DNA of 35,803 nt. Origin: Clostridia bacterium (GTDB lineage: Bacteria > Bacillota > Clostridia > Oscillospirales > Acutalibacteraceae). The position numbers were made by a program, and so were the translations under genes. Below are positions 1 through 35,803 of the stretch, one piece after another. The notes under the pieces are model-generated. The model saw nothing but the letters and a program-made list of their open reading frames with translations, ran no database searches and had not been told where the DNA came from. Position 1 is the first letter of the stretch. The number at the start of each line of letters is the position of its first letter. The DNA is taken from the NCBI GenBank assembly GCA_017623315.1, contig JAGAPJ010000045.1, forward strand, positions 1 to 35,803, read 5' to 3'.

Positions 1-183
1 GGATATGATTTCGTATTCGTCTGTGGTGTTTTCAAGTGGGCGAACTATGATGGGAGATACAACGCCGTGTGCCTTAATGCTTTCGGCAAGGGCATCCATT
101 TCCTCGTTGTCTTGCACCTTGGAGGGGTGGTTCTCAAAAGGGTGTAATTTCTCGATAGAGATATTTTTCTGAGTATTTTTCAT
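1..183 (-). CDS. ParB/Spo0J-like N-terminal domain protein, cut by window edge
   Basis: Only the first 61 codons are present; the gene runs off the left edge. The N-terminus contains I-S-I-E-K-L-H-P-F-E-N-H-P, then a stretch with A-E-S-I-K-A-H-G-V-V-S-P-I-I-V-R-P. This is the usual start of the ParB/RepB/Spo0J nuclease-like (ParBc) domain, which in partition proteins binds CTP and loads onto centromere sites. Mobile elements often carry such a gene next to the relaxase. The ATG overlaps the relaxase stop as ATGA (180-183), so the two are probably translationally coupled in one minus-strand operon. The DNA-binding domain is outside the window, so partition versus another ParB-like role cannot be decided. 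Confidence 0.75.
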   Translation of the reverse strand, partial: MKNTQKNISIEKLHPFENHPSKVQDNEEMDALAESIKAHGVVSPIIVRPLENTTDEYEIIS

Positions 184-1553
184 CGTTCATAACCTCGTTC
201 TTTCTTTTTAATTAAATTATTTCGTTTCATTTCGATATTGCGCTCCTGCTCAAGAAGCTCGTGAATTTTCGGAATATGCTCCTCAATGCGTTTAGCAATA
301 TCCCTCTGCTTTCGCAGGGGTGTGATTTGTTTGGTAATTTCTTTCGCCTGCTCTTTCAAAGCGGCATCTTCTTCGGGTGTTTTTACACGGCGAATTTTCA
401 AGCGAATCGCATACCGTTCCTGCTCCAATTCTGAGATACGGGCAGATAAGTTCTCTTGAAATGACAAAAGCTCCTTGGGCGACTCAATGTGGTTGTCGCA
501 AAGGAGCTTGTATTCCTCGATATATTTATCTAACTTTTGTACCTCTGCCCGCATCATCGGAGAGAGTGGGCGGTTGTGCTTTTCTTCAATATTGTTGCCC
601 GTGCAAATTTTCAGCAATTCAATGAACAGCGCAAATAAAACTTGCACCGTATCCATACGTTCCAAACGCCGCCATTCGTATTCGATTATGAGCAGGGGTT
701 TACGCTTATACGGCGCATTATAAATGGTGGTTATAATTGGTCCGACTTGATTTTCAAGACACCGTTCCCGTATGCGCTCTTTGGTGTAGTTCTCACCCAA
801 ACTACTGATACGGATTGCCCGTTTCCAACCATCTGCAATAACGGAAGGATGCTCGTAATAAAAATCACGTTCAAAGCGATAACCGAGATTTTTCATACAA
901 TACTCGATTTCTTTGAAGCTGCCGCTGTTTGCAATCGCTTCATCCACGTCTCGCCGCAGTATATCCCGATGGGTGAGCTTACCGGACTTTTTTATCCAAT
1001 GCGCTTTCTTATTACCGTAAAAATGCGTAAACGGTATTACGGACTTTCCGTGTTCCTTGCAAATCGCATCGGAGATCTGTCGAAGTTCCACGTGGTCACG
1101 GATATGGTTTTCAAATTTCCTGCCCGTCTTAAAAGAAACGGAATTTATCACAAAATGATTGTGAATGTTATCCGTATTTAGATGGGTGGTGACGACGACC
1201 TCGTAATTTGCTCCCCACATCTGTTTTGCTGTTTCAATACCAATTTTGTGCGCTTCGGCAGGAGTGACTTCTTCTGCTACAAAACTCTGATACCCGTGAT
1301 AGGCAACGTTTCCGCTTAACTTTCCGTATCGCCGTTTGGTTGCCATCATACATTGATAGGCTCTCTGCTTCGGACAGTTAATTCCCGACACGTACATTGT
1401 TTGGTCGGTCTTTTGGTCGTTCTCCACGTAACGGAGCGCCGCCCACAAGTCCTCATCCAAGAACTTTTTATCGGTGGTTTTGTCGGGGTTCTCCGCATAG
1501 TCGATTACTTCCTTTAATCGGGATTTGACGGGCCAGAAGCCTGTACTTGCCAT
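180..1553 (-). CDS. MobA/VirD2-type relaxase of a mobilizable element
   Basis: A 457-residue protein of the Relaxase (MobA/VirD2) family, which nicks one strand at oriT and pilots it during conjugation. The metal-binding motif is at residues 124-140 (H-L-N-T-D-N-I-H-N-H-F-V-I-N-S-V), with the His cluster at 124, 131 and 133. Tyr19 in the segment V-I-D-Y-A-E-N-P-D-K-T is the likely catalytic tyrosine, by analogy with the I-x-Y-I-x-N-P-x-K-T pattern of these proteins. The C-terminal third is charged and probably coiled coil. The gene overlaps the end of the mobC-like gene by 40 bp. No coupling protein or type IV secretion genes are visible, so this part looks mobilizable rather than self-transmissible. 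Confidence 0.9.
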   Translation of the reverse strand: MASTGFWPVKSRLKEVIDYAENPDKTTDKKFLDEDLWAALRYVENDQKTDQTMYVSGINCPKQRAYQCMMATKRRYGKLSGNVAYHGYQSFVAEEVTPAEAHKIGIETAKQMWGANYEVVVTTHLNTDNIHNHFVINSVSFKTGRKFENHIRDHVELRQISDAICKEHGKSVIPFTHFYGNKKAHWIKKSGKLTHRDILRRDVDEAIANSGSFKEIEYCMKNLGYRFERDFYYEHPSVIADGWKRAIRISSLGENYTKERIRERCLENQVGPIITTIYNAPYKRKPLLIIEYEWRRLERMDTVQVLFALFIELLKICTGNNIEEKHNRPLSPMMRAEVQKLDKYIEEYKLLCDNHIESPKELLSFQENLSARISELEQERYAIRLKIRRVKTPEEDAALKEQAKEITKQITPLRKQRDIAKRIEEHIPKIHELLEQERNIEMKRNNLIKKKERGYER

Positions 1554-1879
1554 TGTGCCACCTCCCGTATGATTTCTTTTTTGCTCTGCTTAGGCGTATC
1601 TATGATTTCGGCATAGATATCATCAAAGAGCTTCAGCGCCGCCGCTTCGATTTCGGGAGATAAATCACGGTTGAGTAGTTCACTCAGTTTCTCGTTAAAA
1701 ACATAAAAGGCATCGGGAACAACTGCTTTCACAGCGTAACCCAATGCCCGTTTGCGGAGATATTCAGCTACGGGAATACCGCAGCGGTTGGCGAGTTCGG
1801 TGATCTTCTTTTTCTCTGTTGGAGATACCCGAAGATATAACCGACACGGCTTTTCTTTTGGGTTTCTATTCATATACAT
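1514..1879 (-). CDS. MobC-like relaxosome accessory protein
   Basis: A 121-residue protein just upstream of the relaxase and overlapping it by 40 bp. Residues 13-55 (L-Y-L-R-V-S-P-T-E-K-K-K-I ... G-I-P-V-A-E-Y-L-R-K-R-A-L-G) fit the ribbon-helix-helix-like N-terminal region of plasmid mobilization proteins of the MobC type, which bind oriT and help the relaxase melt and nick it. The upstream DNA (1880-2030) is rich in inverted repeats, as expected if the protein binds there. The short start M-Y-M-N-R-N-P-K is preceded by an AAGGT-type ribosome site on the minus strand. Family assignment is from pattern recognition only. Confidence 0.8.
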   Translation of the reverse strand: MYMNRNPKEKPCRLYLRVSPTEKKKITELANRCGIPVAEYLRKRALGYAVKAVVPDAFYVFNEKLSELLNRDLSPEIEAAALKLFDDIYAEIIDTPKQSKKEIIREVAQWQVQASGPSNPD

Positions 1880-1920
1880 ACCTTCTTTCTGTAATCGGGG
1901 TATTAGGGGTGTCCCCTAAA

Positions 1921-2050
1921 GGTGAACAGTAGGCGGAAACGCTTACTGTTTATTTGGAACTTGCCGTACAAGTTCCCTGCTTGTTACGGTGTAAGACACA
2001 CGCCTATGGGCGTATGCCTTCCATTCTCCGTGACTTGCACCGTGAGGGAG
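1921..2050. other. Candidate oriT with nested inverted repeats
   Basis: This gene-free stretch upstream of the mobC-like gene has three inverted repeats in a row. They are AACAGTAGGCG/CGCTTACTGTT with a GAAA loop (1925-1950, one mismatch), GGAACTTG/CAAGTTCC (1956-1976, perfect) and CACACGCC/GGCGTATG (1997-2016, one mismatch). They are followed by a mixed-base segment that could hold the nick site. Position next to mobC and relaxase genes plus this layout is typical of transfer origins, but I do not recognise a defined nic sequence. The rest, to 2232, holds no gene or signal I can support. Confidence 0.45.
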
Positions 2051-2232
2051 CGAAGCTCATACCGTTCTTGTCAGTGCAAATCCTTCAAAAGTTCTATTAT
2101 CTGCGGTATTGGCACCACATTTTATGTGAGTGCCGTCAATTTTTCGTAATAATGGAACCCTTGTATGGAGTGGTGGCAATTTCTTTTAGAAATGCCATCA
2201 CAGTACCGTCAAAAGCAGGGATAAGTGACACC

Positions 2233-2472
2233 TTAGAAGCTGTCAAGGAAATCGAGTACCGCTTCTTCAGTTTCGGTATTGTTTTCTTTTTCGGCGGGTG
2301 TTTGTGCAGAGGGTGTCTGCACAAACTGTAATAGACCGCCAAGAGGATTGATTTTTGCCGTTTCCTCTCGGATAGTGGCGATAACCCTTTCGAGGAAAGC
2401 ATCTTCGGCTGACACCTTTTCGGATAAATCCATAAATCCGCATATCTCAATAAACACTTTGATTTTGGATGC
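2233..2472 (-). pseudogene. Small acidic ORF, probably the 3' remnant of a truncated gene
   Basis: The frame is open from just after a stop at 2473-2475 to the stop at 2233. It could be started at GTG 2457 (74 residues) or at ATG 2433 (about 66 residues). The sequence has a helical middle (A-E-D-A-F-L-E-R-V-I-A-T-I-R-E-E) and an acidic tail ending L-D-F-L-D-S-F. It reads like the C-terminal part of an element-encoded protein in the same direction as mobC. No ribosome site is evident at either start. The region where its upstream part should lie is occupied by another truncated gene in the opposite direction, so I suspect a deletion junction. Function unknown. Confidence 0.45.
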
Positions 2473-3567
2473 TTAATATTTGCTTTAAATAATCTTTCGA
2501 GCAAGGGTAAAACTACTGCCGCAATGCTTTCGACCTCTATAATATCTAATCCAATATTTGACAGAGGACTTATTACGAACTTTAGCGGTACTTCTAATGC
2601 CGTACTAAACTTTGTTTCTCATAGCAACGGTCATACAGTTGTTTTGGATGAAGCAGGTACAGCAGAAGCACTACAATCTCGCAAATTACTATATCAAATG
2701 TGTAGCGGCAGAGAACGTAAAAGGCTAAATACTTCGGGCGAACTAAAAGAAACTGCAGAATTCAACTCTGCAATAATCGTAACGAGCGAACACAGTATAA
2801 TTGACAACTCGGTTCCAAATGGCATAAGAGCAAGAATATTTGAACTTACCGAAGCCCTTACCATAAGTGCTAAGCATAGCAATATTATCAAAACAACTAT
2901 CTTAAATAATTATGGCTTGTTGTATGATGACTTTATTAGCTATGTGATTGATACACCCGATAGAATAATAGAAGATTACAATATTTGTGTTGATAAGCTT
3001 AAAACCGAGTATAAAGGTTGTAAAGGTGAGCTTACCGACCGTATTCTCGAAAAGCTATCCGTAGTATATCTTACAGCTATATATGTCAACGATTGCTTTG
3101 GCTTGGAATTTTGCGAAGAACATATCAAGGATTACATATACACACTTGAAAACCGTATAAATACGGAAACTGACATAGCAGATAAAGCACTTGATTGTAT
3201 TTTGGATTATATCAGTCGTAATTCTTCCAAATTCATTAGAGCAAATATTAGCGATTATGAATCCTGTGTGGAAGGTAAAATAATCAAAGGCGGTAATTCT
3301 GTTGAAATATCAATACTAAAATCGGTTGCCGAAGCTCTACTTGCTAAAAATGGTTACGAGAGTATAAAAACCCTTGTTGAGAAATGGCGACAAAAACAAA
3401 TCTTGCTCTGCGAAAAAGACAGAGCATACAAAAGGGTTAAATGCGCCTTGTTAATTAAGAAAATCATTGAACAATTTTCTCTTGATTTAGGTAAAAAATA
3501 TCGCATTACTTCGAATATCAATATTGTTGAAGGTGAAGAAAAAACAATAGCGGTTAAAATCAAATAA
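2428..3567 (+). pseudogene. 5'-truncated DUF927-type ATPase/helicase remnant
   Basis: The frame is open from 2428. The first ATG (2524) lies inside the domain, so it is not a natural start. Codons just before it give S-S-K-G-K-T-T-A-A-M-L, a degraded Walker A loop (families of this type usually show S-S-x-G-K-T-T). Downstream there is F-S-G-T-S-N-A, the Walker B-like V-V-L-D-E-A, the segment S-G-R-E-R-K-R-L-N, and I-I-V-T-S-E-H-S with a sensor-like position. This matches the ATPase part of DUF927 proteins found in mobile elements and phages beside primase functions. Everything N-terminal to the P-loop is missing. A C-terminal ~150-residue region is retained to a normal stop. Probably non-functional debris inside the element. 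Confidence 0.7.
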
Positions 3568-3703
3568 ACTGTAAATCGTATTTGTAGTAAGACGGTACTT
3601 AATGTATGCGTTTTATGGTACTGTAGAAAATAGGTGCGTTGATATAGCGTTCTACGACTCCGAGTTTCTCGGAACTATACACCAATAAAGGTGTTGAGTT
3701 GTA

Positions 3704-3874
3704 ATGCAACTCTTGAAAATTCAAATAACTAAACAAAGAGGGAAAAGCCCTTATATTGACTATTGTAATGATGAAATAAAGTGCTTACAGCAAAGCGATA
3801 TCGCCGATAATGATTGGCTCGAATTTTTAAAGCCAATGGCTGATTATATAGCACAAGAATTATTTATTAAATGA
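3704..3874 (+). CDS. 56-residue hypothetical protein of the mobile element
   Basis: A short frame starting M-Q-L-L-K-I-Q-I-T-K-Q-R-G-K and ending A-Q-E-L-F-I-K. A possible AAAGGTG ribosome site lies about 14 bases upstream, somewhat far. The N-terminus reads like a beta strand followed by a basic turn, and the C-terminus like an amphipathic helix with W41. A strong hairpin terminator follows at 3888-3916, and the recombinase gene lies after that. Small ORFs often precede serine recombinases and may act as regulators, but nothing in this protein proves a function. Confidence 0.45.
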   Translation: MQLLKIQITKQRGKSPYIDYCNDEIKCLQQSDIADNDWLEFLKPMADYIAQELFIK

Positions 3875-3887
3875 TGACGAAAACTAC

Positions 3888-3923
3888 GGGCTTGGTGGCA
3901 TAACTGCACCAAGCCCTATTTTA
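3888..3923 (+). terminator. Rho-independent terminator upstream of recombinase
   Basis: A perfect 10-bp stem (GGGCTTGGTG 3888-3897 with CACCAAGCCC 3907-3916) has a 9-base loop and is followed by TATTTT. It separates the 56-residue ORF from the recombinase gene, which would therefore need its own promoter in the AT-rich 3920-3960 segment. Confidence 0.75.
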
Positions 3924-3966
3924 AAAATATATTATTTTTTTGATACTAAAGAAAGGAATTTAAACA

Positions 3967-5757
3967 ATGTTAGAAAATAAGATTAAAGCAGTTGGTTATT
4001 GTAGGTTCAGTAGCGACCACCAAAAAGAACTAAGCATTGAGGCTCAACAGCGAGCTATACAAAACTATGCCGATAATAACGGATATGAAATAGTTGAATG
4101 GTATATTGACCGAGCTGTTTCGGGACAGACAGTAAATAGACCTGATTTTCAAAGGCTGTGCCGACAAATTAAAAGTAATGATTGTAATTTTAGTGCAGTT
4201 ATAGTACATAAGCTTGACCGTTTTTCAAGAAATGTAGTAGACACATTTCAATATCAACAGTTCTTCTCGGATAATTATATCGAGCTTGTTTCTGTAGAAG
4301 AAAACTTCAATGGAGATGATTTTATATTAGGACTTAACGCCTTGTTAAATCAGCGTTATGTTCAAAATCTTTCTAAAGAGGTTATGAAAGGAATGAAAGA
4401 GAGAGCACATAAATCTCTTTTTAATGGTGGTAATGCACCATTGGGTTATAAAATAGTTGATGATAAGTACGAGATTGAAGAGGCAGAGGCGGTTATAGTT
4501 AGGGCAATATTCCAAATGGCTGCTGATGGATATGGTTACAATTCTATAATTCAAGAACTTAATCGTAAAGGCTATCGCACAAGAAAGGGCAATACATTCG
4601 GTAAAAATTCTTGCTATGACCTTTTAAGAAATGAGAAGTACAAGGGCGTGTACACCTTTAACAAAGCCGCAAAACGAAATAGTAAGCGAAAGCGTAATAT
4701 GCACAAATATAAAGATGAAAGCGAAATTATCCGTATTGAGAACGCTATTCCTGCAATAGTATCTCCTGAATTGTGGGAAAGGGCTAACGCTTCAAGAAGA
4801 TTAACAGCCAAAACATCCACAAATGCAAAATTTCCTTATCTATTATCAGGACTTGTATATTGCGGCGAATGCGGATGTAAAATGCACGGAAATCATAGAA
4901 AATACGGTGAGAGTGGCTATAACACCTATAAATGCAACAAACAAGCTAACAAGTTGACTTGCGACAGTAGAGAAGTTCGTGCTGATGTACTTGAAGAATT
5001 TGTAATAGACAATCTTATAAAGTTCTTTTTCGGTGAGGGAGTGGTAGAGCAGATAACTAAGCAAATCAATGAGAAAATAAGAGAAAAACTTTCTACAGAT
5101 AGCGAGAGCGTAACACTCGCTAAAAATGCTCTGCATGGGCTGAAACTTGCAAGAGGTAATCTCATAGACGCAATGTCCAAAATTGGCTACAATGAAGCAC
5201 TTTCCGAAAAACTGACAGCAATAGAAAAGCAGATAGCAGAAAACGAAACACTCATAGCCACAGAGGAGAGCAGAAAGACCGAACTAACAGTAACAGAAGC
5301 ACAGGTCAAGGTTAAAATTACAGAACTCAAGAAAGCACTTCAAAACCCACAGCATATAGACAAGACAAAACTATTACTCAGAGAATATATTGAAAGAATA
5401 ACTGTTTATAATAATAAAATTGAGCTAACCGTCAAGGTTAGCTTTTTCTTTACTTTGGATGATGGAAATTTGGTGGATTTCGATTATAACCATACGATTT
5501 TGGAAGATAGATTGCTTATGGAAAACAGCCGAAGCCGATTGTCGAACAACTCCCGAAAAGCATTGGTTCATAGAAATTTGCTCGTTTTCGGGGGTGTTGG
5601 TGTCGATACCGAAAAAAGAAGAACTCCCGACCTATATACAGTCGGAAGTTCAGTGGTGCCGGTGGCCGGACTCGAACCGGCACGCTGTCGCCAGCGGTGG
5701 ATTTTGAGTCCACTACGTCTGCCAATTCCATCACACCGGCAAATTTGTTTGACCTAG
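3967..5757 (+). CDS. Large serine recombinase (site-specific integrase)
   Basis: The open frame is 596 residues, with AAAGAAAGGAA upstream of the ATG. The resolvase catalytic domain (about 1-150) has Y-C-R-F-S-S-D-H-Q with the likely nucleophile Ser15, and V-H-K-L-D-R-F-S-R-N. The Recombinase domain follows (about 160-270), then the zinc ribbon Y-C-G-E-C-G-C-K-M-H with later Cys residues, and a coiled coil at about 380-460. These are hallmarks of large serine recombinases that integrate and excise mobile elements. The recognisable family sequence ends near residue 510. The last ~80 residues are encoded over the antisense strand of the tRNA-Leu terminator and the tRNA itself, which suggests the native stop was lost or replaced at the element-chromosome junction. 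Confidence 0.9.
   Translation: MLENKIKAVGYCRFSSDHQKELSIEAQQRAIQNYADNNGYEIVEWYIDRAVSGQTVNRPDFQRLCRQIKSNDCNFSAVIVHKLDRFSRNVVDTFQYQQFFSDNYIELVSVEENFNGDDFILGLNALLNQRYVQNLSKEVMKGMKERAHKSLFNGGNAPLGYKIVDDKYEIEEAEAVIVRAIFQMAADGYGYNSIIQELNRKGYRTRKGNTFGKNSCYDLLRNEKYKGVYTFNKAAKRNSKRKRNMHKYKDESEIIRIENAIPAIVSPELWERANASRRLTAKTSTNAKFPYLLSGLVYCGECGCKMHGNHRKYGESGYNTYKCNKQANKLTCDSREVRADVLEEFVIDNLIKFFFGEGVVEQITKQINEKIREKLSTDSESVTLAKNALHGLKLARGNLIDAMSKIGYNEALSEKLTAIEKQIAENETLIATEESRKTELTVTEAQVKVKITELKKALQNPQHIDKTKLLLREYIERITVYNNKIELTVKVSFFFTLDDGNLVDFDYNHTILEDRLLMENSRSRLSNNSRKALVHRNLLVFGGVGVDTEKRRTPDLYTVGSSVVPVAGLEPARCRQRWILSPLRLPIPSHRQICLT
5611..5651 (-). terminator. Terminator of the tRNA-Leu gene
   Basis: On the minus strand, GAACTTCCGAC (5651-5641) pairs with GTCGGGAGTTC (5631-5621) with one mismatch, and a T-rich run (TTCTTCTTTTTT) follows. 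It lies 3 bases beyond the encoded CCA of the tRNA. Confidence 0.75.
5654..5740 (-). tRNA. tRNA-Leu (anticodon CAA), CCA encoded
   Basis: The minus strand reads GCCGGTG at 5740-5734 and pairs perfectly with CACCGGC at 5664-5658, followed by discriminator A and an encoded CCA (5656-5654). The T arm contains GGTTCGAGTCC, the anticodon loop is CTCAAAA (anticodon CAA, leucine UUG codons), and a variable-arm stem of class II type is present. The promoter, terminator and encoded CCA look intact. The recombinase frame on the other strand reads straight through this gene, giving the tell-tale tRNA-shadow peptide G-L-E-P-A-R. Confidence 0.95.
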
Positions 5758-5759
5758 CT

Positions 5760-5788
5760 ATTATACATTATATATTATATAAAATCAA
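5760..5788 (-). promoter_or_regulatory. tRNA-Leu promoter
   Basis: On the minus strand there is a -35 TTGATT (5788-5783), a 17-base spacer and a consensus -10 TATAAT (5765-5760), about 20 bases upstream of the mature tRNA 5' end. This shows that DNA up to at least 5788 is resident chromosome, so the phage boundary lies to its right. Confidence 0.8.
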
Positions 5789-5845
5789 GTGTTTTTTAAC
5801 CGAAAATATAAGAAAATTTATATTTTTAATAAAAGTGGGAAAAAA

Positions 5846-5905
5846 TCATCGAATAGAAATTTCTTTAACATAGTAAGATATGTTTTAAAAATTTCTATTC
5901 GATGA
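5846..5905. repeat. 17-bp perfect inverted repeat around a 26-base imperfect palindrome
   Basis: TCATCGAATAGAAATTT (5846-5862) is repeated inverted at 5889-5905. The spacer 5863-5888 is itself a rough palindrome (TTTAACATA ... TATGTTTTAA). Read on the minus strand, CTATGTTAAAG (5873-5863) resembles the XerD arm of bacterial dif sites (TTATGTTAAAT in E. coli). There is no ORF here. It could be a recombination site, an operator or a structured RNA. The surrounding stretch 5789-5950 is AT-rich and shows nothing else. Confidence 0.5.
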
Positions 5906-5955
5906 AGAAAATATAATAATTGAGTTAAAAGCGTTAAAAATATTAAAATAGTGTA

Positions 5956-5984
5956 TACACAATTAAATATTATTTATGTATAAT
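5956..5984 (+). promoter_or_regulatory. Possible promoter reading into the prophage
   Basis: A perfect -10 TATAAT (5979-5984) lies 17 bases after a weak -35 TACACA (5956-5961). It points at the first phage genes but must pass two hairpins (6011-6053 and 6057-6094) first. Whether it is host or phage DNA depends on the attL position. Confidence 0.35.
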
Positions 5985-6010
5985 GATTTACATAGAAATG
6001 TGCCTGAAAT

Positions 6011-6053
6011 GGGGTTTATAGCTTGTATTTTCAAAAAAACTGTATAAAACCCC
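6011..6053 (+). other. Stem-loop GGGGTTTATA / TATAAAACCCC
   Basis: The inverted repeat 6011-6020 with 6043-6053 (one bulged base) encloses a 22-base loop. It lies directly before the stronger hairpin at 6057-6094, so the pair could act as an attenuator or leader structure. No T-run follows directly. Confidence 0.4.
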
Positions 6054-6056
6054 TTC

Positions 6057-6102
6057 CCCCAATTATACAAAATATTCATTTTGTATAATTGGGGCTTTTT
6101 TT
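6057..6102 (+). terminator. Very strong hairpin with T-run at the left prophage end
   Basis: A 17-bp perfect stem (CCCCAATTATACAAAAT 6057-6073 with 6078-6094) and a 4-base loop ATTC are followed by C and seven T. In form this is a Rho-independent terminator. Its right half contains the 18-bp sequence repeated at 11234-11251, so the hairpin overlaps the proposed attL site. Confidence 0.7.
6062..6090 (+). other. Candidate attL (Xer-type) of the microvirus prophage
   Basis: The layout is an 11-base arm (6062-6072), the centre TATTCA (6073-6078) and the arm TTTTGTATAAT (6079-6089). This is the 11-6-11 layout of sites used by XerC/XerD tyrosine recombinases. Centre, right arm and one more base are repeated exactly at 11234-11251, while the left arms differ, as expected when attP and attB share only the centre and one arm. 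The conserved arm matches the XerD arm of typical Firmicutes dif (TTATGTAAACT) at 8 of 11 positions. The site also forms part of a terminator-like hairpin, which weakens the call. Confidence 0.45.
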
Positions 6103-6134
6103 ATGTCTTTTTCTTCTTTAGGAGGTGTTTAAAA

Positions 6135-6203
6135 TTGTTTTTATCCTTGATAGCAATTTTTATTGTTATCTGTTTTTTTATTGTTATTTATTCATTTTGT
6201 TAA
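6135..6203 (+). CDS. 22-residue hydrophobic membrane peptide (phage)
   Basis: A TTG start lies 7 bases after a strong AGGAGGTG site. The peptide begins M-F-L-S-L-I-A-I-F-I-V-I and ends Y-S-F-C, so it is nearly all one transmembrane helix. Its stop overlaps the ribosome site of the next gene (TAAGGAGGTG), a sign of real, coupled translation. There is no core gokushovirus homologue known to me. A role in the membrane, for example in lysis, is only a guess. Confidence 0.55.
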   Translation: MFLSLIAIFIVICFFIVIYSFC

Positions 6204-6215
6204 GGAGGTGTTTTA

Positions 6216-6335
6216 ATGTCTTATCGGGAAACTACACATAGAAATCTTGACCATAAGATTTTCCACCATACAGCTAAGGTTACTAAAAAAATTAATGTTT
6301 CGCCTAAGCAAATGCGTGGAGGTATTCGTTTATGA
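6216..6335 (+). CDS. Small basic gokushovirus protein ending M-R-G-G-I-R-L
   Basis: A 39-residue basic protein with TAAGGAGGTG eight bases... upstream of the ATG and a stop overlapping the next start (ATGA). It is rich in Lys, Arg and His and ends P-K-Q-M-R-G-G-I-R-L. A short basic protein with a C-terminal R-G-G-[IFT]-R-L-like end is a recurring gene in gokushoviruses and is thought to help DNA condensation or packaging, like the J protein of phiX174. The assignment rests on composition, size, place and the C-terminal motif. Confidence 0.7.
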   Translation: MSYRETTHRNLDHKIFHHTAKVTKKINVSPKQMRGGIRL

Positions 6336-6565
6336 GACCTGTTTTTATTTTTCTTATTTTCATTATCGCTTTTAATGTTTATTTCTATTTTGACATTGTA
6401 TCCGATTTCTTTTTTACTCACGGAATTATTAAGTTTATTAAGAAGTTTTTGAAACAAGTCAATTATAGAAAGCTTCATAATTTTTTGTGCAGCGTTTTTA
6501 AGAGTGATAAAGTACGTGATTTTTTTTCTAAAGTATATAATAAAATTTTAAATTTTTTGAAATGA
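6332..6565 (+). CDS. 77-residue membrane protein with basic helices (phage)
   Basis: The gene starts inside the stop of the preceding one (ATGA). Residues 4-20 form a hydrophobic segment (V-F-I-F-L-I-F-I-I-A-F). The rest is strongly basic and amphipathic, with repeated F-x-x-K-x-x-x-K-F-L-K patterns. The layout, one N-terminal membrane anchor and a cationic helical tail, resembles small membrane-active lysis proteins in general, but I recognise no family. It is unusual for the compact gokushovirus genome and a candidate for host-specific function in a Gram-positive cell. Confidence 0.65.
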   Translation: MRPVFIFLIFIIAFNVYFYFDIVSDFFFTHGIIKFIKKFLKQVNYRKLHNFLCSVFKSDKVRDFFSKVYNKILNFLK

Positions 6566-6574
6566 GGTTTTTCT

Positions 6575-6808
6575 ATGCCGTTAAAAATGTATTCTTTTTA
6601 TGATTCAGTATCTAAGCAATCCGTTTGTATTAACTTTTACCGTGATGACCATGAAGCTCAGCGTGAAGCTTTGCATATTTTGGAGTCTATTCCTGAATAT
6701 AAGCGTAAAGACATAAAAGTTTTCTATATCGGTACTTTCAATACTGAAACTCTTGTCATTGAACCTAATGAGCCTTACCTTTGTTTTAGCTTGGAGGATG
6801 ATGCATAA
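6575..6808 (+). CDS. Gokushovirus VP5-like non-structural protein
   Basis: A 77-residue protein with GAGGT seven bases before the ATG. The segment M-Y-S-F-Y-D-S-V-S-K-Q near the start, and V-F-Y-I-G-T-F-N-T-E-T near residue 50, match the pattern of the gokushovirus ORF5/VP5 family (Y-S-V-Y-D-x-K ... Y-x-I-G-x-F-D). That family is a small non-structural protein thought to act in ssDNA synthesis or DNA binding. Its place directly before VP3 fits the conserved VP5-VP3-VP1-VP2 order. The stop TAA overlaps the VP3 ATG (TAATG, 6806-6810). Confidence 0.75.
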   Translation: MPLKMYSFYDSVSKQSVCINFYRDDHEAQREALHILESIPEYKRKDIKVFYIGTFNTETLVIEPNEPYLCFSLEDDA

Positions 6809-7263
6809 TGGTTTTTTATTCCCTTTCAAATTTACCTCCGAAAAATTCCCCCCGGGAGATAAATTGCAAAACGAAATCTATCTTCAAGCTTGTGATGAGC
6901 GACGAAGGACGCAAAATTTTAGTAAAAGATGGTGACTCAAACCTTTTTGATGAAATTCAAATGTTTAAGGATGAGTGCAATATCTATAACATTATTCGCC
7001 GTTATCAACTTGGTGACGTTGGCGTGCTTTCCAAAGTTTCTTCTGCCTATATTGATACTTTAGGTCAACCCAAGACAATGCAGGAAGCGCTTAACCTTTC
7101 ACTTAAGCTCAAGTTAAATTATGATGCTTTGAAGCCTGAGTATAAGTCACAGTTTGCTGACTTTAACGCTTTTCTTAAGTCTTGTTGCGACGGTAGCATT
7201 GTTGATGTCTTAAAACCTTTGGAAAAAACTATTGTTAAGGAGGAAACCCCAAGTGAATCTTAA
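6808..7263 (+). CDS. VP3 internal scaffolding protein (gokushovirus)
   Basis: A 151-residue protein with TTGGAGGAT upstream of the ATG. The central part (N-I-I-R-R-Y-Q-L-G-D, then T-M-Q-E-A-L-N-L-S-L-K, then F-N-A-F-L-K-S) follows the gokushovirus VP3 pattern: a Y-x-x-T/L-G segment, a P-x-x-x-x-E-A-L helix and a terminal F-L-x-x helix. In phiX174-like assembly the internal scaffold (B) directs pentamers of the capsid protein and is removed later. The end overlaps the VP1 start by 11 bases, and the VP1 ribosome site lies inside this gene. Confidence 0.85.
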   Translation: MVFYSLSNLPPKNSPREINCKTKSIFKLVMSDEGRKILVKDGDSNLFDEIQMFKDECNIYNIIRRYQLGDVGVLSKVSSAYIDTLGQPKTMQEALNLSLKLKLNYDALKPEYKSQFADFNAFLKSCCDGSIVDVLKPLEKTIVKEETPSES

Positions 7264-8899
7264 TTCTAATTTTGATTTTAGTAAATTGCCTGTTCTTGAC
7301 GACTCTGTTCAACGTTCTCGTTTTGATAGGTCATTTTCACAAAAAACAACTTTCTCAAGCGGTAAGCTTATACCCATTATGTTGGAAGAAGTGTTACCTG
7401 GTGATACTGTAACACTTGATACTAGTGTTGTATGTCGTATGACTACTCCGCTTTTTCCTGTTATGGATAACGCAAAACTTGATGTTTTCTACTTTTTTGT
7501 ACCCAATCGTTTAGTTTGGGATCATTGGAAGAACTTTATGGGTGAAGATACCTCAAGTTCTTGGGAAACACCTGTTAATTATGAAGTTCCTCAGCGTTAT
7601 GGTGTTGAAGACTCTTCTGGTACTAAACATTCATTTTCTTTCGGTACCTTAGCTGACTATTTCGGTTTACCTTGTGGTTTTAAAATGCCACTTTCTTATA
7701 CTGTTTCCGACCTTCCTTTTAGAGCGTATTACCTTATTTGGAATGAATTTTTTCGCGCCCAGGCTTTACAAGACCCTGTATATTTTGATAAAGGTGACGG
7801 TCTCATCGGCACTTTTGACGCTATAGACCCAGTTCGTATTGATGGTGGCTATGCAGGTAATGCTTATCCAGATTTATCTTTAATGCCTGTTTGTAAGCCT
7901 TTCGATTATTTTACAAGTGCTCTCCCTTCGCCTCAGAAGGGACAACCTGTTGTTATTCCTATGAATGGCTCTGCCCCTGTCATTACTGCCGAGTTACCGC
8001 ATAATCTTGCCGAGTATCCTTTGCGTGCTCTTTTCGGTGTTGAAGAACCTGTTGCTGGTCAAGTTGTTGCTAGTACTCCTTCAGGTCAATCTGGTATAAT
8101 TACGCCAACTAACCTTGTTGCTGACTTATCTAGTTCCGACTTTGTATCAGTAAATGACCTTCGCCAAGCTATTGTTATTCAGCAATTTATGGAAGCTGAA
8201 GCCCGTGGCGGTTCTCGTTATACCGAAATTATTAAAAATTTCTTTGGTGTTGACTCTCCTGATTCACGTTTACAGCGTCCTGAGTATTTAGGCGGTAAAT
8301 CTATTCCTATTAACGTTGACCAGGTTGTTCAAACCTCTTCTAATGATAATCAGCCTTCACCGCTTGGAAATACTGGCGCTTTTTCCCTTACTGGTGATAT
8401 TGACAGTAGTTTTACTTACTCAGCAACTGAACATGGTATGATTATTGGACTTTGTTGTGTACGTCCTTCACATACTTATCAATTCGGCATTGAAAAGAAA
8501 TGGAGCCGTAAACAACGTTTCGATTATTATTTCCCCATTTTTGCAAATATTTCCGAACAGCCTGTATTTACTAGAGAGTATAATGTTTCTTATGCTTCCA
8601 GATATGATGATGTTTTTGGTTATCAAGAAGCTTGGGCTGAGTATCGTTATAATCAAAACAAGGTTACTGGCGCTTTTCGTTGTAATCACCCCGATTCGCT
8701 TGACCCTTGGGTTTATACTGATTCTTCCCTATTTTCAAATGTTTCTCACGAGTTTATTTCTGAGGACCCCGATATTATCGGTCAAACTTTAGCTTATGAA
8801 GGTAATGAGGATACCCAGTTCCTTGCTGATTTCTATTTTAAGTCAATTTGGACACGTCCTATGCCTGTGTATAGTGTACCTGGTTTAACTCGTTTATAA
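7253..8899 (+). CDS. VP1 major capsid protein (gokushovirus, F family)
   Basis: A 548-residue protein counted from GTG 7253, which sits 9 bases after AAGGAGG (7237-7243). An upstream in-frame TTG at 7232 is rejected because it would translate the ribosome site. The N-terminal R-S-F-S-Q-K-T-T-F-S-S-G-K-L-I-P and V-L-P-G-D-T, then F-P-V-M-D-N-A, F-Y-F-F-V-P-N-R-L-V-W and the C-terminal R-P-M-P-V-Y-S-V-P-G-L are diagnostic of the Microviridae capsid (Phage_F) family. Sixty copies form the T=1 shell. The length is normal for gokushoviruses, including the variable surface-loop region in the middle (about residues 230-300), so the gene looks intact. Confidence 0.97.
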   Translation: MNLNSNFDFSKLPVLDDSVQRSRFDRSFSQKTTFSSGKLIPIMLEEVLPGDTVTLDTSVVCRMTTPLFPVMDNAKLDVFYFFVPNRLVWDHWKNFMGEDTSSSWETPVNYEVPQRYGVEDSSGTKHSFSFGTLADYFGLPCGFKMPLSYTVSDLPFRAYYLIWNEFFRAQALQDPVYFDKGDGLIGTFDAIDPVRIDGGYAGNAYPDLSLMPVCKPFDYFTSALPSPQKGQPVVIPMNGSAPVITAELPHNLAEYPLRALFGVEEPVAGQVVASTPSGQSGIITPTNLVADLSSSDFVSVNDLRQAIVIQQFMEAEARGGSRYTEIIKNFFGVDSPDSRLQRPEYLGGKSIPINVDQVVQTSSNDNQPSPLGNTGAFSLTGDIDSSFTYSATEHGMIIGLCCVRPSHTYQFGIEKKWSRKQRFDYYFPIFANISEQPVFTREYNVSYASRYDDVFGYQEAWAEYRYNQNKVTGAFRCNHPDSLDPWVYTDSSLFSNVSHEFISEDPDIIGQTLAYEGNEDTQFLADFYFKSIWTRPMPVYSVPGLTRL

Positions 8900-8911
8900 T
8901 GAGGTGTTTAT

Positions 8912-9505
8912 ATGACTTTATTTACTCCTAAGCCTCCTGCTCTCTATGATAATTCTTTTTTAGGTAAAGTCAGAAATGGTATTATTGATTTTTTTGCTGA
9001 TGGTGCCCGCTTTTGGAATGATAATTCTACTTCTTTTACTGAAGCTTCTCTTGAAAACGGTATCTTGAATAATTTTTATGATGATAAAATCCGCGAAGAA
9101 GCACAAGCTTATAATTCGGCTGAAGCAAAAGCTCAACGTGAATGGGCCTCTCATGAGGCTGAGCTTAATCGTATTTTTCAACAAACATCGGCAGAAAAAG
9201 CAAATGCTTTTACAGCTAATGAAAATGCTATAAATCGTGAGTTTCAGGAACGTATGTCTAATACTGCTTATCAACGTGCCGTTGCTGACCTTCGTGCTGC
9301 AGGTCTTAATCCTCTTTTAGCTTACGCTCAAGGCGGTGCTTCTAGTCCTTCGGGTTCTTCAGGTTCTGGTGCTTCAGCTTCTGGTTCTACTGTTTCAGGT
9401 TCTTCGGCTAATTCAGGTTATTCATTAAGTTCAAAAAGTTCTGCGGAAGAAACTTTTGATTTATTTGGTGGCTTAATTTCAAGCATTATTAAAGCTTTGA
9501 AATGA
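8912..9505 (+). CDS. VP2 DNA pilot / minor capsid protein
   Basis: A 197-residue protein with GAGGTG five bases before the ATG. Residues 109-150 ([14 protein letters not shown], then [13 protein letters not shown], then Q-G-G-A-S-S-P-S-G) are the hallmark of gokushovirus VP2. A long helical stretch before it (about 60-118) and a Ser/Gly-rich tail follow the family layout. By analogy with protein H of phiX174, it forms a tube that leads the genome across the host envelope. How this works on a thick Gram-positive wall is not known. It lies 12 bases downstream of VP1 and is cotranscribed. Confidence 0.95.
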
Positions 9506-9517
9506 AAATTTAATTAT

Positions 9518-9575
9518 AGTGGGAAGTAAATCGTTCTTGTTTTATTTACTTCCCACTGACACAATTTTAATTGTG
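9518..9575 (+). other. Two adjacent stem-loops before VP4
   Basis: A perfect 14-bp stem (AGTGGGAAGTAAAT 9518-9531 with 9544-9557, 12-base loop) is followed by CACAATT/AATTGTG (9560-9575). The second stem holds the GTG of the VP4 ribosome site (GTGAGGTG 9573-9580). No T-run follows, so these are not standard terminators. They could limit VP4 translation, or be an origin for second-strand synthesis on the packaged strand. Confidence 0.65.
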
Positions 9576-9586
9576 AGGTGTTTGTT

Positions 9587-10630
9587 ATTGCTTGTTTTCA
9601 TCCTAATATAGGTCAACGTGTAAAAGGTTCAGGGACAGTTCCTAAAATTATTCGTCCTTATAAAGGTTCTGGTTCTTCAGATGACCTCGAATTCCGTCAT
9701 TTATTTCTTAATGGTGATGTTGATTCCCTTGGACGTGAGTTAGAGACTTTCTTGGTACCTTGTGGTAAGTGTGTCGGTTGTCGTTTAGATTATTCACGTG
9801 AATGGGCTGACCGTTGTTATTTAGAAAGCCTTTCTAAGTCTCCTAATTGGTTTGTTACTTTAACTTATGATGATGTTAATTTACCTGTTACTGAGTTTTA
9901 TGACGGTGAGAACATTATTTATACAAATTCGCTTGTTAAATCCCATATATCAGAATTCTTGAAACGTTTACGACGTTATTATGATTATCATTTTCAATTG
10001 CAAGATATTTCTTTTTATGGTTGCGGTGAGTATGGTTCACAGTTTCAACGTCCGCATTTTCACTTATTACTTTTTGGTTGTCCTATCCCCGACCTTGAGT
10101 TGTTTACATACAAAGACGGTTTTGCTACTTATAATAGCGATATTTTTTCAAAGACGTGGAATAAAGGTTTTGTAACTATAAATGAGTTTACTTGGGAGAC
10201 TGCTTCTTACGTTGCACGTTATTGCCTTAAAAAACAATATGGTGATAATAGCATCTTCTATGAAGCTAATGGTCTTGCTCCTGAATTTTCTATAATGTCA
10301 CGTTCTCCTGGTATTGGTTATAAGTATTTTGATGAACATAAATACGAGATTTTTGAGCGTGGATATATCCCTGTTAAGAAATCTAACGGTGTTTTTCATT
10401 CCCCTATTCCTAAATATTTTGAACGTATGCTTGAGAAAGATGACCCTTTATATTTTCAGCAGTATAAGGTTGAAAAGCGTAATAAGTTTTTTGACTCTTA
10501 TGTTAATGATTTTCAGTTGTCTTCTTCAGAGGTTTCCATTCTCGACCAACGTGATATTGATGAACGTGCTAAGCTCTCTCAGATTAAAGCTCTGCGTCGT
10601 CAGTTTGAAAGTTCTTTTAATATTTTATGA
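9587..10630 (+). CDS. VP4 replication initiator (HUH-type Rep), probable ATT start
   Basis: The rolling-circle initiator, 347 residues from codon ATT 9587. It nicks the double-stranded form and starts rolling-circle synthesis. Motifs (numbered from ATT) are C-G-K-C-V-G-C-R at 59-66, F-V-T-L-T-Y-D-D at 89-96, R-P-H-F-H-L-L-L-F-G at 155-164 (metal-binding His pair) and Y-V-A-R-Y-C-L-K-K at 208-216 (catalytic Tyr region). The start is inferred: the family typically begins M-x-C-F/Y-H-P and here the codons read ATT-GCT-TGT-TTT-CAT-CCT, with GAGGTG six bases upstream. The alternative GTG at 9578 overlaps the ribosome site, so it is unlikely. An ATT start is rare and implies low expression. Confidence 0.93.
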   Translation: MACFHPNIGQRVKGSGTVPKIIRPYKGSGSSDDLEFRHLFLNGDVDSLGRELETFLVPCGKCVGCRLDYSREWADRCYLESLSKSPNWFVTLTYDDVNLPVTEFYDGENIIYTNSLVKSHISEFLKRLRRYYDYHFQLQDISFYGCGEYGSQFQRPHFHLLLFGCPIPDLELFTYKDGFATYNSDIFSKTWNKGFVTINEFTWETASYVARYCLKKQYGDNSIFYEANGLAPEFSIMSRSPGIGYKYFDEHKYEIFERGYIPVKKSNGVFHSPIPKYFERMLEKDDPLYFQQYKVEKRNKFFDSYVNDFQLSSSEVSILDQRDIDERAKLSQIKALRRQFESSFNIL

Positions 10631-10638
10631 GGTGTTTT

Positions 10639-10725
10639 ATGTTAGTTCATATTTTAATTGGTATTTTTATTTTTTTTGTTGGTTTTGGTTTGGCTTGGAA
10701 TATTGCTTTTTCCATTAAAAAGTAA
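10639..10725 (+). CDS. 28-residue membrane peptide after VP4
   Basis: The ATG lies four bases after GAGGTG, and that ribosome site overlaps the VP4 stop (ATTTTATGAGGTG). The peptide is one hydrophobic helix (I-L-I-G-I-F-I-F-F-V-G-F-G-L-A-W) with a K-K end, so a single membrane span with a cytoplasmic C-terminus is likely. The strong signal argues that it is real. Function unknown; lysis or membrane docking are possible. Confidence 0.6.
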   Translation: MLVHILIGIFIFFVGFGLAWNIAFSIKK

Positions 10726-10763
10726 TTGTTACACTTTTGTTACTTTATTTTTTGGGTGATATT

Positions 10764-11024
10764 ATGTATTATATTCTTAGGAATGACGGCTCTTTCATTT
10801 TTGAGTTGCCATATCCTCTTGATTTTTGTCTACATTGTCTTTTTAATTTAATTGACAATCCTGACCCTAATCTATTTAATTGTAAGTTAGTACAGTTTGA
10901 ATTTACACGTCAGGATATTCGGCCCACACGGCCGCATAGTGTGTTTAGCCTTTTGAAGCCTGATATATCAAATCTTCCTTTTAGTTTTGTTGATATTGAT
11001 TTATCTGTTTTTCGTCTTGCTTAA
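10764..11024 (+). CDS. 86-residue hypothetical phage protein
   Basis: Start chosen at ATG 10764, after a weak GGGTGAT site; an upstream TTG at 10737 lacks a ribosome site. The protein starts M-Y-Y-I-L-R-N-D-G-S-F-I-F-E-L-P-Y-P, has C-L-H-C at about 27-30, and later F-E-F-T-R-Q-D-I-R-P-T-R-P. It does not resemble any core gokushovirus protein I know. T-rich third positions match the neighbouring phage genes, so it belongs to the phage. It may be a lineage-specific accessory protein. Confidence 0.65.
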   Translation: MYYILRNDGSFIFELPYPLDFCLHCLFNLIDNPDPNLFNCKLVQFEFTRQDIRPTRPHSVFSLLKPDISNLPFSFVDIDLSVFRLA

Positions 11025-11131
11025 CCCTTCACCCTGTCCAGCTTTACTAACATTTTTACTATTAGTAGTTTTTAAACTGCTCAGCGGAAGCAGGTACAGT
11101 TTTTATTATTTTTACCAAAAGGAGCCTCATT
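11025..11131 (+). other. Phage non-coding segment with nested hairpins
   Basis: A 107-base gap contains ACTA-TTAG-TAGT and a larger stem AAACTG ... CAGTTT (about 11075-11103) that encloses CTGCT/AGCAG. A T-rich run follows the outer stem, so it can work as a leaky terminator. It is the only longer G+C-mixed stretch in this end and a candidate for a replication or packaging signal. Confidence 0.4.
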
Positions 11132-11221
11132 ATGCATCGTGATGATATTTTATTTATTGTGATTTTTACTTTTTCTTTATTGCTTAATTTTGTTTTTATT
11201 ATTAAGTTTTTGTTTATTTAA
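11132..11221 (+). CDS. 29-residue membrane peptide at the right prophage end
   Basis: AAAAGGAGCC lies about six bases before the ATG. After M-H-R-D-D the peptide is a single hydrophobic helix (I-L-F-I-V-I-F-T-F-S-L-L-L-N-F-V). The stop TAA (11219-11221) lies only two bases from the proposed attR. In the excised circle this gene would sit next to the 6135 peptide, giving a cluster of membrane peptides around the joint. Confidence 0.55.
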   Translation: MHRDDILFIVIFTFSLLLNFVFIIKFLFI

Positions 11222-11222
11222 A

Positions 11223-11251
11223 TTATCACTGTTTATTCATTTTGTATAATT
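11223..11251 (+). other. Candidate attR (Xer-type)
   Basis: The 11-base arm at 11223-11233 differs from attL. The centre TATTCA (11234-11239) and arm TTTTGTATAAT (11240-11250) plus one base are identical to 6073-6090. The site follows the last phage stop directly and is followed by an AT-rich stretch (11252-11323) without genes. Confidence 0.45.
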
Positions 11252-11323
11252 CGTAATTAAATTTTAAGAGTAAATTTTAACCTTTCCCCGATTATAAATA
11301 TAATATATTATGTAGTATATTTT

Positions 11324-11358
11324 AAAAACACTATCCATTATTTCAGGATAGTGTTTTT
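11324..11358 (-). terminator. Terminator downstream of the SPFH gene
   Basis: A perfect 13-bp stem AAAAACACTATCC/GGATAGTGTTTTT has a 9-base loop and A/T flanks that give a U-run on either strand. It ends the minus-strand SPFH transcript and also shields the chromosome from phage plus-strand transcription. Confidence 0.85.
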
Positions 11359-11374
11359 AATTTGGAAAATAAAA

Positions 11375-12322
11375 TTATTTATCACAGCAAGGGTCTTCTT
11401 TAGTTGCTATTTTTGGTTTTTCAGCTGATCTTGTTGAATCACCCAAGCCTGTTGTTTCAGTAAAAATGGTATTATTTGTAACAGCATTTACGGCATCGGT
11501 AGGAATTATTAGCTTTGCTGCAGTGCCGTTTGACATTTTAACAAGCGCTTCATATTTTTTAAGTTCTAATACGGCGGCATCAGCACCTGCTTCCTTTAAA
11601 GCCAATAAACCGTCAGCTTCGGCCTTTTTAGCAAGATAAATGGCTCTTGCTTCACCTTCTGCACGAGCTATTCGAGCATCACGCTCGCCTTCAGCGGCCA
11701 AAATCATAGCTTGCTTGTCACCCTCGGCGCGTGTAATAGCTGCAGCCTTGTGACCTTCAGCTTGAAGTAAGGTTTCACGGCGGTCGCGTTCAGCCTTCAT
11801 TTGCTTTTCCATTGCAGACTGAATTTCTTCAGGTGGAATAATGTTTTTAAGCTCAACTCGATTAACCTTCATACCCCACTGATCAGTTGCATCGTCTAAA
11901 ATAGCGGTCATTTTGCCATTAATTGTATCGCGTGAGGTTAATGTACCGTCAAGCTCCAACTCACCAACAATGTTACGAAGTGTAGTTGCGGTCAAGTTTT
12001 CCAAAGCGTTTATAGGATCCACAACACCGTAGGTGTAAAGCTTTGCGTCAAAAATGCGGTAATACACAACTGTGTCGATACGCATGGTAACATTATCCTT
12101 TGTGATAACGGGCTGTGGTGCCGAGTCTAGCACCTGCTCCTTCAGGGTTACACGGCGAGAAATCCTTTGTAATATAGGAATTCTAAAGTGAAGACCCGCA
12201 CTCCAAGTGGTTTGGTATTTGCCTAAAAATTCAATTACATATTCGGTTGCTTGTGGAACAATTTTAAGACAAGAAAGTACAAATAAAATTATAAGTGCAA
12301 ATAGACCAATTAAGAAAGGCAT
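11375..12322 (-). CDS. SPFH/Band 7 membrane protein (stomatin-like)
   Basis: A 315-residue protein. It has one N-terminal membrane helix (2-22: F-L-I-G-L-F-A-L-I-I-L-F-V-L), then the Band 7 domain (about 22-190), with V-L-D-S-A-P-Q-P-V-I-T-K-D-N-V near residue 65 and a V-E-L-K-N-I-I-P-P turn. A long Ala/Glu-rich coiled coil (about 165-250: A-E-G-D-K-Q-A, A-E-G-E-R-D-A) follows. The tail ends D-P-C-C-D-K. Proteins of this QmcA/stomatin type assemble into membrane scaffolds. No NfeD partner is visible; the neighbour upstream is an unknown protein separated by 3 bases and probably cotranscribed. Confidence 0.92.
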   Translation of the reverse strand: MPFLIGLFALIILFVLSCLKIVPQATEYVIEFLGKYQTTWSAGLHFRIPILQRISRRVTLKEQVLDSAPQPVITKDNVTMRIDTVVYYRIFDAKLYTYGVVDPINALENLTATTLRNIVGELELDGTLTSRDTINGKMTAILDDATDQWGMKVNRVELKNIIPPEEIQSAMEKQMKAERDRRETLLQAEGHKAAAITRAEGDKQAMILAAEGERDARIARAEGEARAIYLAKKAEADGLLALKEAGADAAVLELKKYEALVKMSNGTAAKLIIPTDAVNAVTNNTIFTETTGLGDSTRSAEKPKIATKEDPCCDK

Positions 12323-12325
12323 AAA

Positions 12326-13078
12326 TTACATCTCCTTTTTAATTAAAGCAGTCAATAACTTTTTGTTTTTTGCAAAAAAAGGTAAAAACATATTAAATGA
12401 ATTTAAGAAGTGGCTATTGACTGAAAGCATTTCACGAATTTTTGCGGTAACGTTATCGTTTTTATAAGCAGCCGCCGCTAATAGAGCAACAACTGTATTA
12501 ATGGTATCGTTGTCACCTTCTACATAAAAATCAATAATTGTGTTATAAAACTTCTTAATTTGTTTGGTTGTTCCCTCTTCGAAAAGACGAACCATACGTG
12601 GTACAAGATGTTCACCAAAGAAATTAAGATATAAAAAATTACCGTAATGCGAAACATGTGCTTTATATTCGTCCTTGAGCGCGGGGAAAATATCAAGCAT
12701 CTTCTTTGTAAGGGCGTTAATATCACCGTTACTTCCCTTTTGTGTTGTGGGAAGGTCAACAAGTGTGTTAACACGAGTTTTTTTAATTTCAATATTTAAT
12801 TCTTTTCTTAAAGCTTCAGTAAAGTCAATACCAACTGCTGCGGCATCCTTAGCAGTTTGAGTATCATCAAAAAGCCAAGCGCTTAATTGCTTATATTCGC
12901 CAACCTCTTCACCGTTTACGTCAGCAATCGAAATTGTGTATAACTGTTTTTCATCAATATATTCAATTTTTACTGATTTAGTATCGTTTTTTAGAATATT
13001 ACCATCTAAGGTAAGGTTAGCATCCTTAATAACCTCCTGCATTTCAGCAATTACTGAATCAAAATATTTGTTTTCCAA
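12326..13078 (-). CDS. Conserved-looking hypothetical protein, partner of SPFH gene
   Basis: A 250-residue protein, soluble for most of its length. The N-terminal ~100 residues look like a mixed alpha/beta domain (V-K-I-E-Y-I-D-E-K-Q-L-Y-T-I-S-I-A) and the C-terminal half is mainly helical, with a hydrophobic end (F-N-M-F-L-P-F-F-A). I do not recognise the family. It is separated by only 3 bases from the SPFH gene start and shares the promoter at 13112-13140, so the two probably work together. Confidence 0.8.
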   Translation of the reverse strand: MENKYFDSVIAEMQEVIKDANLTLDGNILKNDTKSVKIEYIDEKQLYTISIADVNGEEVGEYKQLSAWLFDDTQTAKDAAAVGIDFTEALRKELNIEIKKTRVNTLVDLPTTQKGSNGDINALTKKMLDIFPALKDEYKAHVSHYGNFLYLNFFGEHLVPRMVRLFEEGTTKQIKKFYNTIIDFYVEGDNDTINTVVALLAAAAYKNDNVTAKIREMLSVNSHFLNSFNMFLPFFAKNKKLLTALIKKEM

Positions 13079-13111
13079 AAGAATTCACTTCCAAATTATA
13101 TTTTTTTATTC

Positions 13112-13140
13112 ATTATACAACATATTTTCCGTTTTGTCAC
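13112..13140 (-). promoter_or_regulatory. Promoter of the hypothetical-SPFH operon
   Basis: On the minus strand: -35 GTGACA (13140-13135), 17-base spacer, -10 TATAAT (13117-13112). It is about 34 bases upstream of the 13078 start and divergent from the ksgA promoter. Confidence 0.7.
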
Positions 13141-13150
13141 CAAAAATTTA

Positions 13151-13179
13151 TTGTAAATATAAAAATGTTATTGTATAAT
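13151..13179 (+). promoter_or_regulatory. ksgA promoter
   Basis: -35 TTGTAA (13151-13156), 17-base spacer and -10 TATAAT (13174-13179), 29 bases before the ksgA start codon, so the leader is very short. The ribosome site is TTAGGAGA. Confidence 0.7.
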
Positions 13180-13207
13180 ATATTTTACTAAATTTAGGAG
13201 ACATTTT

Positions 13208-14059
13208 ATGAATCTTGCAGACGTAAAAACAATTGAATCGTTATTAAAACCTGCGGGTTTTGACTTTAAAAAGTCGTTGGGGCAAAACTTTTTAATTAAT
13301 GATGCTGTTTGTCCTGCTATGGCAAACGCCGCATGTGATGAAAATACAGGTGTTTTGGAAATTGGTCCAGGTATCGGCGTTTTAACAGTCGAGCTTTCAA
13401 AGGTTGCGAAGCGTGTTGTAGCGATCGAGCTTGATGACCGTCTTCGTAAAATTTTACCCATTACTCTAGCTGACTGCAATAATGTTGAGGTTATTTTTGG
13501 TGACGCGATGAAGCTTGATTTAAAAGATATTATTGCAGAAAAATTTAGCGACTGCGAAAGGGTTTGCGTTTGCGCTAATCTTCCCTATTATATCACTTCA
13601 CCAATTATTATGATGCTTTTGGAAAGTAAATTACCAATTGATAACGTTACTGTTATGGTGCAAAAGGAAGCAGCCGAACGTCTTTGCGCTGAAGTGGGCT
13701 CACGCGAAGCGGGTGCTATTACTGTTGCAGTAAATTATTATTCCAAGCCTGAAATTTTATTCGAGGTTGACCGTTACAGCTTTATGCCTCCACCAAAGGT
13801 TGATTCTTCGGTTATTAAGCTTAATATAAGACCAAATCCGCCCATAAATTTGAATGATGAAAAATCCTTTTTTAGTCTCGTTAAATCGTCATTTGCACAA
13901 CGCCGTAAAACACTTGTTAATACCGTATCAAACACTATGGGAATTAATAAGGACACTTTAAGACAAGCCCTTGTGGAATTAGGCTTATCCCCTACTGTTC
14001 GTAGCGAACAATTAACCCTTGATGAACTTGCAGCATTATCAAATAAGCTTAATAATTAA
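13208..14059 (+). CDS. rsmA (ksgA): 16S rRNA dimethyladenosine transferase
   Basis: A 283-residue S-adenosylmethionine-dependent methyltransferase that dimethylates two adjacent adenosines near the 3' end of 16S rRNA during late small-subunit assembly. It shows the family start K-S-L-G-Q-N-F-L, motif I V-L-E-I-G-P-G-I-G-V-L-T at about 47-58, V-A-I-E-L-D (motif II), and the catalytic N-L-P-Y at about 122-125. The C-terminal helical domain has F-A-Q-R-R-K-T-L. Length and motifs are complete. In many Clostridia it lies near sporulation or primase genes; here it is alone between two divergent or convergent units and closed by a terminator at 14065-14100. Confidence 0.97.
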   Translation: MNLADVKTIESLLKPAGFDFKKSLGQNFLINDAVCPAMANAACDENTGVLEIGPGIGVLTVELSKVAKRVVAIELDDRLRKILPITLADCNNVEVIFGDAMKLDLKDIIAEKFSDCERVCVCANLPYYITSPIIMMLLESKLPIDNVTVMVQKEAAERLCAEVGSREAGAITVAVNYYSKPEILFEVDRYSFMPPPKVDSSVIKLNIRPNPPINLNDEKSFFSLVKSSFAQRRKTLVNTVSNTMGINKDTLRQALVELGLSPTVRSEQLTLDELAALSNKLNN

Positions 14060-14064
14060 TATTA

Positions 14065-14101
14065 AAGACCAACTGATTACAAATCAGCTGGTCTTTTTTA
14101 A
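14065..14101. terminator. Bidirectional terminator between ksgA and the NUDIX gene
   Basis: AAGACCAACTGATT pairs with AATCAGCTGGTCTT (one internal mismatch), with a short loop and T-run after it and A-rich sequence before it. It serves both converging genes. Confidence 0.8.
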
Positions 14102-14104
14102 TGA

Positions 14105-14518
14105 TTATAATTTTTTAATAAATGTATCAGCTTTTAAAAGTAAATCCTTATTGTTTTGATGGAAAAAACATTCCAAAGCATTATTAAATGTCATTAGTTC
14201 AGCGCTTAATAGCTCCTCTTTTTGAAAAACAATATCTTGGTTTTTATATTCGCCCAGAAAATAAACGACTTGTTTTTGAACGTCAATAGAAGGTATGTAA
14301 TATTCTACCTCTTCCCTAAAGCCGTCAATCAAAGCTGGTTTTAATCCAACCTCTTCAAAAACTTCACGCAAGGCAGTCTCAATTTCTGTCTCATTATTTT
14401 CGATATGACCTTTTGGAAAGCCGTAAAAACCGTTAATAGATTTAATTATAACGTATTTAATTGTGTTTTCTTCGCGTGTAAAAACAATTACACCACAGGA
14501 TTTTTCATTTTTCATCAT
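14105..14518 (-). CDS. NUDIX hydrolase (Ap4A hydrolase-like)
   Basis: A 137-residue protein with a perfect Nudix box at residues 37-59 (G-x5-E-x7-R-E-V-F-E-E-V-G-L), which binds Mg2+ and cleaves nucleoside diphosphates linked to another group. The start S-C-G-V-I-V-F-T and the segment F-Y-G-F-P-K-G-H resemble bis(5'-nucleosyl)-tetraphosphatase or RNA-pyrophosphohydrolase-like members, but the substrate cannot be fixed. Start chosen as the first of two Met codons. It lies 6 bases after addA and is likely the last gene of that operon. Confidence 0.92.
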   Translation of the reverse strand: MMKNEKSCGVIVFTREENTIKYVIIKSINGFYGFPKGHIENNETEIETALREVFEEVGLKPALIDGFREEVEYYIPSIDVQKQVVYFLGEYKNQDIVFQKEELLSAELMTFNNALECFFHQNNKDLLLKADTFIKKL

Positions 14519-14524
14519 AATACC

Positions 14525-17500
14525 TCAAATTTTAACGGTTTTAGAAAGACTAAATGAATATATTACCTTTTCTTTTACAGGCATTTTAAATATTTTTTCA
14601 GCAGCCAAGGCATAAATTTCAAGCTGCTGTCCATAAGCATTTGCTAATGCTTCAGGATTGTCAGTACGGTCAGTTTTAAAATCTAAAATTACTACACCGT
14701 CATCTTCAATAAAGCAAAGATCAACCGCACCTTGAATAATAATATTTTCATTTGAAAATTTATTGTCAAGGGTGGGGTCAATTACTGTCGCTGAAACCTC
14801 GGTTAAAAACTGCATTTCACGCTTTACAAGCTTTGCATTTTTAATTCGGGTAAATATATCGCTTTCAAAAAATCTTTTAAGTGCTGCTTTATCAAGCGAA
14901 TTATATTCATTTTTGCTGATATATTGCCATTCGTAAAGTCTTTCAATTTCCGCATCAATATCATTGTATTTTGTAAAATCAAAATATTGCATAACACGGT
15001 GAATTGCTGTACCTCTATCGGTTGCGGTCATATTGTCTGCACTCATAAATGATGGACGTTGCGAAAAAGCAAATTTGTCGCTTTCCGCCTTGTTTGCAAG
15101 AAGTGAAACCGAGGTTTTTGAACGCATGTTTGAAATTTCTTTAAACGGATATTCGTAATTAGTTCGTTCAATAATTTTACTTACAATATCATCGTTTGCC
15201 TTGAAATGTTTGTTAGAAATTGTTGTTTTTTCACCTGTAAGATTAACACCATCTATTATGTCAATTTTAACCTTTGAATTACTATCATAAAGCATTATCA
15301 TATCACCCGCTTCACGTATTGTTTCACCGTTTGGATGAAGCAAAAGCGAAGGTATTAACCAATCTGCAAAGGAGTTGGTTTTTTGAAAAAACGATCCTGA
15401 AATTTCACAGTTGTGCATTATTAAACGATTTTTATGTTTTTCAAGTGTTTTTTCAAAATTTTTGAATGATGAAACAATTAATAGCTTGTCCTGTGTACGA
15501 GTTAGGGCTACGTACAAAAGGCGCAATTCGTCCTGTATCGAAACGCTTTTTGTAGAATCAATTATAACCTCACGGGAAATGGTTGATAGAGGTTTTTTAA
15601 GCTCTTCATCAAAGTATTTAAAGCCTAAACCGTAACCTATGCTGTAGCAGGCGGAATGCTTTGAATCCTCATCGTTAAATCTAGTATCGGTACCGGCAAG
15701 AATACAAACAGGAAACTGAAGCCCTTTGGAGCCGTGAATAGTCATAATTTTAACAGCATTACTGCCTGTTGCAGTAGTCTTTGCCACGTCAGAGCTTCGG
15801 TTTACAAATTCGATAAACCTCGTAAGCCCCACTTTGCCGTTTTGGGTGTATTGCTGTGCAATTTCAACAAGTAAAATCAGGTTATTTTTACGGCGCGCAC
15901 CGTCGGGAAAGGCTGAAATTATGTTTAATAATTCAGTTTCAATTAAAAGCCTTGTAATTAGGTCGGGCAATTTTAAGGTTACTGCATAAAGTCGATAATT
16001 CTGAATTCTATCTATAAAGCTTTTGGCCTTTAAATTGCCTTTATTTGATGCGTTAATAATTGCCGAATATAAACTACCGTCTTTTTTGTCAGCGCGTATA
16101 ACGGCTAAATCATCGCATGAAAAAGAGAAAATCGGTGAAAAAAGTAGGGTTAAAAGCTCAATGTCAGAATCGGGATTATCAATAACACGAAGCAATGATA
16201 GCATTGTTGATATTTCACTGTTTTCAGTAAAGGAGTCAAGACATATATCAACAGGTATTCCCTGCGTTTTAAGCTCGTTAATTATAATTGGCGCATTTGT
16301 AAGTGCACGTAATAAAATAGTAAAATCACCGTATTTTGCACACCTAAGGGTTTTATCATCCTTACGGATAACTTCACCCTCGGCCATGACTTCACGAATA
16401 TAGTTAGCAATTTGTCTAGCTTCTAAAACCCACGCATTTTCCTTGCTTTCACCAACATTAATAATGCTGTAATTAACGGAAGGTGTGTTTGTTTCGGGGT
16501 ATGTGGCGGTAGGTATAAGTCTTTCTTCCACGTCATATTTAATTCGACCTGTCTTTTCGGTCATAAACATTTCGAAAAAGTAGTTTATAAAGTCGCAAAC
16601 CTCGGCTTTGGTACGGAAATTATTTGCTAAAATAATTTTTTGCGCCATAGTTTCGTTGGCTTCATCGACTGAAATGTAACGTTCCTTTTTATTTAAAAAG
16701 TTAATAGGGTTTGCACCGCGGAAGGCATAAATACTTTGCTTAACGTCACCAACAACAAACAATTTCTTTTCAAAGTTTGAAAGTACGAAAAACAAACGGT
16801 CCTGCAAATCGTTAGTGTCCTGATATTCATCAACCATAACCTCTTTATATTGGTCTAAAAGGTCCTTACCGTCTTCACTAACAACAATTTTGCCGTATTC
16901 TTCTTTACATAAAAGTTTTAATGCTAAGTGTTCAATATTGTGGAATGTAAAGGTGTTTTGTTTATTGTATTCGTTAAAGATTGAGGTGTCTAATTCCTTT
17001 AAAATTGACACAAATAATTCAACACACGGGCAAAGCTTTTTAAATTGGCTATTAATGAATCCAAAATCGGCGTAGAACAGCTTTGAAAGTGTGGGCAATG
17101 TCTTTTCCTTGAATAACTTAAAAGCGTCCTTAAGCACCTTACATACGCGATAAACGCCCATTCCCTTTTTGGCGGTTGGAAGCTTGGGTAATATAAAACA
17201 ATTAACCGCATTATAAAACGTGTCCCAATCATTAGACTGAACGGCGGTTAATAATGTATCAATATTGTCGCAAAGTAACGAAAGCGTAGGCAAATAATGG
17301 TCCGCAAGTTCAGGAACAGCGGTAATAGCATCAATAATATTAACCGAAATATCACGCATTTCGGTGACTAAAGCTCCAGCCTTTGAAAAAGCATAGTTAT
17401 ACCAAATATTTTCAGTTGTAAAATTACCGTTATTATATGCCACTGTTATTGAATCATACCATTTTTCAGGAACGGGTAACTGACGGGAATATTCATAAGC

Positions 17501-18028
17501 CGACAGTAAAAGCTCGGCTAATTTCCTTTCATCATATTCACCACCGACGATATCGACTAAATCCGAAAAAGTTTTATTCTTACTTTCAATATAACGGTTA
17601 ATAATACCGTAAACAACCGCTTCATTAATTTGGTTTAAAACGGCATTTTCGCCTATTTTAAAGTCAGGTGAAATACCAAGCTTATCAAAATTTTCACGTA
17701 CAAGGTCAATACAAAATGAATCAATAGTACAAATTTTAGCACTGCTTAAAAGGTGCTTTTGGCGTAATAATGCAGAAGAATTTGGATGATTTCTACATTC
17801 CTCATCAATTCGCTTTTCAATACGTGAACGCATTTCAGCAGCGGCGGCATTTGTAAAGGTTACAATTAAAAGCTCGTCAGCGTTAATGTTGCGGCTGTCG
17901 TCGGTTAAAAGCTTAATTACACGTTCAACCAAAACTGCCGTCTTTCCCGAGCCTGCAGCGGCAGAAACTAAAATATTACCCTGTCGGTTAATTGCTAACG
18001 ACTGGTTGGGTGTTGGTTTAAAAGCCAT
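14525..18028 (-). CDS. addA: AddA, helicase-nuclease subunit A
   Basis: A 1167-residue UvrD-type 3'-5' helicase with a C-terminal RecB-type nuclease. With AddB it processes double-strand breaks and loads RecA after Chi recognition. It shows Q-motif N-Q-S-L-A-I, Walker A S-A-A-A-G-S-G-K-T-A-V at 22-32, T-F-T-N-A-A-A-A-E-M, Walker B V-D-E-Y-Q-D-T-N, Q-S-I-Y-A-F-R-G-A, and H-G-S-K-G-L-Q-F-P. The nuclease motif is V-I-L-D-F-K-T-D-R near residue 1105, preceded by G-A-V-D-L. The length is close to other AddA proteins (about 1200). Its ATG overlaps the addB stop by one base (TAATG), so translation is coupled. Confidence 0.97.
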   Translation of the reverse strand: MAFKPTPNQSLAINRQGNILVSAAAGSGKTAVLVERVIKLLTDDSRNINADELLIVTFTNAAAAEMRSRIEKRIDEECRNHPNSSALLRQKHLLSSAKICTIDSFCIDLVRENFDKLGISPDFKIGENAVLNQINEAVVYGIINRYIESKNKTFSDLVDIVGGEYDERKLAELLLSAYEYSRQLPVPEKWYDSITVAYNNGNFTTENIWYNYAFSKAGALVTEMRDISVNIIDAITAVPELADHYLPTLSLLCDNIDTLLTAVQSNDWDTFYNAVNCFILPKLPTAKKGMGVYRVCKVLKDAFKLFKEKTLPTLSKLFYADFGFINSQFKKLCPCVELFVSILKELDTSIFNEYNKQNTFTFHNIEHLALKLLCKEEYGKIVVSEDGKDLLDQYKEVMVDEYQDTNDLQDRLFFVLSNFEKKLFVVGDVKQSIYAFRGANPINFLNKKERYISVDEANETMAQKIILANNFRTKAEVCDFINYFFEMFMTEKTGRIKYDVEERLIPTATYPETNTPSVNYSIINVGESKENAWVLEARQIANYIREVMAEGEVIRKDDKTLRCAKYGDFTILLRALTNAPIIINELKTQGIPVDICLDSFTENSEISTMLSLLRVIDNPDSDIELLTLLFSPIFSFSCDDLAVIRADKKDGSLYSAIINASNKGNLKAKSFIDRIQNYRLYAVTLKLPDLITRLLIETELLNIISAFPDGARRKNNLILLVEIAQQYTQNGKVGLTRFIEFVNRSSDVAKTTATGSNAVKIMTIHGSKGLQFPVCILAGTDTRFNDEDSKHSACYSIGYGLGFKYFDEELKKPLSTISREVIIDSTKSVSIQDELRLLYVALTRTQDKLLIVSSFKNFEKTLEKHKNRLIMHNCEISGSFFQKTNSFADWLIPSLLLHPNGETIREAGDMIMLYDSNSKVKIDIIDGVNLTGEKTTISNKHFKANDDIVSKIIERTNYEYPFKEISNMRSKTSVSLLANKAESDKFAFSQRPSFMSADNMTATDRGTAIHRVMQYFDFTKYNDIDAEIERLYEWQYISKNEYNSLDKAALKRFFESDIFTRIKNAKLVKREMQFLTEVSATVIDPTLDNKFSNENIIIQGAVDLCFIEDDGVVILDFKTDRTDNPEALANAYGQQLEIYALAAEKIFKMPVKEKVIYSFSLSKTVKI

Positions 18029-21000
18029 TATATTTCTGCCTCCTTCATTATTTCAAATACCTCATCATTTGATAGGTCTGGCACCTTGATAATTTCGCTT
18101 TCATTAATACCGCAAATTGACTTGAAATCGCAATATTTACAAGCGGGGGCTTCCCTGCCGTCAATTGGCGATATCGCAATATCACCGTTTGAAATAAGGT
18201 TGCCTGTTTTACGCATCAGCTTTTCGATATAATCAAAAATTTCACTAAAACCGTTTTCTTCAATATATGTGCTTGAAAGCTTTGAAATTGTACCGTCCTT
18301 TTTAAAGCTAAGGGTGGGTACAAACTGCCCTGCATTTGCCTTTTCCATAGCAAAATTAATATCACTGTCACCCTTTATAAGCCCGTTCATTGCAAGACCT
18401 TCATCCTTAACGTCACGCTTTGCAGGCATATATAAAATTGCAGCAGCCTTTTCGTCATCAATACCCTGACCACGAATTATTGCATAAAGGTATATTAGCA
18501 TTTGCATATTTAGACCGTATAAAACGTCGGGTAATTTAAAGCTTTTGGTGCCGGTTTTATAGTCGACAATGCGAATATAACCGTTCCATTCATCAACACG
18601 GTCGATACTGCCGTTAATTTTAATTTTACCGTTATCGTATGGAAATTCAAGCTTCACGCCATCAGAAAAACCTATTTTAAATTCACAAGCAACCGGTTTA
18701 AAATCACATTGTTTAAAATCCTCGGCAATATGATGCACAACCTCTTTCAGAGAACGTGAAATTCGGCTAATTAGAAATTCAAATTTAGCATCACGAATAT
18801 AGTCAAATCCCGTTACCTTATTAAGATATTCTTCAATATATTTATCGGTTAAAGTTTCTAATTCGGTTATACTTAATTGTGTAATTTCATATTTGTTTTC
18901 AGTAATTAGGCGTTCTAAAACATAGTGAGCAATATTACCACGCTGTAAAACGTTAAATTCGGCAGCTTGTAATTTTTCGGTACGAAGACCGTACTTGCAA
19001 AAATAGGAAAAACGGCAACGGTTTACTGTGTCAATTTTGGTTGCCGAGAGGTTAATGTAGTTGCCAAATAATTTTTGTGCATTTTCGGGTGAAATTTTAT
19101 TTAAGTCCTTATTAACAACCGAAAATATCATGTTATATTTATCGCTATCACTTAATGCGGCTGAAAGTGTAACCGAAGCTTCACCATCACCAAAACGACG
19201 ACAAAGCTCCGAAAAAGTGGCTGCGTTGGTTTCCGGTAAGTTATTATCACTTAAAATGTTATTCGGCTCAACCAAAACTGTGGGATTGAGCTTTTCGCAA
19301 ATTGAGTTTACAAAGGGAGAAGGCATTAATTCCTCTCCCTTAACGTTTTTAGTAGCATAGCTAATAAAAACCATTTCACTAGCACAGGTTACGTTTGAAT
19401 AAACAAGGTAATTTTCATCAATTGCGGCAATTATAGAGTTATCAGATATATCAAGTCCCAGCTCGATAATTTTCTTTCGGTCCTTATTAGCAAAAATACC
19501 GCCTGCTTTTACGTTTTGCGGAAAAATTCCTTGATTTGCACCAAGAATAAAGGCAACCTTTGGGCGTGCAGGCTGTATACGGTCTGCCGAGCCAAAAGAA
19601 ACCTCATCTAAAAACTGTGGTATAACACCAACAGTTTCAATTGAAAGCGCAAGGTTTAAAGCTTCTTGAAATTCATTTTTTGTAATTCCCTTTTCACCAA
19701 ACGAATTAACAATACCGTCTAATACCCCCATAAAGCGTTCATAACCCTGTTTTAATACATCGGGTGAGAAATCACCATCAATCTCATTAAAACGGTCGCA
19801 AAGACTTTTGAGTACGTTTTTTGCATCCGCTTTTTCTAGCAAATTAACAATAGCAGCTGCCATCTGCGTTGCGGTACCGTAAAATTCGGTTTTAAAGTCT
19901 AGAATAGGATTAATTGCAGTTAAGCGGAGGCGGTTTATATCGGATAATAACTTATATTCAGCTTCACCCATTTCATCAATGCCAAAGCCACGGGGGTCCA
20001 TTGTCCATTCTTCAGTCCAGCTTTTTCCGTTAATATTCCATAAAAATGCATAATTTTCAAGTAAGGAAATATCATCAACCGAAAGACAGGTGAAACCGCA
20101 TTTATGAAAGCGTAAAATATTTTCGGTTGAAAGATCCAACGCTTTAATTGCGGCATCAACTGCAAAAGTAAAAGGTAAAGAATTAAGCGAAACCTTCTTA
20201 TCGTAAAAACAGCTAATTTCGTTCTTTTTACTAATGTATTCAACCGCTTGCTGATAGCTGTCGGTATCACGTGCAATAATTACAAAATCTTTAAAGCGAT
20301 AGCCCTTTTCACGCACCAGTCGTCTTATATTACGAAAAACAAATTCAACCTCGTCAAAGGCGGTTTCACATTTACAAACAGTAATAGTATCGTTTAAATC
20401 TTCACTTATATCATTGCCCGACATAAGTCTTTCAAGTGCTGAAAGTTTTGGGTTTATATATTTTGAATTTTTAAGAATAATCGGTGTATCGAGCTTATCC
20501 TTTTTAACCATATTTTCAAGCTTTGAAATGTTTTTACGCAAATTATAAAATACGTCAAAATCAAGCTGATTTTCAGTATCGTTATTAATTGCAACAAAAA
20601 CGTCGTCGGCTTGTTTTAGAATACAGTCAATTATTTTAAATTGCTGACCGGTAAATGCTTTAAACGAATCAAAAAATACGGTTTTATTTTTAAAATATTC
20701 TACTTTTTGAAGGTTACGGTATACCTTGGTAAGCTTGTCCACAGGATCAATAAATTTTTCACCTAAAATAGCATTATAACTATCAAAAATAAGTGCAATA
20801 TCCAAAAGCTTGTTTTGTAAATTCTTGTTTTCAGCCATAAGTGCAGTTTTTTTAATATCCTCACTTGTAATGGCGTTTAACTTAAATTCACCAATAGTGT
20901 CTAAAATAGATTTAGAAAAATTAAGCGAATGAGCATATTTACCCCATACTAAAAGCTCGTTTTCAAGAGATGATAATACCCGATTCATTAAAACTATTTT

Positions 21001-21261
21001 ATCACTGTCACCAAGTAATTTACCACAAATACCTCCTAATGTTTTAGAAATTTCATCATAAAGTCTTGTAAAGCTTAAAACCTGTACTTTAGCTGCATTA
21101 TCGTCACCTAAAATATGCAAAACAGACCTTTCGGTTTGAAAGGAAAATTGTTCAGGTACAATTAAAACAACCTTATTTTCAAGTTCTACTTTTTCTTTTA
21201 TCAAATTTAAAACGGTGGTGGTTTTTCCGCTTGATGGTAAACCGAAAATGAATTTTAGCAT
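18028..21261 (-). CDS. addB: AddB, helicase-nuclease subunit B
   Basis: A 1077-residue partner of AddA. Walker A is at the very N-terminus (G-L-P-S-S-G-K-T-T-T, residues 7-16); the helicase-like domain in AddB is used to scan for Chi. The C-terminal nuclease has G-S-I-D-R-V-D and I-V-D-Y-K-T-G. The 4Fe-4S cysteines are visible as one in N-R-C-R-F-S-Y-F and a cluster C-K-Y-C-D-F-K-S-I-C near the end. All key features are present, so the AddAB complex should be active. The ribosome site is GAGGGGAAAG. The gap to bofA upstream is 51 bases. Confidence 0.95.
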   Translation of the reverse strand: MLKFIFGLPSSGKTTTVLNLIKEKVELENKVVLIVPEQFSFQTERSVLHILGDDNAAKVQVLSFTRLYDEISKTLGGICGKLLGDSDKIVLMNRVLSSLENELLVWGKYAHSLNFSKSILDTIGEFKLNAITSEDIKKTALMAENKNLQNKLLDIALIFDSYNAILGEKFIDPVDKLTKVYRNLQKVEYFKNKTVFFDSFKAFTGQQFKIIDCILKQADDVFVAINNDTENQLDFDVFYNLRKNISKLENMVKKDKLDTPIILKNSKYINPKLSALERLMSGNDISEDLNDTITVCKCETAFDEVEFVFRNIRRLVREKGYRFKDFVIIARDTDSYQQAVEYISKKNEISCFYDKKVSLNSLPFTFAVDAAIKALDLSTENILRFHKCGFTCLSVDDISLLENYAFLWNINGKSWTEEWTMDPRGFGIDEMGEAEYKLLSDINRLRLTAINPILDFKTEFYGTATQMAAAIVNLLEKADAKNVLKSLCDRFNEIDGDFSPDVLKQGYERFMGVLDGIVNSFGEKGITKNEFQEALNLALSIETVGVIPQFLDEVSFGSADRIQPARPKVAFILGANQGIFPQNVKAGGIFANKDRKKIIELGLDISDNSIIAAIDENYLVYSNVTCASEMVFISYATKNVKGEELMPSPFVNSICEKLNPTVLVEPNNILSDNNLPETNAATFSELCRRFGDGEASVTLSAALSDSDKYNMIFSVVNKDLNKISPENAQKLFGNYINLSATKIDTVNRCRFSYFCKYGLRTEKLQAAEFNVLQRGNIAHYVLERLITENKYEITQLSITELETLTDKYIEEYLNKVTGFDYIRDAKFEFLISRISRSLKEVVHHIAEDFKQCDFKPVACEFKIGFSDGVKLEFPYDNGKIKINGSIDRVDEWNGYIRIVDYKTGTKSFKLPDVLYGLNMQMLIYLYAIIRGQGIDDEKAAAILYMPAKRDVKDEGLAMNGLIKGDSDINFAMEKANAGQFVPTLSFKKDGTISKLSSTYIEENGFSEIFDYIEKLMRKTGNLISNGDIAISPIDGREAPACKYCDFKSICGINESEIIKVPDLSNDEVFEIMKEAEI

Positions 21262-21312
21262 TACACTTTCCCCTCTCGCAACAAATATAACACATATAAT
21301 GTACTCAATTTG

Positions 21313-21579
21313 TCACATAAGTGTGATGATATTTATAATTAGTAAAAGTAAAACGGCGGGTAAACCAAGAAATGACGAACTAATAACTGTATAATGATTA
21401 ATTGCAATGTTAAGTCCGGTAAATTTTCGTGTTAAATATAGAATAAGCAATGTTGTAATACCCAAAAAAGCATTAAAAACTAAAAATTTTAGAGGTTTTA
21501 GGCTTTTAAAGCTAAATATTAAGGTTAAAAATGCCGTTATACATAAAATAATAATTATAAAATAGCTTAAAAAAGTCAT
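21313..21579 (-). CDS. BofA-family membrane protein (pro-sigma-K processing inhibitor type)
   Basis: An 88-residue very hydrophobic protein with three membrane helices (about 4-24, 30-50, 66-87). The C-terminal part I-N-H-Y-T-V-I-S-S-S-F-L-G-L-P-A-V-L-L-L-L-I matches the BofA family pattern (N-x-Y-T-V-x-x-x-x-x-L-G-x-P-G-V-x-L-L). In Bacillus, BofA holds SpoIVFB inactive in the forespore outer membrane until late sporulation. Homologues also occur in Clostridia, so the gene points to a spore-forming lineage, but does not prove sporulation here. Usually it follows recR; here it precedes addB. Confidence 0.8.
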   Translation of the reverse strand: MTFLSYFIIIILCITAFLTLIFSFKSLKPLKFLVFNAFLGITTLLILYLTRKFTGLNIAINHYTVISSSFLGLPAVLLLLIINIITLM

Positions 21580-21639
21580 AAAATCACCTAATATAATTGT
21601 AGTGATTTAATTATTAAAAAATGATTTAAATTTTAAAAT

Positions 21640-21663
21640 GCCGCCCCAAATTAAAGGGGCGGC
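21640..21663 (-). terminator. Terminator of the dockerin/cohesin operon
   Basis: A perfect GCCGCCCC/GGGGCGGC stem with loop AAATTAAA. On the minus strand it follows the cohesin gene stop by 7 bases and leads into an AT-rich stretch. Confidence 0.8.
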
Positions 21664-21670
21664 TTAAATA

Positions 21671-23137
21671 TTATTTACTGTTTGATGAAACGTCGTTTTC
21701 GCCAACAACTGTTACATCGTCAAAAGAGAAATCATCTGAATCAGCATCAAAGTTTTTAGGCCCGCTAAGCTTTCTAAAAGCCATAACTATAATGAAAATA
21801 ATTAAAACAACAACGCAAAGCGCAGCAACAAGCATTGCAATAAGCAGTACCTTTCCGTTAGTAGAAAGTGATGCAAAACGTGTCATAAAATTATCTTTAT
21901 CGGGAGTGGTATTAACAGGAGCGTCAACCAAATGAATGTCGGGATAGCGTTGAATGGTGTCTTCCTTACTGTCATAACGGTAAAGACCAAAATCACCGTT
22001 TACATAGCAGTAAATATATGCGAAATCAGACATTTCGGCATTAGAATTAAGATAAACCTTTACCGAATAATTGCCAATTTGGCTATATGTTGAATAATAA
22101 TCACTGGGCATCGTAACATCAGCGGGAAAATCAGTGAAAATATAAAGCTTGTTGTTAAACATTTGATATTTTAATGCTTCAAAGGTTTCAAGCTCGGTAT
22201 TGTAAAGGTAAGGTGCAATTTCAGTTGTACCCTGCTCACGTAAATAATAAACGGTAAAAACGTTGTCTTTATCACGTAAAACAGGCACCTGTGCGCCGTT
22301 ATAGTCAATCGTGGTGGGTGTAAAGCCTTGAAGAGCTGCAGTTTCGGGAAGAGTTGTTACAATTTCATAATTTTTGCCCGAAATAACAGTTTCATAGGGA
22401 TTTGTAGGTGTTGTGTCGGGTGTTGAGGTAACGGGAGGTTCACTTGTAGCGCCCTGTTCACGTCTTGTAACAACAACCGTATAAATTTTTTGACTGCCGT
22501 TTTGGGCAGTAACGGTTACCTTGATTGTATTTGCGCCAACGTTTAAGTTGGTAGGATTTGATGAAATATTAACCTTTGCTTTTGTATCGCTTGTTTTTGC
22601 ATAAAGTGTAATTTTATCAGTTTCGAAAGGCACACTTGCTGTGTAATTAGTTCTTGCAGAAGTAAAATTAGGTGATAATGTACCCGCGTTTAATGAAAGT
22701 GAAGAAAGGTTTGCGTTAGCAGGTAATTCAACGTCTTTAACGGTTACATTAACACTTGAGCCACCAAAAGATACATCGTTTACACCGTCAGAAGAATAAA
22801 AATCGTCATAAACCTTAATATAACCCGAACCAATTGCTATTGATGTGAGAGTAAAAGTATATGTTTTTGTTTTTTCACCCGATAACGCAGGGTCGATTGT
22901 ATGTATAACACCTGCAGTACCTTCATGATTAAATTTTGTCGCATCATAACCAAGTTTAAAGTCAAGCGCATACATTGGTTGGTCACTTGATAATCTTACA
23001 GTAACATTAATTTTGTTGCCAATTACAACAGTTTGCGAGCTTAAAGAAATTGTCGCAGTGTTGGCAGCAGATGCTTGAAATACAAAAAGAGAACATACAA
23101 GCAAAATAGTTATTAAAAGTGAAATAAATTTCTTCAT
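21671..23137 (-). CDS. Membrane-anchored cohesin-domain protein
   Basis: A 488-residue secreted protein. It has a signal peptide (1-25, ending A-S-A-A), then a cohesin domain (about 26-150: A-T-I-S-L-S-S-Q-T-V-V-I-G-N, L-D-F-K-L-G-Y-D-A-T-K-F, G-S-G-Y-I-K-V), then a cadherin-like beta-sandwich (about 153-225, ending T-V-V-V-T-R-R), a Thr/Pro linker, a second globular region and a C-terminal membrane helix (V-L-L-I-A-M-L-V-A-A-L-C-V-V-V-L-I-I-F). Cohesins bind dockerins with high affinity. The gene starts 11 bases after a gene for a dockerin-bearing enzyme, so it probably tethers that enzyme to the cell surface. Confidence 0.85.
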   Translation of the reverse strand: MKKFISLLITILLVCSLFVFQASAANTATISLSSQTVVIGNKINVTVRLSSDQPMYALDFKLGYDATKFNHEGTAGVIHTIDPALSGEKTKTYTFTLTSIAIGSGYIKVYDDFYSSDGVNDVSFGGSSVNVTVKDVELPANANLSSLSLNAGTLSPNFTSARTNYTASVPFETDKITLYAKTSDTKAKVNISSNPTNLNVGANTIKVTVTAQNGSQKIYTVVVTRREQGATSEPPVTSTPDTTPTNPYETVISGKNYEIVTTLPETAALQGFTPTTIDYNGAQVPVLRDKDNVFTVYYLREQGTTEIAPYLYNTELETFEALKYQMFNNKLYIFTDFPADVTMPSDYYSTYSQIGNYSVKVYLNSNAEMSDFAYIYCYVNGDFGLYRYDSKEDTIQRYPDIHLVDAPVNTTPDKDNFMTRFASLSTNGKVLLIAMLVAALCVVVLIIFIIVMAFRKLSGPKNFDADSDDFSFDDVTVVGENDVSSNSK

Positions 23138-23148
23138 AAAAACATCCT

Positions 23149-25224
23149 TTATTTAAGTTCTACTAATCCTAACATATGCAATCTTATACCGGCTAAATCA
23201 CTTACAGTGATTTTTCCGTCGACATTTGTGTCAGCGGCTAATAATTTATCGCCGCTTAAAATCGAGATTTCCAACATATGTAATCTTATAGCGGCCAAAT
23301 CACTGACCGTAATACTTCCGTCATTATTGACGTCTCCTAATTTGTAAGTGGGTACGGGAGGTGTAGGTGGTGTTACATCATCGGGCTTATCGGGGTCTTC
23401 GTCTCCGCTATCTTCCCCACCTTCGCCGCCTGGGTTTTCAGGGTCAGTTGTTGTACCGCCTCCACCATCTCCGTTGTCCTCTTCGGGTGGTGGCGGTGGA
23501 GTAGGCTTTTCGGTTGTAATGTTAAGCACACAGTCAGCTAATGCGTTTACGTTAATTGTATAATCGTTTGTATAGCCCGTTGCGGATTTTACTGTTAGTA
23601 CAACCTTATTATCTCCTTTTACAAGATTATAGGTCATTTCGCTTGAAATACTTGCGGTTTCGGGTACGTTAACGTAAACTGTGGTATCACTTTCAACCTG
23701 TAACGCATAACTGTAGGTATAACGTGAAAAAGACGGTGTAAGGCCGTCTACCTCAATAGTATTAAAGAAATAATTATTTTGATTTGCGGTTTTTTCAGGT
23801 TGATTTAATGCAGCTTCGGGTAAGCTGTTGTTTTTGTATACAGGAATTCTGAATACTAAACGTGTTGTTTTATCCTCAACATACATTTTACGTAAAAATG
23901 ATGAAGTTGAAACCTGATCCGAAACGTTTTGCGCGTATTGGTGGTAAATTTTTGAAGGGTTTAATATATTATAGTTTTTGTAAAAATAAGTGTCTTGATT
24001 ATAGTAAGGGTTACTTGGACTACTGTTAACGTAACCGTCAGCATATTTTTTAGCACCGCCAATAATTGCAGCCGAACGGGTTGTCCACCCTGCGTTGTAG
24101 GCATATTTAGCGCCGTTGTTGAGCTTGTCGGCTTCTGTTGTACCACTAACACCAAAGTTAAAATAGTTATATACTGTAACAACTGTACCGTCTTCTTTTT
24201 CATAGGGTACACCGTGAGCAAATTTTGAACCATTTGTTCCCTGCTCTTGAATAAGAATAGATGCTAAAATATAAGGGTTAACACCAGCTTGACGCGCAGC
24301 TTCCATAATTACAAGGGCAAAGTCGCCGCCGTATGCTATATCATTAGCATCAACGTAATTGTTTTGCATGAAGCGACCCTTTAATAGCTCGCGTAATCCT
24401 GCAATTGACTGTGAATTAGTATCATAGCTTTGCTTCATAAATATGTAGGCATCGTTAGCGTTAAGGAAGTTGCGTGGGTCTAAATAATAAGCAATAACCT
24501 CACGCGAAGCGCCGTACCATCGGCCGTCGGTTACGGCATAAGCACCTGTGTTCCAGTTAAAAGAGCCAGTTTCCATTGAACGCCAAGAATTATATTGGTT
24601 TTCAACTAATTTTCGTGGGAAAATATTTTCAAGCGCAATGGCTTCAGCATAAGTAATGCTAATATTATCGGCTGTAAATATCCAATTTGGATATTGCTCG
24701 TGCAGGGCTGTTAGATAAGGGTGATAATTTTCGGGAAATTCAGCCAATTGTTCTTCAAAGGTTTTATAAACGATTTCCTCTTCTTCCTCATCGGGTGGTG
24801 TTATTGTGTGGGTGGTAACTGTTATTAAATCCTCACGAACGTAACCTGTATATGTAACACCGCCCGTTATAAATGTAACATTATACCAGACATAAGCCTT
24901 TTGTGTTGCGGTATTTATCTTGTTATTAATATCATTTTTATTACCAAGCACTGTAACAGAAGTACCATCGTTTAATAAGTATACTTTATTTGCTGTAGTA
25001 CCTGCGTCAGAACGCAAAATAACGCCTGTTTTTTTATTCCCAGGCTCGGTAATTACACCAACCGTAATGGTAATAGGCTCCTGCTTTTCTTCCTCTTCGG
25101 GCTGTGTTTTAGTATTTGTAACTGTATTAGTTGTAGTGTTATCGGTTTCGGTTGCAACAACTGTAAATACTGCTGAAAATAATAGTAACATACAAATCAA
25201 AACCGCAAGCAGTTTTTTAATCAA
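23149..25224 (-). CDS. Secreted glucosaminidase-like cell wall hydrolase with dockerin
   Basis: About 691 residues from TTG 25224, placed 9 bases after GGAGGT (25239-25234); the longer frame upstream lacks a ribosome site. It begins with a signal peptide (I-K-K-L-L-A-V-L-I-C-M-L-L-L-F), then an SH3-like domain (about 45-140) and a catalytic region (about 170-440) with A-G-V-N-P-Y-I-L-A-S-I-L-I-Q-E-Q-G and Y-N-Y-F-N-F-G-V, typical of GH73-type N-acetylglucosaminidases that cleave peptidoglycan. A cadherin-like domain (F-S-R-Y-T-Y-S-Y-A) and a Pro/Gly/Glu linker follow. The end is a type I dockerin: D-V-N-N-D-G-S-I-T-V-S-D-L and D-T-N-V-D-G-K-I-T-V-S-D-L, two calcium-binding repeats. First gene of an operon with the cohesin gene. 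Confidence 0.88.
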   Translation of the reverse strand: MIKKLLAVLICMLLLFSAVFTVVATETDNTTTNTVTNTKTQPEEEEKQEPITITVGVITEPGNKKTGVILRSDAGTTANKVYLLNDGTSVTVLGNKNDINNKINTATQKAYVWYNVTFITGGVTYTGYVREDLITVTTHTITPPDEEEEEIVYKTFEEQLAEFPENYHPYLTALHEQYPNWIFTADNISITYAEAIALENIFPRKLVENQYNSWRSMETGSFNWNTGAYAVTDGRWYGASREVIAYYLDPRNFLNANDAYIFMKQSYDTNSQSIAGLRELLKGRFMQNNYVDANDIAYGGDFALVIMEAARQAGVNPYILASILIQEQGTNGSKFAHGVPYEKEDGTVVTVYNYFNFGVSGTTEADKLNNGAKYAYNAGWTTRSAAIIGGAKKYADGYVNSSPSNPYYNQDTYFYKNYNILNPSKIYHQYAQNVSDQVSTSSFLRKMYVEDKTTRLVFRIPVYKNNSLPEAALNQPEKTANQNNYFFNTIEVDGLTPSFSRYTYSYALQVESDTTVYVNVPETASISSEMTYNLVKGDNKVVLTVKSATGYTNDYTINVNALADCVLNITTEKPTPPPPPEEDNGDGGGGTTTDPENPGGEGGEDSGDEDPDKPDDVTPPTPPVPTYKLGDVNNDGSITVSDLAAIRLHMLEISILSGDKLLAADTNVDGKITVSDLAGIRLHMLGLVELK

Positions 25225-25297
25225 CGGTACAGCACCTCCGTAAAACAAAATTATCACAAATATATTATATAATAAAATTATAATATTGTCAATTGTA

Positions 25298-25337
25298 TAA
25301 AAAAGGAACGGAGCCACTCTTTAAAAGTAGCTCCGTT
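25298..25337 (-). terminator. Terminator after the DUF1015 gene
   Basis: On the minus strand AACGGAGCTACT pairs with AGTGGCTCCGTT (one G-U type pair) and is followed by CCTTTTTTAT. It separates the DUF1015/lipoprotein unit from the dockerin/cohesin operon. Confidence 0.85.
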
Positions 25338-25353
25338 TTCTAAAATGTTAAAA

Positions 25354-26538
25354 TTACAATTTTCTTGCTTCTAAATAAAAGCGTTTATCCTCGGCGTGAC
25401 CCATTGAAAAGGTTTTTCTAGGTAATGCACCGTCAAGCTTCACAGTGTCGAAAAGCTCGTTCTTTTGCATACCGTTAAATATAAAACCAACGGTATTTTC
25501 AGCCTTGCAAAGCTTGTAAACAACGTCTTCACCGTGAATATAATCGGTTTCGCCCTGTGGGTTTTCATCTAGATATTTTTGAAGAGTTGCAACGGCAAGA
25601 TTACCTGTGGGCTTAATTGAAATTTCACGCACGGTATCACCGTAAACACAGGTGAACTTTTGTGCATCAGCGCCAAAATATTCCCCGCCAGTTTTTTCAA
25701 TGAAATCGTTAATTAACTGTTCGGGGTTGACACTGAAAATAACACGATAAATAGGCTCAAATTCCAATGAATCATCGTGAATATTTACAACCTCAACCAA
25801 AGCATATCTTGCGTTTTCGGTTTTATTAATTCTATAACATTCTTTTGCGGTGGCAAGCGAATGGTTACCGTCGCCAACTGCAAAAAGCATTTTGTCTTCG
25901 CTGTTTTCAATTAGCTTTTCAAGGGCTAAGCTAATTTTTTCAGCCTCTTCCCCTTTAACTGCATAGCCTTTAATACTACCACTGTTTTGCATAAGTGGAA
26001 AATCGTAAAGCTTCTCAAAACCATCACATTTTTCAGTTAATGGCTCAATAACGGTTTTATTAATATCGTCAATTAAAAGCATTATATGGGGCATTTCAAT
26101 CGGTGCGTCGCGTCTAATTTCAACACGAGGCGGAATTCTTTCCAAAACGGTAGCTTCAGTAGCCCTTATAAGTGCCTTTTCACCCTTTATGTACGAATAA
26201 TCATCAAGGTCAATAAGACCAACAATACCGCGTCTTACACGTCCATCCTTAAGGGTGCGTTCAACGTATACAAAAGTATCTTCTATTTCATTAAAAACGC
26301 CGTCAGCCAAGTATTTTTGCATATTTTCGTTAATGCTTGCAACCGCATTCGCATTATCCTTTGAAAGATAAACCTCAGGCAAAACGATATTAAGTGCTGA
26401 AGGCTTGTCCCCGACCGTCTCCTTAACCTCTTGCCAATAATTTGGTTCAGAGGTATATTGGTCACAGGCAACTACCGACCATTTTTCAAAATCAGTCTTA
26501 GGTAATAAGATATTTGCAGGTAAAAAGTGTTTATTCAT
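25354..26538 (-). CDS. DUF1015 family protein
   Basis: 394 residues from the ATG at 26538 (M-N-K-H-F-L-P-A-N-I-L-L-P), which has AAGGGTGA seven bases upstream; the frame extends 19 codons further up but without a ribosome site. It shows the DUF1015 hallmarks W-S-V-V-A-C-D-Q-Y-T-S-E-P-N-Y-W near the start and A-V-G-D-G-N-H-S-L-A-T-A-K near residue 222. The family is common in anaerobes, often near serine/phosphoserine genes, and its reaction is not established as far as I know. It follows a lipoprotein gene by 16 bases. Confidence 0.92.
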   Translation of the reverse strand: MNKHFLPANILLPKTDFEKWSVVACDQYTSEPNYWQEVKETVGDKPSALNIVLPEVYLSKDNANAVASINENMQKYLADGVFNEIEDTFVYVERTLKDGRVRRGIVGLIDLDDYSYIKGEKALIRATEATVLERIPPRVEIRRDAPIEMPHIMLLIDDINKTVIEPLTEKCDGFEKLYDFPLMQNSGSIKGYAVKGEEAEKISLALEKLIENSEDKMLFAVGDGNHSLATAKECYRINKTENARYALVEVVNIHDDSLEFEPIYRVIFSVNPEQLINDFIEKTGGEYFGADAQKFTCVYGDTVREISIKPTGNLAVATLQKYLDENPQGETDYIHGEDVVYKLCKAENTVGFIFNGMQKNELFDTVKLDGALPRKTFSMGHAEDKRFYLEARKL

Positions 26539-26554
26539 AAAGTCACCCTTAAAA

Positions 26555-27274
26555 TTATTTATAAAAAGAAATTTCAACCGCTGAAACAAAATCATTTGTT
26601 AAATCAATGTATACACGTATTTTATTGCGTCGGTCAGCCTTTGAAATAAAGTAGTCAAAATAGTAATTATCTTCAGTCACAGCATAAAAATGTGACGGCG
26701 TGCCGAGTATAGTTATAACATCAGTCACTGTAGAATAATTATCAATACCATTTACGTTAAAATGAACGATATTGCGTGTGTTAAGGCTATTTTCCAAACG
26801 AATTTTTGCAATATTACAGTTATTAAGTCGTTTTGATTTGTTTGAAGAATTATAAAATAAAGCAGTAAACGACGAATTAAAATCAGCGAATTTTAGGGTA
26901 ATGGTTTCCTTAGCGAAAATATAAGAATTTTCGTTATATTCGCTTCCCTCTTGAATAACAAATTCACTTTTTTTAAGTTCTTCAAGTGTTGTTGGCACAT
27001 TAATTTTTTTATCGTTATAAGTAACGTTAAATTTGAATTTTTTACCAAGATATTCGTTTGAATAATTTTCTTCATCAAAAAGACTAATATCGATATAATT
27101 TGCCATTTTTTTATCAAGAGAAATTATATCAGGTAACTCATTATACGAACCTGTATCTTCAACCTTCTCACCCTCTGATAAATCAACGTTACCGTCGGGT
27201 ATTAGCTTACAAGCCGAAAGGCTGAAAAGCATAGCTAAAATTAATACGGTGGCTAAAAATTTTCTTAATTTCAT
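26555..27274 (-). CDS. Putative lipoprotein
   Basis: A 239-residue protein. The N-terminus K-L-R-K-F-L-A-T-V-L-I-L-A-M-L-F-S ends in the lipobox L-S-A-C (Cys22), so it is exported and lipid-anchored. The mature part has no recognised domain; it includes a D-E-E-N-Y-S-N-E-Y segment and a likely beta-rich C-terminal half (S-H-F-Y-A-V-T-E-D-N-Y-Y-F-D-Y-F) that resembles small periplasmic-type sandwich folds. The ribosome site is GGAGAAAAAT. Probably cotranscribed with the DUF1015 gene; no functional link is evident. Confidence 0.8.
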   Translation of the reverse strand: MKLRKFLATVLILAMLFSLSACKLIPDGNVDLSEGEKVEDTGSYNELPDIISLDKKMANYIDISLFDEENYSNEYLGKKFKFNVTYNDKKINVPTTLEELKKSEFVIQEGSEYNENSYIFAKETITLKFADFNSSFTALFYNSSNKSKRLNNCNIAKIRLENSLNTRNIVHFNVNGIDNYSTVTDVITILGTPSHFYAVTEDNYYFDYFISKADRRNKIRVYIDLTNDFVSAVEISFYK

Positions 27275-27342
27275 TAATTTTTCTCCATTAAATTAGTTAT
27301 ATTTTTATTTTATTAAACTAAAGTACAAAAGTCAAGCCGTTT

Positions 27343-28260
27343 TTATGCCAAATTTTCAGATAAAAAACTGTTTATTTCATTTGTTACACGTTCAGTTTCT
27401 ACAAGATAGCTTAAACCGTGGTCAGCCTCTTTTACAAAAATACCTTTGCCGTATTTTCCTGCCGCTTTTAAGGCTTCACGACTCATTTCAACGGGTACGA
27501 ATGCATCTTTTTCGCCATGAATAAAAATAATTGGTGTTTTGTTATTTTTTAAAGTATCAACTGTGCTTTCATAAATTGAGAAGTGGCCGAAAATGTGTGT
27601 CATTGCATTCAAAAACGGCATATAAAATTTAGCGTTAATTTTAAAACGGTCATAACCAACCTTTCGAATAATTGCTTCGGGTGATGTGAAACCGCAGTCG
27701 GCAATAACACATTTAACGTTTTGGGGCAAATCGCGTTTAAGCGCAAAAACAACTGTGCCTCCACCCATAGAAACACCGCTTAAAACAATTTGCTTGGGAT
27801 TGTATTTTTTATTTAAAAATTCCGCCCAGTCTTTTACATCATAGGACTCTTTAACCCCAAAAGTAATTAACCTTCCCTCGCTTTTACCGTGGCTTCTTTG
27901 GTCAATTAACAGCACGTTAAATCCAAAGTCATAATAATATTTAAGTGCACCGCTAAAGTCATGTTTGCCGTTTGAGCGATAACCGTGGACTAAAATAATC
28001 GTTTTATTGGAATTATTGGTGTAATATCTACCGTAAAGCTTTAATCCATCAAACGAAAGAATTGATACCTCTTCATAAGGGTGATTATCAATAAATTCAA
28101 TGCCAGGACGTAATTTTTCTATATACGGTCTTAAATAATTAGAGGTTTCAACATCCCCTATATTTGCACCGTTTTTACGAACAAAAGCCATTCCGAAAAA
28201 GACAAAAAGTAATGCAATAAATAGAATTACAAATAAAATTAAAACAAAATAAATCCACAT
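27343..28260 (-). CDS. Membrane-anchored alpha/beta hydrolase
   Basis: 305 residues from ATG 28260 (M-W-I-Y-F-V-L-I-L-F), preceded by GGTGA; the longer upstream frame lacks support. One N-terminal membrane helix (2-25) is followed by an alpha/beta hydrolase fold: oxyanion segment V-H-G-Y-R-S-N-G, nucleophile elbow G-V-S-M-G-G-G, acid in H-G-E-K-D-A-F-V and the catalytic His in E-A-D-H-G-L-S-Y. It belongs to the YqkD/BEM46-like group of serine hydrolases with unknown natural substrate. It stands alone between two terminated units. Confidence 0.9.
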   Translation of the reverse strand: MWIYFVLILFVILFIALLFVFFGMAFVRKNGANIGDVETSNYLRPYIEKLRPGIEFIDNHPYEEVSILSFDGLKLYGRYYTNNSNKTIILVHGYRSNGKHDFSGALKYYYDFGFNVLLIDQRSHGKSEGRLITFGVKESYDVKDWAEFLNKKYNPKQIVLSGVSMGGGTVVFALKRDLPQNVKCVIADCGFTSPEAIIRKVGYDRFKINAKFYMPFLNAMTHIFGHFSIYESTVDTLKNNKTPIIFIHGEKDAFVPVEMSREALKAAGKYGKGIFVKEADHGLSYLVETERVTNEINSFLSENLA

Positions 28261-28320
28261 AAAATTCACCAATAATATAATACCACATTTTTTAAAAAAG
28301 TACACAAAAATAAATAAGGA

Positions 28321-28355
28321 AAATACGGCAAGTGCAAAAAGCACTTGCCGTATTT
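28321..28355 (-). terminator. Terminator of the transporter-GH2 operon
   Basis: A perfect 15-bp stem AAATACGGCAAGTGC/GCACTTGCCGTATTT has a 5-base loop and lies 19 bases after the GH2 stop on the minus strand. It is followed by a T-rich stretch on that strand. Confidence 0.9.
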
Positions 28356-28374
28356 TCGGTATAATAAAGGGAGA

Positions 28375-30627
28375 TTACTTCTTTTTAGGGGCTTTAATTT
28401 TGTTAAGCTTTGAATTAAGGTCTAAAAGCTGTTCCTTAGTAAACTTAAAATCCATCATACCGCCCATAAGCGTGAATAAACGTAAAACGGTAAAACCGCC
28501 CATCATAGACATCATATCAGGTCCAATTTCAAAGCCCATAGCTTCCATTTTGCCATCTTTACCCTTGCCACCCATAAGCTTGCCTGCAAGTGACATAAAG
28601 AGCATTTTACCCTGTAAGGTTGCAAGAACATCGCTCATTTTATCGTTGAGTGATAAATATCCATCACGGGTTTCAATGTCAAACCAGTTGAGAATAGCAC
28701 CCTTTTCTTTAAGACGATAATCTTCGTTAAAGGTTTCAACCTTACGGATTTTACCGCAATCCTTAAATTCACCTGCAACTGCAACTAATTCGGTTTCGCC
28801 TATATTTTCAACTTCAAAATAGAAGAAATGGTCTTCGGCTGTCTTTTTACCTACTGATACGCCGTTTGCAAAAAGCTCAACCTCGGGCATATTTGAATAA
28901 ACGGTAACCTTAGTTACGTCCTCTACACGGTCGATATAACGCTTACCGCAAAGGTGAACAAACTTTTCATCAGAAAGCCATGCTTTATAAGCATAGAAGG
29001 AGTCTTTTTTATACTTGCGGTCAATTGTTACAAGACCCTTATGGTTTTGACCGTTTTCGCCGCCTTCGTTACGAGCATCTGCACCGAAGTCGAACATATT
29101 CCAAACGTGTGTAGCCCATAAGTATTTACGGCTGAAGAATTGTTTAATTAATTCTTCGTGATAATATGCCTGATATTCTTCAGTATAGTCGCCCTGCATT
29201 GGTGTTGAAGTATGCCAATTAAGCGCTTCACAGCCGTATTCCGAACAACCAATAGGAATATTTGGATGCATTTTATGGAACTTATCAAACCACGGACCAT
29301 TCATATTTGTTTCGCCGCCATACCAACCAAAATAATGGTTATAGGAAACAACGTCGGGAATTAATAAATACGGATCATCCATTTTGCACATTGATACTGC
29401 AGCAATAGTGGTAAGACGGGTTTTGTCCATTTCGTGACACATATCGTTAAGTATGCGGTGGTTTTCGAGTAAATCATCATCACTACCGCCAATACCAATT
29501 TCGTTTGAAAGACCCCAAACAACAATAGAAGGATGGTTATAGTTTTGACAAACAAGCTCCTTCATTTGTGAAATTGTATTTTCGCGACCTGTGGGCATAT
29601 GCTTTGAAATATAAGGGATTTCAGCCCAAATTACAAGACCGTATTCATCGCATAAATCATAAAAATATTGATCGTGCTGATAGTGCGCTAAGCGGATAGT
29701 TGTAGCACCCATTTCATAAATAAGTTCAATATCTTCTTTATGGTCTTCTTTGGAAAGCGCATTACCCTTGCCCCAACGGTCCTGATGGCGTGAAACACCG
29801 CGCAAAGCATATTCCTTGCCGTTTAAAATAAAGCCGTTTTCAGGGTCAATTTTAAAGGTACGGCAACCAAAACGAGTGCAAACATTATCAATAACAAAAT
29901 CACCCTCTAAAATTTCAGCTTCACAGCAGTAAAGATAAGGGTCGATTCGGCCGTTCCATAAATGCACGTCTTTAATTTCTAAGTTAGCAACACCATTGAC
30001 TGCAATGGCAGATGTGACTTCGTTTTCTTCCTTGTCGTAAACAGTAACCTTAACGATTTGACCTTCCTTAAGGTTATTAGCATATGCTTCAACTGTTACC
30101 TTAGCATCGTTACCAATAATTTCAGGTGTAACTTTAATACCGGGTGCGCCATAATATTCCAAATCAAAATGTGCGTCGTTCACACAAATAATATTAACGT
30201 CACGATAGATACCGCCGTAGAAAGTGAAGTCAGCCATTTGGGGATATACCCTGTCGTTTGCACTGTTATCAACGGTAATAACAAGTAAATTCATCATTTC
30301 AAGATTATCAGTTAAATCGACACGCCAGGTTGAATAGCCACCGTCGTGATTAGCAATCTTTTTACCGTTTAAATAAACATCAGCTGATGAGTTGGCACCC
30401 TGAATTTCAAGAAAATATTTATCAGCCTCGGGTAAATCGGTCTTATTAAAAGCCTTTGCATAATAACCAGTACCACGGAAATAGTCGTTATCTCCGTCCA
30501 TACCGTCAATAGCATTCCAACAATGCGGAAGGTTTACAAAATCCCAATTTTTAGGCATTTCAGCGGGGATTTCAGTTGCTAATTTTGTGAATGCCCATTT
30601 AGAATTAAAGTTAAAAATTTTGCGCAT
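28375..30627 (-). CDS. GH2 family glycosidase (beta-glucuronidase or beta-galactosidase)
   Basis: A 750-residue cytoplasmic enzyme without signal peptide. It has a sugar-binding domain (1-150: L-P-H-C-W-N-A, G-A-N-S-S-A-D-V-Y-L-N-G), an Ig-like domain (about 165-255), and a TIM barrel with acid/base Glu376 in W-G-L-S-N-E-I-G and nucleophile Glu463 in G-C-S-E-Y-G. N-H-K-G at 528-531 fits the N-x-K-G motif used to flag beta-glucuronidases, but similar strings occur in GH2 beta-galactosidases. The neighbouring uronate genes favour a uronide substrate. The last ~105 residues are an unusual Met/Gly/Lys-rich tail (M-M-S-M-M-G-G-F, L-M-G-G-M-M-D-F) outside the GH2 fold. It follows the transporter gene by 63 bases. 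Confidence 0.92.
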   Translation of the reverse strand: MRKIFNFNSKWAFTKLATEIPAEMPKNWDFVNLPHCWNAIDGMDGDNDYFRGTGYYAKAFNKTDLPEADKYFLEIQGANSSADVYLNGKKIANHDGGYSTWRVDLTDNLEMMNLLVITVDNSANDRVYPQMADFTFYGGIYRDVNIICVNDAHFDLEYYGAPGIKVTPEIIGNDAKVTVEAYANNLKEGQIVKVTVYDKEENEVTSAIAVNGVANLEIKDVHLWNGRIDPYLYCCEAEILEGDFVIDNVCTRFGCRTFKIDPENGFILNGKEYALRGVSRHQDRWGKGNALSKEDHKEDIELIYEMGATTIRLAHYQHDQYFYDLCDEYGLVIWAEIPYISKHMPTGRENTISQMKELVCQNYNHPSIVVWGLSNEIGIGGSDDDLLENHRILNDMCHEMDKTRLTTIAAVSMCKMDDPYLLIPDVVSYNHYFGWYGGETNMNGPWFDKFHKMHPNIPIGCSEYGCEALNWHTSTPMQGDYTEEYQAYYHEELIKQFFSRKYLWATHVWNMFDFGADARNEGGENGQNHKGLVTIDRKYKKDSFYAYKAWLSDEKFVHLCGKRYIDRVEDVTKVTVYSNMPEVELFANGVSVGKKTAEDHFFYFEVENIGETELVAVAGEFKDCGKIRKVETFNEDYRLKEKGAILNWFDIETRDGYLSLNDKMSDVLATLQGKMLFMSLAGKLMGGKGKDGKMEAMGFEIGPDMMSMMGGFTVLRLFTLMGGMMDFKFTKEQLLDLNSKLNKIKAPKKK

Positions 30628-30652
30628 ATTTTTCCTCCAAGAAAGTCTGAGT

Positions 30653-30681
30653 AATCAGCGCACATAAAACAGGCGCCGATT
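30653..30681 (-). other. Hairpin between transporter and GH2 genes
   Basis: AATCAGCGC and GCGCCGATT pair with one mismatch across an 11-base loop. It lies between two cotranscribed minus-strand genes and has no clear U-run, so it may tune relative expression or mRNA stability rather than terminate. Confidence 0.35.
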
Positions 30682-30690
30682 ATATTTTGA

Positions 30691-32106
30691 TTATTTTTCG
30701 TTTGACATTGCAGAAAGCTCTTCATTCATTTTAGCTAAAGTTTTCTTATCAAGATTGTAAACAAGACCTAAACCGATAAACTGAAGAAGTGCGGAGAAAG
30801 TAAAAGTACCTGCAACAAGGTAACGCATATTAATTGCAACATTCCAAGCTTGATTACCTTCGTCGGCACCAACGTAACCTAAAGCAACCATTATAATAAG
30901 AACGAGTGAAGGACCAATGCCCTGTGCTAGCTTACGGAAGAAGGAATGAAGTGAATATACTGTGCCCTCTTCACGTGCACCTGTTTTCCATTCGTTATAG
31001 TCGATTGCATCACCCATCATAGCCCATGATACTGTTGAGTAAATACCGAGACCGAGTGAATAAATTAGCTGACAAATAATGTAAATTAGAAGGTCAAGCT
31101 TTGTGTTATTAGGTGTTATGATAAATAAACCTAATGCTGCAATAATAGAACAAATAGAGCCAAAGGTTGCAAGCTCTTTTTTACCGAATTTAGCAACCAT
31201 GGGACGCGCTAACGGAGTAAAGAAAATGATAGGAATCATTGCAAATAACTGTACGATACCTGAAATTTTTACGTTATTGTAATAAGATTGGAAAATAACA
31301 GTAACAGCGGTTGTTGCTCCTTGCATACCGATAAACATACCCATTGCTGCAATTGTAGCACCAACAGCGGGACGGTTTTTAAGGAAGTTCCAAAAAGCTT
31401 TGAATACATTGAATTTGGGTGCTTCTTCAGAAAGGTTAACCTCCTGTTCAACACGAATTGTAGTATTACGAATCATAAATTGGAAGCAAATAAAGCCTAA
31501 AATGCCCATAATAAGTGCAGCAATAAATACGCGTTCACCGATAAGATTATCATTTGAATCATATATTATGAATGGAAGAATAACCATTGGTAGCATATTG
31601 CCGAAGATAGAGCCAACTGAACGCCAAGCAGAAAGTGATGCACGGTCCTTAACATCGTTAGAAATCAATGAAAGAAGCGAGCCGTAAGGAACGTTTGCAA
31701 CTGTATAGAAAGCATCCCATACTACGTAACCGGCAATAAAAATTATAAATTTAGCCCATGTAGGTGCATTTGGAAATGGTAAGAAGCAGCAAGCACCGCC
31801 AATAATAAGGCCGATAGAGCCAGCCCAAATGTAGGTCAGGAATTTATTGCGTTTATACTGATGTCTGTCAGAGTCAATAACTGCACCGATAAGAGGGTCA
31901 TTAATTGCGTCCCACACCTGAACAACAATAAGTAATAATGCATACCATAAATCCATGCCCATAAACTGTGTCCAGAAGATAGACATTGTACCCTTTAAGG
32001 CGAAGGACATATTACAGCCCAAGTCACCTGCAGCATAGGCAACGCTGTCACGAATTCCAAACTTTCGATAACCGTTTGCATCAAGCTTAGGGGATTTTTT
32101 AGCCAT
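30691..32106 (-). CDS. GPH-family glycoside/hexuronide:cation symporter
   Basis: A 471-residue transporter with about 12 membrane helices. It begins F-G-I-R-D-S-V-A-Y-A-A-G-D-L-G-C-N, and has V-W-D-A-I-N-D-P-L-I-G near residue 65, both marks of the MelB/UidB (GPH) group in the MFS superfamily. A central cytoplasmic loop has V-E-Q-E-V-N-L-S. Members carry melibiose, xylosides or glucuronides with H+ or Na+. With GH2 and uronate genes beside it, a glucuronide or similar glycoside is the likely cargo. The ribosome site is AAGGAGTT. First gene of the operon, divergent from the AraC regulator. Confidence 0.93.
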   Translation of the reverse strand: MAKKSPKLDANGYRKFGIRDSVAYAAGDLGCNMSFALKGTMSIFWTQFMGMDLWYALLLIVVQVWDAINDPLIGAVIDSDRHQYKRNKFLTYIWAGSIGLIIGGACCFLPFPNAPTWAKFIIFIAGYVVWDAFYTVANVPYGSLLSLISNDVKDRASLSAWRSVGSIFGNMLPMVILPFIIYDSNDNLIGERVFIAALIMGILGFICFQFMIRNTTIRVEQEVNLSEEAPKFNVFKAFWNFLKNRPAVGATIAAMGMFIGMQGATTAVTVIFQSYYNNVKISGIVQLFAMIPIIFFTPLARPMVAKFGKKELATFGSICSIIAALGLFIITPNNTKLDLLIYIICQLIYSLGLGIYSTVSWAMMGDAIDYNEWKTGAREEGTVYSLHSFFRKLAQGIGPSLVLIIMVALGYVGADEGNQAWNVAINMRYLVAGTFTFSALLQFIGLGLVYNLDKKTLAKMNEELSAMSNEK

Positions 32107-32331
32107 TTAAAAACAACTCCTTAAAAAATGTAATTAAGGGCACCATTGCCCATAGTGGCATAATAATATTATAATGTAACCAAATAATATCGGTTAGCAC
32201 GATTTTTAGATTTTTTTGTATAATTTTTATATAAAAGTTAAAAAATGTTGAAATGTATTGTTTTTTGTACTATAATTTTCCCATAAGTTTATTTGTTTTG
32301 TCTTTTTTGCATAAAAGGTGAGGTGTTATTT
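32107..32331. promoter_or_regulatory. Divergent promoter region between transporter and AraC regulator
   Basis: A 225-base intergenic region. The segment 32137-32162 contains related, partly inverted GGGCACCATTGCCC and CATAGTGGCA pieces, a possible regulator site in the leader of the transporter gene. TATAAT-like boxes occur around 32165-32175 on the minus strand and TACTATAAT near 32268-32276 on the plus strand, but I see no matching good -35. Confidence 0.45.
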
Positions 32332-33561
32332 TTGTATTACGAAAAAGAATTTGTTTTTATGAAAAAAATATTGGAAAAAATTAACATTAGGCTTAACGTT
32401 ATAAATTTTGACACCATAATTGATGATAACTATAATATTGCTTTTCACGGTATTGTTAAATTGCTTAATAAACAAAAAAGATTTTGTGATTATTTCCCCG
32501 AACTAAAGGAACGTACATTATATAAGGTAAGCGATATTTTAGGATGTCACTATATTTTTATTAGAACACTAATTATGGATGAAGATAGAATTATTATTAT
32601 TGGTCCGTTTTTATTGCAGGAAATAACACACGTAAAAATTTTAGAAAAAGCCGAACAATTAAACTTTAACCCTCAAACACTTTCACAATTGGAATACTAT
32701 TATTCTTCGGTGCCAGTTTTACGTGATGAAGGTCAATTTTTCGCTATTATTAATACGTTTAGCGAACATATTTGGGGCGGTGTTGACAGTTATTCGGTTG
32801 TTGACCTTGACCATGATGATGCTTCCCTTTTGACTTTTGATAAACAGGAAAAAAATTTGCGTAACGAAAATGATGTCAACTGGAAAATTGACTTAATGGA
32901 AAAATGGTATGAATATGAAGAGCAACTTTTGCTTGCAGTTTCTAAAGGTCAAATTCACAAAGCTGAACAAATGCTTTCTTCCTTTTCTACCCTTGCTTTT
33001 GAAAATCGTATAAGCGATGACCTTCGAAATTTTAAAAATTATTCAATTATCATGAACACTCTTCTTCGTAAGGCGGCGCAGGACGGCGGTGTCCACCCCA
33101 TTCATTTGGATAAAATTTCATCTGATTTTGCAAAACGCATTGAACAAATGTCATCGGTTAATACTGTTAAACAAATTATGACACAAATGCTGAACGATTA
33201 TTGTCGACTTGTGCGAAAACATTCAATTAAACAATATTCCTCATTGGTGCAACGTGCTATAATTAAAATCGAAGGTGATTTGACTGCCGATTTAAGCCTT
33301 AAAGAGCTTGCACAGCTTAATAACGTGAGCACAAGCTATTTTTCTGCCCTATTCAAAAATGAAACGGGTCAAACGCTTACTGATTACGTTAATAATCAGC
33401 GAATTAATTACGCAAAGCATTTATTAAAAACAACAAATTTACAAATTCAAACCGTAGCACAGCTTTGTGGAATTTTAGATTTACATTATTTTTCTAAATT
33501 ATTTAAAAAATACGTTGGGAAAACACCCAAAGAATATCGTGAAATTAAGACATTAATTTAA
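32332..33561 (+). CDS. AraC-family transcription regulator
   Basis: About 409 residues from TTG 32332, six bases after AGGTGAGGTG; ATG 32359 is the alternative but has no good ribosome site. The N-terminal ~300 residues form an unidentified sensing region. The C-terminal 100 residues are the double helix-turn-helix of AraC/XylS proteins: L-S-L-K-E-L-A-Q-L-N-N-V-S-T-S-Y-F-S-A-L-F-K and the second helix pair ending D-L-H-Y-F-S-K-L-F-K-K-Y-V-G-K-T-P-K-E-Y-R. Placed between the transporter/GH2 operon and the uxuA operon, it most likely activates one or both in response to the sugar or an intermediate. Confidence 0.92.
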   Translation: MYYEKEFVFMKKILEKINIRLNVINFDTIIDDNYNIAFHGIVKLLNKQKRFCDYFPELKERTLYKVSDILGCHYIFIRTLIMDEDRIIIIGPFLLQEITHVKILEKAEQLNFNPQTLSQLEYYYSSVPVLRDEGQFFAIINTFSEHIWGGVDSYSVVDLDHDDASLLTFDKQEKNLRNENDVNWKIDLMEKWYEYEEQLLLAVSKGQIHKAEQMLSSFSTLAFENRISDDLRNFKNYSIIMNTLLRKAAQDGGVHPIHLDKISSDFAKRIEQMSSVNTVKQIMTQMLNDYCRLVRKHSIKQYSSLVQRAIIKIEGDLTADLSLKELAQLNNVSTSYFSALFKNETGQTLTDYVNNQRINYAKHLLKTTNLQIQTVAQLCGILDLHYFSKLFKKYVGKTPKEYREIKTLI

Positions 33562-33714
33562 TGATATTTATACCAAGTATATTTAAAAATATTATGTTAT
33601 CTTTTTATTAATATAAATTATTAAATCACAAAAGACTTAATTGCTTTTAAATAATAACTATTATATAATTTAATGGTGATTACTCTTATTTCATAAAATG
33701 GAGGGAAATTCGAT

Positions 33715-34794
33715 ATGAAAATGACATTTCGTTGGTACGGCGAAGGTAACGACCGCATCAAGTTATCTGACATTAAACAAATACCGGGCGTAGACGGTAT
33801 TGTTTGGGCGCTTCACCATAAAATGCCGGGTGAAGTGTGGGATGTTGACGAAATTGCTGAGGTGAAACGCCAACTTGACGAATACGGCTTTAATATGGAC
33901 GTGGTTGAATCGGTTAACGTACATGACGATATTAAAATCGGCTTACCTACACGTGACGTTTACATTGAAAACTACAAAACAACTATTCGTAATCTTTCAA
34001 AATTTGGTGTTAAGGTAATTTGCTATAACTTTATGCCAATTTTCGACTGGACAAGAAGTGACCTTTTCCACCCTGTTGGTGATGGTTCAACTGCTTTATT
34101 TTACGAAAAGAATATGATTCAAGACGATTATAACGCAATGGCAAAGTATATTCTTGACTTTACCGAGAAATATAATATGTCCTTTCCCGGATGGGAGCCT
34201 GAGCGTATGGCAAAGCTTGATGAGCTTTTCAAGGCTTATGAAGGCGTTGACCACGAAAAGCTTTGGGCAAACCTTAAATACTTCCTTGAAGCAATTATGC
34301 CCACCTGCCGTGAATGTGATATTAAAATGGCAATTCATATGGATGATCCGCCATGGGATATTTTTGGTCTTCCCCGTTTGCTTATTAACGAAGCCAACAT
34401 TGACCGCTTTTTGAAAATGGTTGATGATGAATATAACTGCTTAACACTTTGCTCGGGCAGTCTTAATGCTGACCCCAATAATAACGTTGCTGAAATTGTA
34501 AGAAAGCATTGTGACAGAATTGCCTTTGCCCATATAAGAAATGTTAAGCATTTCGAAAATGGCGACTTTTCCGAAGCAAGCCACCGCGACTGTGACGGTG
34601 ACACGGGTACTTTAGAAATTTTAAAGGCTTATCACGATTGTGGCTTTGATGGCTATATTCGCCCTGACCACGGTAGACATCTTTGGGATGAAGGTCCAGG
34701 TAATGTTCGCCCAGGTTACGGTTTATATGACCGTGCGCTCGGCATTATGTATATGCTCGGTGTTTGGGATAGTCTTGATAAATTTAAAAATTAA
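33715..34794 (+). CDS. uxuA: Mannonate dehydratase
   Basis: A 359-residue protein of the UxuA family, a TIM-barrel metalloenzyme that converts D-mannonate to 2-keto-3-deoxygluconate. It starts M-T-F-R-W-Y-G, then I-K-Q-I-P-G-V-D-G-I-V-W-A-L, with the metal/active-site segments C-Y-N-F-M-P-I-F-D-W-T, M-A-I-H-M-D-D-P-P, H-I-R-N-V and I-R-P-D-H-G-R, all typical of the family. Length is normal for the Firmicutes type. The ribosome site is GGAGGG. It is followed by the SDR gene after 18 bases. The 153 bases upstream are AT-rich and hold the likely promoter, but I cannot fix it. Confidence 0.97.
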   Translation: MKMTFRWYGEGNDRIKLSDIKQIPGVDGIVWALHHKMPGEVWDVDEIAEVKRQLDEYGFNMDVVESVNVHDDIKIGLPTRDVYIENYKTTIRNLSKFGVKVICYNFMPIFDWTRSDLFHPVGDGSTALFYEKNMIQDDYNAMAKYILDFTEKYNMSFPGWEPERMAKLDELFKAYEGVDHEKLWANLKYFLEAIMPTCRECDIKMAIHMDDPPWDIFGLPRLLINEANIDRFLKMVDDEYNCLTLCSGSLNADPNNNVAEIVRKHCDRIAFAHIRNVKHFENGDFSEASHRDCDGDTGTLEILKAYHDCGFDGYIRPDHGRHLWDEGPGNVRPGYGLYDRALGIMYMLGVWDSLDKFKN

Positions 34795-34812
34795 GCAGGA
34801 GGCAATAATAAT

Positions 34813-35655
34813 ATGAATCTTCCAATTAATATTGATTACACAGGTAAGGTAGTTATTGTAACAGGTGCGGGCGGTTTAATTTGCGGTGCTATGGCTAAAG
34901 CCTTTGCACAGTCAGGCGCTAAGGTTGCGGCACTTGACCTTAATGAAGAAGCCGTAAAAAAATTAGCCGATGAGCTTAAGGCAGAAGGCTATATTTGCGA
35001 AGGCTATAAAGCAAACGTTTTAGAAGCAGAAGCACTTGAAGAGGTATATAAGGCTATTAAAGCTGACCTTGGTGAATGTGATATTCTTGTAAACGGCGCA
35101 GGCGGTAATAATCCCCGTGCCACAACCGATAATGAATATCAGCACGAAGCAAAGGCGGGCGGAAAATCCTTCTTTGACCTTGACAGCTCGGGTGTTGACT
35201 TTGTTTTCAAGCTTAACTTCCAAGGCACGCTTATTCCGACACAGGTTTTTGCTAAGGATATGGTTAAAAATAATAAGGGTTGTATTTTAAACATATCTTC
35301 AATGAATGCTTATACTCCCCTTACAAAAATCCCTGCATATTCAGCAGCAAAGGCGGGTATTTCTAACTTTACACAATGGTTGGCAACACATTTTGCAGGC
35401 ACAGGTATTCGCTGTAATGCAATCGCCCCCGGCTTTCTTGTTTCGGCACAAAACCGTGCTTTGCTTTTTAACGAGGATGGCACACCCACTGCTCGAAGTG
35501 CTAAAATTTTAAATGGGACACCAATGAACAGGTTTGTTGATGCGGATGAGCTTTTAGGTGCAACACTTTTCTTGTGTGATGAACGCTCAGCATCGGCAAT
35601 TACCGGTGTAGTTTTACCAATTGACTGCGGCTTCGCAGCATATTCAGGTGTATAA
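34813..35655 (+). CDS. uxuB: SDR D-mannonate oxidoreductase (fructuronate reductase)
   Basis: A 280-residue short-chain dehydrogenase. The nucleotide-binding loop is V-T-G-A-G-G-L-I-C-G (the last Gly of the usual T-G-x3-G-x-G is shifted or replaced, I-C-G). The segment N-G-A-G-G-N-N-P follows, then catalytic Ser in N-I-S-S-M-N and Y-S-A-A-K-A-G with the catalytic Tyr/Lys pair. In Firmicutes, the reduction of D-fructuronate to D-mannonate is done by an SDR of this type (YjmF/UxuB), and the close link to uxuA supports this. The symbol rests on context. The ribosome site is GCAGGAGGC. Confidence 0.88.
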   Translation: MNLPINIDYTGKVVIVTGAGGLICGAMAKAFAQSGAKVAALDLNEEAVKKLADELKAEGYICEGYKANVLEAEALEEVYKAIKADLGECDILVNGAGGNNPRATTDNEYQHEAKAGGKSFFDLDSSGVDFVFKLNFQGTLIPTQVFAKDMVKNNKGCILNISSMNAYTPLTKIPAYSAAKAGISNFTQWLATHFAGTGIRCNAIAPGFLVSAQNRALLFNEDGTPTARSAKILNGTPMNRFVDADELLGATLFLCDERSASAITGVVLPIDCGFAAYSGV

Positions 35656-35668
35656 AGGAGAAATAAAA

Positions 35669-35803
35669 ATGGAAAAATTTGTTCCGGTTGTAGTAATTAA
35701 AGAATTAGAAGAAACGGAAAGGATTTTAACTGCACTTCGTGCAAACGGCATTAACTGTGCCGAAATTACTTTTCGTACCGCTTGTGCGGCTGAAGCAATT
35801 TCA
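35669..35803 (+). CDS. eda: KDPG/KHG aldolase, start only
   Basis: The first 45 codons, cut by the right edge. V-P-V-V-V-I near the start and I-N-C-A-E-I-T-F-R-T with the conserved Glu match 2-keto-3-deoxy-6-phosphogluconate aldolase, which splits KDPG to pyruvate and glyceraldehyde 3-phosphate. It follows the SDR gene by 13 bases with AAAGGAG before the ATG, so it is in the same operon and supplies the last step of uronate breakdown. A KDG kinase is expected just outside the window. Confidence 0.88.
   Translation, partial: MEKFVPVVVIKELEETERILTALRANGINCAEITFRTACAAEAIS

Follow-up and report, generated by a model that had tools for sequence, protein, structure and literature searches.

Gene content of the element

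The window analyzed here (the whole stretch of 35,803 nucleotides from a Clostridia bacterium) contains, in chromosomal DNA, an element of 5161 bp (~5.2 kb) that represents a gokushovirus, a very small phage with single-stranded DNA. Its core genes are intact and arranged on the + strand in the order VP8-like, VP5, VP3, VP1, VP2, and VP4. All of them lie between two 18-bp direct repeats, the left copy of which (6073..6090, +) consists of the spacer, the right arm, and one T of the attachment site described below and is perfectly matched by the right copy (11234..11251, +). A repeat of this length at such spacing occurred in one of 300 Markov sequences, and on its own it is modest evidence for insertion.

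The first open reading frame (ORF; 6216..6335, +), with AAGGAGGTG directly upstream, encodes a basic protein of 39 aa, a putative VP8/J-like DNA-binding protein. It is followed by a 77-aa ORF with a hydrophobic N-terminus and a basic C-terminus (6332..6565, +), VP5 (6575..6808, +; Phage_ORF5, 6.7e-7), the internal scaffold protein VP3 (6808..7263, +; Chlamy_scaf, 2.7e-20), the 548-aa major capsid protein VP1 (7253..8899, +; Phage_F, 1.6e-137), and the pilot or minor capsid protein VP2 (8912..9505, +; PHROG "pilot protein", 2.4e-33). A repeat search detected a 14-bp inverted repeat in the gap between VP2 and VP4 (9518..9557, +). The replication initiator VP4 (9578..10630, +; REP_ORF2-G2P, 9e-18; phrog_942, 6e-102) starts with GTG at 9578, while the homologous start, in a by-eye comparison with other VP4 starts, would be ATT at 9587. 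The last ORF encodes 95 aa (10737..11024, +); neither it nor the 77-aa ORF had a match in Pfam, PHROG, or PADLOC.

VP1 to VP5 in a single orientation constitute the gene set of Gokushovirinae. The preliminary description had recognized VP1, VP2, VP3, VP4, and a VP5-like gene as intact and on one strand, which agrees with the open frames and the Pfam and PHROG matches, and had placed the ends at 6073 and 11251, exactly the outer edges of the perfect 18-bp repeat. In the VP1 phylogeny that it suggested (47 rows, midpoint root, no non-gokushovirus outgroup, with SpV4 and phiMH2K as long branches), the window VP1 fell into supported clades and grouped with known gokushoviruses.

Attachment site and empty sites in relatives

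The upstream junction (attL, 6062..6089, +) is a perfect 28-bp palindrome of 11-6-11 structure, ATTATACAAAA-TATTCA-TTTTGTATAAT, and an intact predicted dif site; its 28-mer had a single match at up to three mismatches in its own genome. The downstream junction (attR, 11223..11250, +) is degenerate and combines the left arm of the phage, TTATCACTGTT, with the spacer TATTCA and the right arm of the host, the arms being assigned by comparison with the empty sites of relatives.

The flanks are those named in the preliminary description, a host tRNA-Leu (caa; 5654..5740, −) on the left, ~320 bp from the palindrome, and a host SPFH/Band_7 gene identified by a domain match (11375..12322, −) on the right. 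Its suggestion to search related genomes for an empty site proved productive, as three relatives (G063, G069, and G064) have the site empty next to the same SPFH gene, which indicates a real insertion with a target other than the tRNA. Over a distance of >20 kb, the host DNA to the right of the prophage is collinear with that of G063 (three blocks, 71–79% identity). The tRNA-Leu was also rejected as a target on the grounds that the aligned tRNA stretch of G063 adjoins the empty site and that no 14-mer of 5600–5760 is repeated in the window. A different insertion occupies the same site in G082, where both contigs stop ~120–130 bp inside it. No Phage_F match was found in the other 69 genomes of the genus. 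The integrated state claimed earlier is thus borne out by three empty sites at the same locus, the collinear flank of G063, and the dif-like target; the proposed spore-lineage Clostridia host fits with Spo0A, which is encoded in the host genome.

It is very unlikely that a free circular phage was misjoined to a host contig during assembly or binning. Both junctions coincide with one conserved site, which relatives have without an insertion; the 18-bp shared stretch is below the usual assembly word sizes, the VP1 cluster of the window is spread over four contigs (the longest of 202,403 bp), and prophages of the same architecture are found in other assemblies and in the record of a named strain. 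Such an artefact would be favored by the state of the host genome, a draft of 141 contigs that is 87.1% complete and probably metagenome-assembled, and microvirus contigs are known to cause errors in metagenome-assembled genomes (PMC9239249).

The palindrome as a likely dif site

The palindrome arms were found at up to three mismatches in 46 of 70 genomes of the genus (26 without any arm mismatch), compared with 8 of 70 for the reversed pattern used as a control. Each genome has one good copy, and the neighboring genes vary between genomes. GC skew was higher on the left of the site than on the right in all six stretches tested; its sign clearly flips at the site in G087 and G086, and the difference is small in G065, G083, and the window. 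In at least 19 of the 46 site-bearing genomes, a PF00589 domain is encoded within 1 kb of the site, and the 18 of these 19 site-linked PF00589 proteins that were compared are 36–72% identical to the XerD-like protein of the host genome of the prophage, which is encoded on another contig than the prophage. No Xer gene adjoins the site in this genome, G063, G069, or G082, and the copy next to the site in G083 carries two internal stops. Based on the single good copy per genome, the changing neighbors, the GC-skew shift, and the xer linkage (19/46), the palindrome is likely to be the chromosome-dimer-resolution site dif of the host.

In single-recombinase Xer/dif systems (XerS, XerH, or XerL), a xer gene linked to dif and one Xer per genome would be expected; such linkage was seen in 19 of 46 genomes and not in the host genome of the prophage, and G065 has a second Xer-like protein of 338 aa. 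At least two PF00589 matches, phage integrases included, were present in 61 of the 70 genomes; the second PF00589 protein of the host genome matches XerC weakly (55.8 bits against a cut-off of 335).

Predicted integration by host Xer recombination

A scan of seven of the element's ORFs detected no integrase or recombinase match, and the host Xer recombinase is therefore the predicted agent. For enterobacterial gokushoviruses, integration by host Xer has been shown; no lysogens were obtained in xerC or xerD deletions, and complementation restored the xerC but not the xerD defect (PMC7062461). We estimate a probability of roughly 0.87 that the gokushovirus was inserted at the likely dif by host Xer, which most likely joined a half-matching site of the phage to the chromosomal palindrome. 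The intact upstream copy would keep chromosome-dimer resolution working, the degenerate downstream arm would make excision rare, and the phage would still be viable and temperate like its enterobacterial counterparts.

Insertion by another recombinase, such as the large serine recombinase encoded at 3967–5757, only 0.3 kb to the left of the prophage, or a tyrosine integrase elsewhere, is the least probable of the explanations considered. The serine recombinase gene abuts the tRNA-Leu beside an apparent mobilizable element; conservation of the palindrome extends across the genus, G063 keeps the site though the left-hand element is absent in the alignment, and the prophages of G368 and Pusillibacter faecalis (see below) adjoin Xer-family genes. 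It is somewhat less improbable, though still unlikely, that the element is a dead relic that was inserted once and can no longer leave or replicate, as the degenerate downstream arm (TTATCACTGTT compared with ATTATACAAAA) might suggest; however, all core genes are open, and a VP1 89–90% identical to that of the window is present on a contig of phage length (5650 bp). A temperate phage integrated by host Xer remains the preferred reading, its temperate nature being deduced from the insertion.

Related prophages and viral contigs

Several other Clostridia carry related prophages at palindromes analogous to that of the window, and G368 and Pusillibacter faecalis MM59 share its architecture. In G368 (L184), the palindrome lies ~195 bp from a Xer-family ORF, and the spacing is 5225 bp. 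In P. faecalis MM59 (NZ_AP023421.1, about 232980–238280), a gene annotated as XerC is located 58 bp away and a recombinase-family gene 3 kb beyond the prophage; no direct repeat of at least 11 bp was found at this site, and the downstream site of the prophage was recognized from a match to the core with three mismatches. A scripted search found no att sites in L161, L166, L168, L175, or L178; L165 has a palindrome and lacks a repeat of prophage length, and the repeats of L172 and L176 are at contig ends only.

The exact 18-bp core of the window is present in nine viral contigs, none of which has a VP1 match, and hence a free phage with the attP of the window was not found among them. The TTTTCGCAAAA-type palindrome was detected in two viral contigs, neither with a VP1 match, and the G368-type palindrome in 21, with a VP1 match in three (L207, L210, and L214) and none in 18. 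One of these 18 contigs (L213) contains a tailed-phage terminase-like ORF, as read by eye. A site of the G368 type with two mismatches is present in SH-CHD2 (KX513865), a published gokushovirus from the human gut. This match was significant in a two-arm test and would predict a host of the G368/Pusillibacter kind for the phage; the 17-base core alone, with four mismatches, was not significant (chance 0.365).

A terminator-like hairpin at the upstream junction

Around attL, CCCC of the host and GGGG of the phage extend the palindrome to a terminator-like hairpin with a 17-bp stem and a 4-nt loop, followed by CTTTTTTT (6057..6102, +). Its predicted RNA fold has an energy of −22.1 kcal/mol (z −7.6). 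Empty sites also fold better than shuffled sequences, but more weakly than attL. This folding and the T-run after insertion would be expected if the palindrome were a mere transcription terminator hit by chance and not dif, which is nevertheless highly improbable given the weaker folds of the empty sites, the different neighbors, the one good copy per genome, the Xer-family linkage in 19 of 46 genomes, and the GC-skew shift, all of which argue for dif.

Of four prophages in which the intact site is upstream, three have a stem that extends beyond the core, by 5 bp in the window, 6 bp in L210, and 5 bp in P. faecalis, and G368 has no extension (L163, both ends of which are near-palindromic, was excluded from this count); in two empty sites the extension is 1 bp. 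A speculative and rather doubtful idea is that Clostridia gokushoviruses share a repressor-free lysogeny switch, in which insertion at a palindromic, xer-linked dif builds a terminator at the upstream end, so that integration silences or insulates the phage. Such a terminator would arise where a conserved C-run of the host meets a G-run and a T-run of the phage, and would be absent from both the free phage and the empty chromosome. The idea is not general, because G368 lacks the extension and L162, L164, and L170 have the intact palindrome at the downstream end.

Comparison with known systems and significance

Integrated microviruses are known from Enterobacteriaceae and Bacteroidetes. The closest parallel is provided by the enterogokushovirus prophages of Escherichia and its kin (such as EC6098), which likewise consist of gokushovirus genes without an integrase and have an intact upstream 11-6-11 dif and a variable downstream site (PMC7062461). 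The prophage of the window differs from them in its Clostridia host, in a predicted dif with a different, perfectly palindromic sequence, and in a gene circle opened with VP4 last; its VP1 is 41% identical to that of a Citrobacter relative. The prophage is a Clostridia branch of the dif-integrating gokushoviruses, a kind already known. Nor is it the first microvirus prophage reported from a Gram-positive host, since complete ones were described in 2022 in two Firmicutes isolates, Erysipelatoclostridium and Mammaliicoccus sciuri (PMC9239249, whose section on them names neither a site nor a microvirus family). P. faecalis MM59 is likewise a Clostridia strain in which gokushovirus genes adjoin a dif-like palindrome and a xer gene, but its VP1 is 46% identical to that of the window, the insertion is upstream of VP4, the palindrome is ATTGAACAAAA-TTTTTA-TTTTGTTTAAT, and the element is annotated gene by gene only. 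The target of the prophage has hallmarks of dif, and the absence of a recombinase match in its scanned ORFs is what would be expected of an IMEX, an element that uses host Xer at dif. The Legionella element LME-1, an IMEX, similarly revealed a palindromic, terminus-near dif; it is another kind of element, and in L. pneumophila more than 400 kb separate dif from the gene of the single recombinase XerL (PMC9765430). Among the matches listed from the open-licence literature (titles and abstract openings), none described a dif-integrated gokushovirus prophage of Clostridia.

In metagenomes, including those of the gut, gokushoviruses are widespread, whereas isolates are rare and hosts little known (PMC7062461). 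The locus and the empty sites of sister species resolve to the base the link between one gokushovirus lineage and a genus of Clostridia, and the phage marks a class of palindromic dif-like sites in Clostridia. Gram-positive hosts, among them a named strain with a related prophage, are thereby linked to phages that have been known mainly from metagenomes. With P. faecalis MM59 and the other Clostridia prophages, host range, lysogeny, and the way in which a microvirus lyses a Gram-positive cell become directly testable.

Gene content and ends of the insertion

Gokushovirus genes lie between 6073 and 11251, all on the + strand, and VP1-VP5 were recovered there, in agreement with the preliminary description. 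The order is a VP8/J-like basic ORF (39 aa, 6216-6335, +), a 77-aa ORF (6332-6565, +), VP5, VP3, VP1, VP2, VP4, small hydrophobic ORFs and a 95-aa ORF. The 77-aa ORF, whose product has a single hydrophobic segment and a basic C-terminal tail, is a possible candidate for a lysis function. Related VP4 proteins begin where the window has an ATT codon (9587), GTG at 9578 being an alternative. No integrase or recombinase match to Pfam or PHROGs was found among the seven element ORFs scanned, and the sole recombinase matched in these scans, a large serine recombinase at 3967-5757 whose frame runs antisense through tRNA-Leu (5654-5740, -), is a neighbour beyond the element. The stretch 180-5757 is a probable integrative mobilizable element, in which we take the ORFs at 180-1553 (-) and 1514-1879 (-) to be relaxase-like and MobC-like, respectively. 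The source is a draft genome of 1,666,552 bp in 141 contigs (87.1% complete), which encodes Spo0A.

An 18-bp direct repeat, TATTCATTTTGTATAATT, is present at 6073-6090 and 11234-11251; a repeat of this kind at like spacing occurred in one of 300 Markov sequences, and the repeat alone is not decisive as proof of integration. A perfect 11-6-11 palindrome, ATTATACAAAA-TATTCA-TTTTGTATAAT, lies at 6062-6089 (attL) and is the only match in its own genome at up to three mismatches; its spacer and right arm make up the left copy of the repeat. In three genus genomes (G063, G069 and G064, the last with two arm mismatches), the palindrome is followed directly by sequence resembling the downstream flank of the window's right repeat and adjoins the same SPFH gene (11375-12322, -, in the window). 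G063 keeps the order of tRNA-Leu stretch, empty site and SPFH side, and to the right of the phage the two genomes are collinear for more than 20 kb, with 71-79% identity. On these grounds the insertion is very probably real and exact, which supports the proposed integration into a host chromosome.

The target palindrome and adjacent Xer-family genes

The target palindrome is probably dif, the chromosome-dimer-resolution site. A search of 70 genus genomes by arms only (up to three mismatches) detected it in 46, of which 26 had no arm mismatch, while the reversed control pattern matched 8 of 70. Extra copies in five genomes were three-mismatch matches, and the sole three-mismatch match of several genomes may be due to chance. 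Site and full-length SPFH gene share one contig in the window, G063, G069 and G064; in the remaining genomes with both they occupy separate contigs, so the neighbours vary, perhaps merely from contig breaks inside an inserted element in the case of G082. At the same predicted dif site, two G082 contigs (C30 and C21; L031, L035) carry a different element, within which both end. In 29 site-anchored loci (up to five mismatches), a left flank CTnCCCTnA and a T-rich right flank were both kept. GC skew was higher to the left of the site than to the right in all six stretches; the sign clearly flips in G087 (+0.070/-0.102) and in G086 (+0.056/-0.066), and the difference is small for G065, G083 and the window. 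A 27-bp inverted repeat lies between tRNA-Leu and the dif-like site (5846-5905), and a similar one is present in G063.

A PF00589 (Xer-family) domain was located 65-191 bp from the site in 19 of the 46 genomes (1-kb radius; e.g., loci L015, L022 and L023), a proximity that may be read as a linked xer-dif module in Clostridia. Against the XerD model (cut-off 329.6), three site-adjacent proteins scored 306-314 bits; the XerD-like protein of the window's own genome, on contig C92, scored 317.5 bits. Identity to this C92 protein was 36-72% for the 18 of 19 site-adjacent proteins compared, the lowest value belonging to a G083 copy with internal stops. G065 encodes a second Xer-like protein (338 aa); therefore, a one-recombinase system is not established.

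VP1 placement and related prophages

The VP1 phylogeny called for in the preliminary description places the window VP1 with P0002 (90%) in a tree of 47 hand-chosen rows (midpoint root, ten open forks), nested in clades of 17 and 19 metagenomic-protein rows (100/99 and 100/100). Clostridia-linked VP1s are scattered over many branches of this tree, and the phiMH2K, Citrobacter and Burkholderiaceae rows form one clade (98/91). Among INPHARED records, 3709 match VP1, none at 60% identity or more. The VP1 cluster occurs on four contigs, the longest of 202,403 bp. VP1 or its family was confined to the window's own genome among the 70 genus genomes and among 60 relatives. Of 394 genomes of the order, four carry it, one being the window's own; the other three are G368, which is whole, and G426 and G453, which are fragmented or at contig ends.

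A genome-contig scan, queried with the window's own VP1 group and hence biased toward its kin, yielded 18 loci, 11 of them titled Clostridia or Clostridiales, including all eight on contigs above 10 kb; the seven loci with other titles lie on contigs of 4.3-5.5 kb. The attachment-site script was run on 13 loci. In four (L162, L163, L164 and L170), prophage-length repeats lie at palindromes whose sequence differs, e.g., CTTTTCGCAAAA-CACTTC-TTTTGCGAAAAG; L167 has a 77-bp repeat terminating in a similar site, L165 a palindrome only, and in the seven other scripted loci an attachment site was not detected. L170, from a Clostridia draft genome (bin Lapin-008), contains two tandem gokushovirus prophages (8265-18680, 5173-bp unit) at one palindromic site. 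By tblastn, an Xer-like ORF was found in 7 of 12 loci (L161-L164, L167, L184 and L186) and not in L168, L170, L178, L185 or L187.

In G368 (same order, 177-kb contig), the palindrome is AATTGAACAAAA-TTTTTA-TTTTGTTCAAT with left flank CCCTCCCCTTA, about 195 bp from an Xer-family ORF. In Pusillibacter faecalis MM59, a 503,999-bp record labelled as a plasmid contains VP4, VP5, VP3, VP1 and a gene at the VP2 position; the palindrome there is of the G368 type (one mismatch) and is separated by 58 bp from a gene with the annotation XerC. The IMG/VR contigs L207 and L210 have G368-type sites, and the main matches between their VP1s and this group show 70-78% identity; the VP1 of L214 is identical to that of G368, and 18 of 21 contigs bearing the G368-type pattern had no VP1 match. 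The circular human gut gokushovirus SH-CHD2 (L189, KX513865) contains a G368/Pusillibacter-type palindrome at 4650-4677, with 2 of 22 arm mismatches against 5-9 at best in 40 Markov versions; taken by itself, its core gave no significant match (chance 0.365).

A hairpin at the upstream junction

The attL stem exceeds the 28-bp core, since host CCCC pairs with phage GGGG, followed by a T-run. Its fold reaches -22.1 kcal/mol. Three empty sites give -10.7, -9.5 and -1.1, and the free junction gives -1.2. Two empty sites also fold better than their shuffles (z -6.1 and -10.0), as is expected of a palindrome. A bolder reading is that the attL hairpin may be a terminator which integration creates, or may stem from a template switch that copied the host half-site. 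With stem extensions counted by eye, L210 has the same pattern (-26.3, T7), P. faecalis has an extension of 5 bp (-18.8) without a good T-run, and G368 lacks one (-11.3); L163, which is near-palindromic at its two ends, forms a hairpin with T9 (-15.1). An integration-built terminator would not be general.

Proposed mechanism and significance

The free phage circle would carry TTATCACTGTT-TATTCA-TTTTGTATAAT, i.e., one good arm plus spacer and one poor arm, which host Xer would cross with the chromosomal palindrome. In the integrated form the upstream palindrome is intact and the downstream one (attR, 11223-11250) degenerate; the intact copy should preserve dimer resolution, and excision should be rare owing to the poor copy, a situation to be compared with the gonococcal island (PMC5357621). 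A like arrangement is reported for enterogokushoviruses, with upstream dif intact and downstream degenerate, and neither xerC nor xerD deletion strains yielded lysogens of them (PMC7062461).

Gokushoviruses integrating at dif are already known, and microvirus prophages were earlier reported in two Firmicutes isolates (PMC9239249). Among the literature matches listed, no prior report concerned Clostridia hosts, palindromic xer-linked sites or the P. faecalis carrier. The window prophage is therefore of value as a useful host link for dif-integrating gokushoviruses, now with Clostridia hosts.
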